Below, piece after piece: positions 1 through 64,000 of a DNA stretch of 64,000 nucleotides; the first letter of the stretch is position 1; the number at the start of each line of letters is the position of its first letter. A program made the translations under genes and the position numbers. The stretch lies in the NCBI GenBank assembly GCA_010909725.1, contig JAACMV010000001.1, forward strand, positions 981,764 to 1,045,763, read 5' to 3'. A model generated the notes under the pieces. It had not been told where the DNA came from, did no database searches, and was given only the letters and a program-made list of their open reading frames with translations. The DNA is from Picochlorum sp. 'celeri'. Its lineage: Eukaryota; Chlorophyta; Trebouxiophyceae.

Positions 1-1651
1 GTTTCTGCAACGACAGTCTCCCCCGTGCTGTAAGTCCTTTACCAAGCAAGTACTGCAGATCCCCACTGCCTAGTAGAGCACTTGCAGACATTGTGCTATT
101 ACCAACACCAGGAACGGACACTAGACCTTCCCAAACATTCGGACCCAAAGCCAGGGGTTCAGGACATGGCAAAAATAGTTTTTCTAGGTTCTCATCCACG
201 GTAGGACCCACAGGTGGTGCGGCATCATGGTCATCTGGTGCAGTTTCCATACCACCCAAATCAGATACGTAGTTTGCCTGCAATTTCGACGCTTCCATAG
301 ATGCGGACTTTATACTAGCCCAATCGAGACTTTTTGCTGCCTTTGCAGTGTCAGGCTCGGCGGCGTCCTTGTCGTAACCGAAGAGGTCACCATCATCTTC
401 TGTTCCCTTGCCTGCCTCGGGCGCTCCTGCAGGCAGCTCTCGTTGCATATCTTCCTTTCCATCGCCTCCCTCACCGTCATAATGCTCCTCAGCCACAGCC
501 TCAGCAGAATTTTTATCGTCATCTTCGACCACATCCTTCTTGCGAGAATCTTCCTTTTCACGAATCAACATTTCCCGTTGAAGACGCTTCTCCTTGTCTT
601 CTTTTGTCTCCAATGCAGCTGCAGTTGAAAATTTAGCTGCCGCCTCCGCATCTAATACTGACATTTTTAAAGCCTCTTCTTCTTTCTTCTTCCTGTACTC
701 GGCTAATTCTTTCGATGCAAGCTCATTCGCCGTCATTCTGACAAACGTATCTGGAGTGATATCTCCACGCAGCACATGGGCCCTCAATTCCTTGTTATTT
801 GGATCCTTCAAATTAAACTGCAGGGACCGCATTTTGGTCTTATAATCCTTGGTAGTTCCTCCATACGCTCCAAATAAAGCCTCCTCGACAATCGACGCCA
901 CATCAGCAGGTAATTGCAACCCCTCCTCACTCCCTCCCAACTCACCATACGCCATATCAAGCCCCTGCTGCAATGCAGCCTTCACCTTCTCCCTCACTTC
1001 AGGATCATTCGTATTATTCTTCTTTACGCTTCTCCTCACATTCATCGTCGCCGATTGAATCAATCTATCCGCGAAATCTTCCTCTGCGTCTTCTTCCACA
1101 GTTCTTGTTTTCTTCCTCGTCTCCCCTGCAGCCTTGCGCATCGCTAGAGGGAGCTCATCACCCAACGCATCATCATCCAGAAAATCCTCTATAACCTTTG
1201 GCTTCCTCTTCCGCTTCGATCGACCCACCATCTCATCATCCTCATCATCAGACGACGATGGCACATCGTCCCTCTCGCTGTTGTATTCCGAGTCAGAATC
1301 GCGCAGTATCGCACCATCATCCACCTCACCATCCTCTCCCTCCGCAAAATGCTCTGGCTTCTGTTCAATCTCATTCGGCCCACACACATAATCCCCAGCC
1401 CGCTCCTCTGAGAAGGCAATCTGCTTCTCCCCAATCAACTCCTCCAGGTCGGCCTCTTCCTTCTCATCCGTCCCCTGATAGAACAAAAGCGCCGTCATCT
1501 CCGCAGGATTACATTTCTTCACTTTCCCTTTGTACCATATCCCATTATCAGGCCAAAGCGTGTACACATGTCGCCCTACCAATTCTTTGCGAATGTCATC
1601 CTTGTCCAAGAGTCGAAACACAAACTTCTTTCCACTACCCCTCATCTCCAT
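1..1651 (-). CDS. TFIIS central-domain and SPOC-domain protein, 3' end outside window
   Basis: Reading leftward from ATG at 1651 the frame is open for 550 codons to the window edge. Seen: an N-terminal small beta-barrel-like segment (residues ~15-75, GRHVYTLWPDNGIWYKGKV, Tudor/PDS5-like), a long acidic stretch with a basic cluster (RSKRKRK), a TFIIS central domain (~240-330, with MRSLQFNLKDPNNKELR and ITPDTFVRMTANE), a charged Lys/Glu helix, and the start of a SPOC fold (VWEGLVSVP near 65-120). TFIIS-M plus SPOC is the Bye1/PHF3/DIDO architecture, which binds RNA polymerase II and its phosphorylated tail in the nucleus. An in-frame stop lies four codons before the ATG, so this start is firm unless an upstream exon exists. 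The C-terminus is not visible. Confidence 0.8.
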   Translation of the reverse strand, partial: MEMRGSGKKFVFRLLDKDDIRKELVGRHVYTLWPDNGIWYKGKVKKCNPAEMTALLFYQGTDEKEEADLEELIGEKQIAFSEERAGDYVCGPNEIEQKPEHFAEGEDGEVDDGAILRDSDSEYNSERDDVPSSSDDEDDEMVGRSKRKRKPKVIEDFLDDDALGDELPLAMRKAAGETRKKTRTVEEDAEEDFADRLIQSATMNVRRSVKKNNTNDPEVREKVKAALQQGLDMAYGELGGSEEGLQLPADVASIVEEALFGAYGGTTKDYKTKMRSLQFNLKDPNNKELRAHVLRGDITPDTFVRMTANELASKELAEYRKKKEEEALKMSVLDAEAAAKFSTAAALETKEDKEKRLQREMLIREKEDSRKKDVVEDDDKNSAEAVAEEHYDGEGGDGKEDMQRELPAGAPEAGKGTEDDGDLFGYDKDAAEPDTAKAAKSLDWASIKSASMEASKLQANYVSDLGGMETAPDDHDAAPPVGPTVDENLEKLFLPCPEPLALGPNVWEGLVSVPGVGNSTMSASALLGSGDLQYLLGKGLTARGRLSLQK

Positions 1652-1859
1652 ACGTCTTCTTCTTCATCAATTTTATGTATATGGCAGTGCTGCGAGATGG
1701 CTGTCATCAACATGGCACCCACAACTGGAGTTGTTCAAGTATCTAAATACAGAGCATTCGAATCTTCTGTTGACAACAATCAAGCACACGTGACGCACGT
1801 CATCATTGAGAAAATTTTATGTAAAGCACCAGAAGGCTGTCCCAAACAACAGAAGAGCC

Positions 1860-2402
1860 ATGGCAGCCCATGGTAAACTGAGTTCGAAAATCAAACAGCT
1901 CAAGTTCATGCAACGAGCTGCTGCCACTGATAGGGACAAAACAACGCATACAAACACCACTGAAGAACCAAGTGTTTCATATAGAGTACAGGATGGCCAA
2001 GGCTCTTCGGGATTCTCGGAAGACTGGGCAGTTGAAGCGTCAAAGACCAGGTGCATTGTCATGACACGGACAAATCCTAGCATTGCGACAGAAAGCCGCC
2101 AAGGAATACTATCATTTGGCCAGATTGCGGGCCCTATAGATGTCGAAGAGCAACAGGAAGCGCTGGTAACAAAGGATATTGGAGCAGCAGGACAGGGGGA
2201 CATGCCTTTTCATCATGATGATGATGATGATGCATCCCGTGCCAAAAAGAGGAAATCTCCCCCACAACAAGACACCATCCCACATGCGCATGGGATGGAT
2301 GGAGCAGTAGCAGATGCCGTGCATCCTGAGGCCAGTAGTGGTAGTACCATGCATTCCAAGAAGAAAAATAAGAAGAAGAAGAAGAAGAAGAGGAAAACAT
2401 GA
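1860..2402 (+). CDS. MPP6 (M-phase phosphoprotein 6) family, nuclear exosome cofactor
   Basis: About 180 residues from ATG 1860. The N-terminus (MAAHGKLSSKIKQLKFMQRA) matches the MPP6 signature of a basic helix ending in KFMQR, which in other eukaryotes docks on the RNA exosome and helps recruit the Mtr4 helicase for nuclear RNA processing. A second family-like patch, ILSFGQIAG, follows near residue 80. The rest is low complexity, with a His/Asp run and a long Lys tail that would serve as a nuclear signal. The frame is open 18 codons further upstream (1806), but homology begins at the ATG chosen. It is divergent from the TFIIS/SPOC gene, about 210 bp away. Family assignment is fairly sure; function is by analogy. 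Confidence 0.72.
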   Translation: MAAHGKLSSKIKQLKFMQRAAATDRDKTTHTNTTEEPSVSYRVQDGQGSSGFSEDWAVEASKTRCIVMTRTNPSIATESRQGILSFGQIAGPIDVEEQQEALVTKDIGAAGQGDMPFHHDDDDDASRAKKRKSPPQQDTIPHAHGMDGAVADAVHPEASSGSTMHSKKKNKKKKKKKRKT

Positions 2403-2505
2403 TGGCATGCGCCATCCATCATCCATAGAGATTGTAAAATTTAGACTCGAGTACATACCAAACCATAGTCTCGTTGATCAAGTGGGGGTATAGAAGCGAA
2501 AGAGC

Positions 2506-4380
2506 ATGGTTGGGCTGCCACGTGCCTTGACTCCTTCGTCGAGCGTATCGACCCTGGATTGCCGTCGTCGTGTATTATTACCTGGACAATATAGATGTAT
2601 AGATCCAATCGGGAGGCAACGGAGGGCAATGCGTGGCATGGTTGCATTGGCGAGTGACAATGACGAGGCTGCGTCTGGAGATGATGTCCTCATCGTTCCA
2701 AAGGAGAATGTGGTGGTGGATGACACTGATATATTCGATGATGAGCCAGTGGTGTCGTCATCTGTCGAGGATGAAGAGAAGGGAGCATGCTGCGGGGAAG
2801 ACACCCCTCCTACCGAGAGTGTGGTTCAACACGAGTTTCATCAGGCTGTCGAATTGCCAGCGGATGAGCAGCAGGAAAACATAGGCCATGTGTGGAGAAT
2901 GGGGGCGCTCGGTGTGGTGGCTCTGGGCGGGCTTGCTGGGCTTGGGTTTGTGGGGCATAAAGTGTTCACCTCTCAGGCTCCAAAGGTGCAAAAGGCCATG
3001 GAGAGCAGGCAGTTGGCGAAGGAGAGTCAGCAGAGGTTGAATGATTTTATGGCTCAGGTGAGGAATCAGCCTACTGTTGATCTTTCTGCGAAGAATTTGG
3101 GGGATGAAGGGTTTTCGTATATTGTGGACTCTCTGTCATTCAACGAGCGGTGCGTTGCCGCAGATTTTTCAAAGAATGGGATTGGTGAGGCTGGTGCTGC
3201 GCAGTTGGCACAAGCGCTGGGATCCAATACATGTCTTCAGAATTTAGTGATGGATACGAATGCATTCGGAGATGAAGGGGCGACGTCATTGGCTTCTGCG
3301 CTGGCTGGAGGGTGCCAGATCAAGACTCTTGGGCTTGGAAGCAATAATATTGGGGATGTCGGAGCAAAAGCGTTGGCTGAAATGCTGAAGAATAATACAA
3401 CATTGGAGGCGTTCGAGCTGTGCAGCAATGCGATTGATGTGGATGGGATAACCGGCATTGCAGATGCTTTGAAGGAGAATACCACATTGAAGAGGCTGAA
3501 TATCAGCGACAATTATCTTGGAGAAGAGGGGGCAAAGGTCCTGGCCAGTGCATTACGAGAAAACACCACGTTGGAAGAGCTCTCTATTAAAGGGAACGAG
3601 TTGGGAAATGAAGGTGTGATTGCTATTTGTGAGGCATTGAGTCAGCGACAAGGTGGGAATATCAAGTTGCTCGAGTTTGCAAACAACAACATAGGGCCTG
3701 AAGGGGCAGTTGCTATTTCGGATCTCTTGCGATCTGTCGGGACGCTGGAGACTTTGAATCTCTATATGAACGACATTGGTGATTCGGGGGCGTTTAAATT
3801 GGCTTCTGCTTTGGATGGTAAAAAGTCAATTGTCACCTTGGATATTGGTGGGAATAATATTGGGGTTGATGGAGCCAAAGCGCTTGCGGCAAGTATCAAA
3901 GGCAACACATCGCTGAGAACACTCGAGTTGGGGTATAATCCGATTGGTCCAGAGGGAGCAAAGGCGTTTGCAGACGTTCTCAAGTATGATATGGAAGTAG
4001 AGGTGCTCAAGTTGGGATGGTGCAAGCTTGGGGGAGGGGAAGGAGCAAAGGCCATTGCTGACTTGGTCATGTTTAATACGACAATTAAGACATTAGACTT
4101 GAGAGGGAATGGTTTCGGCGATGATGGGGCGATTTATTTGGCCAGAGGCATGAAGGAACACGAGAATGTCAACTTTACTGAATTAGATATTGGTTACAAC
4201 GAAATCAAAGATGATGGTGCCTGCGCATTGGCTCAGTCATTGAAAAACAACCCGGACGGCGCGCCGAAAGAATTAAAGGTGAATGCAAATTACATCACCA
4301 GATTCGGCCAGGTTGCTCTGACAGAGGCCCTCGACATGGTGTATGATATGAGCAAGAGAGAAATGGTCATCACCTACTAA
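2506..4380 (+). CDS. Leucine-rich-repeat protein (RNase-inhibitor type) with one membrane segment
   Basis: 624 residues. The first ~45 are rich in Arg/Ser and poor in acid, like an organelle transit peptide. Then come an acidic linker and one hydrophobic, Gly-rich segment (~132-151). Residues ~190-620 are about 14-15 repeats of ~28 residues with the pattern LxxLxLxxNxIGxxGAxALAxAL, the ribonuclease-inhibitor/NLRC3 class of LRR. No NACHT or other catalytic domain is present, so it is likely a binding scaffold, possibly anchored in an organelle membrane (inference). Its stop overlaps by 4 nt the stop of the next, opposite-strand gene. Confidence 0.85.
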   Translation: MVGLPRALTPSSSVSTLDCRRRVLLPGQYRCIDPIGRQRRAMRGMVALASDNDEAASGDDVLIVPKENVVVDDTDIFDDEPVVSSSVEDEEKGACCGEDTPPTESVVQHEFHQAVELPADEQQENIGHVWRMGALGVVALGGLAGLGFVGHKVFTSQAPKVQKAMESRQLAKESQQRLNDFMAQVRNQPTVDLSAKNLGDEGFSYIVDSLSFNERCVAADFSKNGIGEAGAAQLAQALGSNTCLQNLVMDTNAFGDEGATSLASALAGGCQIKTLGLGSNNIGDVGAKALAEMLKNNTTLEAFELCSNAIDVDGITGIADALKENTTLKRLNISDNYLGEEGAKVLASALRENTTLEELSIKGNELGNEGVIAICEALSQRQGGNIKLLEFANNNIGPEGAVAISDLLRSVGTLETLNLYMNDIGDSGAFKLASALDGKKSIVTLDIGGNNIGVDGAKALAASIKGNTSLRTLELGYNPIGPEGAKAFADVLKYDMEVEVLKLGWCKLGGGEGAKAIADLVMFNTTIKTLDLRGNGFGDDGAIYLARGMKEHENVNFTELDIGYNEIKDDGACALAQSLKNNPDGAPKELKVNANYITRFGQVALTEALDMVYDMSKREMVITY

Positions 4381-5384
4381 AAGTTCTCAAACCAACGCTG
4401 TAATTCACGAGACAAATGACCAATTTGGGGTGCGGCTGCATCCAGATCTGCCTGATAGGCCGACAGCTTTTTAGTAACATATCGCATCTTCCTCACCAAT
4501 GTATCATTCTCTGTTACAAGTGCATCCACCTCTGCATGGGAATATCCGCTCGACATATCCCTCTTCTGCTTTTCCAGCATTTCAATCTTCTTCTTATCGT
4601 TTTCCCACTCTTTCTTTTCGACATCCCGTTCCATACGTGAGTATTCCGCCAGAGTCTCCTTCTCAGATGTCACCATGTGCAGCAAGGCCTGCAGAGACCG
4701 GACCTTATTTTGCAGTGCTGCCTCGCGTCTCGTGCTCCCGGCTACGCGATCTGAGGCCTCCTCCAAAGTCACCTTCATTCGTTCTACTTCGACCAACGTC
4801 TCTTCCAGCTTCTTCTCCACCGCCCTCTTCTCCTTGTCCATATCTACAACACAATCCTTCAGCTCCTCCACTTCCTTCTCCAAAGCATCCTGAGGTGCCT
4901 TACTCTTCACCAACTCCCCTTCCAAGAACTCGATCGTCTCCTCCAACTGTTGAATACGGCTGCTATCACCTTCATGTCCAGTATCAGGATCCCCGAGAGG
5001 ATCGAACGACAAGAGGTCTGGAACCGGAACTGCCCTCCCGCCCCTCTTCACAGCCTCCCCTTTACCTCCTGTGAATATTTTGGGTGTTCCCTCCTCTGAA
5101 CTATTGTTTTTATGCCCAGTCATGGGCGTCAGCATTATAAGATCGCCAACCACCTTGTCGCGGGCAGATTCAGTTACGTTTCCCTCATTCCCTATATCAG
5201 CCAGAGGAGGACGATCCAAACAAAACGACCGGACATCAGGACTATTCTCATTTAATTGATGAACTTTTTTGGATCTAAAAGGGGTAGGTTTGCGTCCAGA
5301 CACGGGCTTTGCAGTGGCATTCTCATTCGGAGTCACGTTGCCAATATCGCTCTCCCAAGGACTCAAGGGTACTTCAATCTTCAT
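4377..5384 (-). CDS. Coiled-coil protein with a canonical D-box, probable cell-cycle protein
   Basis: 335 residues, not recognised as a named family. The N-terminal third is unstructured and holds CDK-type sites (TPFR, TPM, GTPK) and residues 58-66 RPPLADIGN, an exact RxxLxxIxN destruction box. Residues ~145-330 form a long heptad-rich coiled coil. A disordered phosphorylatable N-terminus plus D-box plus coiled coil fits a mitotic or spindle/centrosome protein turned over by the anaphase-promoting complex; this is inference. It converges on the LRR gene with a 4-nt overlap of stop codons. Confidence 0.75.
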   Translation of the reverse strand: MKIEVPLSPWESDIGNVTPNENATAKPVSGRKPTPFRSKKVHQLNENSPDVRSFCLDRPPLADIGNEGNVTESARDKVVGDLIMLTPMTGHKNNSSEEGTPKIFTGGKGEAVKRGGRAVPVPDLLSFDPLGDPDTGHEGDSSRIQQLEETIEFLEGELVKSKAPQDALEKEVEELKDCVVDMDKEKRAVEKKLEETLVEVERMKVTLEEASDRVAGSTRREAALQNKVRSLQALLHMVTSEKETLAEYSRMERDVEKKEWENDKKKIEMLEKQKRDMSSGYSHAEVDALVTENDTLVRKMRYVTKKLSAYQADLDAAAPQIGHLSRELQRWFENF

Positions 5385-5419
5385 CTTTCTTTTTTATTGA
5401 AACAGATTTTGATACATTA

Positions 5420-6855
5420 TTAGGGTGCCATGGCTTGGAAGCCGAGGGCTTTCATGGCCGATTGGAAATCTTCTGGGAGAGGGGCTTCCACCTGGAATGC
5501 ATCATTGTCATGTGATGGATGCTTCAGCGACAATTTTGCAGCATGGAGTGCATGTCTACTGATACATGGTCCAGTGATACCATAGAGATCATCTCCGAGG
5601 ATGCAGTGACCGAGATGAGCGAGGTGAACACGGATCTGGTGTGTCTTTCCTGTCCTTGGACGACACTCTATCAGGGAACATGTTCTGCATGATCTATAAC
5701 GCTGTTCTGTTTCTGGATCTATGCACGGTGAAGATTTGTAGGAGCTAAAATCGGCATGCTGTGACGAGGCAAGGACTTTGAAATCCGTGACAGCTGGTTT
5801 GCCATCCTCTGTGACTGCTCTGGCAACCCTGCAAGGAGACAATCAAGGCATGAATTTTGAGCAAGATATCCCTCCATCGCATATATGAATATGTATACAT
5901 ACTTTTCAATGGCACTCTCTCCGATGGGAGCATCGACTGTCGTTGTCGTCCAGTCGGGAGTGCCCAGGACCAGGGCCAGGTATGTCTTTTGGGGGATTTT
6001 CTCTCTGAATTGCTTGTGGAGTAGCGACGCTGCCTTGCTGCTTTTGGCGAAAATCACGACACCTGTCGTGTTCATGTCGAGTCTATGCACGACGAGCGGC
6101 TCTATTCCCATGTTTCCAATTACTCTGTTGACCAGGCTTCCTCCAGTGTATCTGTGCTTGGGAGCAGTGATGACAAAAGGGGGTTTATTGAGGCCAATAA
6201 TATGCTCATCGTCATATATAACATCAATAGGATCGTAATCTGCTGCCAATGGAATGGCCTTCATAGCAGATTTGAGCAGCTTTTGGGCCCGAGATACATC
6301 TATTGCTCCTATAGCCCGAGCAATTTCCTCTGGGCCTTGCCGAATGGGATTATCATCCTCGTCCCGTTGTCTAAACGCAATATCCAACTGCACAAACATA
6401 CAAATACAGTCACGCATAGTCAAACGATATCACCACTGCAAATCACGCACTGCTTTCTTATGAAGCTCTAATTCCTTTGCTTTTGCAGCTCTCAGCCATT
6501 CCTCGACATCCCGCTCACTTTCAAAATGTGCGGTCCCATCTGCGCTATGAGTGTGCTTGCTTATCATGAGAAGGTCTGGGCAACATCTATGTATGTGCTT
6601 TCTGAAAACTGAATGTCGAAAGCTCTTTTGTCCGCAAGAGGGGCATGTCTTGGGACTTGAGAACCGCTCAAACTCGGCCTCATTTGCACTTTTCATCGAC
6701 ACATCGGCCATGGTTGTATATGTATTGATGCCAGATGTCCAATGAATCCTTGATACTGAGAAATACTGATTAAAATACTGATGGGTACGTCTGTATAAAG
6801 CCTGAACTGAACTCTGGAGCCGCAGCTTGGGCAACATGATACATTGATACACCAA
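5420..6855 (-). CDS. RluA-family pseudouridine synthase with N-terminal zinc-finger segment
   Basis: Three exons, ~432 residues: 6451-6855, 5903-6387, 5420-5828, with introns 6388-6450 (63 nt) and 5829-5902 (74 nt), all GT-AG and frame-preserving. The RluA core is clear: NKPPFVITAP, the catalytic motif VVHRLDMNTTGVVIFAK with Asp in HRLD, and RPRTGKTHQIRVHLAHLGHCILGDDLYG. It isomerises uridine to pseudouridine in rRNA or tRNA. Exon 1 adds a Cys/His segment (CPSCGQ...FRKHIHRCC) before the catalytic domain and a basic N-terminus that could target an organelle. Translation may start at 6855 or at Met 6837. The fusion rests on my placement of the 63-nt intron; if that is wrong, exon 1 is a separate small zinc-finger gene. 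Confidence 0.78.
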
Positions 6856-6898
6856 TGGAATAAATAAATATGAAATATGAAATTAAAAGATGATGGAT

Positions 6899-7834
6899 CT
6901 ATGTGAATCGCTGCATTTCGACGATGAACTTGCCTTTGCTCGTGGTGGAAATGCTGCTGATTTCTACTCTTCCCTTTCTGGTGGCACTAATCATATCTCC
7001 TTCGCACACCTCAAGGCTGGGCTTCTTACACGTCTTCCAGTTTACTCGAACATCTCCAGCCTTGATCATGTCGGCCAATTTGTTTCGTGACATTCGAAAC
7101 CCAGCAGAGGCAATTGCATCGAGTCGACATGAGGCTTCAACACTCTGCATCTCCTTCACCCTTGCCTCGGGAACTCGCAACTGCTCTGGTACATGTATTC
7201 TCTCTGTTTTTACCGAGACTGTCCTCACTTGGGTCAATGTAGCTTCGAGATGCTCGACTATTGAGGGTGTACAGATAATCTGTGCTCCTGTATCACCTTG
7301 AACCAGAATGTCCCCAATGACAGCCCTTTCGATACCAGTCCCCAAACAGGCCCCTAAAAAGTCTGGATGAGATGCAGAATCAAACAAAAAGTTACCTTTC
7401 ACTTGAACCGCTGCAATGACGTCGTCAGACAGCTCGGTAACATCCCCAACCAAAACTTCCTCGCGTCCAACAATGATTCTTTGCCGTTCAGCTCTGGTAT
7501 AGCCTCCCCAGGCAATACCTCTAATCTCAGACATTCGATTCAATGCTGTCATTGCATCGGCAATCACTGCAGGAGAATAAAAACTGGAAATTTCGGAACC
7601 CCAGGACTCCTGTGACCTCTGAGCAAGCTCGAGAATCCTTGCGACCTCTTCCTTGTGCTCAGGATCAATGCCAGCCATTAAGTTGCTATTTTTACCTTCA
7701 ACAAGAGCTTTTCTGGCAGCACAGGATACAGAAAACCTCGAGGCATGCCGAGCACAACTACTAAACATGCGTGGTTGAGGTATTGGGTACCCATGATGAA
7801 GAACTGGCTGCATACTCCTGATCAATCGCAGCAT
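6899..7834 (-). CDS. Photosystem II S4-domain protein (YlmH-like), plastid
   Basis: 311 residues. After a Ser/Arg-rich, acid-poor presequence (~1-45) the protein follows the plastid/cyanobacterial 'photosystem II S4 domain protein' layout: an N-terminal globular region (GGYTRAERQRIIVGREE, GNFLFDSASHPDFLGA, AVIGDILV), then an S4 RNA-binding domain at ~225-290 (RLDAIASAGFRMSRNKLADMIKAGDVRVNWK). Related bacterial YlmH proteins bind RNA and act on ribosomes; the plastid members are linked to PSII assembly or plastid translation (family knowledge). It is tandem with the RluA gene. Confidence 0.83.
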   Translation of the reverse strand: MLRLIRSMQPVLHHGYPIPQPRMFSSCARHASRFSVSCAARKALVEGKNSNLMAGIDPEHKEEVARILELAQRSQESWGSEISSFYSPAVIADAMTALNRMSEIRGIAWGGYTRAERQRIIVGREEVLVGDVTELSDDVIAAVQVKGNFLFDSASHPDFLGACLGTGIERAVIGDILVQGDTGAQIICTPSIVEHLEATLTQVRTVSVKTERIHVPEQLRVPEARVKEMQSVEASCRLDAIASAGFRMSRNKLADMIKAGDVRVNWKTCKKPSLEVCEGDMISATRKGRVEISSISTTSKGKFIVEMQRFT

Positions 7835-8086
7835 GAAATTTTAAATGTACTGTAAAAACCTCCAAATCTTTCTTGCATCGTTCAAGGTCTCAATCCTGGT
7901 ATGAACTACATTGCTGATCCGGCATTTCCGAGAATTTGAATATTGAAACGACCCCATCTTGAGGCTACCAATTCATTTCCATGCGTGCATAGGCTGTTGT
8001 GTTTCTTTATTTTAAAGCATTGGCTACTACCAGAAATGACATGTTTGTATCTTGCTGTGGGGTGACGTGCGTGGAACATTCGTCAC

Positions 8087-10848
8087 ATGAAAAGGCAAGC
8101 AGCAGAGCCCTCTTCTGCCGAGAAGAAGGAGCCTGAAGATTACCATTTCTTTGGAGACCACCTGAAAACGTCTGAGTCTCATGGTAAAGCGAATCATTCG
8201 TCCAGGGTGGGGGCAGTGGGAAAAGCGTTGCCAGTGTGGAAACAGGTAGGAAGTTGTTTGCTCAGTACCCTCTTTCTATTCTCGTCTGGTGGTGGTCGGA
8301 GTTGGAGTATTATAAACAATATCATGTTTCGCAGGAAGTGACGGATCGTCAGGGGCGAAAAAGGTTTCACGGAGCGTTTGAAGGAGGCTGGAGTGCTGGA
8401 TACTGGAATACTGTTGGTTCTGCAGAGGGATGGGAGCCTGCAACATTCAAATCATCGAGGGACGATAGGACGAAGGCCCAGGCACAGTCTATCGAACAAT
8501 TTCTAGATGATGATGAGTTGGAAGAGTACAACAGGACGACATTGGAGACCAGGGCACAGTATGATACCTTTGGCCGGGCTGCCAAGGAGGAAGAATCCCG
8601 GAGGATGGAGCAGCAGGAATCTGGGAGTATTCCTCTCCTTGTTCCAGATATAATGATAACCCCTGTATCAGAGGGAGTAGGTGTACGATTATTACTCCGG
8701 ATGGGATGGAGGCAAGGGAAGGGTCTCGAGGCAAAGGATGAGCAGGAAGCACAACGTTTGATGCAGGGGGCCACAAGCCTCCAGGACATTCAACATTTGA
8801 AAGGATTATTACGGGTTGAAAATGTTAGCGTTAGAAAAATAGAAGCAAAATCAGATACATTTGGGCTGGGATACGATCCGTTTCAAGGTGCAGAGGAGTT
8901 TCGGCATGCAAAGCAGAGAGGTGAACAGTCTTCACAGCGGTCTGGAAGAGGTAGGCGAGGAAGAGGTGTCGCATTTGGTACCGGCGTATTGGATGAAGAC
9001 GATGCACTTGGCACGATGGAAGATTATGTGTCGACGGATGCAATGCACCAAGTAGAAGGAATTGGAGGCTTGGATGCATCAGGTATGCCTCTTTCCAGGC
9101 ATCAAGGATTGCTGAGAGAGAAGCTTGGGGACACGTTGGCGTTGGAAGGGTATTCTTTTGAAGTCCAAGATGACGATATTGACCTGGAGTCAATCACGGG
9201 AAAGCATCGTGCAAAGGCCATTGAGGGGAAGGCATCACTGCCCCTGATATCCCACCCATCATCTGAGAGATCTCGCAGAGGATGTATTTCAGGCTTTGTG
9301 TCTTCTGTGGAGTCGAATGAAAGGGATATTTTACATCCAACATTTTATCCAAGTCCTAAGGTCGATAGCGCATACATTCCGAAGACTCCTACGTCCCTTG
9401 TGCAAAAGAGCTCTTTGAGGCATGTTTGGGGTGATACTCCAGTGGAAGCACCTCCGATCGTTCCACAAGGCCGGGAAAAACTTCTGATTGATCAAGTAGC
9501 TCTTCAAGTTGCTCGCTCAGGACCTGAATTTGAGAATATTGCGTCGTCTAAGAAATCGGAAACGGAGCAGTACAGTTTCATTTTGCCAGAGAACCAGTAT
9601 CACAAGTATTATGTTTGGAGCGTGCAAAAATACTTCAGAATGATTCACCCAGAGCATTTGAGATCATCCACATACAAAAATAAGCTAGATAGTGAACAAC
9701 GGGGTGCAATTTTAGGAGAAGAAAGTCTAACAAGAATTGTATCTTCATCTGAGGATTTTTCTCGCCAAAGGCAAATGCAAGCAATGAGCAAGAGGCCAAG
9801 TCTGGAAGATGCGCTTAAAAACATTCCTGAGAAGGACAGAAAAAAGTTTCAAGAGCGAATGGCATCTACGTTTGTAAAGGCAAGCGAGAAAGAGTCAGCA
9901 ACGCACCTGAAACCAGGGTTGACTCCAGGTATCCCTCGGCAAACTCAAGGTACACAGGAGAGTATACAGAAACCCACCACTAGAAAGGTTGTGACCGTTT
10001 TTGATCTAAGCAGACCATCATCTGGAACATCTGTGGTTCCTGAAGACAAAATAACAGAGGCCAAAAAGGCGGCCAGCAGTGGCATACCAGTCCGCCGTGT
10101 AGATGAGTGGATCCCAGAACCTCTGCTATGCAAAAGGCTCGGTGTGGAAAACCCATTTCTGAATAGAAAGCCAACCAGCGATCCCGTCAAGACAAAATTT
10201 AAAAGCGACGAATTGACGCTATCCGCCAACGTGACGCACAATGCAGAGCCAGAAAGCAAGCCAGCACATGACGATGCTGTAGCTGCTGCGCAGGAATTCT
10301 TAGACTCTCTCATATCTGATCAGCCAGCTGCCACGAATGGAAATCAACAGGGAGGCTCTCCTATCGTTGCACCAGACATTATGCCTTCTGAGAAGCCGCT
10401 TGACTTGTTTCAGGCTATTTTTGAAGACACATCTTCTGATGAGGAGGAAGAAAAATGTGATGCAACGGAAATCATTCCCACCAATCTTGAGAATGCGTTC
10501 AAACCTTCCATTGACAGTTCCGAACACAGACCTACCATGTCGCCCTCAACCGATTTTGGTTTTCAAAAATTTCACAAGGAAAAATCTCGGCACGAGCGAG
10601 GACGTTCGAGAGAGAACGCACAACAAAAACCAGAAACTGATGAAAGACATCGTCTGAAAGCACCTTCACAGGACAAGCATGATGATGATCATCATCATGA
10701 TGACGACGATGCACGTATCAAGGAAGCCATTCGCATAGTAAAGGAGGCCAAAGAACGTAGACGAAAGAAGAAGCGCCACTCAAGACATCGTTCCAGGTCA
10801 AAAGAACGTCGGTCCAGGCACCACAAATCACGCAGGCATCATCATTGA
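8087..10848 (+). CDS. GPATCH1: GPATCH1-like G-patch protein (spliceosome-associated)
   Basis: Two exons (8087-8245 and 8335-10848, intron 89 nt GT-AG) give ~890 residues. The GPATCH1 N-terminal motif spans the junction (VWKQ|EVTDRQG) and continues RFHGAFEGGWSAGYWNTVGS.EGW.P.TF.SSR, followed by a G-patch (VGVRLLLRMGWRQGKG). A SURP-like helix (YHKYYVWSVQKYFRMIHPE) lies in the C-terminal half with acidic and EKPLDLFQAIFEDTSSDE motifs. The tail is His/Asp-rich, then Arg/Ser/Lys-rich. G-patch proteins of this family activate DEAH helicases in late spliceosomes. The ATG at 8236 lies inside the intron and is not the start. Confidence 0.88.
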
Positions 10849-10901
10849 TCACTATTTATTATACATACCAGAATCATACGATATACGGGAATGAATTATT
10901 T

Positions 10902-11819
10902 TTAAGAATCAGTGCGTGGACGCACATCTGGCCCCAGAAGAGGAATGGGATCAACAGACGGAGGCAAGGGTTTCTGCTTCCTGTTCAATGGTGTCCCAAC
11001 ACCAATGTGCCCTCGGGGATCAGCCCCGAGCCGAGTTGGACTTTTATCGTCATGCGCCTTTTTCTTTTCATCCGCCGTCTGAACTGATTGCTGATCCCTA
11101 GAAAAATCCACTTTACTCAACCTATGCTTTTTCTGAACACTGTCTTGCACCTCTGTGAGGCGCCTCTTTCCATGCGTTGGTTCCCCATCCCCAGACTCCC
11201 CCTGCCTCTTCTCCGAAGAATTCGACACTGTGCCAGATCTGTCCATCTCATTTCCCTCCTCCAGAGTCTCGTCAGTATCAGTGCCAGTCCCCTTGTCTTC
11301 ATCACCATCACCCAGATTCTCATCACGCCCTGGCTCCTCTTTTACTGTCGAGCCTCGCATGGCCAGAATAGCCTCAATCATCTCCCCCGCATCTTCCAAG
11401 TCGTCCTCGACTTTCTTCACATTCTTCTTCTGGGCTGCTTTCTTCTTTTGCTTCTGCTTCTGCTTCTTCTGCACCCCCTCATCCTCCTGCGGCATGAGCA
11501 ACCCAACACCCTCTCCCCCCGCACTCACCAGCTTTTTCTGAATAGACTCCATATTATGAATCTCGTGAGGACTAGAGCATAGTCTACTGTACGCTCTCAA
11601 AATCTTCTTCATTGGAGCTGTTGAAAACTGAGACAACTCCCCATCAGGACTGAGCACAATGATGCTAATCTCACAATCAGTAATTGCACTCAATTCTGCC
11701 GCCCTCCTGTACAAGGCATTCTTCCTGTGCACAAAAACAGAATCATAATTCGAGCTCAACGACGACTGCACATCCCTCGGTCGCCGATTCCCCGCCGCTC
11801 TCCTGGTACTTGTTCTCAT
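10902..11819 (-). CDS. Divergent MADS-box protein with long charged tail
   Basis: 306 residues from ATG 11819. Residues ~16-67 align with a MADS domain: the basic RKNALYRRAAELSAITDCEISIIVLSPDGELSQFS core is conserved, while the extreme N-terminal arm (normally GRKKI.I..I) is replaced by an Arg-rich, less regular stretch. The remaining 230 residues are low complexity (acidic runs, a QKQKKK cluster) with no plant K-box, so it is closer to the SRF-like/type I class. Sequence just before the ATG looks like a splice acceptor (TTTGTGTGCAG), suggesting a 5'-UTR intron. It probably binds CArG-like DNA sites, though the altered arm makes that uncertain. Confidence 0.7.
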   Translation of the reverse strand: MRTSTRRAAGNRRPRDVQSSLSSNYDSVFVHRKNALYRRAAELSAITDCEISIIVLSPDGELSQFSTAPMKKILRAYSRLCSSPHEIHNMESIQKKLVSAGGEGVGLLMPQEDEGVQKKQKQKQKKKAAQKKNVKKVEDDLEDAGEMIEAILAMRGSTVKEEPGRDENLGDGDEDKGTGTDTDETLEEGNEMDRSGTVSNSSEKRQGESGDGEPTHGKRRLTEVQDSVQKKHRLSKVDFSRDQQSVQTADEKKKAHDDKSPTRLGADPRGHIGVGTPLNRKQKPLPPSVDPIPLLGPDVRPRTDS

Positions 11820-12501
11820 AGCGTCTCCTGCACACAAAAGTCAACACCATCCGTCAGAACACAGTACCACCGAACCCCCCAAGTATAACCCTGGATTCCA
11901 ACCAAAATCCCCTACACCCAGCCCCCAATAGCCAACCTGTCGAGTCAACAGCGTCCGAGCAGCGAAATTCGACCACCGCAGAATTCCCAGATTCACCGAT
12001 ACGCTCGTTCACCGTGGAATCGTAAGTATCCAATGAATAATTAAATACAATTCCCAGTGGTGCATAATTGTAACAATCAACAGTGGTCACCGTGCTGTGG
12101 AGTTTGTCCCGCGTTCGTCGGTCAATCATCGCTCAGTCGACCCTCGGCAAGCACACGGTCGGTCCACCTAGGTACAACATATGCAACCAAAATCACCCAA
12201 TTATGAACTTACTTTACTGCTTTACCACAAAGATATAATCTTTGATTTGATTTTAAACACTGGAGGAGTTGTTCGAGGCTGTTATGGGATTTGCTGCGTC
12301 AATATTTTGGTAGATTAGATGATCCCATTCAAAGGATGGGTTGATCGAAGATATTGAATAGCATAGATAGGGCGCTTTATGGTTCCACCCATGGGAGGGT
12401 TCATTACATTGGGACTCATTCTGTTACATTGATTCAAATATTCTTGAACATTGGGTCATTGCATGGGTTGCTGATACCCGTATTCAAGACATTTGACAAG
12501 A
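11820..12501. other. Intergenic stretch, nothing recognised
   Basis: Promoter side of both the MADS-box gene (minus) and the coiled-coil gene (plus). The part next to 11819 is probably a 5'-UTR intron of the MADS gene. I see no RNA gene, repeat or credible further ORF; the 91-codon minus-strand frame at 11854-12129 has no recognisable features. Confidence 0.5.
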
Positions 12502-13389
12502 ATGTCGCTGTTTGGTTTGAAATTCTCTTCGACAGGTGTATGTGGGATCGTAGATGGAAGTAGGAATACTGGAGTAGATTTGATTTGTAGCAGAAAATCA
12601 CAGCGACAGAGGAAACATGCCAGGGGTCGTCTGAGAATCGAAGGGACTGGGCAGCATTCGTCGTCCTCGCCCCAGCGTCGTCGCAGTACTCGTCGGACAG
12701 GAAAGGGGGAGGGGGGAGGATTTAATGTACTTGATAAGGCTGTCGATGCTGTAGAGATTGTTGTATTGGGTGGGGCTGTGGGGGTGCAAGTGGCGTATAG
12801 TTCTAGGAAGCAGGTTGAGCGTGCTGAGCAGGCGCCTGTGTGGATGACGGGGCTCCTGATGGGGGCGGTGTTGATGCGCAAAATATCTTCTGTATTGTCA
12901 GAACGGAAGAAGCGTGCCTCGCCGACGTCCCAGGCAATGCTGAGGTTGAGGAAGGTTGAAGTTGGGTTGGAGGAGCATGGGAGGACGATGGACTCTATGA
13001 TGCGCCAGGTGGATAAGCTTCAGACGAGGACCAGGCTGGTGGGGAGAGAGGTTAGAAACACTGCGAAAATGGTGGAGCAGGATGGGGCGCTTGCGGGGGA
13101 CGTGCTGGAGGAGACGAGTGCTAGAATGGAGTTGCTGGAGTCACGGGTTGAGGGTGTAGAGGAGTTGATTGCGTCAGTCCATGATGTGGCTGCGAAGCAA
13201 CTTGATTTGATTAGTGAAGTGATACAAGAGCAGAACAAATTGAAAAAGTTACATATCAGGTCGGTTAATAGTGCGGTGAGTGATGATGACAAGGCATCGT
13301 CATCCCAGACTGTGGATGAATGGGGAAGGCGAGTGCAGCGATTGGAGAATCGAGATGGAACAGTGTCATTTTCTTTTGATTCGTCATAA
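12502..13389 (+). CDS. Unrecognised coiled-coil protein with hydrophobic segments, likely organelle-targeted
   Basis: About 295 residues from ATG 12502 (an in-frame ATG at 12493 is also possible). The first ~70 residues are Arg/Ser-rich and nearly lack acid, like a transit peptide. Two hydrophobic stretches follow (VEIVVLGGAVGVQVAY and WMTGLLMGAVLM, ~85-130), then coiled-coil heptads (~150-260) and a short polar tail. I do not recognise the family; the layout fits a membrane-attached plastid or mitochondrial protein. The last nine codons and stop lie in a 56-bp sequence repeated exactly 2.8 kb downstream. Confidence 0.65.
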   Translation: MSLFGLKFSSTGVCGIVDGSRNTGVDLICSRKSQRQRKHARGRLRIEGTGQHSSSSPQRRRSTRRTGKGEGGGFNVLDKAVDAVEIVVLGGAVGVQVAYSSRKQVERAEQAPVWMTGLLMGAVLMRKISSVLSERKKRASPTSQAMLRLRKVEVGLEEHGRTMDSMMRQVDKLQTRTRLVGREVRNTAKMVEQDGALAGDVLEETSARMELLESRVEGVEELIASVHDVAAKQLDLISEVIQEQNKLKKLHIRSVNSAVSDDDKASSSQTVDEWGRRVQRLENRDGTVSFSFDSS

Positions 13390-13412
13390 TCACTCCTTTG
13401 TAAAAGATTTTG
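13357..13412. repeat. 56-bp direct repeat, left copy
   Basis: Identical over 56 bp to 16169-16224, same orientation. This copy covers the last codons and TAA of the coiled-coil gene. It also contains, unused here, the antisense version of the stop and final codons of the proline-rich gene at 16.2 kb. Confidence 0.95.
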
Positions 13413-13419
13413 ATCCTAA

Positions 13420-15675
13420 TCATTGGCATCCAGGAGGAATTGTATTTCCGACACCTTCTCGTATATATGATTTAAGAGAGTAGTCCAAAGAATATCTCAA
13501 AGAATCCACGTCTGCTTTGCTCATCTCGGGAACAATGGATGGTGTAAATGTCCGGTTCCAAAATGTCATCAACGCAGTCTGTACCTCCCAGCTCTGTGAT
13601 GGAACAAAAGTTTGAATGTACGGGTCATTTGCAAATATATACGGGAATGTGGTACGCCCAAAGCATGCCTCGGCTAGTTCTGGATTCTCCTGGACAAGCT
13701 GATGTGTCACAGCGAATAGTGGGGCTGGGTTCCAAAAGCCAAACAGTGTCTTGTTGATTGCAGGTTCTGGAGTAACAGGTGTTCCATCGTACACTGCCTT
13801 CGCAAAGCCTCTATCAGGCTTCCAATTCCGTGGTTTTTTCAAAGTAATGCTATCCGTCAATTCAAATGTACCAGAGTCATCTGCCGTGAACATTTTAAAG
13901 GTAAAGTCTGTCCTGGTGACTGTCAGCTCACCAAAACCGTACCTAGAAGTCTGAAAATCTCTCCAAGCAGGGTCCTCTAGGTACGAGAAATAGACTCCTG
14001 GTGCACCAGCGTTTCCTGTCACAAAGTGGACGGGGCCTTTTGCTGTTCCATCCTCGTTGTATCCCACGCATGTTCCTTTTAGGACAGGGCAGCTGCGGGT
14101 GTACTTATGGATATGACCGGCAAAGACTACATCCACCTGATACTCTGCAAACAGAGGCTCTATTTCATCCCTGAAGCGCTGGGCGACGATGCTGTCCCCC
14201 TTGATGGGAGTGAAATTTGGTTGATCAACATACATTGGTCGATGCCATCCAACAACCACCCATGGAAACTTTGACCTGTCAACCTGTTCCAAATCGCTCT
14301 TCAAAAATTGATATTGAATTGATCCAGGACTAATTTCTTGCTCCGTACTTAATTGTATGAAATGCACGGGACCGTTGTTAGTACTGTACCACATCTTTCT
14401 CGCCTTTATTGGCTTCTCAATTGGAGGCCTCATCATGTAGATATAAGGAATGGCGCACTCGCCCGCAGAATCAAAAGCTTTTCCTTCAAACGCATCAAAA
14501 GGCAAGGTAGGATCGTCAGCCTCGTGGTTCCCCGGACTACTCAATGTTGGAAGGTTTGAAAATGCCATTTTATGGTTGTTCAGCCACGTCACCCATCTGT
14601 ACAAGAAGCCATAGGCATATGAAAGATCTCCATTCACAGCAATGCCATGATACTCAGTGCCATTGCGAACGATATTTTCTATTTCTTTGGATACAAACGA
14701 AGCACTGTTTGTAGCTGCATCCTCCATCCAAGTTATGTATGACGTGGCAAGAGTCAAGTTTATCCCAGGAACAGGTTGTGGATATGGTCCGTACAAATCA
14801 TCAATGGCATACCGTCCAGTAAAATATCGACTTCCGTCTTCATTGTACGCATAATTATCCGCAATCACAAGCATTTTGAGTTCATCATCCGGTGAAGCTG
14901 GCGAGATGAAGGATTCAACAGAACTGAACACCCCGGTGGCTTCATCCCCCACAGAGTAAAAGTACCGGGTATTTGGTTTCAGATCCCTCATGATTCCAGA
15001 GATCAATGTCCCGGGGTCATGATACCCATACGACGAAGCTGGAGGGAGGCACATATCCGATGCATCATATGTGGAGCCATACCCTTTGGCCGTCATATTC
15101 AAAGAATTCTTAGAGCTTCCATAGCGAATGATTGGCATGCTCCTTGGAAATCTTGGGCTAATGGGCCCCACTTGCCAAGTAATTCGCATGGATCCTGCCT
15201 CATCTGCATACGATAATACCCGATTAGATGGTGTTTCCAAAGCGCTTTGAGTCATAACCAAGGGATCGCTGCTGTCCAGTATGGTCCCCAAGGGTTGTCC
15301 TTGTGAAGCTGCAGGAGGAACCCAATTCGGCGGACGAAGGTACACTGCTCGCACGTTCGATCTGTAATTCGGCAAATAAAACCTGAATGATCCTCTCCCA
15401 TTCTTCCAATCATCCACATCCAAGAGATACGGGTACACGAATGAGATGGGCACATTATTATTCATGTTCACCGGACTTGTGCCATTGATTAGGTAAAGGG
15501 CGATCATGTCATTTTCATCTCTGCCTTCGAGAGGCTCCTCGATCCCAGACCAAGTTACAGTAAACCATCCATCCTCTCCTTGATCCTTTGAATACTCAGG
15601 TGGATCAAAGACGATCCGTCCCTGCGATATCGGTGCAAGGCATAAGCCGACCAAGACAACACAAAAAAAAGCCAT
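13420..15675 (-). CDS. Purple acid phosphatase-like metallophosphoesterase, secreted
   Basis: 751 residues with a signal peptide (~1-19), an N-terminal beta-sandwich region with fibronectin-like strands, then the dimetal phosphatase domain. Metal motifs: GDLSY (349-353), GNHE (382-385), GWHRP (His 478) and GHIH (520-523) are intact. Motif I, usually GDxG, reads IADNYAY (Asp 273), keeping the Asp but losing both glycines. Several NxT/NxS sites suggest glycosylation. Such enzymes release phosphate from organic esters outside the cell or in vacuoles. The whole gene, with about 490 bp upstream, sits between two perfect 56-bp direct repeats. Confidence 0.88.
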   Translation of the reverse strand: MAFFCVVLVGLCLAPISQGRIVFDPPEYSKDQGEDGWFTVTWSGIEEPLEGRDENDMIALYLINGTSPVNMNNNVPISFVYPYLLDVDDWKNGRGSFRFYLPNYRSNVRAVYLRPPNWVPPAASQGQPLGTILDSSDPLVMTQSALETPSNRVLSYADEAGSMRITWQVGPISPRFPRSMPIIRYGSSKNSLNMTAKGYGSTYDASDMCLPPASSYGYHDPGTLISGIMRDLKPNTRYFYSVGDEATGVFSSVESFISPASPDDELKMLVIADNYAYNEDGSRYFTGRYAIDDLYGPYPQPVPGINLTLATSYITWMEDAATNSASFVSKEIENIVRNGTEYHGIAVNGDLSYAYGFLYRWVTWLNNHKMAFSNLPTLSSPGNHEADDPTLPFDAFEGKAFDSAGECAIPYIYMMRPPIEKPIKARKMWYSTNNGPVHFIQLSTEQEISPGSIQYQFLKSDLEQVDRSKFPWVVVGWHRPMYVDQPNFTPIKGDSIVAQRFRDEIEPLFAEYQVDVVFAGHIHKYTRSCPVLKGTCVGYNEDGTAKGPVHFVTGNAGAPGVYFSYLEDPAWRDFQTSRYGFGELTVTRTDFTFKMFTADDSGTFELTDSITLKKPRNWKPDRGFAKAVYDGTPVTPEPAINKTLFGFWNPAPLFAVTHQLVQENPELAEACFGRTTFPYIFANDPYIQTFVPSQSWEVQTALMTFWNRTFTPSIVPEMSKADVDSLRYSLDYSLKSYIREGVGNTIPPGCQ

Positions 15676-16168
15676 CTACTTTCCCGCAGCTTTCTGAGGT
15701 TGGTTTCCTCGGCTGTGTAATTTTTTTCTCTTTATTTTTCAAACCCTGTCCGAATCATGCAACTTCATTCGAGGAGGATGGCCAGAATCTCTCTTGCCAA
15801 TGAGAGCGAATATTCCTCCAAACCAACACGTACATGCAGGCACACGTATGGGTGCCGATAAACAAAGGGGCTGATTGGACAGGCACCGTCGCTCTGCCAG
15901 AACTCGAGTCTATCTAGCGGACAATTTCAAGACTGTTGCTGATGAATACCTTGGAAATGCTGTGTGTAAATGTGCAAATCATAGAAGACATGCCAAGAAT
16001 CATGGGTACTTTTTCTTCCACTCGACCAAGCTTTTGTTGCTCACACCAATGCAGAGATGGTTGAGAAGATAGGATTGAAAAATGTTACATGCCAAGTCAG
16101 TCGAGAATACTAATGCCATCCAGTCTTTGGAGGACTACCAGGGGAGAAGGCAATAGAAAATTCGGCAG
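15676..16168. other. Upstream region of the phosphatase gene, no gene recognised
   Basis: About 490 bp of mixed composition between the phosphatase start and the right 56-bp repeat; it presumably carries the phosphatase promoter. A 65-codon plus-strand frame at 15875-16072 has no recognisable similarity and I did not call it. Confidence 0.5.
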
Positions 16169-16224
16169 GGAACAGTGTCATTTTCTTTTGATTCGTCATA
16201 ATCACTCCTTTGTAAAAGATTTTG
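16169..16224. repeat. 56-bp direct repeat, right copy
   Basis: Perfect copy of 13357-13412. Here it holds the final codons and stop (minus strand, TGA at 16202-16204) of the proline-rich gene. Confidence 0.95.
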
Positions 16225-17224
16225 TCAATGCCCTATTGACGTTGTTGTACAGCGTGGCAATGCTGTCGCTGAACAGCACGGATGCAACACCCACTCCAAG
16301 GAGAGAGGCAATCATAAAGAGTTCTGCAAGCCACACTGGCATGATCCCTCTCTTCTTCTGCTTTTGTGCCCGTTTCTTCTCCACCTTTTCCCTCTCCGCA
16401 AGGTCCTTCTTCTGCTGTTGGCGCCACTGTTCCAATGTATCGCCCGTTGGGCTTTTTGCTGGACTCGATGGCATGACAACTTGGGGTGGTGTCAATGGCT
16501 TCTGTGGAGTCACCACCTTTGGGGGAGCTGGTGGTGGTGGTGGCGTGACCACCTTTGGGGGAGGAGGAGGTGGTGGTGGTGGCGTGACTGCCTTGGGAGG
16601 GGGAGGAGGAGAAGGTGCTGGGGGAGCAACAGGCTTCTTCTCGTCTTCGGCCTTGCCACCAAATGAAAATGATGGCATTTTATCAAATGATGGGGCAGAG
16701 AAAGAAGGCAACGACGAGCCTTCTTTCCCTTTATCTGACCTATCTTCTTCTTTCAGGGCCGGTGCCTGCGGAATTGACGGCACTGAAGGAGCTGTTGATG
16801 GCTTGTACACAGATGGCGAGGGTGTGGCATCTACAGATGCAGCACTCTGTTCTGCCTTTTCCCTCAATGATCTCAACATTTCCTTCCTTCTCTCAGTCTC
16901 CAACTTGCGTCTCTCATATGGTGACAGATCATCGTCCCCAGCGTGAGCCTGACCAACCACAAGCGCACTCGCAAGAATGCAGCTCAACCCCGCAATCATC
17001 ACAGATTTGGTTGTACAGCCTCTGCTCTCCTCAGGTGAAGCATGATCTGAAACAAGCCTAGCCTCTGGCAATCGTACTCGATGACCTTCTGGTAGAGATT
17101 TGATCCTTCTATTCCATCGATGCGTAGGTTTCACCGAACGAATACTTGGTCCAGAGACGATAACAGAGTGACGACAAGACCCTTTCGAAGACTCCACAAA
17201 ATTCCACCTCCACGTACTCATCAT
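16202..17224 (-). CDS. Proline-rich protein with thylakoid-lumen-type targeting and C-terminal membrane helix
   Basis: 340 residues. A long basic N-terminal region is followed by a hydrophobic segment ending in VVGQAHA (~75-95), a typical bipartite plastid/thylakoid signal with an AxA-like cleavage site. The mature part starts with a charged helix (DLSPYERRKLETERRKEM), then a polyproline region (~170-250), a basic coiled segment and a C-terminal hydrophobic helix (ELFMIASLLGVGVASVLF). No known family recognised. It may be a thylakoid membrane protein; this is inference from targeting signals. Its stop lies in the 56-bp repeat and would abut the stop of the coiled-coil gene if the phosphatase insert were absent. 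Confidence 0.72.
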   Translation of the reverse strand: MMSTWRWNFVESSKGSCRHSVIVSGPSIRSVKPTHRWNRRIKSLPEGHRVRLPEARLVSDHASPEESRGCTTKSVMIAGLSCILASALVVGQAHAGDDDLSPYERRKLETERRKEMLRSLREKAEQSAASVDATPSPSVYKPSTAPSVPSIPQAPALKEEDRSDKGKEGSSLPSFSAPSFDKMPSFSFGGKAEDEKKPVAPPAPSPPPPPKAVTPPPPPPPPPKVVTPPPPPAPPKVVTPQKPLTPPQVVMPSSPAKSPTGDTLEQWRQQQKKDLAEREKVEKKRAQKQKKRGIMPVWLAELFMIASLLGVGVASVLFSDSIATLYNNVNRALTKSFTKE

Positions 17225-17429
17225 TCCGGATGATTGCTCAATTATAATCGATTTGATGTTCGGAATACATTGAACAGGTCAAGATTGCATACATTCGATA
17301 GATTCGTGCTGCGCGAAACATTTCTTTTTCTCAAGAAAATCTTTTTTTGTCGTCAAATTACGGAATGCATATGAACCTTTTTAACGACAAGGCTATTCGC
17401 CACATGTAATATACAGTACAAGGTATAGT

Positions 17430-18128
17430 ATGGCTCATAGACTATCTCAGCGCTTGTCATGGTCGGTGGCAAAGAGGCTTGCCTTCCAAAGTGAAGAGCA
17501 CTGTCTGCTTGGGAAAACCCTGCGTGGAGGATCACGCGTCTCTCCCGTGACATGCCATGACCATTTGAATACAGTGGCGTCTCGATCATATTCCTCGGGA
17601 GATGCAAAGACTGGTGGCGAAGGCACATCTGGGTCACCTAGAAGAGTATGTTGGTTGCACCTCACAAGTGAGGCTGTACAGCCTGCTGATCATAATTCAC
17701 AACCCCATCCGGGTACCCTATGCAGAATATAAATAGATTGATGTATCACGCAAAGCAGCGTGGGTGGTTGGAGCTCGATCTCATCATTGGCCAGTGGGCA
17801 AGGGATAATTTGGAGGGACTGACTGAGGAAGAGCTCGGAGATTTTGAAGAGCTCTTGGCAATCGAAAACCCAGACTTGTTCAAATTCCTTACCGGCCAAA
17901 TTGATCCAGAGCCCCATCTTGAGTCAAATCGAGCGTTCCGGGTGCGTCAATGATGGCATACAATTGTGATTCTGTAGGCATGCCTCTTCAATGTACATTG
18001 TGTCTGCTGTGTAGATGATTCGTGAGAGCGTGCAAGATACCATGTCATTCTACGGAAGCTTTGCGGCCACCAAAGCTCCCAAGGGCGCCAATTGGGTGAG
18101 AGGATGGGATGACAAGGCGTCCTCATGA
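17430..18128 (+). CDS. SDHAF2: SDHAF2-type succinate dehydrogenase assembly factor (flavinylation)
   Basis: Three exons: 17430-17645, 17726-17941, 18015-18128, introns of 80 and 73 nt, GT-AG, all phase 0; 181 residues. A Ser/Arg-rich mitochondrial presequence precedes the conserved core AKQRGWLELDLIIGQWA, the acidic EELGDFEELLAIENPDLFKFLTG, and a plant-type C-terminus ending GANWVRGWDD. The family helps attach FAD to the succinate dehydrogenase flavoprotein in the mitochondrial matrix. The third exon was placed because plant orthologues end in a WVRGWDD motif; without it the protein would stop at 17953. Confidence 0.88.
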
Positions 18129-18250
18129 GGATGATCATCTCATGTAAGACAAGGGTAGTGTGGCCATGAAGTATCCGTGGTAATACCCACAGCGTGCGGT
18201 CTCCGGATGGATATAGTATTTATTTATTTCCTGTTTAATACATCTTTACC

Positions 18251-19657
18251 ATGTTCCACAGCGCCACGAGAAGGGTGGTGAGTGGACTGCGCTGTCCTGG
18301 CCTCGTTGCGGCAGCCGAGAGTCTCTGCGGAGGTTCGAGTCTCAAAGCAGTGTCCAATTTTTCCTCTTCACATAAATCATATGTATTAAATGATGCATCT
18401 GATGGAGGAAATAGGCCATCATCGCCCCGTGGCCGAAGGGCTCCCCGCGGAAGAAAGTTCAAGGATCGATATGGAACAGAGCAAGATGAGAGTAGAAGGG
18501 TATATAAGAGCAAAAGAATTGTACCAATGTCCAACGATCTGTTCGAGTTGTATGAGGCTGTGAAGAAGGGGGACAAGAAAGCGTTGGCTGCATTTAAGAA
18601 GCCGAAGGAGACGATGAGCGACAGGGAGCTGCGGTTATTAGCTGATACGATTGAATTGTATTTCTCAATGGCCCCGTCGACGGCTCAAAACGTGGACGGG
18701 CTTCGCCGCGGGGAGAGGAATGCGTTGGCATCTCTGGCAAAGCTCATTCGATTGTACAAAGGGTCTGCAGAGAGGGATGCTGCGATCCCTTCAGGTACTC
18801 CAATCTCCAGTCCGATTGAGAAAAAGGTTGTGAATGCAGCGCCTCCAGGTAGACTTCCGTATCAAGCTCTGGGGGTGAATGAGGAACTCGGAGCAGTGTA
18901 TTGGGGTCTGGACCTGACGGGAGGGAAAGCGCAAGACGCGTGGAGCAATGCTCGCCTTAGTGACTCGGTCAAAAATACAATGTATCAGGCGTACAAAGAG
19001 AATCCAGAAAAGTACACGCCGGAAAGGTTGTCTGAAATTTTCCGCATCAGGCAGCAGCGGGTTTTGGCAATCCTGCGGCTCAAGGAGATTGCTGAGAAGG
19101 ATGAGGAAGCAAAAACAGACCCCATCGCGCAACAAGCCAAGACTCTGATGCAAAATGTCCTTCGCTGTGACCAAGGCATCGGATCGAATGAAAAGCACCA
19201 TGTGAGTCTACCATCATTCCCAGAGTATGCACAGATTAGGCAGGAAGACGTAGTTCAAGCATTGGAAAAGGCCTTGGGGAAGAGTATTGAAGATATTACG
19301 ACAGACGATATCACTCCAGAGCTGTCCAAGGAGATATTAGGAATTAAATCCCTCGAAGAGCAGGAGGAAGTTGTTGCTGCTCGTGAAGAAGCCAACTTGG
19401 TGGAGGAATTCCAGCGCAAACTAGATTTCAATTTAGGCCTGATTGGCAAAACAATCAGCAGAGAAAGCAGAAGAACGAAAGCCCCGGTGAGACCAAAGGA
19501 AGGATGGAGCCTTGTCGTCACGCCCATTGGGAAGGAATCCAAACTCAAGCATGAGCGTTACATTGCCATGCCAGATGGAACTCAACGCAAGCTCAACGAG
19601 GACGAAGAGTTCTATATGGAACGAAAGACACCTCGTCGACGCAGAAAAATTCTCTAA
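18251..19657 (+). CDS. Bot1/mS45-like mitochondrial regulator or mitoribosome protein
   Basis: 468 residues with a Ser/Arg-rich mitochondrial-type presequence. The middle holds a helix-turn-helix-like segment (TMYQAYKENPEKYTPERLSEIFRIRQQRVLAILRLKE, ~255-292) resembling the conserved block of fungal and plant 'eukaryotic mitochondrial regulator' (Bot1) proteins, which are small-subunit mitoribosome components. The C-terminus is basic. Family assignment is from memory of that motif and moderate. The coding end overlaps the opposite-strand PYM gene by 65 bp. Confidence 0.6.
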   Translation: MFHSATRRVVSGLRCPGLVAAAESLCGGSSLKAVSNFSSSHKSYVLNDASDGGNRPSSPRGRRAPRGRKFKDRYGTEQDESRRVYKSKRIVPMSNDLFELYEAVKKGDKKALAAFKKPKETMSDRELRLLADTIELYFSMAPSTAQNVDGLRRGERNALASLAKLIRLYKGSAERDAAIPSGTPISSPIEKKVVNAAPPGRLPYQALGVNEELGAVYWGLDLTGGKAQDAWSNARLSDSVKNTMYQAYKENPEKYTPERLSEIFRIRQQRVLAILRLKEIAEKDEEAKTDPIAQQAKTLMQNVLRCDQGIGSNEKHHVSLPSFPEYAQIRQEDVVQALEKALGKSIEDITTDDITPELSKEILGIKSLEEQEEVVAAREEANLVEEFQRKLDFNLGLIGKTISRESRRTKAPVRPKEGWSLVVTPIGKESKLKHERYIAMPDGTQRKLNEDEEFYMERKTPRRRRKIL

Positions 19658-20171
19658 AGTCGCTTACTCTTTTTTTTATTGTTCTCCTATCATGTCGTGT
19701 AAATCCAGGAGGAGGCTGCTCATCATCACTCTCGTCTTGCACTCCATTTGCAGTTTGTAGTTTCAACTTCTCAATTTCTTTTTCCAACTCACGAACGCCA
19801 TCGTCCCCGTGCACGTCCTTCCTGTCGACAGTTTTGGACTTGTTTGCCAAGTCAGCTAACGAACGAGGCCCAGTGGTCCCATCCTACACACCCACCACGT
19901 CTGATCAGAACCACCACGCATTGCCCAAAACACAGTACTCATAGATAACAATCACCCGCACCTCTCCCCTCGCTCGCCGGTGCCTTGGGACGTACACCTG
20001 CACAGAACCTGGAGGATTGTATCCTGGACGAATTTTCCTTTCCTTCCGCCGGGTTCCGTCTGCTCTCAGCGTCCCACCCTCAGTAGCACGCGTATCCTCA
20101 TCTTTATCAGATTTCATATCCCATGTGACATCATACTGACAATTTGATTCATTCATAAAAGGTTGGCTCAA
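19593..20171 (-). CDS. PYM: PYM (partner of Y14-Mago), exon-junction-complex recycling factor
   Basis: Two exons, 19962-20171 and 19593-19883 (intron 78 nt, GT-AG, phase 0); ~166 residues. The N-terminus carries the Y14-Mago-binding motif TLRADGTRRKERKIRPGYNPP followed by VQVYVPRHRRARGE. Further on are a Lys/Glu helix and the family-like PPGFTRHDRRTIKKRV block. PYM removes exon-junction complexes from mRNA at the ribosome in the cytoplasm. The last 65 bp overlap the 3' end of the convergent Bot1-like gene; an unseen 3' intron could shorten this. Confidence 0.8.
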
Positions 20172-20357
20172 TCAATCTTCGTAGGTTACAGCACCAGTCT
20201 GGGATGTTTCGACCTTCCCATCAATGAGTACCCTTGATGGTCCCGGCACCCCTGGTAAGAGGGAAATGCCCAACCATCCTCTGAAGATGTACAAGACACC
20301 GTCCTCGACCTCTGTTCTCATTATTTCACCAATTTCATAATTGTCTCACAGTAGAAG

Positions 20358-20959
20358 ATGTCATTCTGCGATCGCTATGCGATAGATGTGTCGTCTGTAC
20401 AGGACAAGGTTGAGACAAAGACAAAACCGCCTGGCTTTGTGGTACGGTATACTCTCGCATTGCGCTATACATGTCTCTTATTCATATACTAACGCAGGGT
20501 CTGTCCTCACTGCAGCGCCAAAGGGCATCCACCGCCTCGACATCAGGTAGAGCAGGTAAGGCAGCACAGCAGCAGGAGGAGTCCAAAGAACTCTTTGACA
20601 GACGAACAGCGGCACTTCAGAACCTTGCATATTCTCCTATCAAACAGGTTCTAATGACATCCTTCATGATGTACATGGCTGGCTCAAACCTGCACTTTTT
20701 CTCCATCCTAACTGTGATCAATGGCATGTATTCACCTGTGAATGCCATACTCAAGTCTGGTGCTTCTTTCCGATCGATCCCGGGCTCAAAAGTAGATGTG
20801 TTAACGCCTCGGATCCTATTCTGTGGTATTCACCTGCTCGGATTTCTGTTTGCGCTGTATCGAGTGAACCTGATGGGGCTCTTGCCAACCCATGTGTCAG
20901 ACTGGCTGAGTCTGATCCATGCAAACAGAGTTGCAGAGACCAGTGTCAGTAGTTTATAA
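20358..20959 (+). CDS. EMC4: ER membrane complex subunit 4
   Basis: Two exons, 20358-20441 and 20498-20959, joined across a 56-nt intron (GT-AG, phase 0); 181 residues. The conserved block LAYSPIKQVLMTSFMMYMAGSNLHFFSILTVINGMYSPVNAI and a second hydrophobic region (LFCGIHLLGFLFALYRVNLMGLLPT) are diagnostic. The EMC inserts membrane proteins into the ER. The intron is the shortest I found here and carries TACTAAC only a few bases before the acceptor AG. The ATG at 20471 lies within the intron. Confidence 0.88.
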
Positions 20960-21126
20960 TTATATATTTAAATTTATAATTCCGTAACGATTGCATGCAT
21001 CTATATGTGGCTTTTGTGTAAAGGTCAATTGATTTCTAAATCATAAAAAACACGGTCGACACTCTTCAGAGATACGCGCGTCGACCTAGTCTTGACAAAT
21101 ACATTTTTCATCATTTATTTCTCAAT

Positions 21127-21753
21127 ATGACGTTGGGTTCGAGGGTGCTGCGCTGTGAGATTCGAGTTTCGAAGCGACGCATTGCTGTGAGAGCACGAGA
21201 CTATGGAGCGACATCGTCTTCGGCTTGGAGGCGGAGTCAAGCCCCTCTAAAGAAACAAAAAGGGCCTCTGATGACCTTGGGAGAGCTCTTGGATAGGAAG
21301 AAAAAGGCTGAGCACCCTGACGCATACAGAGACCACGTCGACACTCTGCAGTATTGTCACGCGGAAGATAACGTCGATGAATTGAAAGGGAGCGTGAAGA
21401 TGAAGAAACAGGGTGCACTTCCAGTGTTGGATGCACAGGGTGGGTTGATTGGGGTTGTTACGAGGTTTGATCTGGATACAAAAGATGGGGTGGTGGTGGG
21501 GGATGTCATGACTACCCCTCCTGTTGTTGTGCGGGCAGATGACACAGTGGGGTCTGCACTATCTCTGATGAATGCATACAAAGTGAAGAAACTTCCTGTC
21601 ATCGACCAAGGAAGTGGCCATTGCACGGGTATGATATCTGAGCTGGATGTGCTGCCATTTTTCAACTCTAGGCAAGCCCGTCCAACTTCTACCCCGGGTA
21701 CTGAAAAATATGAGGATTCAATGCTGAGCCACCATCACAATATTGATATGTGA
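21127..21753 (+). CDS. CBS-domain pair protein, probably plastid-targeted
   Basis: 208 residues. The N-terminal ~45 are Arg/Ser-rich without acid (transit-peptide-like). Two CBS motifs follow: the first degenerate (~85-120, ending GALPVLDAQGGLIGVVTRFDL), the second complete (~125-175, VGDVMTTPPVVVRADDTVGSALSLMNAYKVKKLPVID...GMISELDVL). Stand-alone CBS pairs bind adenosine ligands and in plants can regulate thioredoxins; the partner here is unknown. The tail is His-rich. Confidence 0.8.
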   Translation: MTLGSRVLRCEIRVSKRRIAVRARDYGATSSSAWRRSQAPLKKQKGPLMTLGELLDRKKKAEHPDAYRDHVDTLQYCHAEDNVDELKGSVKMKKQGALPVLDAQGGLIGVVTRFDLDTKDGVVVGDVMTTPPVVVRADDTVGSALSLMNAYKVKKLPVIDQGSGHCTGMISELDVLPFFNSRQARPTSTPGTEKYEDSMLSHHHNIDM

Positions 21754-21816
21754 TATGATTTACAACGGATGAATGAACGATATGCATATGATACTGTAAT
21801 GAGGTACATGAGATTC

Positions 21817-22146
21817 TTATTCCTTGTGGTGCAACCCAAATCTCTTCATCTCATCCCTCTGGTCCAAGAGGGTTCTAATATGATCCGGGGATGGATGATC
21901 CTTCTCAAACTCTTCGTCGACGTCGTGTTCGACAATCTGCTCCATTGCGCTCCCCGTGTCGTTGAGCTCTCGCGAGCCTTCACCTCGCGTTGGGGTAAAC
22001 CCGTTTTCTTCTCGCTCTTGTTGTCTGTATTCTTGATTCATTATACCCATAATATTATATTTTTGTTTCTGGATACCTGCACACTGCGTAGCACTGAACA
22101 GAAAGTCCGCACGAAACCATTGGATCCGATGCCACGTGGCATGCAT
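21817..22146 (-). CDS. Small hypothetical protein
   Basis: 109-codon frame ending in a charged helix (DEEFEKDHPSPDHIRTLLDQRDEMKRFGL). The real start may be an internal Met (MGIMNQEYRQQ). It fills an otherwise empty slot between the CBS gene and the next plastid gene, and codon-like composition is plausible, but I recognise no family. Confidence 0.38.
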   Translation of the reverse strand: MHATWHRIQWFRADFLFSATQCAGIQKQKYNIMGIMNQEYRQQEREENGFTPTRGEGSRELNDTGSAMEQIVEHDVDEEFEKDHPSPDHIRTLLDQRDEMKRFGLHHKE

Positions 22147-22173
22147 GACTCCGCTATTGGCAACAACGACAAG

Positions 22174-23334
22174 TCACGTGTTATTATTTGATGAGGACGT
22201 TGATGATGAGGAAGAATCGCTGGCATCCACGGATGAAGACCTTTGCTGCACTGAAAAGCCAGGAACTCCCTCGACAGAAAACAGAATCACAGCCAACTTT
22301 TGAGACGCAAATCCAGCCAGCAAAGCCATGGTGAGACTGAAATTGCTCGTCATATCGACTACATCATTGGATGACTCCATTGTCTGTCCCAAGAGACTTG
22401 GATTAGAATACACTGTCCATGCTGCCAAACTCACGCCAACTAGAGGGAGCGCATTGATCAGGGGAGATGACAGCCGCATGTTTGCTCCCTTCTCCAGAGT
22501 GGGCTGCGCACCAATGGTGTCCACCTTCTTCTGTAGACTAAGCTGATATCCGAATGATGCTAAGCTTCCACATCCAAACGATAACGCTGCTGCCGAGCCG
22601 AGGGATGCCTGGACAAGGAACATCCCCACACAACCAACAGTTGCAGTATAGAACAACAGCTTCTTCTTCATCGTGTTGTACCAAACCATGTTCTTCGCAG
22701 CCACCTCTAGAGCATCGCTTGCTGATAACACACGAGCACTTTCCCCTTGACCATACACAATCGATCCGTCAGGCACCCTTTCCAGGTATGCGGCAGAATG
22801 CAATGGGTCCTCCCCAAGTATCATACGCCCATCTGTGTTTAGAAACTTGCATGATATTCCCCCATATTCTGCTGAGGATGATACAACGACGTCTGAACAT
22901 CCCCAAGTTCCACTCTGAGGCCCCACAATCACTCCACAGAGGTGTGGTCCCAGATTTGGCCCGACAAAGCTAACCTCGCTCACAGCGCCTTGCTCAAACC
23001 TGTGCTTTGTGTACTTGGAGTCCGGAGCAGGGGACCCCATGCTCAAAGAGCAGTCAGCTCCCAGTGGTATGTCGTCTATATTTGCACAAATTTCCCTCAT
23101 AGCAGAGTCTACGTCTGATGCGCTCTCGCAGTTTGGAATGTACCGCAAGAGCGAATCTCCACTGTCGTTGACGAGACACACCAACACCCCCGAGGCTGGT
23201 TCACTAAGAGAAGCTTTTCTATCAGAAGAAGTTGTTATCCTGAGAGTATACACTGTTTTTGGGTGCTGCTGGGTACCAACCCTTCCAGGTTGGGACATAT
23301 GACCCAAGAGGCGTTTCGGGACGACCCAGGCCAT
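22174..23334 (-). CDS. Putative plastid membrane protein with C-terminal hydrophobic helices
   Basis: About 386 residues from Met at 23334; the open frame reaches 23433, but the extra residues would run up to the neighbour's stop. The N-terminal half (~20-200) is a soluble, beta-rich region (VYTLRITTSSDRKASLSEP, GVIVGPQSGTWGCSDVVV) reminiscent of PLAT/LH2-like folds. The C-terminal half has about four hydrophobic segments (LLFYTATVGCVGMFLVQASLG, INALPLVGVSLAAWTVY, LTMALLAGFASQKLAVIL) and ends in a Ser-rich tail. It resembles a conserved plant plastid family of unknown role; this match is tentative. Confidence 0.62.
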   Translation of the reverse strand: MAWVVPKRLLGHMSQPGRVGTQQHPKTVYTLRITTSSDRKASLSEPASGVLVCLVNDSGDSLLRYIPNCESASDVDSAMREICANIDDIPLGADCSLSMGSPAPDSKYTKHRFEQGAVSEVSFVGPNLGPHLCGVIVGPQSGTWGCSDVVVSSSAEYGGISCKFLNTDGRMILGEDPLHSAAYLERVPDGSIVYGQGESARVLSASDALEVAAKNMVWYNTMKKKLLFYTATVGCVGMFLVQASLGSAAALSFGCGSLASFGYQLSLQKKVDTIGAQPTLEKGANMRLSSPLINALPLVGVSLAAWTVYSNPSLLGQTMESSNDVVDMTSNFSLTMALLAGFASQKLAVILFSVEGVPGFSVQQRSSSVDASDSSSSSTSSSNNNT

Positions 23335-23433
23335 CACGTTTGTCAGATTTACAAGGATATAAATATATTCAGAGAAATAGTTTTGAATTGGTTCACTGTG
23401 TGCATGCAAGCAATCAGCTCGATTGCATTTCAA

Positions 23434-24243
23434 TCAATCAATACGTGTTCTTCTTTCTGTTGCTGCTTTGCACTCAGGATCTTCCGAGGATGGTCTCTTT
23501 CTTCCACTGATGCGTCGCACGTCCTCCTCGTGAAACATCGCCTTGATGAAGTTTGGCTCTTTCTTGACGAATATATAGGCCATGAAGCTCCTCCCACTGC
23601 CAGACATGGACACTCTGAAGGAATCCACCATTCTCAATGGACCAAACCCATACTCATCATCAAGAAATTCGGCTGGATTTTCACATCGAATAGCCCTTTG
23701 TACAACACTTATAGTCGTGGCTCTGGTACTCTCTCTGAATAACCTTCCTAGGCCAGCCCTGGCTTCCACTGGGACCCCCTCCCAAAAGGTGTACACGTGT
23801 GTCACAGAACCAAGAGTGTCGAGAGACTCTATGCCCGAACACACAATATCTATATTCCAATCGCTACCTGATATCATTTCCTTCTTCCTCATATTCTTCT
23901 GTATCTGCGAGCAAAAGGCCTCCGCCTTGAGGCACTTGACAGAGTCGACTTCCACACCAACACAGGACGTGGCTCTGTTCGTCGCCATCGCATGCAGCAA
24001 CGGCCTGCATAGACCTGATCCCACGTCCATGAGCACAGAATGCTTGGTACCACACAGACCAGTCGTCTTTTCCATGCACTGAAGAATGCGCTCCATATTT
24101 GCTCCGGTGATACTCCCATACAACCCTTCTATACCTTCACCACCTCCAACGTTGTTCTCTACGCTGTTCATCATCCTATATAATTGAGATATATTAATGG
24201 CAGTCTTTATCATGTTGCCTCGGAGTCTTATTGGGCGTATCAA
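23434..24243 (-). CDS. SAM-dependent methyltransferase, DOT1-like
   Basis: 269 residues (the start may be Met at 24174). It shows class I methyltransferase motifs: VLMDVGSGLCRPLLHAM (motif I, SAM-binding Gly loop), CVGVEVDSVKC (motif II acidic end), and a post-I region IDIVCSGIESLD. The DxGSG...G.EvD arrangement is like the DOT1 histone H3 lysine methyltransferase fold, but the lysine-specific loops are not clearly there, so the substrate is open. The C-terminus is basic (SGRKRP, ERRTRID), consistent with nucleic-acid or chromatin contact. It ends exactly where the next frame begins. Confidence 0.65.
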   Translation of the reverse strand: MIRPIRLRGNMIKTAINISQLYRMMNSVENNVGGGEGIEGLYGSITGANMERILQCMEKTTGLCGTKHSVLMDVGSGLCRPLLHAMATNRATSCVGVEVDSVKCLKAEAFCSQIQKNMRKKEMISGSDWNIDIVCSGIESLDTLGSVTHVYTFWEGVPVEARAGLGRLFRESTRATTISVVQRAIRCENPAEFLDDEYGFGPLRMVDSFRVSMSGSGRSFMAYIFVKKEPNFIKAMFHEEDVRRISGRKRPSSEDPECKAATERRTRID

Positions 24244-24390
24244 AACGAATGGGGGAATTCAAAATCTAATCGCTATTGGGCCATGATATCGCTATTGATG
24301 AAGTCGATTGTAAATTTAATGATAATTAATTTCAGAATGGATAATAGGAGCACAATTGCATTTGATTTCGAATTTGCTGCCTCGGGATGC

Positions 24391-25983
24391 TCATCTTTGG
24401 TATTCATCTTTCAATCCATGGACCATGATGTATTCCATACACCATGCTACGCTGGGACACTGATAGTAGAGACACCCAGATACATCGGATGTATCTGCCT
24501 CTTCCTTTGTGGTGAAGGCGTTGATTTCTAGGCACCCAGGAGTCAAGACTGGCCTTGATGTGACCCAGTCTGGTGCTCGGGATGGATGGATTTCCTTGCA
24601 AATTAATGGCTGCCCTCGCTCAGTGAATCTCTCTCGTATATAATTTGCACTTGCATCGAATGCTCTTTTCCAGGAAGAATTGAACAGCTTTTCGCAGATG
24701 GTCTTTGTGTCATCTGCCACATCATGCTGCAGCATGATGCACACCTGCTTCAAGGATTTCAATTTCAGGGCATAGAATGGAGATACCATGGAGAATTCTG
24801 TGCCTTGAACTTGAACATTACTGATGCATTGGACGCTGATGTGAAGATCATTTCTTTTATCTCGACATATCCTGGCTTTGCTATACATGAAATTCTTCTG
24901 AGATGTATGCACCTGGGCAGTCACCTTGATATTGCACTTGGTATGACCCAAAATAGGCTGCAAAATTAGTTCCTGAGCTTTTATAGCAAATTCCTCTGCC
25001 CTTCCAAGCTCTCCAGGATGGCTGAGCAGCTCTGGCGATGTAGAAGCCATTGTGGCTGCTTCTCTGCCAGCAGCATATGACAACACACGTTCCAGCTCTC
25101 CATCGCTCCTCGAGATACTCGATGTCGAGCAGTCATAGTCAGAGGGAAGCCTCCCAAGTTCTCGCAAATATGGGGATAATATCTTCCAGGTTTTTTCTGT
25201 CTCACAATTCAAAAACTCCCGAGCCTTGCCACTTTGTGCATATTCACTTGCCAAGAATTGGGCAATTGTGTTGCAGATTGCGTGTGCAGTATCATCGAGC
25301 CTCACGTCAGGAGATGTTATTGCAATGTCTCCACGCAGAGTGTTTCGAACTCCGTTGCTGAAACTTGCGTGATTGCAGTTTGGAATCATGCAGAAGTAAT
25401 GGCTTCGCATGCAATCTTTGTGCCGACCAGCACACAGGGCAATCGCTGCTTTTGCTGCGTGAGATTGGCCATCTAAATCTCCATATATTGACAAAGAAGA
25501 AAGTGGATATGTGTCCAAGGATGGCCACAACCCCGACGCATGAACCAAGTTGCTCCCCAACAGGATGAGATGCTTTGCCTTTTGAAACGGGAACAGGCCA
25601 GCAGCAAGGGCTGACACTGAATGCAAAGCCACCACGACGTTTTCATATCGACCAAACACATTTTTTTCAATCTCGAAACCTGAGTCTTCAAGAGATTGTA
25701 CCATGGCAATTGTTTCCTCAATCGCTTCATTCACCACGTCCATGGATTGGCTGAAATTGGCTGGGTCCACCTTTGACCAGTCTGGAGAAGCAACAGCCAG
25801 CGTGACCGCTATCCCCCTCTGCCGATATAACTCGTTCGACACTGTTTCTAATCCTTTTTTAAATGCACCATAATCTTTTGGATACAAAAATGCTCCCGGA
25901 ACGAGCACAAGTAGCACCGACTGGCTCTCTCTGCCATGTTTTGATTCCGCGACAGCCGGAGCCTTCTGCACTTGCGGCCCCAT
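24391..25983 (-). CDS. Alpha/beta-hydrolase-like protein
   Basis: 530 residues. The first half follows the hydrolase fold: strand-loop VLLVLVPGAFLYPKDY, a nucleophile elbow-like ALHSVSALAAG (Ser in H-S-V-S-A instead of GxSxG), LSIYGDLDGQ with a possible catalytic Asp, and IPNCNHASFSNG with a possible catalytic His. The second half (~300-530) has no recognised domain. Related alpha/beta hydrolases cleave esters in lipids or pigments; I cannot name the substrate. The altered elbow makes activity uncertain. Confidence 0.62.
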   Translation of the reverse strand: MGPQVQKAPAVAESKHGRESQSVLLVLVPGAFLYPKDYGAFKKGLETVSNELYRQRGIAVTLAVASPDWSKVDPANFSQSMDVVNEAIEETIAMVQSLEDSGFEIEKNVFGRYENVVVALHSVSALAAGLFPFQKAKHLILLGSNLVHASGLWPSLDTYPLSSLSIYGDLDGQSHAAKAAIALCAGRHKDCMRSHYFCMIPNCNHASFSNGVRNTLRGDIAITSPDVRLDDTAHAICNTIAQFLASEYAQSGKAREFLNCETEKTWKILSPYLRELGRLPSDYDCSTSSISRSDGELERVLSYAAGREAATMASTSPELLSHPGELGRAEEFAIKAQELILQPILGHTKCNIKVTAQVHTSQKNFMYSKARICRDKRNDLHISVQCISNVQVQGTEFSMVSPFYALKLKSLKQVCIMLQHDVADDTKTICEKLFNSSWKRAFDASANYIRERFTERGQPLICKEIHPSRAPDWVTSRPVLTPGCLEINAFTTKEEADTSDVSGCLYYQCPSVAWCMEYIMVHGLKDEYQR

Positions 25984-26147
25984 ATCTAGGTATCTATCCT
26001 ATATATAGTATAGTATAGATTATTTATGCGCGCCAAGGCATTGAATGTGATGCCTAGACTGCGCAGCGTACCAGAAGGAATGCGCAGGGATACAAAATCT
26101 GGCTACCCATTTGAAAGACGTTTACTGTCAACTTACACATGAACATT

Positions 26148-27701
26148 TCAACACCGAATAAAAGCATCTGCTTCTGTGGCACTTCTTGACTCTTTATTAC
26201 TAGGTTGAGGGTCTTCCTCGACATCTCGATAGGTCTCCCTCAGAAAATCAACCAAGGCATCAATGTCGGCCTGCCGGCTCATCCAACCCAGAGACACTCT
26301 GATGCTCCCCAAGGGCCGTTTCACAAGCTCGCCATCCCGCATGACATAGATCCATTCCCAGTTTTTATAATTTCCTTCGGCTCTAATTGCTTTGTCTCGC
26401 ACTTCGTTATCTGTCACACCGACTGCTTTGTAACATGCACCTGGATTACACATGCAGCCATCCCGAACTTGGAATCCTTGCTCAGACAACACCAACGCTG
26501 CAGTCCTGTAACTGAAAAGCTCTCCTGACGGCTTCAAAATCTGGAAATTAGCAATACCTGACTGCCTTGAGGGATCGTCATAATGCTTTCCGTACAGTAA
26601 AAGCATTGGATTTCCATTTGAATGCTTTAGGGACTGCAACTGCTCAGACAGGTATCGCCCCAAGCACGTGACATACCTCTGCACACTGTCGATGCCACCA
26701 AGATACTCCATCGTATCAAACCCAGGCTTTAGATTCGCGATATCTAAAAATGGCAAGGTTCCATCTTCCCATTTCGCTGCATCCTGGAATCGTATTTCCC
26801 ATGGTAATGCCGATGTTGCTGTGAAGACGCTTGATCCCCCCCAAAAAGTTCTGTGTAACTTTTTCTCGCTCTCTTTGCGCATCAACCATGCACCTACCCC
26901 CGTAGGAAGCCCAAATACTTTATAAAAGGATATAACTACGAAATCTGGATGAATTTCTGTCAAATTCAACCTGTAGGTTGGTGCATATGCTGCTGTGTCC
27001 AACAGGACCATCCACTCGTGATTGGCAGTGGACATATTCTTCACCTCCTCAATCCATCGGTCAGGGTACAAAACTCCCTCATAATTGTCTTTCTTTGGAT
27101 ATGCAAACAAACTATATGACTGACCATCATTCTCTGGTGCCTCAAACACGCTTCCTTTCCATACAGGGTCGTCTGGAGAATGGAGCCAGGCATCCACCAT
27201 CTCCTCCGTAACCGCACCGATCCTCGCCCCTCTCTTTTGCGCAAATGAGCGAACACCGAGTACACTATTATGATTTGATACCAAGTACGCGTAATTAGAG
27301 CCTCGGGATGAGAATGGAAATGCTTCACCCAGGAGGTGGAGCGCTCCGGTTGCCGACCGTGTGAAGACCACTTCGTATTCCTCTGGACTGGCTGAGAAAA
27401 ATTCATAAATCTTGGCCCTCATTTCCTCAACATATGAAGTCGATAACTTCGAGCTCGAGCTCTTCGAATGAGGATTGCCAAAGACTCCACTCTCTAAGAT
27501 TTGAGACGACTGGTTAACCTGTCTGGTGAGGAAGATTGAACTTCCTGTAAAATCCATGTAGTGCCCCGAAAACCTAGGAGCAATCTCATCATTGTATACT
27601 TTTGAGAATGTTGCATTGCACACGATTTCGAGGCAGTCTACGTGTTCAAGGAACAAAGATACAAAAAGCGAGACAAAAAGCGCCACGTATTGCAGCGACA
27701 T
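26148..27701 (-). CDS. PLP-dependent class V aminotransferase, MOCOS N-domain-like
   Basis: 517 residues. The start is hydrophobic (YVALFVSLFVSLFLEHVDC), a likely signal peptide. The body follows the NifS-like half of molybdenum cofactor sulfurase: YMDFTGSSIFL, GNPHSKSSSS, FTRSATGALHLLGEAFPF, LLDTAAYAPT, the PLP lysine in SFYKVFGLPTGVGAW, FWGGSSV and the Cys-containing DGCMCNPGACY. It lacks the C-terminal MOSC domain of full MOCOS, so it is a stand-alone desulfurase-type protein. A secretory signal on this enzyme class is unusual. The start lies 322 bp from the divergent uL1m gene. Confidence 0.82.
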   Translation of the reverse strand: MSLQYVALFVSLFVSLFLEHVDCLEIVCNATFSKVYNDEIAPRFSGHYMDFTGSSIFLTRQVNQSSQILESGVFGNPHSKSSSSKLSTSYVEEMRAKIYEFFSASPEEYEVVFTRSATGALHLLGEAFPFSSRGSNYAYLVSNHNSVLGVRSFAQKRGARIGAVTEEMVDAWLHSPDDPVWKGSVFEAPENDGQSYSLFAYPKKDNYEGVLYPDRWIEEVKNMSTANHEWMVLLDTAAYAPTYRLNLTEIHPDFVVISFYKVFGLPTGVGAWLMRKESEKKLHRTFWGGSSVFTATSALPWEIRFQDAAKWEDGTLPFLDIANLKPGFDTMEYLGGIDSVQRYVTCLGRYLSEQLQSLKHSNGNPMLLLYGKHYDDPSRQSGIANFQILKPSGELFSYRTAALVLSEQGFQVRDGCMCNPGACYKAVGVTDNEVRDKAIRAEGNYKNWEWIYVMRDGELVKRPLGSIRVSLGWMSRQADIDALVDFLRETYRDVEEDPQPSNKESRSATEADAFIRC

Positions 27702-28023
27702 ATTTCAAACGCCAGACAAGGCTCTATCGATCAACAATATATGGCTATCATGAATATTAATTTCTTGCTTGTAAACCGAAAATCATCTACATGCATAGAT
27801 GTTGACGTATCGAATTCGACATTTTCGAAAATGGGTGATGCCCGCGTCCTCTTCAATTTGTAATTCCCGGTCGCGACCGGTCGATCGACCGGGACGTCCT
27901 GGATTTTTCCTTAAATAGGGCAGTTGCGACGTCGCACATCAGTGTTGTCACTGATCGGGGTGATGTTGAACTCGATACACTCCATGGCGTCATACATCGC
28001 TAAACTACTGTCAAGTTGCAGAT
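27702..28023. other. Divergent promoter region between MOCOS-like and uL1m genes
   Basis: 322 bp between two outward-facing starts. Mostly AT-rich, with a GC-rich island at 27866-27893 made of two overlapping perfect palindromes (separate entry). No gene seen. Confidence 0.55.
27867..27892. promoter_or_regulatory. Two overlapping perfect palindromes
   Basis: CCGGTCGCGACCGG (27867-27880) and CCGGTCGATCGACCGG (27877-27892) are each exactly self-complementary and share CCGG. They lie between divergent start codons, so a dimeric-factor binding site serving one or both genes is a reasonable guess. Confidence 0.5.
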
Positions 28024-28998
28024 ATGGCATCCCTGAGACTGCGTCGCCCTTCACTGCAGCAACTGCTGCAACTAGAAACACGAGTCTGCGCGACAATCGC
28101 CTCAGGCCACTCTGATGGCGACTCAATCAGCCATACTTTGACACATAATATTGTAGAGAATCTTTTAGCGAAAGTTGGTCCGAAGCGGTGGTCTAGTTCT
28201 GCGGGAGGCAACAGCAGTCACGATGCCCAGCCTCTGGTCGAGCAAAGCATTAGGACTTTGGATGGATTACCTCTCCCCCGATACATTCCTCCAAGGGTGC
28301 GTCCAGAGCGCCACAGGCAACCTTTACCACTTTTAGAAGCCATTCAGGAGATGAAGGAGACTGACCCTTCTCAGAGGAAGCAGAGAAAGTTTGATGAGAC
28401 TGTTGAAGTTGCCCTGAATACCAGCGTCGATCCCAGAAGGGGTGATCAAATGGTCCGCGGAATGGCATCATTGCCGCATGGAACTGGTAAAAAGGTCAGA
28501 GTCTGTGTATTCACAGTGCAAGACGTCGCTCAAGGGGCTGCACGAGAGGCAGGGGCTGATGTCATAGGGGACGATGCCCTCATCTCCAAAATACAGCAAG
28601 ATGGGTCTTCTGCCATCAACTTTGATGCATGTTTGGCCACACCTGATATGATGAGTAAGTTGGGAAAGATTGCAAGAATCCTGGGCCCCAGGGGCTTGAT
28701 GCCCAATCCAAAGCTGGGGACAGTTACCCAGGATGTGGCTGCTGGGGTGGTTGCCATGAAGCAGGGACGTGTAGAATTTAGAGCAGATAAGGGAGCCATT
28801 ATACATGGAGGAGTTGGCAAAAAGAGTTTTTCGGTGGAAGCATTGCAGGAGAATATTGAGGCATTTGTGGGGTCGGTGGTCGAGGCCCGCCCAAAGGCAA
28901 TCAAGGGACAAGGCATTCCTGGCTACATTTTGAAGATGACTTTAAGCACGACCATGGGGCCCTCTGTTCCAGTCGCATTGTCATCCCTTGAGAAATAG
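28024..28998 (+). CDS. Ribosomal protein uL1, mitochondrial type
   Basis: 324 residues; the first ~105 are an extension not found in bacterial L1 (Arg/Leu-rich start, likely presequence). The L1 domain begins near RKFDETVEVALNTSVDPRRGDQMVRG and includes the hallmark KIARILGPRGLMPNPKLGTVT and the lysine-rich IHGGVGKKSFSVEAL. L1 forms the ribosomal stalk that contacts exiting tRNA. Mitochondrial rather than plastid location is inferred from the divergent extension; plastid targeting is not excluded. Confidence 0.85.
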   Translation: MASLRLRRPSLQQLLQLETRVCATIASGHSDGDSISHTLTHNIVENLLAKVGPKRWSSSAGGNSSHDAQPLVEQSIRTLDGLPLPRYIPPRVRPERHRQPLPLLEAIQEMKETDPSQRKQRKFDETVEVALNTSVDPRRGDQMVRGMASLPHGTGKKVRVCVFTVQDVAQGAAREAGADVIGDDALISKIQQDGSSAINFDACLATPDMMSKLGKIARILGPRGLMPNPKLGTVTQDVAAGVVAMKQGRVEFRADKGAIIHGGVGKKSFSVEALQENIEAFVGSVVEARPKAIKGQGIPGYILKMTLSTTMGPSVPVALSSLEK

Positions 28999-29424
28999 CA
29001 GTACTTCTAGGAATCAATTGTCTTTCTTTCTTGGACGCTTCAAACAGATCTTTGAAGATCTTTGATCATATCCAATCTTGTGGGTCCACAAATATGCAAT
29101 CATTGGCGATACTCAATCATTCTTGAATATTTGTTTACATATAAGTAACACAATCGTCGCAGCATTGTCTATCTCCAGTTCCGATCGGTCAAATCTACTT
29201 GTAGCAACGGGATTCAAGAAGAGTGGCCTTTCGACTTGTCAATAGATCTGCTGTGGCATTCAACATTATTTATATGACATACTTCTTGTCAGTGGAATAC
29301 ATCGATTTGCGATTGCTGGTGATCCTGACAGACTAGACAACGTCGGCTTGTCTTCTTCTCAACTCAGCACAGAGTTTTTCATACGCGCGAGCACGGACGT
29401 AGAATTCTACTTCGAAGTAGTACC
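28999..29424. other. Intergenic stretch, nothing recognised
   Basis: 426 bp, AT-rich. A short tandem pair of AGATCTTTGA lies near 29047-29067. No ORF of substance and no tRNA-like cloverleaf noticed. Confidence 0.5.
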
Positions 29425-30558
29425 ATGGTCGCAACAGGAAATGTGGGCTTGGCGTTTGGATTGGCGGCTGCAGCTGGTGCCTGCACGACCATAGGGGCCT
29501 GCATTGTGTTTTGTGCCCACCTGGCAAACTCAAAGTTTCTGGCAGGGGCGCTGGGATTTTCTGCTGGTGTGATGTTGTACGTCTCTTTCGCTGAAATTTT
29601 CTTACGCAAGTCTGTGGATGGATTCGAGGAGGCGGGGTACAGTGATGTAGAGGCCTACAGATACTCCACTTTGGCATTTTTTGGAGGATTTGTCATCATT
29701 TTTGTCTTGGATAAGATTGTCCATCTGATAATGCATTTTATAGAAAGAAGGGCAAAAAGGAAGAGTGAATTTTTGCCGAGCACGACTCAAGCTGTGTTGT
29801 TGCAAGAGGAGGTTGCTGCTGCCATCGATGAGAGAGCACATGAGAGTGAAGCAGCACACAAGCAGGATGTGGAGGCACAGAGTAGCTCCAAAGAGATGGA
29901 GCATGTTGCACCACTGCCCCCGAGTATGAGTTCCTCAAGAATAGTAATGACAGGATGTGAATCGCCCAGAAAAGTGGTATTGAGCGAGCACGATCCTGAA
30001 GAGGAGATGGAAAAAGAGGCAGAATCTGCCAAGAATGAGAGCGAGAGAACATCAAGGACAGCTCCGGACGTCATGCAGGTCATAGAAAATGACCCCCACA
30101 ACCATGCGTTACATAAAATGGGATTATTGACAGCTTTGGCGATATTTATTCATAATTTTCCGGAAGGTTTGGCCACATTTGTGGCCACACTGTCAGATAC
30201 CAGCATTGGTATCGGCATTGCAATCGCAATCGCGGTGCACAATATTCCTGAAGGCATCTGCGTGGCCCTCCCCATATATTATTCAACTGGATCTAGGAAA
30301 AAAGCCTTCTTTTGGGCCACGGCGTCTGGTATGTCAGAGCCCCTTGGTGCAGTAGTGGGGTATCTGGCCTTGTATGGCGATACAAGTTTGGCATTTGCGA
30401 TTGTCTTTGCTCTCGTTGCTGGTATGATGGTATACATCAGCATCAAAGAACTGATTCCCATGGCTCTTCGATATGATCCGAAAGATAAATGGTCCACAAA
30501 TTGCGTGGTTCTCGGAATGGCTGTGATGGCAGGATCGCTGCTCCTGTTCACACTTTAA
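29425..30558 (+). CDS. ZIP-family metal transporter (ZTP29/ZupT-like)
   Basis: 377 residues with about eight hydrophobic helices split by a long charged cytosolic loop (~110-225). Helix IV carries HNFPEGLATFVA and helix V AVHNIPEGICVALP, the metal-binding signatures of ZIP transporters of the ZupT/GufA group. The family moves Zn or Fe into the cytosol from outside or from organelles. The variable loop is acidic rather than His-rich. Start chosen at the first Met, directly before a hydrophobic helix. Confidence 0.9.
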   Translation: MVATGNVGLAFGLAAAAGACTTIGACIVFCAHLANSKFLAGALGFSAGVMLYVSFAEIFLRKSVDGFEEAGYSDVEAYRYSTLAFFGGFVIIFVLDKIVHLIMHFIERRAKRKSEFLPSTTQAVLLQEEVAAAIDERAHESEAAHKQDVEAQSSSKEMEHVAPLPPSMSSSRIVMTGCESPRKVVLSEHDPEEEMEKEAESAKNESERTSRTAPDVMQVIENDPHNHALHKMGLLTALAIFIHNFPEGLATFVATLSDTSIGIGIAIAIAVHNIPEGICVALPIYYSTGSRKKAFFWATASGMSEPLGAVVGYLALYGDTSLAFAIVFALVAGMMVYISIKELIPMALRYDPKDKWSTNCVVLGMAVMAGSLLLFTL

Positions 30559-30668
30559 ACATACATGAATACATCTTCGGTTCTTTGTTTGTTTGCTTTT
30601 TACGTATATTACTATATTTCTTATTTCATTTACAAGGACAAATATTGGAAAATTTCCTTTGATAAAAA

Positions 30669-31235
30669 CTATGCATGTGCAATAACGTTTCTTTGAACAA
30701 CAAAATCTGCATCTCCAAGATGCACATGGGCTCCTGGTCTGCATTTCGTCCTCTTTCCTTTTGGAACAAGGACTCCATCGACGTATACATCTGATGTAGA
30801 ATCCACATCGGTGATGTACAAAGTCGACGGGGAGTCCAACGGATTGATGTGGTCCGATTCACTCTCGAACAAGACATGGATTCCACCATGGTCGATGATC
30901 GTAAAATCGATTGGCTCGTTCTGCGCGTAATCTTTTGCCCCGATAGAGCAAACCCTTTTCCTTCCGATAGACCCTGTCAGATCGATGACTGTCGAGGCCA
31001 CGTTCTGAAAGAAGGTGGCCTTCTCCTTCTTGGGTTCGAGACTCCAATAGGTGGAGGCCATCACTTTGTGTCGATGGACATTGGACCTCGCAGGCAGCCT
31101 TGGACTTTTAACTGTTAGAACATTCACACTTTTCGCAAACATATTGAACGAATAATAATTTTTCTGCGGGCTCCGATACGGAACGTGGGGTTTCGACCCA
31201 GCAGGATCATCATGATGCTGAGTCAGCAACAGCAA
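30669..31235 (-). CDS. FHA-domain protein, probably plastid
   Basis: 188 residues from the first ATG; Met at ~31142 (MFAKSV) may be the true start and gives a Ser/Arg-rich transit-like N-terminus. The C-terminal ~90 residues form a forkhead-associated fold: CSIGAKDYAQNEPIDFTIID, HVLFES, LYITDVDSTSDVYVDGVLVPKGKRTKCRPGAHVHLGDADFVV. Phosphothreonine-binding residues are partly altered (the usual GR..SNH.. is not clean). Its role is unknown; plastid FHA proteins of plants include DDL-like and carotenoid-enzyme-associated types. Confidence 0.75.
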   Translation of the reverse strand: MLLLTQHHDDPAGSKPHVPYRSPQKNYYSFNMFAKSVNVLTVKSPRLPARSNVHRHKVMASTYWSLEPKKEKATFFQNVASTVIDLTGSIGRKRVCSIGAKDYAQNEPIDFTIIDHGGIHVLFESESDHINPLDSPSTLYITDVDSTSDVYVDGVLVPKGKRTKCRPGAHVHLGDADFVVQRNVIAHA

Positions 31236-31323
31236 GGCGCATCATCTTGCACAGGTAACAAATTAAAATTCCTTACATTCATTGACGAAATTAATTGAGT
31301 ATTCGTTTCGCTCTACAAAACGC

Positions 31324-31964
31324 TTACTTTCTCCTTTTCTTATCATCGTTTTCGTCCCTTTTCTCCTTCTTCTCAAGGCCAATAAATCGTTTGAACTGCT
31401 TCACAGGATCTGCATCTTCGTCCACCCATCCATTGTCAACATATGGCAACCTGAGGTCAAATCTCTCACCTCCATCATATTCTGGCATGCCAAACGGCGC
31501 TATAGGAACCTACACATATACAACATAGTCTTCAGATCAGCCCCAAGGTGAAAACCAAAACACACACATGCAGGAATCGAGAGACATACAATGAAGGCAA
31601 ACCCCTTCGGTTCAGGCCCTTCGGCTTCTTTCTTGGCAAGAAACTTTTTCCGATTCTCTTCGTCACACTGTTTCTTAAACTCGGGATCCTGCATATATCT
31701 CGACGCTTTAGCCCTCCTCTCCTTCACACCTTGCTGCCAAGAGTTGTTTTTTCTTCTGGCCAAGATCTCCTGTTGCGCCCTGAATTGCGCTTCCTTTTCC
31801 CTCTCCCGCTCTTTTTTTTCTTCATTATTCCCAAAGCCGAACAGCGCGAATGGCACCACCCCCACTCGAGAAAGTCTTGAACGATGTATGGAAGGGCTGG
31901 TCCTTCTGCGCCTGCCAGTCTCCAAGACGCTTTGATGATACGATGATGCGCAAAACACAGACAT
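31324..31964 (-). CDS. Conserved plant-type plastid protein, function unknown
   Basis: Two exons (31590-31964 and 31324-31509, intron 80 nt GT-AG, phase 0), 186 residues. A Ser/Arg-rich presequence leads to a charged helix (EEKKEREREKEAQFRAQQEILARRKN), then PEPKGFAFI|VPIAPFGMPEYDGGERFDLRLPYVDNGWVDE across the splice junction and a Lys-rich tail. The Gly/Pro-rich central motif has the look of a conserved photosynthetic-lineage protein, but I cannot name it. Confidence 0.72.
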
Positions 31965-32536
31965 TTTTAACCACTCTAATTATACTGGTTCACGCTCTGC
32001 ATGAGCCCGCCTTTTGGATGAAATTTGGAATCCTACCATATCTGCATCTCTAGAGATCTCTAAAGAGCTGCAGGCAGGCAGCCCCCTCCTCTCCCTTGAG
32101 CTCAATGAACACCAGATGAACGCTTTGGAAATCGTCATCATCACCACCCATAGGAATTTTCTATCTGCCGATCCTGTTGACGGTCGATATGACATCATCT
32201 GTTGATCAGAATGCGTGAGAGGTTCGTGAAAAGATGCCCGATCAAGATATCCCCTTGATGGGCGCACTTGATCAACTTATAAAGGACAGCCGTTGACCAT
32301 CAAAAAGGGTTGACACGACAAGTTTAGGTTCATCCTCTCCTATCCCTGTACTTTAGAATCAAAAATCATCACTCGGCATCAAGGTACGCGTTCGATGAAG
32401 GATCATACTTGTGAGTGCTTGCGTCCGAAGAGAAACTCGTATTGTTAGGATTGACTCCCGTGCTCCTCGTGGCTGTAGTCCCCTTCCTTCTAGAAACAGT
32501 GTTACAGGGAATTTAATCACCACACGTGATACTATC
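31965..32536. other. Intergenic stretch between divergent genes, nothing firm
   Basis: 572 bp. Overlapping frames exist on both strands (31980-32267 minus, 32014-32205 plus), neither with a recognisable domain. The 3' portion is probably the leader of the ubiquitin-like gene. Confidence 0.45.
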
Positions 32537-33159
32537 ATGGCAGCGGCAGTGGAAGATAAGAAGCAACAACAGATTGAGGTCGCTGGGGGACAGCAGCAAC
32601 AAGACGGTGGGGCGTCTGTGTCGCTGGGAAAGGGAGCTTGGGATTGCGATACAAACACAGAAATCCCTCCTGAGAAGGAAGCGTATGTTTTCGAGGAGAT
32701 AGCCACCATGGATCATCCATTCGAAGGCATCCCTACAGTGCCACGAAGGAAGGACATGGACCATATGGCCTTCTTCTGCGGAGGGTGCAGATACAGGGTC
32801 ACGGCATATCCGGATTGGACGGCACAACAGGTGAAGGAGGCGCTGTTTAACGGAGGAATTGCTCGATCGAATAAACCAGAGGAAGTCAGAAATACCCCTG
32901 GCATTCAGAAATGGGAGGATATTGAGTTGATTTATGCTGGTCAAAAGATGGCCAATGACAAGACCTTGGAGACATATCATGTGCCACCGGTGAGTTTCTG
33001 TGATGTCGTGATACTTGTATAGATGGCAACCTGTCGAGAAATACTGTCGAGACTCAGCGAACGCATCATTCCGTGCAGGGCTGCAAATGTTTGATTGCCA
33101 TCGAAGGTAAGAAGTTGGAGCTTGGTAAACCAGACAAGGATTCCGCGTACTGGAATTAA
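32537..33159 (+). CDS. Ubiquitin-like-fold protein with CxxC
   Basis: Two exons (32537-32989 and 33079-33159, intron 89 nt GT-AG, phase 0), ~177 residues. After a Gln/Gly-rich start and an acidic linker comes a ubiquitin-like beta-grasp: MAFFCGGCRYRVTAYPDWTAQQVKEALF...WEDIELIYAGQKMANDKTLETYHVPP|GCKCLIAIEG, which matches the ubiquitin pattern of strand, helix, LIYAGK..D..TL..Y.V....L.. There is no C-terminal diglycine, so it is not a conjugated modifier. The C-terminal strand lies on the second exon. The role is unknown. Confidence 0.72.
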
Positions 33160-33203
33160 GTGCCTGTATATATATAGATATATATTAATTTTTAAGTTCT
33201 AAA

Positions 33204-34547
33204 ATGCCAATCCGCATCTGCTTGGTGCATTCAATTTCGAAAAGTACAGGGCCGTGCAAAACCCAGTTCCTCCAAAGTGTTTCCGACACCATCCAAAAGA
33301 GGCCAGGGTTTGTGCTAAAAAACTTAAGGATGAGACATTTTGCTGGAATGCAAAACGGTGAGGACGGGGGCTGTCTCATGGAGCATTTGGACCTGGGTGG
33401 TACGGGCGGGGAAGGCCCGTTGACCGGATACACCGTTGTGGTCAAAGATAGTTACGATATCGAGGGATATAGAACCAGCAATGGGAGTCCCGATTGGAGG
33501 GAGAGCCATCCAGTTGCAATAGAGACTGCGCCGGCCGTGAGCAGACTGTTGGAAGCAGGGTGCAAGGTGGTTGGAAAAGCAGTGATGGATGAGATGGCAT
33601 ACAGCTTGGAGGGACAGAATCATCATTACGGAACACCGGTGAACCCTGCTTGTCCGAATAGAATTCCTGGAGGATCCTCGTCTGGCACGGCAGCAGCAGT
33701 TGCCAGAGGGCTTGCGGACATTGGATTGGGCGGAGACACGGGTGGATCTGTGAGAATACCAGCCAGCTTTTGTGGAATCTATGGAATTCGCCCGACTCAC
33801 GGAAGGGTGGATATCTCCAAATCCTGTCCTCTGGCACCCTCCTTTGATACTGGCGGGTGGTTTGCCAGAGATGCGGCATTGTTGGAAAGGGTGGGTCATG
33901 TCCTCTTGGACCCTTCAACACGATACCATGCTCCTTTGCCCAGGTGGGGAGTTGGAATAGATGCATTCGACCTCGTCCCGAAATCGGCATCGAAGGCAAT
34001 ATACGATAGGCTGTCTTCGAACTTCGAGGGGGTCAAGGCAATTCTCGGGTCGCCTGTGGAAGTCAGCATCGCATCAGTAGAAGGATTGGACCTGGAAGGT
34101 TGGGTGGATGTGTTCCGAGTTTGCCAGGGGTGGGAGATTTGGAAGACGCATGGAGCGTGGATAGAGACAAAGAAACCTAATTTTGGCCCTGGCATCAAGG
34201 AGAGGTTTGAGATGGCCTCCAAAATAACCGAAGAGGAATACATCCGAGCAAACAACTTGAGAGACAAGATTGCAAGGCATCTTGACAGCCTCTTGGAAAA
34301 TACAATGCTCACCATACCCACAGCCTATGGCCCGGCACCAAAGATTGGCCTACCTGCCGATGAACTTGGAAATTTTAGATCAAAAACACTCGCGCTGACA
34401 AGTATAGCTGGCCTTGCCGGATTGCCCCAGATTACAATGCCAGTGGCAACAGTGGAGTCATGCCCATTAGGAATGAGCCTCGTTGGGCCTAGGGGGTCGG
34501 ATGAGCATCTAATGCATGTTGCCACGGCATTATCAGGAGTATTATAA
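33204..34547 (+). CDS. Amidase-signature enzyme (AMI1-like)
   Basis: 447 residues from 33204; Met 33330 (MRHFAGMQ) may be the real start, as conservation begins after it. The Ser-cisSer-Lys triad is complete: Lys 81 (VVKDSYD), cis-Ser in GGSSSGTAAAVARG (~157-170) and the nucleophile Ser 182 in GGDTGGSVRIPA. The sequence resembles plant amidase 1, which hydrolyses indole-3-acetamide and related amides in the cytosol, but substrate choice cannot be read from the motifs. Confidence 0.87.
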   Translation: MPIRICLVHSISKSTGPCKTQFLQSVSDTIQKRPGFVLKNLRMRHFAGMQNGEDGGCLMEHLDLGGTGGEGPLTGYTVVVKDSYDIEGYRTSNGSPDWRESHPVAIETAPAVSRLLEAGCKVVGKAVMDEMAYSLEGQNHHYGTPVNPACPNRIPGGSSSGTAAAVARGLADIGLGGDTGGSVRIPASFCGIYGIRPTHGRVDISKSCPLAPSFDTGGWFARDAALLERVGHVLLDPSTRYHAPLPRWGVGIDAFDLVPKSASKAIYDRLSSNFEGVKAILGSPVEVSIASVEGLDLEGWVDVFRVCQGWEIWKTHGAWIETKKPNFGPGIKERFEMASKITEEEYIRANNLRDKIARHLDSLLENTMLTIPTAYGPAPKIGLPADELGNFRSKTLALTSIAGLAGLPQITMPVATVESCPLGMSLVGPRGSDEHLMHVATALSGVL

Positions 34548-34567
34548 TTTATTATATGCGAGGATGA

Positions 34568-35536
34568 TCAATCCCCGTCAACAAGACTCTTTATGTGACT
34601 CACAAGGGAGGCTTCATCCCCTTTGTACATGTCAACAATTTCTCTACGGATGTACAACCCATCAGCGCCTGCGGCCCTGACCGATCGCGCCTTTTCAATA
34701 TCTCGCAGTCCGACAATACTGAGTGACCCGAAAGGCATCTCTCCTAAAACACCTTGCACCACATCAGACCCAAAACCTGCAATGCCAGACAGGGACAGAG
34801 AAACGCCAATATCCATGCAGTAAAAAGGAACACTAGCCTCTGCCATCATCTTCATCTCTGCCAAATTAACAACTTCTACGGGACTATCGAGACCTAATGC
34901 ACTTCCAAAACTTGACATGACAGGAGTCCCTTTAGGCCCAGTCACTGATGCAACAATGCCAAGCACCCCAGAACAACCTGTCGATTTTGCATTGACCAGT
35001 TGCACCGGATGCAGGAGCCAGTCGCGATAAAACACAGGCACACTTCGACACGCCTGACAAACCACAAAAGCGTCCTTATCGCCCTCTGGAGTCACCTCCT
35101 CGTCCACTCTCACGGAAAGTGCGTCCGCACCAGCTTGAACCAAACGTGCTGCTCGCTCTGCAACCTTCTCCGCAGACTCGACAGATTCTCCTTCACCCTC
35201 TGATCGTCCTACCTCAAAAATCAACAAAGGCCTCCCTTCAACCATACCAACCTCTGCAACCTTTTGAGAGAATGCAAAAGGAGTTGGCCCTGCACCAATC
35301 TTCAGGGCATCTTGCAAACGATTCTCCAACTCCTCCATACCAATTTCATCCAAGTACGCTTGGATCTTCTCCTTCTTCCTTTTAATGATACCCTCGAGTC
35401 TGTTGGCGGCAGCATCTCTCCCCTTGCCAAACTCTCCGTCAGAAAAAGGTTGAGAGTGGCAACGTCCACTTCGGCACCTCATATGCCGACTATACAGCTC
35501 AGGACACCCAACAAAAGACAATGTCCTACTAATCAT
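34568..35536 (-). CDS. IGPS-like TIM barrel lacking catalytic lysines
   Basis: About 322 residues from Met 35536; the frame stays open to 35806 but that part looks non-coding and faces the next gene. The alignment follows indole-3-glycerol-phosphate synthase: ARLVQAGADALSVRVDEE, VPVFYRDWLLHPVQLVNAKSTG, GVLGIVAS, and the C-terminal phosphate-binding IVGLRDIEKARSVRAAGADGLYIRREIV. The usual K.aSPS.G lysine strand is LLIFEVGRSEGEG and the second lysine (LCKDF) is FYRDW, so both key lysines are missing. It is probably a pseudo-enzyme or regulator in the plastid tryptophan pathway or elsewhere (inference). Confidence 0.75.
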   Translation of the reverse strand: MISRTLSFVGCPELYSRHMRCRSGRCHSQPFSDGEFGKGRDAAANRLEGIIKRKKEKIQAYLDEIGMEELENRLQDALKIGAGPTPFAFSQKVAEVGMVEGRPLLIFEVGRSEGEGESVESAEKVAERAARLVQAGADALSVRVDEEVTPEGDKDAFVVCQACRSVPVFYRDWLLHPVQLVNAKSTGCSGVLGIVASVTGPKGTPVMSSFGSALGLDSPVEVVNLAEMKMMAEASVPFYCMDIGVSLSLSGIAGFGSDVVQGVLGEMPFGSLSIVGLRDIEKARSVRAAGADGLYIRREIVDMYKGDEASLVSHIKSLVDGD

Positions 35537-35608
35537 TTCTATGTACACAATAATCAAGACCCTGTGAATGCCAAGGTGAATGCGTTCAACCACCAATTGA
35601 TTGCTGAT

Positions 35609-35628
35609 GGGTACCGGTACCGGTACCC
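35609..35628. promoter_or_regulatory. 20-bp perfect palindrome in divergent promoter
   Basis: GGGTACCGGTACCGGTACCC is exactly self-complementary and consists of overlapping GGTACC units. It lies in the 162-bp gap between the divergent IGPS-like and lipase genes. A dimeric transcription-factor site is possible. Confidence 0.5.
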
Positions 35629-35698
35629 AAATACGATTCATGATCACGGGTGTATATACCAGTTCCCATACTGACGGTATGCAAATAGAAGTGCAAGA

Positions 35699-36652
35699 AT
35701 GAAATACGTGGAAAGTACGAGGCAGAGTTGTTGGGGAGGATCTCTCTTCACCGTCAAATACCTGCCTGGCACAGGCAAACCCAAAGCAGCGCTGTGCTTT
35801 CATCACGGTTTATGTGAGCATGTCGGACGGTACTCTCACATATTCACGAGAATGGCAGAACATGGTATTGCTGTGTACTCTGGCGATGCCCACGGACACG
35901 GAAAGAGTGGAGGGGTACAACGGGTGTATTTTGAAAGTTTGGACGGCTTGATTGCAGACTTTGACGACCTGTGCAACAAGGCCAGACAGGACTGCACTGA
36001 AGAGTATGGAGACGTACCCTTTTTCATCGGGGGTCATAGCCTCGGAGGAATGATTGCTCCGCTGACGTGTCTGAAAGACCAGTCCAAGTGGAACGGTATG
36101 ACTTATTTTTTTTCACATTATTGCTCGCGTGCTGTGCTTCTTGAGCATAACACTCTTGGCTCTCATGATGCAGGTCTCTTGCTCTGTAGCCCATGTTTGG
36201 ACGTGGAATGGACAATGACGTTGCGAGTGCAGGCAGCACTCAGCAAAATATTCTCTGCAGCCATCCCCAGGACTAGAATCGTGCCAAAGATTGTGGCGGC
36301 GCACATGAACAAAGATCCTGCAAAAGTTAAAGAATACGAGGATGACGAACTTAATTATATAGGCCCACTTCCAGTCAGGACAGCTGAGCAAACAATGAAG
36401 GGGTTCAAGGCACTTGCTGCGGCACAGGGTGATTTCACGTTGCCCATCTACGCCCATCACGGAACTTCGGATAGAGTGACGGTATTCAACGCAACCAAAT
36501 CGTTCATGGAAGGCGTGAGCAGTGCGGATAAAACCTTTCACGAAGTACAGGATGGATACCACGAAGTACTGTTTGAAGAGAAGGCTGACCAAGTCCTGCA
36601 GACGATGATTGACTGGATTCTCGACCATGCAGTCGTGGCAGCGAAAATGTAG
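35699..36652 (+). CDS. Monoacylglycerol lipase-like alpha/beta hydrolase
   Basis: Exons 35699-36095 and 36174-36652 give 291 residues; the 78-nt GT-AG intron has no stop and keeps frame, so unspliced RNA could also be read through. Hallmarks: FHHGLCEHVGRYSHIF (oxyanion loop), GDAHGHGKSGG, the nucleophile elbow GGHSLGGMIA (Ser in GHSLG), HHGTSDRVT with catalytic Asp, and GYHEVLFE with catalytic His. This is the MAGL/lysophospholipase family acting on monoacylglycerols. Removing the intron restores the usual sequence KW-NGLLLCSPCL. Confidence 0.88.
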   Translation: MKYVESTRQSCWGGSLFTVKYLPGTGKPKAALCFHHGLCEHVGRYSHIFTRMAEHGIAVYSGDAHGHGKSGGVQRVYFESLDGLIADFDDLCNKARQDCTEEYGDVPFFIGGHSLGGMIAPLTCLKDQSKWNGMTYFFSHYCSRAVLLEHNTLGSHDAGLLLCSPCLDVEWTMTLRVQAALSKIFSAAIPRTRIVPKIVAAHMNKDPAKVKEYEDDELNYIGPLPVRTAEQTMKGFKALAAAQGDFTLPIYAHHGTSDRVTVFNATKSFMEGVSSADKTFHEVQDGYHEVLFEEKADQVLQTMIDWILDHAVVAAKM

Positions 36653-36674
36653 CCATTTTTTTTTAACAATCTGT

Positions 36675-37418
36675 ATGATGACCACTCTATATGATATCCT
36701 GGGTGTCGATGAGACTGCTGGCCAGAGAGACATTCGACGAGCATACTTGAAAAAAGTCGTATCCGAGCATCCAGATAAGGGTGGCTCTGCCACTTCTTTC
36801 GATAGACTACAAAACGCATACCAAGTACTCTCCAATCCAGAGGAAAGGAGCGCGTATGATGAGAAACGTGTCGCTGGTCAACGGGACACGAGACGTGGGC
36901 AAGACGAGGGTTTGCATCGCAACGATGCAACGACAAGTGCATATTATACCGAAAAAGACGGTGTGAAGGTGGAATATCATGGACAGAGGAGAGCGTCAGT
37001 GCGACCTTGTCGGAAGACAGAGGTCTGTGCTGGTCAAGGCAAGGAAGGAGGTGTTCAGTTTAGTGATGCCATAGAAGAGTGGAAGCGGAAGTATCATCAG
37101 GATCCAACAGACCCACTGTGCATAAAGAACCTGGGCATGGCATATATAGACAGAGCACGATACCATGCTGAGAGCGGACGGCATCACCATGCTGTTTTTG
37201 ATATTCAAGAGGCAGAACATGTGTCGCCTGGTCTGTTGGCAGAGTTGGTGATGGCCCAGGAGCGCATGGAGAATGGACAAGAACACCGTTGGGCAGGTCT
37301 CCTGTCGCGTCTGATGGAGTCTCTTACCGGACGCTTGAAGGATTCAGAAGACTCTGCCCACAGTTCTTCTGGCAGCAGTTGTTGTAGCGAGCCATGGGCT
37401 GCTACCTCTTCAGTATAA
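36675..37418 (+). CDS. J-domain (DnaJ-type) co-chaperone with novel C-terminus
   Basis: 247 residues from Met 36675. A complete J-domain (~1-66) with LYDILGVDETAGQRDIRRAYLKKVVSEHPDKGG and the HPD triplet, then FDRLQNAYQVLSNPEERSAYD. The remainder has no Gly/Phe or zinc domain; it contains a helical stretch (~130-210) and a Ser/Cys-rich tail. It should stimulate an Hsp70. Starts only ~20 bp after the lipase stop on the same strand. Confidence 0.86.
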   Translation: MMTTLYDILGVDETAGQRDIRRAYLKKVVSEHPDKGGSATSFDRLQNAYQVLSNPEERSAYDEKRVAGQRDTRRGQDEGLHRNDATTSAYYTEKDGVKVEYHGQRRASVRPCRKTEVCAGQGKEGGVQFSDAIEEWKRKYHQDPTDPLCIKNLGMAYIDRARYHAESGRHHHAVFDIQEAEHVSPGLLAELVMAQERMENGQEHRWAGLLSRLMESLTGRLKDSEDSAHSSSGSSCCSEPWAATSSV

Positions 37419-37494
37419 TATTCAGCACTATATATAAATATGAATGAATTGGTCCATACTATGTGAGAACGTTGAATGATTGAGGGAGCGCGAC

Positions 37495-38484
37495 ATGTTT
37501 TCCAAACATGGAGGAGGTCTCTACGGAGACTTGCCCAAAGCCAAGGGCGATACGGCAAATGGTTCATCTGATGACCAAAATAACGTTGATGAGGGTAAGA
37601 AATCGCGCTGGGGGGCAAGCGTGATGCGCACAGGGTTGGACCCAGCACTAGCACCGGTGGCAGTCAAGAGAAGGCCCCAACCCGTTGCAAAGGCGTCTGT
37701 TTCAAAATCCAAGGTTGCACGGGTTGAATCAGGCAATACCCCTCTGCGAAAGGTGCATGCAGCGCTGTCCAGTGACCCAATAGAGTCTCCCAGTGGGTTG
37801 GCCTTCAATACCACGGTACAGGACCCATATGACCCACTCGTCCCTAATAACTACGAGAAAATACTAGAAGAGAAGGAACGAGCGCGATTGATAGAAGAGA
37901 AAGAAATCGAGAGGTTAGAGCTGGAACGCCTGGCAAAGCAGAAGCAAAAGACTGCTGAGCGAGAACACGTGGCAGCGGAGCCAGTGCCCGAGAAAGGCAT
38001 GACCCTTGCGCAGAAAATGCTGGAGAAGATGGGGTGGAAGAAGGGTCAGGGCTTGGGCAAAAACAAGCAGGGCATATCAGAGGCCCTGACGGTGGAGAAG
38101 ACAGATGTCAAAAGTGGGCGGATTGTCGAGCCATCCATTGTCAAGTCGCAGGCATCCCCTACAGTTCCAAAAGGGCCCCCTTCCAAGGTCATTATTCTGA
38201 CTAATGTGGTAGGTCCTGGAGAGGTTGATGAGACATTAGATGATGAGATTGGAACGGAATGTAGTAAGCATGGCCAGGTGTCTAGCGTGCTGATTTTCGA
38301 AGTGACAGATCCGTCCTATCCACCCGAGGGTGCCGTTAGGATATTTGTCGAGTTCGAGGAGCAAGAAGCTGCGACAAAGGCCATGGAAGAGTTAGATGGG
38401 CGGTTTTTCGGAGGAAGAGCCGTCCGAGCAGAGTATTATGACCAGAAGCGATTCGATGACAATGACCTTGCACCAACACTGTGA
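37495..38484 (+). CDS. RBM17: SPF45/RBM17 (DRT111-like) splicing factor
   Basis: About 329 residues from MFSKHGGGLYGDLP, the usual N-terminus of this family. Middle: SRWG-like motif (KKSRWGASVMRTGLDPALAP), an acidic/Lys helix, a G-patch (LAQKMLEKMGWKKGQGLGKNKQGI, ~178-205), then a UHM-type RRM (SKVIILTNVVGPGEVDETLDDEIGTECSKHG...VRIFVEFEEQEAATKAMEELDGRFFGGRAVRAEYYD). It binds ULM motifs in U2 snRNP proteins and affects 3' splice-site choice; plant DRT111 acts in light and ABA splicing. Architecture is complete. Confidence 0.9.
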   Translation: MFSKHGGGLYGDLPKAKGDTANGSSDDQNNVDEGKKSRWGASVMRTGLDPALAPVAVKRRPQPVAKASVSKSKVARVESGNTPLRKVHAALSSDPIESPSGLAFNTTVQDPYDPLVPNNYEKILEEKERARLIEEKEIERLELERLAKQKQKTAEREHVAAEPVPEKGMTLAQKMLEKMGWKKGQGLGKNKQGISEALTVEKTDVKSGRIVEPSIVKSQASPTVPKGPPSKVIILTNVVGPGEVDETLDDEIGTECSKHGQVSSVLIFEVTDPSYPPEGAVRIFVEFEEQEAATKAMEELDGRFFGGRAVRAEYYDQKRFDDNDLAPTL

Positions 38485-38486
38485 TT

Positions 38487-39310
38487 TTACAATTTACATG
38501 TACCCAAACAAAACTCCTTCACAGCGTCTAAATCCCCCTCTTTCACAGATACTTTTTGAAAGATCACATGCAACGGGCGGTGGAATTTCCGCCTCTCTGC
38601 GAGATCACTAAACGAGAACCCATCTCCTTTGCCACTGAAGATGTTGTGCTCTCTCTCATCCTTATCGTTCCCAATGCTGTCCAGTCCACTCTCCCTGTCG
38701 CTCATATACATTTCATACACCATTTTTTCAAGCCTCTTCCTAATGAACTCTGCCGAATGAGCTTTTGCACCCCCATCCGATTTATTGCATGCCACCAGAA
38801 TCGGAACACCCCTTCCTCGGACCACTGGACTCGTCAGCAACCTATACATGTGTCGTGCCACCTCCTCTTTCGAAGAGTTAAAGTCCATACAATCCACAAC
38901 CATCACAATACCTTTCGCCCGTGGCACCTCTTTGAAAAAGTAAGACTCTAAGCGTGGATGCCCTGGCAGGTCAATCACATGGATGTTCTTCTCCACTCCA
39001 CCGACGCGCATCGTCACATCGCCCTCGTTCGGTCGCATCGATGTCACTGTTTCTCTGTTGCGCGACCCGTCGCCATCTCGAAGCCTGAGGAACATGGCTG
39101 TCTTGCCAGCGTTGCTAGGACCGACAAGAAGAAGAGACCAACCTCCCCCTCCAGACTTTCCTCTCCATACACGGGGTAGAATGAAAAAGAATACTACAAA
39201 GAACACTCATATCTCCATCAATGCCGACACCTCACCACAGGAACACGCAACAACGTACCAATGAGAATGGCAAGACCAAGGAGTAACCCCTGGACGACCT
39301 CTGACACCAT
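38487..39310 (-). CDS. SRPRB: Signal recognition particle receptor subunit beta
   Basis: Two exons (39259-39310 and 38487-39193, intron 65 nt GT-AG) give 252 residues. Exon 1 supplies the start of the single membrane anchor, GLLLGLAILI|VFFFILPRVW, which spans the splice site. The small GTPase domain has LLLVGPSNAGKTAMFLRL (G1), DLPGHPRL (G3), VVDCMDF and LVACNKSDG (G4), and the C-terminal family block FHRPLHVIFQKVSVKEGDLDAVKEF. It docks the SRP receptor alpha subunit at the ER. The stop lies three bases from the stop of the convergent SPF45 gene. Confidence 0.88.
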
Positions 39311-39636
39311 CTATTCTAGTCCTGATCGTTTAAAATAAAATATAATACATAATTTATCACGAAAGGTGCTTCACAGTGGCCAAGGAGCACATGAATCTAT
39401 TCAGTGCTGAAAATTGTGGTTTCAGCACTGATTTCCAAGTCGGACATTGCTTTTGATTCGATATCTATGGTCAGAAACTCCGTCGCTACAGGACCAAATT
39501 CAATTTACATATCACTGCAACCTACAGACCACGCCCATCAAGATACAGGGACTCTTCAGTGGTGATGCCATTCAGGATTCGTCCGTGAACTACAGTAGGT
39601 CGCTCGTATTCGTTGGCGAGAAGCACGTCTGTGGAT
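39311..39636. other. Divergent promoter region, contains one strong hairpin
   Basis: 326 bp between SRPRB and NDUFB9-like starts. The only notable structure is the inverted repeat at 39401-39431 (separate entry). No gene seen. Confidence 0.5.
39401..39431. repeat. Perfect inverted repeat, 12-bp arms, 7-nt loop
   Basis: TCAGTGCTGAAA (39401-39412) and TTTCAGCACTGA (39420-39431) are exact reverse complements around ATTGTGG. It could be a cruciform, a protein site or a stem in a 5' leader. Confidence 0.6.
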
Positions 39637-39960
39637 ATGGCTACAGCATTACAGAAATCTAGAGTAACAGGACTGTACAGGACCAGTCTGAAACAGCTGC
39701 TTTCTTGGGTTGTCAGTAGGGATGTCTTTGCCGAGGAAGCTGGCAAACTACGCAGAGAGTTTGACGCGTACAAGGACGTCAAGGACACGAATGAAATTGA
39801 GCGATTGCTGAGGCATGGAGAGGCTCGGTTGAAGGAGTTGGAGCACCCCGACCCGTATATTGTCCCATATAGACCAGGGGGAAGCATGTTTGCCAGGAAC
39901 CCTCCCTTTGTGGAGGGAACCAAGATCCATCTAGATTTTGGGAAGGAAGGGCACCATTGA
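39637..39960 (+). CDS. NDUFB9: Complex I subunit B22 (NDUFB9), LYR protein
   Basis: 107 residues from MATALQK at 39637 (an ATG 24 bp upstream is in frame). The LYR-motif helix VTGLYRTSLKQLLSWVVSRDVF, then LRREFDAYKDVKD, ERLLRHGEARLKELEHPDPYIVPYRPGGSMFARNPP match the B22 subunit of mitochondrial NADH dehydrogenase. LYR proteins bind acyl carrier protein. It is a small single-exon gene of the usual length. Confidence 0.85.
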   Translation: MATALQKSRVTGLYRTSLKQLLSWVVSRDVFAEEAGKLRREFDAYKDVKDTNEIERLLRHGEARLKELEHPDPYIVPYRPGGSMFARNPPFVEGTKIHLDFGKEGHH

Positions 39961-40101
39961 TCGTTTGTTTTCTTTTTGTAAGCACGTACATATCCATATA
40001 CTATCATGCATGGAGACATCAGGGCAAGGATGACGAAATAACGTTTCAAAGATGAAAAGCTTTGACAATTACGTATCCTGTCATCACGTGTCTCCGAAAC
40101 T

Positions 40102-40788
40102 TTATTTGTTGATTTCTTCGGCAAGAGATCCGTCTTTGCTCATTTCAAGAATGATGTCGCAGCCACCGACGAGTTCTCCCTTGACATACAGCTGAGGATA
40201 CGTGGGCCACTGGCTCTTTTCTTTCAACCCCTGCCTGACCTCCTGATCCTCTAAAATATCAAAATGGCCAAAGGCAGTGCAGCCTGCGTCCCGAAGAGCT
40301 TGCACTGCCTTTTGGCTGAACCCGCACCGAGGGGCGTCAGGGCTTCCCTTCATGAAGAGCATGACTGGTGATTGGTTCACCAGCATATCGAGCCTCTCAT
40401 CCAAGCTCATCTTCTGCGCCCGGCCTTGCTCCGCTATCGGACTGGCACCGAGACGGGAAGCCAGTTTATCCTGCAGCTCTATCGGGTCCATTCCCTGCAC
40501 CCGCTCCACCTCCTTCTCCTGCCACACAAGTATGCACAGGGGCACCGCCTGCACTGCATAACGCAGGGACACGTCCGTGGCCTTCTCGGCTTCTACACGG
40601 ACAACTTTTAATGCAGAACCATATTCTACTTCTACCGCCTCCAAGACTGGCTCCATATCCCGGCATGCTTCGCTCCAGCCAGCCCAGAAAAACAGGAGAA
40701 CATGCTGCTGTGACGCTGCACTCGACGACAGCAACGCGTCCAGTTCTGTCACACTGTGTGCCTCTACTCTATTGGTTCTGTCCTGCAT
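40102..40788 (-). CDS. GLRX3: Glutaredoxin-3/PICOT-type monothiol glutaredoxin
   Basis: 228 residues from Met 40788. An N-terminal thioredoxin-like domain has WAGWSEACRDM in place of WCGPC (one Cys only, usual for PICOT) and ends AVQAVPLCILV. A single monothiol glutaredoxin domain follows (~125-228) with the CGFS site (SPDAPRCGFSQKAVQAL), the TYPQLYVKGELVGGCDIILEM block and a C-terminal helix. These proteins bind [2Fe-2S] clusters with glutathione and serve cytosolic/nuclear iron-sulfur protein maturation. Some lineages have two or three Grx domains; this one has one. Confidence 0.9.
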   Translation of the reverse strand: MQDRTNRVEAHSVTELDALLSSSAASQQHVLLFFWAGWSEACRDMEPVLEAVEVEYGSALKVVRVEAEKATDVSLRYAVQAVPLCILVWQEKEVERVQGMDPIELQDKLASRLGASPIAEQGRAQKMSLDERLDMLVNQSPVMLFMKGSPDAPRCGFSQKAVQALRDAGCTAFGHFDILEDQEVRQGLKEKSQWPTYPQLYVKGELVGGCDIILEMSKDGSLAEEINK

Positions 40789-40975
40789 AGTTGTTTGGGA
40801 TGTATAGATATATCTGTGACGCATTTCCCTTGCTGTGGAAATGCCTTGCTCTCTGAGGAGAGATTCCTTCTTTGGAAGATTCAAGATGAGAGGCAGCATC
40901 CTTCTATGCTCCGTACATGCTGACCTCGGTCACGTATCAAATAGTTGTATCCAATTTTTGTACCCATCTATAATT

Positions 40976-42144
40976 ATGAACGGGCACGCAGAAGACCACC
41001 AACCTCGGAACATTCTCATAACCGGAGGGGCGGGATTCATTGCGAGTCACGTGGTGATCAAGTTGGTGAAAAAATACGGACACTACAAGGTATATGCTTC
41101 GCTGTGCTGAATGCTATTTTAGTGTACTGGTGTTACATCGCATCACATGTGCAGGTTGTTGTGCTCGATAAGTTGGATTATTGTGCAACTCTGAACAATC
41201 TCAGGCAGGTGAAGGATCACCTCAATTTCAAGTTCATCAAGGGAGATATTCAGAGCCCGGATCTACTGTCATATGTCTTAACAACAGAGGAGATCGATAC
41301 GGTGATGCATTTCGCCGCCCAGACGCACGTGGACAATTCCTTTGGTAACTCTCTTGCCTTTACCCACAACAACACGTACGGGACGCACGTGCTGCTGGAG
41401 GCATGCAGGAACTACGGGAAGATTACCAAGTTTGTGAATGTGTCGACTGATGAAGTGTACGGGGAGACCTCCTTGGGAAGTGAGCATGGGTTGACCGAGA
41501 GTTCCAGGCTGGAGCCCACCAATCCGTATTCCGCTGCCAAAGCAGGTGCAGAAATGATGGCAATGGCGTACTACACATCATACAAGCTTCCAGTGGTGAC
41601 AACCAGAGGGAATAATGTGTACGGCCCCCACCAGTTCCCCGAAAAAATGATTCCAAAATTCAGTCTGTTGGCGTCTCAGAACAGGAGACTTCCTATTCAT
41701 GGTGATGGCATGGCAACCCGTTCATATCTGTACGTCGATGATGTCGCGGAAGCGTTTGATGTGGTTTTGCACCGTGGTGTCCCTGGAGAAGTGTACAACA
41801 TCGGAACGAAGAAGGAAAGAACTGTCAGGGAAGTTGCGAGTGAGATTTGCAGAGTGTTTGGATTGGACCCTGATCAGTACTTGGAGTTTGTGAGGGACAG
41901 GGCATTCAACGACCAAAGGTACTACATTTCTGATGAAAAATTGACTGCTTTGGGATGGGAGGAGAAGACATCTTGGGAGGAGGGACTTCGGAAGACCATT
42001 GAGTGGTACCTAGAAGCCACGAAGCAGCCTGGATACTGGGATAATGGATCTGTTGAATTGGCTCTGGAAGCCCACCCAAGCCTGCAGACGACGCATGCTG
42101 CGTACAATCCGACGAATCCGCTCGAGACTGTCAAATCAATATAG
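40976..42144 (+). CDS. UDP-glucose 4,6-dehydratase (RHM N-domain type)
   Basis: Two exons (40976-41089 and 41155-42144, intron 65 nt GT-AG, phase 0), 367 residues. NAD-binding ILITGGAGFIASHVV starts the protein; then VVVLDKLDYCATLNN, the active-site region NVSTDEVYGET and YSAAKAGAEMMAMAY (catalytic Tyr/Lys of YxxxK), and substrate block TRGNNVYGPHQFPEKMIPKF. It is most like the plant RHM dehydratase domain that makes UDP-4-keto-6-deoxyglucose for rhamnose. No epimerase/reductase domain follows, so a separate protein must finish the pathway. Confidence 0.9.
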
Positions 42145-42190
42145 AAAAAAATCAATATTTATGTACATAATGCAATGAATGTTCATACAA

Positions 42191-42969
42191 CTATTCAAAA
42201 TCCGAGTCCTCATCGCTCTGAGTCTTGTTCATTTGTGAGTAAAATCCTTGACGAATGGAGTTGGCTATATCCGACGGATCACTCCTCGGAAGAGTCGAAG
42301 AAGGACGGATGACCTGGGACTCTAGGAGCCTCCCTTCCAAGATGGATGTGTCAAAGTCGTCCTTCCCTCCCAATCTATCGAATCCGACCAAACGCTCCCC
42401 TGCGACACCAGACTGGAAACATATTATACATGGGAGCATCCTGATGTTGAGCTTCTTAACCAGGAACGGAGCCATTTCCACGGACACCTTGACAAACCTG
42501 GTGTCAAAGTACCTTGGTGCTAAAATAGACAGATGCTTGTCCATTATTTTACAGCGATCAAAATCTGGATGAAAGAAATGAGCAACTACCCTATCAGTCT
42601 GTGTGCTCACCTCGAGGAGCTCTGCTTCCGAAATTTCCTCGTACGTCCCGTGCCCCTTCCGCTCCATTTCTACCCTCCTTTCTCGTTCTTCCTGAAGTTT
42701 AGCAAGCCTCTCCCCGTGCAACTTTTCTAGCTCGGGGTCATCAAACAAATCCTTCAAAGCGATACTTCTTTGTGCATCATGCCCGATGCGATCAGCCTCT
42801 CGCTTCTCCCTCAGCATTTCCTGCAGCAGTAACAACACAGGTGTGTCGTCGCCTTGAACACCAGTTGGCAAGGGAATCCACGTACCTTCTTATAATCCTC
42901 CGCAGCTGCCATAAACGCCTCTCCATACGCAATATTTTGCATTTGACTATTGTACTTGGCTGGATCCAT
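42191..42969 (-). CDS. TXNDC9: TXNDC9/phosducin-like thioredoxin-fold protein
   Basis: Two exons (42886-42969 and 42191-42820, intron 65 nt GT-AG, phase 0), 237 residues from MDPAKYNSQ. A Lys/Glu helix with KLHGERLAKLQEE and GHGTYEEISE leads to a thioredoxin fold without a CxxC (VVAHFFHPDFDRCKIMDKHLSILAPRYFDTRFVKVSVEMAPFLVKKLNIRMLPCIICF), as in TXNDC9. The family helps the CCT chaperonin fold tubulin and actin. The frame stays open upstream to 43296, overlapping the next gene's leader, so the longer start is unlikely. Confidence 0.85.
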
Positions 42970-43295
42970 CCTTTGCACGCTATCTTTTGAATTGACGTTT
43001 GAAACTACAGGAGATCTTCTTCTCTTCTCCTCATGGAAAGAATAGGGCTGGTCCTCTTGGACACTCGTATTTGAAAAAGTATTTCCGATTATATTTAAGA
43101 GGACGGGTTTGTATGGTGTATTGTGGACACAGCGACGACAAGGATGCTGGATCCTTGGCTGCCCATGCGGTACTCCTCTGGTGAAATCTAGGTTGGAATT
43201 GACCATGGATACAAACCTACTGTGACATGGATTTTGGCGCAGATAGGAAATCCAATTGTACGAGAAACCCATTTTGGACGCGAATAAAGCGAGCA

Positions 43296-44963
43296 ATGTC
43301 CTCTGAAAGTGATGAGGGAGCCATCAATAAAAGGGATGGGTCTGTTCCAGAGCCTGACAACCACCTTGGGGTCATGAGACAGCTATCTACGTTCCTGCGG
43401 GATTTTGAATCCTCGGTTCACGAAAGGTATATTACCAAAAGTCATATGGCTAGTCCTGTGGTGAAAGATCAATGTATAGTTGACGTGACGGACAAAGAGG
43501 AGAGTGAGGGACACCACATGTCTGTGGAAGAGCACTGCCCGCATGGTAGTCCTCTTGGGACAGTGGAAGGCAGCGAGGACCCGGTCCAGCAATTGAGCAA
43601 CTATTCAATTGAGGATCATCTCAAAGAATTTGACACGATTATTCAAACATCGAGGGAGGCGCAGAAGAATGCCTTGGGCCTTGCTGACAGCCTCCAAGGC
43701 GTCTTTCACTCAGTCATGAAGGAGCGCAACCAGGCCGTGGATGATTTGAAAAGGTCGGTCAATTTGCTCCAATACTCTGTGGGAAAACTCCATGACATGA
43801 GGGAAAAGATGCAACAAATGATTCAGAAAGAAGGAGCACACCAGTTGAAGATGGAAGAGACAGAAAAGAAGCTGCGTGACATGGAGCAACTCAGGGATGT
43901 CACCTTGCAGAAGGAGCGGGAGAATGCCAGAAAGGAGGCTGATCTCGAGCGCCTTGTCATCGAATTTCAAAGAGCCGCACGAAGCTTGGAGATGCGCCAA
44001 ACTGAATTCCAGAAGGAGCTCAAAGAGATGGATGCCAGGGAAAAACGTGTGTCACAGCACCAAAAGACACTCAGAGCCATGGAAGATGGGTTGCAACAGA
44101 CTAAGAAGGACCTCGATGCGGTGAAAGAGGAAATCGGAGAGGATCAAAAGCGGCTCAAGGAGGAAGGAGACTCGGTCAACGCACAAAGACTACTGATAGA
44201 CAAAAGAGCAAAGGAGCTGGCTGTGGACGAGGAAAGGTTGCGCATAGAGAGACAAGAATGGGAAATTATGAGGCAAAAAGAAGAAGAAGAATTGAGGGAA
44301 ATGAGAGAACAGATCGATTCTCGTCGGAAGGAAACTGAAGATCTTATTTCACAGAGGGACAGTGTGTTGGAGTCGTTGGAAACCTACAAAGCTGGGCTGG
44401 AAGAGAAGAAGAATGAGCTCGTTGACTTAAAAAAAGCACATGACGTGGCGCTAGAGAAACTCGATCAGATCAAGTCTTTGATTAGTGAGAAGGAGACTGA
44501 ACTGGAGCAGCTCGATGAGAAAATAGGTATGCAGGCAGAGGAAATTCAGAAAGGCTTTGAGTCGCTGAGGGAGGCCACCGAGAAATCAAGAGCAGAAATT
44601 GCCAAAATTACCCACGAAAAGGCTGAATTCGAAAGGCTGAAAAGAGACATTGTTGTCCAAGGACACAAGGCATTGGAGACTGCAGAGATGGCCAGAAAGG
44701 AACAGATCACGTTGGCATGCATCAAAAGAGAGAACATCGAAAAGGCCTCACAATTGTACATACGACACCTTGAGGCTGCAATGAAGTTGGATTCGCCAGA
44801 TTTCCTACGAAATCTGCTCGAGAAACATTTTTCCAGGCACCAATCAGACAGTGGTGCCCCATTGGAAAGACAGAAGCATTGTGCTGACCAGCAACATGAG
44901 CAAAATGATTCTGGGACAGAAGATTTTTCGATCCCTGCGTATCAATACGAGGATAGTCCCTGA
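43296..44963 (+). CDS. Long coiled-coil protein, family not recognised
   Basis: About 555 residues from MSSESDEG (an ATG at 43227 is in frame but overlaps the neighbour's upstream region). Residues ~110-500 are almost continuous heptad-rich coiled coil, very rich in Glu/Lys/Gln, with short flanking disordered ends. No motor, membrane or DNA-binding motif seen. Likely a cytoskeletal, ciliary or scaffold protein (inference). Confidence 0.75.
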   Translation: MSSESDEGAINKRDGSVPEPDNHLGVMRQLSTFLRDFESSVHERYITKSHMASPVVKDQCIVDVTDKEESEGHHMSVEEHCPHGSPLGTVEGSEDPVQQLSNYSIEDHLKEFDTIIQTSREAQKNALGLADSLQGVFHSVMKERNQAVDDLKRSVNLLQYSVGKLHDMREKMQQMIQKEGAHQLKMEETEKKLRDMEQLRDVTLQKERENARKEADLERLVIEFQRAARSLEMRQTEFQKELKEMDAREKRVSQHQKTLRAMEDGLQQTKKDLDAVKEEIGEDQKRLKEEGDSVNAQRLLIDKRAKELAVDEERLRIERQEWEIMRQKEEEELREMREQIDSRRKETEDLISQRDSVLESLETYKAGLEEKKNELVDLKKAHDVALEKLDQIKSLISEKETELEQLDEKIGMQAEEIQKGFESLREATEKSRAEIAKITHEKAEFERLKRDIVVQGHKALETAEMARKEQITLACIKRENIEKASQLYIRHLEAAMKLDSPDFLRNLLEKHFSRHQSDSGAPLERQKHCADQQHEQNDSGTEDFSIPAYQYEDSP

Positions 44964-44974
44964 CGAATGGGGCA

Positions 44975-45997
44975 TTACATAGATTTCAAGTGCAACAATT
45001 TGTACAACACTGGGCTATTAGCGTATTCTGGGCGGGATTCCACATAGTTGACAATATCATCTACTGTTATCGCTATCATCTTCCCTCGTGTAAGATCTTC
45101 TGACGGCAAGATGCGTGGATCCGTAGCACCTTTCGACTCGCCCGTCTTCGGGTCTTCCTTTGGCAGCGAATCCTGGTGCTCGGGAGCAGCCACGATGTCA
45201 CCCTTGGATGCCGTTGTTGCAGCAGGTTTTGGCGTCCCTTCAGCTGCCCATTTCATCCATTTAGCATCTCCACCGCCTAAAGTCGCAGCAAGAGCCTTAT
45301 TTGCCGCAACCGCCTGTTGTTTCCCAGCCATTTGTTCCTTTATTTTCTGGGCTTTCTCCTTGGTCTCTTCGTTCGCCCTCCGATTCGCTGCCTCCTTCAG
45401 GAGCATCTCTTGCTCTCTCTTCTTCATTTCTTTTGCTTCTTCTTCGTCTCTCTTCCTGATTTCTCCAAGCCCGATTCGGACATCTTCTACAACCGTGAAA
45501 CCCTCTGGCTTCTGATCACCCTGCCTGCGCTGTGCTGCAATCCGGGATGCGCCAATCATAATATCTCTCAAGTGCGATATGGATCCCATCTGCAGTATAT
45601 CTAGAACCTCGGGATCGAACCCAGCAATTTTCTTCCTCTGCCCTGCGTCCTGCTTGCCTTCCCTCCTGAGAGCTGACAACCCACTCCCCCCTGCTGGGTC
45701 CTTTTGCTGGCGAACAATCTCGTGAAACAACCTCCACTCTGACAAAAGCTGTGGCTGAATAGTATCCTTACCTGCTTTGGTGTTCTGTCGCCGCCTACCG
45801 GATATATCTTGCATTAAAAGGGCAGCCTCTTTCTGCTCCTCGAAGTACAACAAAGTCGGAGCTCCAGCCTTGCCCTCGTCATCCTTCGCATCCGTGTCCC
45901 TCCGTTTTGTTTTTGTCGTCTTTCTTTTTTTCTGAACCTGAGGCGCATCGCCCGTCACTTCCTCGTGTGTTCGCTTCGCGGGGTTGGTGTCAGCCAT
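44975..45997 (-). CDS. TAF4: TAF4-like TFIID subunit, C-terminal domain protein
   Basis: About 340 residues from Met 45997. A basic, Lys/Thr-rich N-terminus is followed by the TAF4 histone-fold region: AGFDPEVLDILQMGSISHLRDIMIGASRIAAQRR, a long Glu/Lys helix, a Pro/Ala linker, and the closing block KMIAITVDDIVNYVESRPEYANSPVLYKLLHL, which matches TAF4's final helix pair. TAF4 pairs with TAF12 in TFIID. It is much shorter than animal TAF4 and lacks a clear TAFH domain. Identification rests on the two conserved blocks. Confidence 0.68.
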   Translation of the reverse strand: MADTNPAKRTHEEVTGDAPQVQKKRKTTKTKRRDTDAKDDEGKAGAPTLLYFEEQKEAALLMQDISGRRRQNTKAGKDTIQPQLLSEWRLFHEIVRQQKDPAGGSGLSALRREGKQDAGQRKKIAGFDPEVLDILQMGSISHLRDIMIGASRIAAQRRQGDQKPEGFTVVEDVRIGLGEIRKRDEEEAKEMKKREQEMLLKEAANRRANEETKEKAQKIKEQMAGKQQAVAANKALAATLGGGDAKWMKWAAEGTPKPAATTASKGDIVAAPEHQDSLPKEDPKTGESKGATDPRILPSEDLTRGKMIAITVDDIVNYVESRPEYANSPVLYKLLHLKSM

Positions 45998-46086
45998 GAG
46001 CAACACCTGTCAAAATTCATGTATTGTGGACTGGTTTCGATCGAATTCTAGCAATTAAAAATACATATATATAGATTTTGATTCAT

Positions 46087-47474
46087 TCACTTGTAGGGAG
46101 ACTCGTACACTTGGAGGGCTTCCGAGTACGCTTCCAACTCTCTGGATTCCCTCTGGCAAAAGTCTTTCACGGCATGAGCAAACTGCGCATTGGCCATATA
46201 GTGGTTGCTGTACGTCGTAGATGGCAAGTATCCCCTTTGGATCTTGTGCTCGCCTTGAGCGCCAGCTTGGACAGTTTTAAGGCCATTTCTTATGGCAAAG
46301 TCGATGGCTTGGTAATAGCAGAGCTCGAAATGCAAGCCATGAATGTGGAGACCTGGAAGGCAGCCCCAGTTCCTACCAAACAGTGTGTCATTCCCAATGA
46401 GGTTCAGTGCAGCAGCAATAGGGGTCTCATCTGTCTGATTCTCGTAGGCGCACACCAGAAGTATCCGGTCCCTCATCGACTCCCCAATCATGTCAAAAAA
46501 CTCCCTCGTTAGATACGCAGTCCCCCACCTCTTATCGACGGTTGACAGATAAAATGAATAGAAACTATCCCATACCCGAGCATTCAGGTCATCTCCCGTC
46601 AATTGCTTCACCACCACATTGTTCTGGACTCGTTTGCGCTCTTGCCTGATTGATTTTCTCTTCTTCTGTTTCAGATTCATCAGAAAGTCGTCAAAGTTGC
46701 CGTATCCACGGTTTTGAAAATGATACTGAACTCCTGTCCTGCATTCGAATGTACCGAAAATCAATGAAGTGGCACACATCATTGCATCCATTGACACAAT
46801 CCCACACACCGTTGGATCCAACCTCTTCTGGCCATTGTATCACTTTCTTCCTTTGAATTGAACGTCACGTGAACACTGCTCACTCCCATTCTTTCAGGTA
46901 GCGTCATCATTGTATCAGCAATGGACACAAACAAATCCTCCTGGTGCAGGCCCCTGCTATGATTCTTGTTCAACAGTATTCTGTTCCCCTCGACTGGCGT
47001 GAAGGGAACACAGCATTGCAGCTTGGGGTAGTACCGTGGCCCAGTCGGTACATTGTAGTCATATGATTGTGCCCACCCAGAATCAAACACGTACTCGCCG
47101 TATGAATGCCCCTTGAGGTACATTGGGCATACAGCAAGGGCTTCAGAGGAGTCGCCCTGTGCTGTGATCAACACATGCTGAGGGAGCCACCCAGTTCTGG
47201 CACAGGCGCTCTTACTCTCTTCTAAAGCATGCAAAAACTCGTAGGACAAGAAAGGATTTGCTCCAGGCTCAAGACAAGCGTTCCAGGACCCCTGTCCAAT
47301 GTCTGAAATGGACGAGACCAGTTGCAGCTGAATTTGGTCTGCAGAGGTTGATGATACATGAACGATCCTTTCTGATGTTATCTTCTGGAGAAGGCGTGTC
47401 CTTCTTCGGAGCCCTGTGCCTGTGTGTGCTATTCTTCCCGGTGTTCCGCTTGAACAGTTGAACATGTCGACCAT
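46087..47474 (-). CDS. FemAB/GNAT-fold protein of the COG3146 (DUF482) family
   Basis: Two exons (46810-47474 and 46087-46738, intron 71 nt GT-AG), 438 residues. Conserved blocks: SWNACLEPGANPFLSYEFLHALEES, LAVCPMYLKGHSYGEYVFD, RRGWIQ|RTGVQYHFQNRGYGNFDDFL across the junction, then KRKSIRQERKRV, GRNWGC..LHFELCYYQAIDFAI, and VQAGAQGEHKIQRGYLPSTTYSNHY. This is a bacterial-type family of peptidoglycan-like acyltransferases also found in plants and algae; the substrate is unknown. Continuity of the GVQ.H..N.GY motif supports the splice. Confidence 0.8.
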
Positions 47475-47506
47475 TGGACCACCCTAATCCATTACATCGT
47501 TTTTAT

Positions 47507-49919
47507 TTATCTTCTTTTATGTCTTGACTTGGATTTAAATGCATTCTTGCCTTTACCACCCCTTTTGATTTTGTTCAAGAGGGGCAACCCACCTCGCGAG
47601 GTGTTGGATGGTTGACTGGTTTTGGCGCCACCGGGGTAGACTTTGCTGTTTGTTCGTTCGGCGAGCACGGGTTCAGAGCCATCAGAGAAGAGATCTCTCT
47701 TCCGCTTCTTCTTCTTCGTACCTGCAGAAAGGGTCGCTGCTGCTATCCTACCGGCCTTTGCCGCAGAGATGCCGCTCTCCCTCAGTTCTTGCTCCTTTGC
47801 TTTCAGCTGCCTGACTCTCTTGGCCATCTCCTTGGTCTCTTCCAGCAACGCGTCGCTCTTGCCCGATTTCTTTTCTCTCTCCTCCGCTTCTTTGGCAGCC
47901 TGCTTTTTCTCCAATCGCTTTTTGCTTTTGGCGGCGGCTTTTGCGGCCTTTGAGTCCTCTTTGCCTGCACTGCTCTCCTCGAGCAAGCCTAGAGCTGCCT
48001 TCTTGGCTTCGCTGGCAACTGCCATTTTCTCGCCCTTTGTTTGAAACCACGTTCTAGCAGGGCGCGAGAATATTTCATCCCGATGGTCAATCATATTCGT
48101 CGCCTTCTGTGCCTCCATCTCTGCCTTCCTAAGCTCCTTCTCTTCCCTCTCCGATTTCAGAATCTGAATGACATCCCTCTCAAAGCTTTCCAGCTTGGTC
48201 TGCCATGCATTTATAGCTGCAGGGGGTACTTTGCGAGATAAGAGCTCAATTTTTCCTTTTTTGATAACTTCCTTCAGGAGGGAGCGATCGCCATCCTCTA
48301 TAAAAGTGATGCTGCGCCCAGATGTCCCTGCTCTTGCTGTCCTTCCAATCCTGTGCAAATACCCTGTCAAGTTTCTCGGTGCATCGAAATTAATGACAGT
48401 TTCTACGCCTAATATATCCAAACCACGCGCAGCTACATCTGTTGCAAGCAAGAAACCCGCTTTTCCTGTCCTGAAGTCCTCCAAACTTTGCAACCTTGCA
48501 GCTTGGGTCATGTCTCCATGTAGCTCCACTGCGAGCGGGAGATCCGCCAAGCCAAAGAGAATTTTTGCCCTGTGGGCTTTCTGCTTTGTTGAGAAAAATA
48601 TAATAGCCCTTCCTGACGTCCTAAATCCTCGTGCTACGAGGGCCAATAGTGTTGCCTCCTTTTTAACTGATGCCTTGCCTTTCAGCCTCAAAACTTCCTG
48701 CGTCAGTGCCTTGGGTGCGGCAGAGGTCTCATCCGCCGCTAACCGCACAGGATGCCTCAAAGATAATTTTATCAAATCTTTGACCTGCTCGGTCATTGTG
48801 GCGGAGAAGAGTAGAGTCTGCCGTTTCTCTGGTGCCATTTTCACAATCTCGTGAATCTCTTCCTTAAATCCCATCTCGAGAAGTCTGTCAGCCTCGTCAA
48901 GAACAAGTGTCGCTATATCTTCTAGTCCAAACCCCTGGCTGTTCCTCAGATGGTCAATCACGCGCCCTGGTGTTCCAACTACGATCTCAGGCCCAGTGCG
49001 GAGTGCTGCTGCTTGGGCATTTACTGAGAGTCCACCAACGACTAGGGCAGCCCGTATGTCTGTAAACTGTGCAAGTCGTTCAATCATAGAGTGAACTTGG
49101 ACCGCAAGCTCTCTTGCAGGCACAAGAATCAAGACATACGTGGCAGAAACTCTCTTGTCTCTGTACAGCAACCTCTCCAGCAAGGGTAAGCTGAATGCTG
49201 CTGTTTTCCCGGACCCCGTGATGGCGCTGCCACATATATCTCTTCCTGTTAGAGCAAGCGGGATACATGCTGCCTGAATTGGAGTTGGCTTCGAATACCC
49301 AAGCGCCGAGCATGCTCGAATGAGGGGTCTTGACAAATTCAAGTCCCCAAAGCTGGAGGCTGAAAATTTCGTGTTCTTGGGTGCTGACCCAAAATACCCT
49401 GGCTTCTCTTCGCTAGTTTTGCCCTTTCTTTTATCCCTCTCAGATGTAGAATGCGCCTTTTTCGACTGCTCTGGTTCCACGGGATGACCACCATCACTGG
49501 ATGGTTCATCATCATCACCATCGTCAGATGATGGTTCCTCGTCGCCAGGTTCATCAGATTCTGCCTCTTCGAGCTCCTCCTCACCAGGGAGAAGTTCTTC
49601 TTCACTGCTTAGTTCTTCTTCGCCTGTATCTCTGTTCCTTCTTGCCGTCCTTGCAGTCTTCTGAGCCCTTATTTTGTAGTCAATGCTCGTCCCAGTGGAT
49701 TCTACCGCATCCTTAAGAGCGTCTACATGGCAATATCAAAGTATGTTAACAGTGAGTACGGACCCCTCGGGCTTCTATCCGCTTCAAACGCGTCCTTTCA
49801 AAACAGCGCCATGCATGGCATGACCACTTTGTCACCGCACCTGAGAAATCCCATGGTGTTTGCTTAGGAACTGACTCATCTCTGATATCAAACGAGAATT
49901 GGGGGTTGAAATCGCCCAT
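47507..49919 (-). CDS. DDX27: DEAD-box RNA helicase DDX27/Drs1
   Basis: Two exons (49841-49919 and 47507-49722, intron 118 nt GT-AG), ~764 residues. Exon 1 plus the start of exon 2 give an acidic N-terminus; the helicase core has Q motif ALGYSKPTPIQAACIP, GSAITGSGKTAAFSLP (Walker A), PARELAVQ, VLDEADRLLEMGF, LLFSATMTEQ, VATDVAARGLDI-like and HRIGRTARAGTSGR. The C-terminal part (KREL-like helix, then Lys-rich tail ending in KSKSRHKRR) matches Drs1/DDX27, needed for 60S ribosome assembly in the nucleolus. An alternative GTG-like start at 49480 is not needed. Confidence 0.9.
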
Positions 49920-50093
49920 ACTTTCTTTTTTTTTCCAAAAGAACTGCGGAATTCTTTTGCAGAAACGAACAGCACGTTTGGCGAGCAGTCTCTTCCACGC
50001 TACTGAATGTTCGATTACATACAACTGTAAATTGTGAATCAAATATACTCAACAAATTCAACGAATCAATAAGAATGAACAGTGCTGTGAAAT

Positions 50094-51883
50094 TCAGGCA
50101 GACTTTTGATGGGCCATCAAGTTCAAACTCACTTGGGACGCAGTTTTCCTCATGTGCGCCGAAGGCGATGGCTTGCTTGTCAGGAACGGCAAGAACACGG
50201 CCATGACTCCTTCGGATCGTATGATGGGGAAAATTATGCAGCACGCAGTATAGATGAGTGTGATACTGGCGAGAACTCCCTTGACTGAGGGCCTCGGGAG
50301 CAACAGCCTTCCAACTCCATACAATGCAACCATGAAAAAGTGGGCAACTAGTACTGAGGGCCTCGGATTCAGACCTGAAAGCAGCGACACAGGACCACTT
50401 GAGTACATTCCTCCCAACTTGAGATAGTTGAAGCAAGCTTGTCTCATCTCTTCCTGTGCTGGACTACCTGTGGAACAGAAGACCTTGTACAATGCATTTG
50501 CCAGGGTATTCACTGTTGCAGACAATGGCTTTCTCTTTACGTAGAAAGCAGAAGTCGCATCGCAGGTCTCAATCGCACTATCAAAGTTGGACAATGGATT
50601 CAACATCTGACAGAGCAGCAATGTGTCCGACAGGGCAACTGTCATGCCGCCCCCAGTGAGAGGATGCCTCATGTTGAAGGAATCTCCCAACAGCAGGGCT
50701 CCAGGCTGGTGAAGTGGGGCGCTCGTCAGCTGTTTGTTCTGCATCGTCCTGATTCTTCCCTGCTTCACTGCCTTACAGAAAGCTTCTTGCAGCGTTGGCG
50801 GCACTTGAGGTGCAATGCGTTCAAGCAAATATTCGTGAAGTGCACCCGAAGTCATCGGAGGAAGCTTCTCTCCTGGATAGTCCACAAGGCAACGAACTTC
50901 TGACGACGATATGGGATAAAATAGCACTGGTGATGGCTCTGCCAAAATCACATGTCCGAAATTAGCATGTGGCACGGCAACATCTTTCAACAACAGTCCC
51001 ACAAAGTAGGAGGGAAACTTCATATCTGGCTTGCTCAGCTTTTTCCTGAACGACGAGTACATGCCATCGCACACAATTGTCAGATTGCCCAAAGCAGTCT
51101 TATCAGATCCATCGGACGACTTGTACCGTACCCCAGTGACAACTTGTCCCTCTTCCCATTCTTCTCCCTTGTCTGGAAAGCACACAGAAGAAGTTAGAAT
51201 TTCAGGCAGCACACACGGATGACGTCGATACCGTACCATTGATCAATTTCTTCACGATGCCTTGCCTCACAGTAATGTTTTCACAGCCGGAAGCAGCCTG
51301 TCTCAACTTTTGCACAAATCTGCCATGGTGGAATGACCTCCCAGCAATGTCCTCCCCCATACCCTCCAGCGGATATCCAACTTTTGCCTCCTCTCCATTC
51401 TTAAACATGCAGTATCCGTACACCTTTTGGGCATCAATGCCGTCCACACAGTGTTCCAAGCCTAAAGATTTCAAAGCCATGTAACCCCCTGGCTGCAGCA
51501 GCTCTCCCACGATCCTATCGGGCTGCCTCAAGTCTCGTTCCACCAAGAGGACTCGCCTCCCACGCCTTCCCTGTTCGTACGCGAAAGCCGAGCCAGCCAC
51601 TCCAGCACCAACAACTATGAGATCCCATACCTACAAATATACATATATATGGTGATGTTGCCGAGCCAACATGGTTGAATTCATCCAGAGTTCCGCAAGG
51701 ACGTTGAGCAGAGGCGCTGAAACCTCCCAAACGTCACGGGCCTCTTCCACTGGCGCGTCTCTTCAAGCATACCTTTGGATCATTTTCGTAGTCATCATTG
51801 GAGGGAATGGGTGGAAGGATCATTCCAGTGTCTTCGATGGAGTCAGTCACCGGCGCATGGGCTTGGTTTTGTTGCTGAGACAT
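50094..51883 (-). CDS. SQE: Squalene epoxidase (squalene monooxygenase)
   Basis: Three exons (51773-51883, 51237-51630, 50094-51172; introns 142 and 64 nt), 527 residues. FAD-binding DLIVVGAGVAGSAFAYEQGRRG follows a short N-terminus; then VLLVERDLRQPDRIVGELLQPGGY, the central VYGYCMFKNG, and GALLLGDSFNMRHPLTGGGMTVALSD (second FAD motif). C-terminal hydrophobic stretches (VLVAHFFMVALYGVGRLLL and LASITLIYTACCIIFP) anchor it in the ER. It makes 2,3-oxidosqualene for sterols. Some algae use an unrelated substitute enzyme; this one keeps the classical form. Confidence 0.92.
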
Positions 51884-52165
51884 GTTTGCCCACCTCCACA
51901 AAAAAGGTAATTATATCCCTGTCACTCGAAGATACTACTAAAAAATTAATTATTGATCGGTAGGAAAGGAGGGAGCGTCTGGCTGTTCACGTGGACAAGA
52001 TCAGAAAGTTGTCACGTCACCTCTGTTCAGTTTTGAAAAAACTGATGCTCAATGTCGAGAGATTTTTACCACTCACGCAATACAATGACTTACATATAAT
52101 CCGAATTTGAGGATTGTGCTCATCTTTCACCATGCATCACCACCGGGCATGTAATGACTGGAACA

Positions 52166-53195
52166 TCAGATGAATTGGTCGAGCAGGCGGTTTTTGCCCA
52201 TGATTTTCAGGCAATGGAAGATGAACGGCGTAAAGTCTGTCCGTCTGTACAAATTTTCCATCTTCCAAGCCTTCCTCTTTTCTTCCTCGTCCCGAAGAGC
52301 TGCCGTGTTCTTAGCAATCTGCTGTCGGAGCTCTAAAATTTTCCGGCGAATTTCAACTGCCTGATGCATTTCTTCTAGGGACTGCATTTCCTTCTCCAGG
52401 GCAGCAATATCTCTACGAATGGCTTGTGACTTATCTTCGATGATGGCTTGCAGCGAAAATCGTTCTTCTGAACCTTGATACATCCTTATTCTCTCCTGAA
52501 TTGCTTCGATCGCCTGGTGGATCCAGGCGCCGTCCTTGACGGCACAAATTGCACGAGGACCCGGGGCTAGGCCATCCAACTCGTAGACACGCCCATGAAT
52601 AGGCATGTATGCAATGTAATGGAACGCCTCTCCTTCTGAAGAGCTCGTCTTTTCTGGCAACAGATGAGACGCTGGAGGTCTAAAAGAATTGTGAACCTCT
52701 CGCAGAATCTCGCTGTTCCCGATAGAAAGCCCCTTCATTTCCATGTCAAAATCTGCCGTGAACGTTTTCATCTTCGATAATTCCTTCCCCAGAGCAAAAT
52801 CTGTCCCCTCTGTAATGTTCATGAGGACATTGACAATCGCTTGGGTCGCGCATGCGTTCTGAATGACTTGCTTTGCAAAATAGATGTTTGAGTCCGCCTC
52901 TTGGGTCTCTTCTGCCTTGGAGCGTGTCTGCTCCAGTTCTGCCTCTATCCCTGCATCCCATTTGAAAAGAAAGATTAAAGCATACACATGTCCTAGTTTT
53001 GCCAAGGTTTCATCGTCGAAACTCTCTATTTCTGCCACCTCTGCACCCTGGACTCCAACTCTCTGAACGAGTTCCGTGAACACTGCTGGATCTGATTCGA
53101 CTGCACCGTATGTAATATATTGTTACATGTGATATTTATAACTATGTTTGCATTGCGACAGGAGGAACCGTACTCGTCGTCCACGTATCGGTCAT
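52166..53195 (-). CDS. UCHL5: Ubiquitin C-terminal hydrolase UCHL5/UCH37
   Basis: Two exons (53174-53195 and 52166-53100, intron 73 nt GT-AG), 318 residues. The tiny first exon completes the canonical start MTDTWTT|IESDPAVFTELVQRVGVQG. The active site is visible: Gln and Cys in KQVIQNACATQAIVNVLMN (Cys of NACAT), His in EAFHYIAYMPIHGRVYELDG with Asp. The C-terminal coiled segment and KEL-like tail (~230-318) are the proteasome/INO80-binding region of the UCH37 class. It trims ubiquitin at the 26S proteasome. Confidence 0.92.
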
Positions 53196-53261
53196 GTCGA
53201 TTACAACATTTTACCGCTATCGGTGCAACACCTGATACCTCATGAATTATGGAATCGAATA

Positions 53262-56014
53262 AACATTCCCGCGATGCTGTCTTTGATTACCTGCCTTTCA
53301 TCGGGATCAGTGTCTTGATTTCAAATTTCGTACATAGATTCGAGGATTCGTTCGGGGGCGTCTCTGGACCGACCAGCCTCATGCGAGATGGGATGGTGCA
53401 GCCCATGTGTTTGAACGCATGGTTTGATGCGAATACTTCAAATATTTGGACATAGACAGATGGTTCCAAACGTACGGGGTGTTTGCTTGTGGACTTGAAC
53501 ATGAGACAGGGCAGTTTGTGGACATATGTTGGTCGTTGCCGACGGAAGAGGTGCTTTAAATACGTGGCAGATGTGTTGACCAACAGAGAACTGTAGCCAG
53601 GTCTGTAGAAGTTCGAGTGTGCACCGATATTGAAGGCAATGCCATGTCCCTAGTCCCTACGCAATTACAGAAAACTATATCATTATGATAGATGGTCCAT
53701 GTGATTCAACGTCCCCAAGTCAATTAACAGTGCAATTTGTTTGCTGTGTGTTGGGCAGGAGGCTAGTATCAGATGTCTTGTGGGGCACTCATCACCGTTC
53801 TCTTGCTCTTAAGCGCCATTAATTCCTTTCATCATACTATATATGATTCCTCAGTCATTTGATCGGTGTTGTCTTCTTCGTATATCCGCGTTTGGTCGCA
53901 GTATCCGTGATACATCTGAGATCCTTTGGGGTACCTGAGTGTTGCTCACTTCCAGTCATACCCTTCCTTGCAATGCTTGGTGTGCATCAATCCGGTATCC
54001 TTGGCTTCGAGATAATGCTCTATTCTTTCTTAGAGGCGAATCTCTTGGCGCTTTGGCCGCTGTGTGATTGATTACAATCTTCTTGTCTTCTATTTCCCAC
54101 AGTATCGATGTGAGTCATTCCAACCTATACCTTCCTTTTGTTTCGGCAGATCTTCGTGATTCTCTCGATCCTTTTGTTTTATCTCATATGATCGGTAAAT
54201 ATAATGCTGGGTTTTATGTGCTGAGAGGTCAATTGAAGGTATGGACTCAACCATCAAAGGAGGGAGGTTTCTGTCACCTGGAGGTGCTGAAAGTGAGCTA
54301 TGGTTGGTGCCATGATTTCTGATATTTGTCGACTGCTTCCTAATTGTGTAAAGCGATCCTGTCAGTCAAATCCACCATTTATTTTCTTCAAATCACTTCC
54401 ATTTGAGATGCCAGTGCTACCCTACTATCCGATATATCCTACTCTGTCTCAGTGTACACATAGCGAACCTGGAAATTGGAATAGACAACAGACAGGCCTT
54501 CTTTCAACGGAGCTTCAGGTCCAGCACAGACGAGACACGGGTCTTCAATCAATAGGATCGAAGCAAGGATGCTATGAATGGGGTCACAATGACTATCTCA
54601 CCTAGAAAACTCGCTTGGCTGTCAACGCTTGGTGGGTACAAAAAAGATTTGACCCACACTTGTTAGCAGGTCTTAGTTTCCTTCTCCCCATCAGATTACA
54701 CACTCAATCAACTCAGCCATGGAAACGAGCCCCAACGGAAGCAATATTGATGGTATCAATATGTTAGAAAGTTGCATCCCGTGAGAAAGGTCACAGGTAG
54801 ATTCCTGATGCTCTACCGGTGAGACGAAAACCTTCATCTGATGGTCCCTGCTGAATAACTCAGATTTGGCCACTCTTTTGGACGGTGTTGATTGATTCTC
54901 GGCATGCTAAATGTACTCATGAACCGACTGACTCTTTCATCCAAACCATGAAAATATTTCTTTTTGCAACAGTTGGACCAGTCAAAAAAGCCATCTGTTC
55001 TGGAGGAATACATGTAGAACTTTGTGGTCTAATGCAATTCCCCCGAATTTGATCATACTTGCCGGGCTCAAAGGATCCGGGCTGCCTGATTTTGGTCTTG
55101 GAGGTCGATGAGTAAAATATCGGGACATATATTGATCGGGGCGGACGGAGGACATGCTCTGAGTGCAGGGCAGTTGTGTTGACTGACAAAGTGTTGACAG
55201 GACAGCACCCTCTCATGCACCTCATGAGAAACAGTGCCATGTCAGTAACCATCTGCTTTTTGAGGATTATACTGATCACTCTAAACATGAGCAATTACAT
55301 CGAATCTTCTCTCATCTCTTTAGATGTTCATGAAATGCTCTTAGGTGCTCTCTGATGTTCTTAGAGCCTTTTCAGGTGTTCTCAGATGATCTTGGATGTT
55401 CTCAGAGCTTCATCAAATGCTCCCTGATGTCGATCACATGTTCTGATGATCTTAGATATTTGTTGAATGTCCATGAAATATTGATCTGATGTTCTCAGAG
55501 ATTCTGAGAGGTTCTTGTTCATTGAATCTTCTTTCATCTTCTTTGGCACTGCTGTTTCCGTAATAAGTTGGGGGCACTCTGGGGAGTGGGTCGATCGAGA
55601 GTATCGGCCGGTCCACTGAGGGCCGCGACAGATGAAGAAGACCGGTTTCGGAGGTGTCGGCAACCCGCCTTTGCGGCGCTGGGCCGCCCAGCAGAAACGC
55701 CCGTTGCGGCCCGGACCGTAGCCCAGCCCAGTTTTTTTGAAATATCTTTTCGTCGGGGGCCGAGCGAGGAAATTTCGGAGCCTGGCGAGGGGAGCGATTT
55801 TCGGCACATTTCCGGAAATCGCGCACATCGGCGGAGACCGCCCCTCGCGCCCGGCACCTCCTCCGGCGAGAAATGCAAAATCCCACACTTATGCAGTGTG
55901 TTATTCGATTGGGAGGCTCGTTTCCGGGCGATCGGTCTCGTGCCGGACGCCCCGATTTAAAGAAAATCCCGATTTTTTTATGGTTACAGCTGTAATCCTT
56001 AATCTACGCATCGC
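53262..56014. repeat. Tandem repeat array, unit 1 (2.75 kb)
   Basis: First of three head-to-tail copies. It starts AACATTCCCGCGATGCTG and ends CTACGCATCGC. Relative to units 2 and 3 it carries 364 extra bp (54190-54553) and lacks the 168-bp block seen in them. It shares a practically identical left end (~420 bp) with unit 2 but has many scattered differences further on. No coding frame is convincing; short frames repeated between units are by-products of the repetition. Confidence 0.9.
55561..55975. other. GC-rich island of repeat unit 1
   Basis: About 400 bp far richer in G+C than the rest of the unit, followed by a T-run and TTACAGCTGTAA, a 12-bp palindrome. Several frames are open on both strands only because of base composition. 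Equivalent islands are at ~58115-58525 and ~60650-61060. It might be a promoter or replication-related region. Confidence 0.55.
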
Positions 56015-58568
56015 AACATTCCCGCGATGCTGTCTTTGATTACCTGCCTTTCATCGGGATCAGTGTCTTGATTTCAAATTTCGTACATAGATTCGAGGAT
56101 TCGTTCGGGGGCGTCTCTGGACCGACCAGCCTCATGCGAGATGGGATGGTGCAGCCCATGTGTTTGAACGCATGGTTTGATGCGAATACTTCAAATATTT
56201 GGACATAGACAGATGGTTCCAAACGTACGGGGTGTTTGCTTGTGGACTTGAACATGAGACAGGGCAGTTTGTGGACATATGTTGGTCGTTGCCGACGGAA
56301 GAGGTGCTTTAAATACGTGGCAGATGTGTTGACCAACAGAGAACTGTAGCCAGCTCTGTAGAAGTTCGAGTGTGCACCGATATTGAAGGCAATGCCATGT
56401 CCCTAGTCCCTACGCAATTACAGAAAACTATAAAATCATGATGGATCAAATATATGGTCTATGTGATTCAACGTCCCCAAGGCAATTAACAATGCAATTT
56501 GTTTGCTGTGTGTTGGGCAGGAGGCTTGTATCAGCTGTCCTGTGGAGCATTCATCACTATTCTCTTGCTCTTAAGCGCCTTTAATTCCTTTCATCATACT
56601 ATATATGATTCCTCAGTCATTTGATCGGTGTTATCTTCTTCGTATATCAGCGTTTGGTCGCAGTATCCCTGATACATCCTTTTGGGTACCTGAGAGTTGC
56701 TCACTTCCAGTCATACCTTTCCTTGCAATGTTTGGTGTGCATCAATCCGGTATCCTTCGCTTCTAGATAATGTTCTATTGTTTCTTAGAGGCGAATCGCT
56801 TGGCGCTTTGGTCGCTGTGTGATTGATTACAATCTTCTTGCCTTCTATTTCCCACTGTATGGATGTATGTCCTTCCAACCCATACCTTCCTTTTGTTTCG
56901 GCAGATCTTCGTGATTCTCTCCATCCTTTTGTTGTATCTCATATAGGATCGAAGCAAGGATGCTATGAATGGGGTCACAATGACTATCTCACCTGGAAAA
57001 CTCGCTTGGCTATCAATCCTTGGTGGGTACAAAAAAATTAGACCCAGATCCACAATTGTTAGCAGGTCTCAGTTTCCTTCTCCCCATCAGATTCCACACT
57101 CAATAAACTCAGCCATGGAAATGAGTCCCAACGGAAGCAATATTGATGGTATCAATATGCTAGAAAGTTGCATCCCGTGAGAAAGGGCACAGGTAGATTC
57201 TTGATGCTCTACCGTTGAGACGGAAACCTTCATCTGATGGTCCCTGCTGAATAATTCAGATTTGGCCACTCTTTTGGACGGTGTTGATTCATTCTCTGCA
57301 TGCTAAATGCACTCATGAACCGACTTTTTCATCTAAAACCATGAAAATATTTGTTTTTGAAACAGTTGGGCCAGTCAAAAAAGACATCTGTTCTGGAGGA
57401 ATACATGTATAACTTTGTGGTCTAATGCAATTCCCCCGAATTTGATCATACGTGCCGGGCTCAAAGGATCCGGGCTGCCTGATTCTGGTCTTGGAGGTCG
57501 ATGAGTAAAATATCGGGACATATATTGGTCGCGGCGGACGGAGGATATGCTCTGAATGCAGAGCAGGGCAGTTGGGTGTTGACAGGACAGCACCCTTTCA
57601 TGCACCTCATGAGAATCAGTGCCATGTCAGTAACCATTTGCTTTTTGAGGAGTAAACTGATCACTTTAAGCATGAGCAATTATCGAATCTTCTCTCATCT
57701 CTTTAGAGGTTCATGAAATGCTCTTAGGTGCTCTCTGATGTTCTTAGAGTTTTGTCAGGTGTTTTCAGATGATCCTGGATGTTCTTAGAGCTTCATCAAA
57801 TGCTCCCAGATGTCGATCACATGTTCTCTGATGATCTTAAATATTTGTTGAATGTCCATGAAATATTGATCTGATGTTCTCAGAGATTCTGAGAGGGTCT
57901 TGTTCATTAAATCTTGTTTCATCTTCTTTGCTTTACTGCTGTAAGTAGGAAGGAAGATCTCCTACTTAATATATCTAATTAAGACCTGATTATAGATTTA
58001 AGTAGAATAATATATCGTGATCTTCATGGATACGTTCAGATGATAAGAGATGCTCTAGATCTCTAGGATGGACCCGTGGGAGATCCGAGGGGGTCCATCA
58101 CAACTGCTGTTTCCGTAATAAGTTGGGGGCACTCTGGGGAGTGGGTCGATCGAGAGTATCGGCCGGCCCACCGAGGGCCGCGACAGATGGAGAAGATCGG
58201 TTTCGGAGGTGTCGGCAACCCGCCTTTGCGGCGCTGGGCCGCCCAGCAGGAACGCCCGTTGCCGCCCGGACCGTAGCCCAGCCCAGTTTTTTTGAAATAT
58301 CTTTTCGTCGGGGGCCGAGCGAGGAAATTTCGGGGCCTGGCGAGGGCGCGATTTTCGGCCCATTTCCGGAAATCGCGCACATCGGCGGACACCGCCCCCC
58401 GCACCCGGCACCTCCGCCGGCGAGAAATGCAAAATCCCACAGTCATAGAGCGTGTTATTCGATCGGGAGGCTCGTTTCCGCTCGATCGGTCTCGTGCCGG
58501 ACGCCCCGATTTAAAGAAAATCCCGATTTTTTTATGGTTACAGCTGTAATCCTTAATCTACGCATCGC
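56015..58568. repeat. Tandem repeat array, unit 2 (2.55 kb)
   Basis: Left ~420 bp match unit 1; from about 56430 on it matches unit 3 with only homopolymer-length differences. It carries the 168-bp insertion at 57942-58109. Same closing palindrome and CTACGCATCGC end. Confidence 0.9.
57942..58109. mobile_element. 168-bp insertion-like block flanked by ACTGCTG, unit 2
   Basis: Absent at the matching site of unit 1 (55548-55554). ACTGCTG stands at 57935-57941 and again at 58103-58109, like a 7-bp target duplication. The block opens with a hairpin (AGTAGGA...TCCTACT) and closes with another (GGACCC...GGGTCC). It has no coding capacity; it could be a small non-autonomous element, or unit 1 could have lost it. 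Confidence 0.55.
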
Positions 58569-61104
58569 AATCATCGATTCCGATCGGGATCTGTGTCTTG
58601 ATTTCAAATTTCGTACATCAATTGGAGGATTCGTTCGGGGGCGTCTCTGGACCGACCAGCCTCATGCGAGATGGGATGGTGCAGCTCATGTGTTTGAACG
58701 TATGGTTTGATGCGAATACTTCAAATTTGGACATACACAGATGGTTCCAAACATACCGAGTGTTTGCTTGTGGACTTGAACATGATACAGGGCAGTTTGA
58801 AGACATATGTTGGTCGTTGCCGACGGAAGAGGTGCTCTAAATGCGTGGCAGATGTGTTGACCAACAGAGAGCTGTAGCCAGCTCTCTGTAGAAGTTCGAG
58901 TGTGCACCGATATTGAAGGCAAAGCCATGTCCCTAGTCCCTAGGTAGTTACAGAAAACTATAAAATCATGATGGATCAAATATATGGTCTATGTGATTCA
59001 ACGTCCCCAAGGCAATTAACAATGCAATTTGTTTGCTGTGTGTTGGGCAGGAGGCTTGTATCAGCTGTCCTGTGGAGCATTCATCACTATTCTCTTGCTC
59101 TTAAGCGCCTTTAATTCCTTTCATCATACTATATATGATTCCTCAGTCATTTGATCGGTGTTATCTTCTTCGTATATCAGCGTTTGGTCGCAGTATCCCT
59201 GATACATCCTTTTGGGTACCTGAGAGTTGCTCACTTCCAGTCATACCTTTCCTTGCAATGTTTGGTGTGCATCAATCCGGTATCCTTCGCTTCTAGATAA
59301 TGTTCTATTGTTTCTTAGAGGCGAATCGCTTGGCGCTTTGGTCGCTGTGTGATTGATTACAATCTTCTTGCCTTCTATTTCCCACTGTATGGATGTATGT
59401 CCTTCCAACCCATACCTTCCTTTTGTTTCGGCAGATCTTCGTGATTCTCTCCATCCTTTTGTTGTATCTCATATAGGATCGAAGCAAGGATGCTATGAAT
59501 GGGGTCACAATGACTATCTCACCTGGAAAACTCGCTTGGCTATCAATCCTTGGTGGGTACAAAAAAATTAGACCCAGATCCACAATTGTTAGCAGGTCTC
59601 AGTTTCCTTCTCCCCATCAGATTCCACACTCAATAAACTCAGCCATGGAAATGAGTCCCAACGGAAGCAATATTGATGGTATCAATATGCTAGAAAGTTT
59701 GCATCCCGTGAGAAAGGGCACAGGTAGATTCTTGATGCTCTACCGTTGAGACGGAAACCTTCATCTGATGGTCCCTGCTGAATAATTCAGATTTGGCCAC
59801 TCTTTTGGACGGTGTTGATTCATTCTCTGCATGCTAAATGCACTCATGAACCGACTTTTTCATCTAAAACCATGAAAATATTTGTTTTTTGAAACAGTTG
59901 GGCCAGTCAAAAAAGACATCTGTTCTGGAGGAATACATGTATAACTTTGTGGTCTAATGCAATTCCCCCGAATTTGATCATACGTGCCGGGCTCAAAGGA
60001 TCCGGGCTGCCTGATTCTGGTCTTGGAGGTCGATGAGTAAAATATCGGGACATATATTGGTCGCGGCGGACGGAGGATATGCTCTGAATGCAGAGCAGGG
60101 CAGTTGGGTGTTGACAGGACAGCACCCTTTCATGCACCTCATGAGAATCAGTGCCATGTCAGTAACCATTTGCTTTTTGAGGAGTAAACTGATCACTTTA
60201 AGCATGAGCAATTATCGAATCTTCTCTCATCTCTTTAGAGGTTCATGAAATGCTCTTAGGTGCTCTCTGATGTTCTTAGAGTTTTGTCAGGTGTTTTCAG
60301 ATGATCCTGGATGTTCTTAGAGCTTCATCAAATGCTCCCAGATGTCGATCACATGTTCTCTGATGATCTTAAATATTTGTTGAATGTCCATGAAATATTG
60401 ATCTGATGTTCTCAGAGATTCTGAGAGGGTCTTGTTCATTAAATCTTGTTTCATCTTCTTTGCTTTACTGCTGTAAGTAGGAAGGAAGATCTCCTACTTA
60501 ATATATCTAATTAAGACCTGATTATAGATTTAAGTAGAATAATATATCGTGATCTTCATGGATACGTTCAGATGATAAGAGATGCTCTAGATCTCTAGGA
60601 TGGACCCGTGGGAGATCCGAGGGGGTCCATCACAACTGCTGTTTCCGTAATAAGTTGGGGGCACTCTGGGGAGTGGGTCGATCGAGAGTATCGGCCGGCC
60701 CACCGAGGGCCGCGACAGATGGAGAAGATCGGTTTCGGAGGTGTCGGCAACCCGCCTTTGCGGCGCTGGGCCGCCCAGCAGGAACGCCCGTTGCCGCCCG
60801 GACCGTAGCCCCAGCCCAGTTTTTTTGAAATATCTTTTCGTCGGGGGCCGAGCGAGGAAATTTCGGGGGCCTGGCGAGGGCGCGATTTTCGGCCCATTTC
60901 CGGAAATCGCGCACATCGGCGGACACCGCCCCCCGCACCCGGCACCTCCGCCGGCGAGAAATGCAAAATCCCACAGTCATAGAGCGTGTTATTCGATCGG
61001 GAGGCTCGTTTCCGCTCGATCGGTCTCGTGCCGGACGCCCCGATTTAAAGAAATCCCGATTTTTTTATGGTTACAGCTGTAATCCTTAATCTACGCATCG
61101 CAAA
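58569..61104. repeat. Tandem repeat array, unit 3 (2.53 kb)
   Basis: Left end differs from units 1 and 2: the first ~45 bp are shortened and changed (ATCATCGATTCCGATCGGGAT). From ~58960 it equals unit 2 except for five single-base homopolymer changes. It ends in CTACGCATCGCAAA, directly before the Fanzor element. Confidence 0.9.
60474..60641. mobile_element. 168-bp insertion-like block flanked by ACTGCTG, unit 3
   Basis: Same block as 57942-58109, same flanking ACTGCTG copies (60467-60473 and 60635-60641). Its presence in both units reflects duplication of the unit after insertion. Confidence 0.55.
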
Positions 61105-61106
61105 TA

Positions 61107-61130
61107 CCGTAAAAATTTTAAATTTCGTTT
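61107..61130 (+). repeat. Left terminal inverted repeat of the Fanzor element
   Basis: 24 bp, pairs with 63649-63672 with mismatches at positions 2, 9 and 14. Preceded by TA. Confidence 0.75.
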
Positions 61131-61238
61131 AATTAAGGAATGTAACATCTAGTCCATTTGACTCTGGTCAATCCGAATCTTCTAGAACCTTGGATTGGTA
61201 TGAAGTCGAGCCGCCATCGCCAACCGTGTCATTTCAAA

Positions 61239-63551
61239 ATGAAAAAAAAGAGAAAGGTGTCCGCCACACCATCGAAAAAGGTGAAGAAAAAGAAGTTTAC
61301 TCGATTGGATGTGGCTATAAAGAAGGATAAAGACCGTTTTTTTCAATAAGACAGTCGTCAAGTGCACTTTGCAGCCTTTTTGTAAGTTCAAAGTGGTTCA
61401 ACGCGAAATTGAAGAATGTGTATTCTATCTGAGTAGACTACAGATTCATGTGCATCATGTCATGCATCTATTGTTATTGAGGAACGGTGGGGCATTTAGA
61501 GGACCACAAAGATGAAACTCTCTACGAACTCTACAACAAAATCTACAGACACCTTGCTAATCATTTGCAACAAAAGAAGGAGAGAAAGGATGTTGATACC
61601 AACTTGCGCGACTTGTGCAAGGAATATTGTGAGGAGACTGGGTTAAAAACAGATTGGCCACAGGGTTGTCTCTCTTCTTGGAGAGGCAAAACAATGGAGG
61701 CAGATGGCCCAGCAGTCGTCTGTTATGCATACCACGCATTTGGAAACCAATCTTAATGTATATGCATTACGGTATCTGAGATATTTGCTATTTCGAGACG
61801 ACACGGACTTGACCAAATCAAAAATTTGTCAAAGAAGAAGTTTGGACAAGTATTTTCTGCAATCACACAGGCATTCTGGGAGAGGACGAAAGTCAGTGAT
61901 ATTGTTGAACGTAGACCATCATTGACAGAATTTGCGTCTGATGTGTCAGTATGGGATGAAGCACAGAGAGCCTTGGATATCATTTGCTCGTTGGTGCCAA
62001 AGACGACAACTCTTTCTGAGAAATCCAGAATTTGCTTCTGGATTTTGGGTCACTTGGAGCCATTCGTGGAATCACTGCAACAGAGGTTCAGAAACGGAGA
62101 GTTTGAAGGGAAGAAGAGTAATACTTGGAAGACAGAAATGGACATTTTGTCTGTGTCCACAGATGGCCTGGAAACCAAGCATATCCATATCTCCAGCACA
62201 GCAGTGAAGGACTATGGTTGAGCAACTCGCAAAGAAATATCCATATATCAGAAAGATAGTAGATGACTGTCCAGCACTGGATGACTATACAATAAGTATT
62301 ATTATTGGAAATCGATATTCAACATGAAGCGAGTATTGAAAAAAAAGCACATGAAGGACCAAACGAAACTCAGATTCGATGCTCTATATGCACTGATGGC
62401 GTCTCTGTTTCTGCTGTTATAGACACTGTGAAGTCGGATCTGGAATGCAAGATAATCCATCTGCAGGATGATATGAATTACGTCAAAGCAAAGTTGTGGG
62501 CCACCTAATTGTGGGATGTTTGCAACCAACATTATTGCAAAAAAGATCAGATATGACCCTTTGCGTATTCTCCTTGGTGACATTTCCACCATACATTATG
62601 TTCTACTGAAGCCATTGTTGCATACATTAAAGTCACAAAAGGACGTTCTACAGAAACGAAAGGCTAAAAACAAAGACAAGACAGTCATCACAGAAAGGAT
62701 CAAAAGGTTGGCTGGCATACGCAAAGATGACCATGGTATATATCACACAGATTGTATCATTGTCGGTTTGGACCCAGGTAAAAAGTCAGCGGCCACGTGG
62801 GTTTTTCATGATTCGGAAAAGCAAAAGATCCATGCAAAGTGGAATGCAGAAAATGGTCGTCATACAGAGGTGGAAGACAGATATAAAAGTGATTCTCTGG
62901 GGTCAGGAGAATGGATCTTCTTATCTAGTCAGAAACAGTATACAGCCAAAAAAGAAAAGGATGTCTGAATACTGTCCTGCATGGGTGTCTGTGCCAACAT
63001 ACAAGACAGTAGATCTTGAGAAAATTTTTGAGAGTTACAGATTCCAAGTTTCTATGTGGCCCCAACTGCAACAAGCCTTCTTCGATGACAAAAAATGGTA
63101 TCAGAAACAGAAGATGAGGAAATTTTGCAAGGAAAAGTCGGCCATGGAGGATGTGGTTGCTCGAATCTGTGGAACAAGAAACAAAGAGGCACAGAAGAGA
63201 GTCATCGTGGCGTATGGTGATGGTGATAATAACGGCACAATGAGGGGCACTGCTCCTATCATGAGCACAAAACTGTTCAACAAGGTATCGGAATGTGCCA
63301 CAGTTGTGTTGGTTAATGAATTCAATACGTCCAAACTCTGTTCTTGCTGTCATGAGGCAATGGAACAGTACAACAAACAATTCAGGATGAAACGTTGTCA
63401 CAACAATGAATGCATTCGAAATGTTTGGGACCGTGATGTCAATGCCAGTATCAATATCAAAGACTTGTTTTTGGAAAAGTGTCACAATGGATCTCGAATC
63501 AAGGCTTTCAAGAGGACGAGGAAAAGGCAAAGGACATCAACACGGCAATGA
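61239..63551 (+). pseudogene. Fanzor (eukaryotic TnpB-like RNA-guided nuclease), frame-broken
   Basis: A TnpB/Fanzor protein is read in successive frames. The N-terminus, from ATG 61239, is highly basic (MKKKRKVSATPSKKVKKKK), a nuclear-localisation signal. Then come helical segments (e.g. THLETNLNVYALRYLRYLLF near 61720-61780), the RuvC-I motif VGLDPGKKSA (Asp at 62771), the RuvC-II-like VNEFNTSKLCSCCHEAM (63312-63362), a C4 zinc finger completed by RCHNNEC, and RuvC-III WDRDVNASINI (63425-63457). Spacing fits the Fanzor pattern D-X(125-275)-TS-xx-C4-RD. About nine frame changes occur, with no gaps between segments, so introns do not explain them. It is either a decayed gene or an intact one with assembly errors at homopolymers. 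Members cut DNA guided by a 3'-encoded omega-type RNA. Confidence 0.85.
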
Positions 63552-63648
63552 ATTCGGCATGTAAGTCGGCTGCTTTTTGCAGACGCTATGCTTCAAGATA
63601 CAGCAGAGAGAACGATGGAACTTCCAAGTTTGGAACATTCCGTCCGAC
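63552..63648 (+). ncRNA. Candidate 3' guide-RNA (omega/fRNA) region of the Fanzor element
   Basis: The ~97 bp between the Fanzor stop and the right TIR have no ORF but hold small hairpins (CTGC-TTTTT-GCAG near 63570-63583; TTCCAA-GT-TTGGAA near 63622-63635). In known Fanzor and TnpB loci the guide RNA scaffold comes from exactly this place, running to the element end. Placement by analogy only. Confidence 0.35.
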
Positions 63649-63672
63649 AAACGAAATTAAAAAATTTTACTG
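63649..63672 (-). repeat. Right terminal inverted repeat of the Fanzor element
   Basis: 24 bp, AAACGAAATTAAAAAATTTTACTG... on the plus strand, complementary to 61107-61130 at 21 positions. Followed by TA. Confidence 0.75.
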
Positions 63673-63705
63673 TAATTTATGGCTACTTATTATTTATTAT
63701 TATGA

Positions 63706-64000
63706 TTAGATTTTGACACCTGGAGGCAGAGCACCGTTGTTCTCAAACATGTAGATGAGATCTCGGGAGACATGTTCCTCTGGCTCCCAGGTGTCCTCTG
63801 ATCCATCCATCCATCTCACCAAATACGCACGAGAGTCTCCCTTATTTCGGACATCGAGAATCTTCTCAGCTTTCGCGTACTCCAGGTTATCTTGGTAATC
63901 GGCTACGACTCTTCCGACATGTACTTCTCGTGGACCCACACAGGTTCATCTTCGTCGGGAAATTTCACCAAGTACTCCTTGGCTCCATCGCCATTTTCTA
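63706..64000 (-). CDS. CAO: cpSRP43 (chloroplast SRP 43-kDa, CAO), 3' end, with one apparent frame break
   Basis: The C-terminal chromodomains of cpSRP43. Reading leftward from the window edge, one frame gives GDGAKEYLVKFPDEDEPVWV (chromodomain 2) and ends at a TAG after YMSEES (63906-63908). The next frame, open from 63939, continues VADYQDNLEYAKAEKILDV...YLVRWMDGSEDTWEPEEHV (chromodomain 3) to the stop at 63706. The two join as in plant cpSRP43 if one base is missing near 63906-63910. The protein delivers light-harvesting proteins to the thylakoid with cpSRP54. Its ankyrin repeats and N-terminus lie outside the window. The Fanzor element sits 31 bp past the stop. Confidence 0.85.

Follow-up and report, generated by a model that had tools for sequence, protein, structure and literature searches.

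A transposase-less Fanzor1 transposon in the alga Picochlorum sp. 'celeri', with possible copying between homologous chromosomes

The window, a stretch of 64,000 nucleotides that runs to the very end of scaffold C1, contains close to this end a gene for Fanzor1, a predicted RNA-guided nuclease and eukaryotic relative of the CRISPR nucleases, carried by one copy of a transposon of ~2.57 kb (61105-63674) with terminal inverted repeats (TIRs) and TA at either end. An earlier sequence-only reading had placed a Fanzor unit at 61239..63551; the Fanzor is indeed there, and the true unit is larger, extending from 61105 to 63674. The transposon ends, the 20 copies, a sister family with a transposase, an omega-RNA candidate and the location at a scaffold end all go beyond that reading. 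The features are as follows.

61104..61106, plus strand: ATA at the left boundary, the predicted TAM; TA is the target dinucleotide
61105..63674, plus strand: whole family-1 Fanzor element; DNA similarity between copies begins and ends here amid unrelated flanks
61105..61130, plus strand: left TIR, TA included
61200..63551, plus strand: Fanzor1 coding region, interrupted in the window copy
61242..61259, plus strand: KKKRKV basic stretch
62392..62409, plus strand: TDGVSV
62765..62782, plus strand: RuvC-I, GLDPGK
63315..63350, plus strand: relocated RuvC-II glutamate and first zinc-finger cysteines, NEFNTSKLCSCC
63387..63413, plus strand: second zinc-finger cysteine pair, MKRCHNNEC
63426..63458, plus strand: RuvC-III, WDRDVNASINI
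63599..63674, plus strand: omega-RNA scaffold candidate, 76 nt, with a UACAG/CUGUA closing stem, one hairpin and a right-TIR hairpin
63649..63674, minus strand: right TIR, TA included
63675..63689, plus strand: predicted guide segment in the flanking DNA, its length taken from SpuFz1

The motifs recognized earlier (KKKRKV, GLDPGK, NEFNTSKLCSCC and WDRDVNASINI) are all located at the positions first given for them, and the KKKRKV stretch is one that we take to be nuclear-localisation-like. In the window copy DPG lies in a different frame from the remaining motifs. The frame at 62631-63551 matches Pfam PF07282 (Cas12f1-like TNB) at E=3.9e-9, which beats the curated cut-off, so the match is not due to chance; this match and alignment A1 provide the C4 zinc finger and the RuvC-III RD expected of a Fanzor. 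D546 (of DPG) is invariant across 29 relatives, as are T399, D400 and G401 (TDG) in alignment A2, and a TDG motif is described for the Fanzor1 WED domain in an excerpt of PMC10711439. The same excerpt gives as the Fanzor fingerprint DPG plus a glutamate six residues ahead of the zinc finger. The spacing in the window protein, E-FNTSKL-C, agrees with this definition, and by this fingerprint the rearranged active site that had been proposed is present, with both DPG and the relocated RuvC-II glutamate.

A profile built from the 29 relatives matches the solved proteins SpuFz1 (2.5e-21), PpFz1 (5.8e-15) and GtFz1 (3.7e-13), whereas the best non-Fanzor1 match, to a protein named Transposase, scores 0.0073, and the TnpB chains 8bf8/8h1j score 0.13; the family is thus nearer to the solved Fanzor1 proteins than to TnpB. 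Searches of solved structures with single sequences gave no match, an NCBIfam search gave nothing near a cut-off, and pattern searches for relatives in viral_contigs matched none. Among named proteins the best relative comes from Picochlorum sp. BPE23, and a 783-aa environmental protein (P0028), seen without genomic context, is 97% identical. A tree made by a quick method covers 70 of the 75 search matches (P0004, P0037, P0045, P0072 and P0073 were left out) and has no Fanzor2 or TnpB rows.

The proposal of a Fanzor in a green alga therefore stands, and can be narrowed to type 1 by the profile match to solved Fanzor1 proteins; we regard the window sequence as almost certainly a Fanzor1 transposon. 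That it is instead a bacterial TnpB on contaminant sequence is extremely improbable. The TNB domain is also found in TnpB, but the window protein combines DPG with the relocated glutamate and TDG, at least 20 copies lie on ~1-Mb scaffolds plus two 25-kb ones, the best named match is a Picochlorum relative, and neither a bacterial scaffold nor a placement with TnpB was seen. We rejected this candidate, since Fanzor1 structures match far better than TnpB.

The element termini are the inverted repeats TACCGTAAAAATTTTAAATTTCGTTT and TACAGTAAAATTTTTTAATTTCGTTT, and a search with the TIR pattern (up to 3 mismatches) finds 48 family-type ends genome-wide, compared with 0 for a reversed control pattern. 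The genome (27.41 Mb in 30 scaffolds, which fits the P. celeri assembly published in PMC7225527, built from PacBio reads, totalling 27.43 Mbp as two 15-scaffold sets and showing 0.8% SNP heterozygosity) contains at least 20 copies of this family, which we call family 1, at 99-100% identity over a 961-base query, plus two at 68%. All counts of copies, divergent Fanzor-like frames and repeat loci from genome searches are lower bounds. Eighteen of the 20 copies, two of them on 25-kb scaffolds, are no more than 105 kb away from the end of a scaffold. At C27 and C15 a 2.5-kb repeat sits between the left end and the Fanzor part of the element, a copy on C11 is missing its left end, and there is a 5' fragment at C22:14081. 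Opposite the insertion at C27:11957, the homologue C15 has the right flank straight after ATA and the element is absent; the left flanks do not match, and this empty-site check of insertion at TA applies to the right side. In the C17/C8 insertion pair (L021/L022) the left terminal repeat is altered, with TACTCC for TACCGT, and the Fanzor frame is still open. A ~530-bp MITE-like element at C2:1322212-1322742 (L051 163-693) has Fanzor-type TIRs and no Fanzor, and a one-sided TIR-like end on C3/C23 resembles that of this element.

The window copy is interrupted several times upstream of 62631-63551. Aligned with the other copies, it shows 8 indel columns of its own and 0 substitutions of its own; because the breaks are mostly private single-base indels of this kind, they look for the most part like long-read indel errors at the scaffold end; one break common to the window copy, C21 and C29 may be real. 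Introns were considered as a source of the breaks and rejected, as sister copies read through without interruption. An open 783-codon frame is kept by 13 of the 20 near-identical family-1 copies listed, which answers the suggestion that intact copies be sought elsewhere in the genome; the other seven are L010, L013, L019, both L023 copies, L025 and the window copy. It had been argued that the window copy is recent or recently active because all domains remain despite frame changes. The open copies bear out the activity, but not the reasoning, since the window breaks are probably for the most part sequencing error, and recent mobility of family 1 is well supported. Values of dN/dS are 0.25-0.34 for family-1 pairs that involve the most divergent copy, L026, and among close copies they are too noisy or reach 1.99. 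Purifying selection is visible solely against the most divergent copy, since between the closest ones nonsynonymous changes are at least as frequent as synonymous changes.

The family-1 element in the window has the TIRs and TA at both ends that characterize the Tc1/mariner-pogo group, and the DDE transposase of its own that a member would also carry is absent; with no transposase it would be non-autonomous. A sister family (family 2) on C20 does have such a gene. Its 6,025-bp element, with ends similar to those of family 1, contains an open Fanzor frame of 811 codons, which shares ~50% identity with the window family, and an 896-codon open frame for a pogo-type transposase (DDE_1, PF03184, 5.7e-13; L061 2925-5612, minus strand). 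As family 1 has no transposase, it has probably been moved in trans. The family-2 element lies 3 bp past the stop of a neighbouring gene, presumably adaptin-like, and its allele on C5 is split by indels. Broken relatives of the family-2 transposase are present at C3:884690-886460.

In both families the sequence after the Fanzor stop codon is predicted to fold as a three-stem omega-RNA candidate closed by UACAG and CUGUA. The CUGUA strand is the right repeat plus TA, and the closing stem encloses one hairpin and the TIR hairpin. The fold z scores are -3.8 for family 2 and -2.2 for an 80-nt stretch of family 1, and with longer family-1 stretches the fold is weak (-0.55 to -1.6). According to an excerpt of PMC10711439, the guide RNAs of Fanzor1 have a three-stem shape of which the TIR and the target site duplication form part. 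Rfam gave no match at gathering score, a tRNA search found none, and the motif was sought after three divergent Fanzor loci and not found. At the left end, the base before TA is A at 11 of 11 family-1 boundaries read (one of these, C21:101779, may be recombinant), and T, not A, at the family-2 site. By analogy with CATA for SpuFz1, the A before TA may reflect the TAM of the nuclease.

Scaffolds of similar length with matching flanks and common insertions form pairs (C1/C21, C8/C17, C15/C27, C5/C20, and further C2/C22, C4/C30, C11/C19 and C13/C29), so that insertions can be compared between homologues. At 8 of the 9 sites that could be assessed, both homologues carry the Fanzor element, a count that omits the truncated copy C22:14081 (8 of 10 with it) and C21:101779, left out because C1 ends before it. 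As a control, a 2.5-kb Fanzor-free repeat is confined to one scaffold at 7 of 7 clear loci (Fisher p 0.0014 for 8/9 vs 0/7), and occurs on both homologues only where it is linked to a Fanzor element. These loci omit C10:152824 and C7:649407, and with both the control is 0/9 (Fisher p 0.0007); for C14 and C6 confinement to one scaffold means that no second scaffold matched. The two sets also differ in location: most Fanzor sites are close to the ends of scaffolds, which are regions of frequent exchange, and the control loci are internal.

The C19/C11 pair is the most informative. The flanks differ by ~1% (42 substitutions in ~4.25 kb on the left and 9 in ~0.5 kb on the right), whereas there are 0 substitutions in the 2,503 bases of the element that are in common, against ~25 expected from the flanks; on either side, the first substitution in the flank comes ~15 bp away from the element. 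(This expectation was computed with a right flank of 787 bases rather than about 510; ~25 stands.) Four more pairs have 1, 0, 0 and 0 substitutions inside the element against 9.2, 12.5, 12.3 and 26.8 predicted from their flanks, by Poisson expectations that ignore SNP clustering, and two of the four have one single-base indel inside. Ordinary allelic DNA, sampled over 10 kb (33247-43259 of the window vs C21), has 116 substitutions and no identical run longer than 484 bp. The pairs L011/L014 and L021/L022 are uninformative because their flanks (1 and 0 substitutions) are almost or quite identical as well, as is the C2/C22 MITE stretch, with 0 differences in 851 bp including flanks; the C3/C23 stretch with one TIR-like end has 21 substitutions in 1,001 bp. 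C5/C20 has 5.3 kb with 0 substitutions but 15 gap openings. C27/C15 shares a 6-kb identical tract with no gap column in 8.7 kb; this may be a collapsed segment and is therefore not taken as proof of copying.

The C11 copy lacks the first 68 bp of the element, and at its right junction, which has 2 additional bases, the flank picks up again 16 nt downstream of where the C19 copy is inserted. According to an excerpt of PMC10432273, SpuFz1 cuts one strand after base 16-17 and the other after base 20-21. The C11 junctions would fit capture of the element in a Fanzor cut, although this is a single event.

These observations can be put together in an explanation that, taken as a whole, we think somewhat better than even: family 1 is a recently mobile, transposase-less, TA-target (pogo/mariner-like) Fanzor1 transposon that would be inserted in trans, served by the cutting of its own omega-RNA-guided nuclease, and able to home. 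Insertion at TA would probably be carried out by a pogo-type transposase like that of the sister family. The 3' end would then give rise to an omega-RNA in which the scaffold ends with the right repeat and TA and the ~15 nt of right-hand DNA that follow directly serve as guide. The loaded nuclease would cut an empty copy of the same site, one showing ATA ahead of the guide sequence, chiefly on the homologous chromosome, and repair would copy the element across, at times with faulty end joining. Of this, the analysis shows the element and its ends, the open frames of sister copies, the motifs, the transposase of the sister family and a predicted fold common to two families; RNA expression, cutting and homing are inferred. 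Within this explanation it is quite likely that the nuclease serves the element, while homing between homologues is a tentative proposal, plausible but somewhat short of probable. We are slightly more guarded still about RNA-guided homing in a eukaryotic nuclear genome as the general conclusion, to which the identical elements in divergent alleles, a putative ATA filter on the insertions that survive and the 16-nt C11 junction would point.

The presence of identical elements on both homologues might also arise in assembly, if phased contigs were interrupted at this multi-copy element and both pseudohaplotypes were then given a single sequence, the Fanzor element itself being real. The assembly is described in part of PMC7225527 as FALCON-Phase pseudohaplotype output without short-read polishing, identical tracts between homologues are found as well at the C2/C22 MITE, the L021/L022 flanks and C5/C20, and the ungapped C27/C15 alignment is of the kind that an artefact would leave. 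We nonetheless consider such an artefact, though a serious rival, less likely than not, because C19 and C11 differ structurally at both junctions and have substitutions ~15 bp away, and therefore both alleles were assembled through the element; moreover, substitutions specific to pairs persist, and the 2.5-kb repeat was not made homozygous at its 7 clear loci. The C19/C11 pair and the repeat control thus argue against an artefact, but the cases are few. A little less likely again, but also a serious rival, is general recombination without the nuclease, either through loss of heterozygosity or through ectopic gene conversion between subtelomeric copies that are nearly identical. It would suit the crowding of 18 of 20 copies towards scaffold ends and the subfamily substitutions common to several loci (e.g. 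L015, L016 and L017), but at C19/C11 the identity reaches no more than about 15 bp past the element in either direction, and the A before TA is left unexplained.

Homing aside, the element resembles SPu-1/SpuFz1 of Spizellomyces punctatus, in which, from excerpts of PMC3627910 and PMC10432273, Fanzor1 is the sole gene of an element of ~2.1 kb that has TIRs and TA duplications, is present in many copies and contains no transposase. The SpuFz1 TAM, CATA, ends in ATA, as does the TAM predicted here, and its 75-nt omega-RNA scaffold at the right end compares with the 76-nt candidate (PMC10432273, in part). Unlike SPu-1, family 1 has another host, a distantly related protein and a transposase-bearing sister family, and its TAM and RNA are predictions. 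PGv-1, PUl-1 and PUl-4 of Bao and Jurka (2013) likewise carry Fanzor1 with or without a transposase, between TIRs and TA (PMC3627910, in part); in contrast to their Tc/mariner elements, the transposase here is of the DDE_1 (pogo) type and the diploid host has comparable alleles. Fanzors of Chlamydomonas, Volvox, Chlorella and Auxenochlorella, also chlorophytes, are similar by host alone (excerpts of PMC3627910 and PMC12636532), and Picochlorum is absent from the Bao and Jurka table as excerpted. These comparisons suggest that the family-1 element is a new member of a group already described, and that the new part is the proposed homing. A precedent is TnpB of IS200/605 and IS607, whose RNA-guided cutting works to the advantage of the element and, in plasmids, is called a "gene drive" in passages of PMC11870625; that system is prokaryotic and experimentally tested, whereas a Fanzor counterpart is proposed here from comparison of alleles. 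We found no report in the open-licence literature of Fanzor copying between homologues, and an excerpt of PMC10432273 states the biological role of Fanzor as unknown; copying between homologues, if true, might hint at the function of Fanzor. In P. celeri, which is diploid and can be cultured, the open Fanzor frames, the candidate transposase, the predicted guides and the possibility of comparing alleles would make homing directly testable. The alga is also a source of Fanzor1 proteins not yet characterised, together with their natural omega-RNA candidates.

More distant Fanzor-like frames are also present in the genome. Among the matches listed these include C20:45180-48233 / C5:47520, C10:1080021 / C16:1071868, C11:1142431 / C19:34320, C14:386044 and others, and several, of 860-1034 codons, are open around the match.

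To the left of the window element, positions 53262-61103 are occupied by three tandem units of a ~2.5-2.75-kb repeat that recurs elsewhere in the genome at many loci, singly or as short arrays. This repeat seems to form a separate mobile family, one unit of which lies inside the C27/C15 Fanzor element. To the right, near the scaffold end, an open frame on the minus strand (63706-63945) encodes a chromodomain (PF00385, 8.8e-9). A plant-type telomere pattern has no match in the genome, and a threefold TATAGGG pattern has 1, which is internal on C6. The extreme ends of C15, C8 and C17 (L043, L032 and L042) have two or so CCCTATA/TATAGGG units and are telomere-like.
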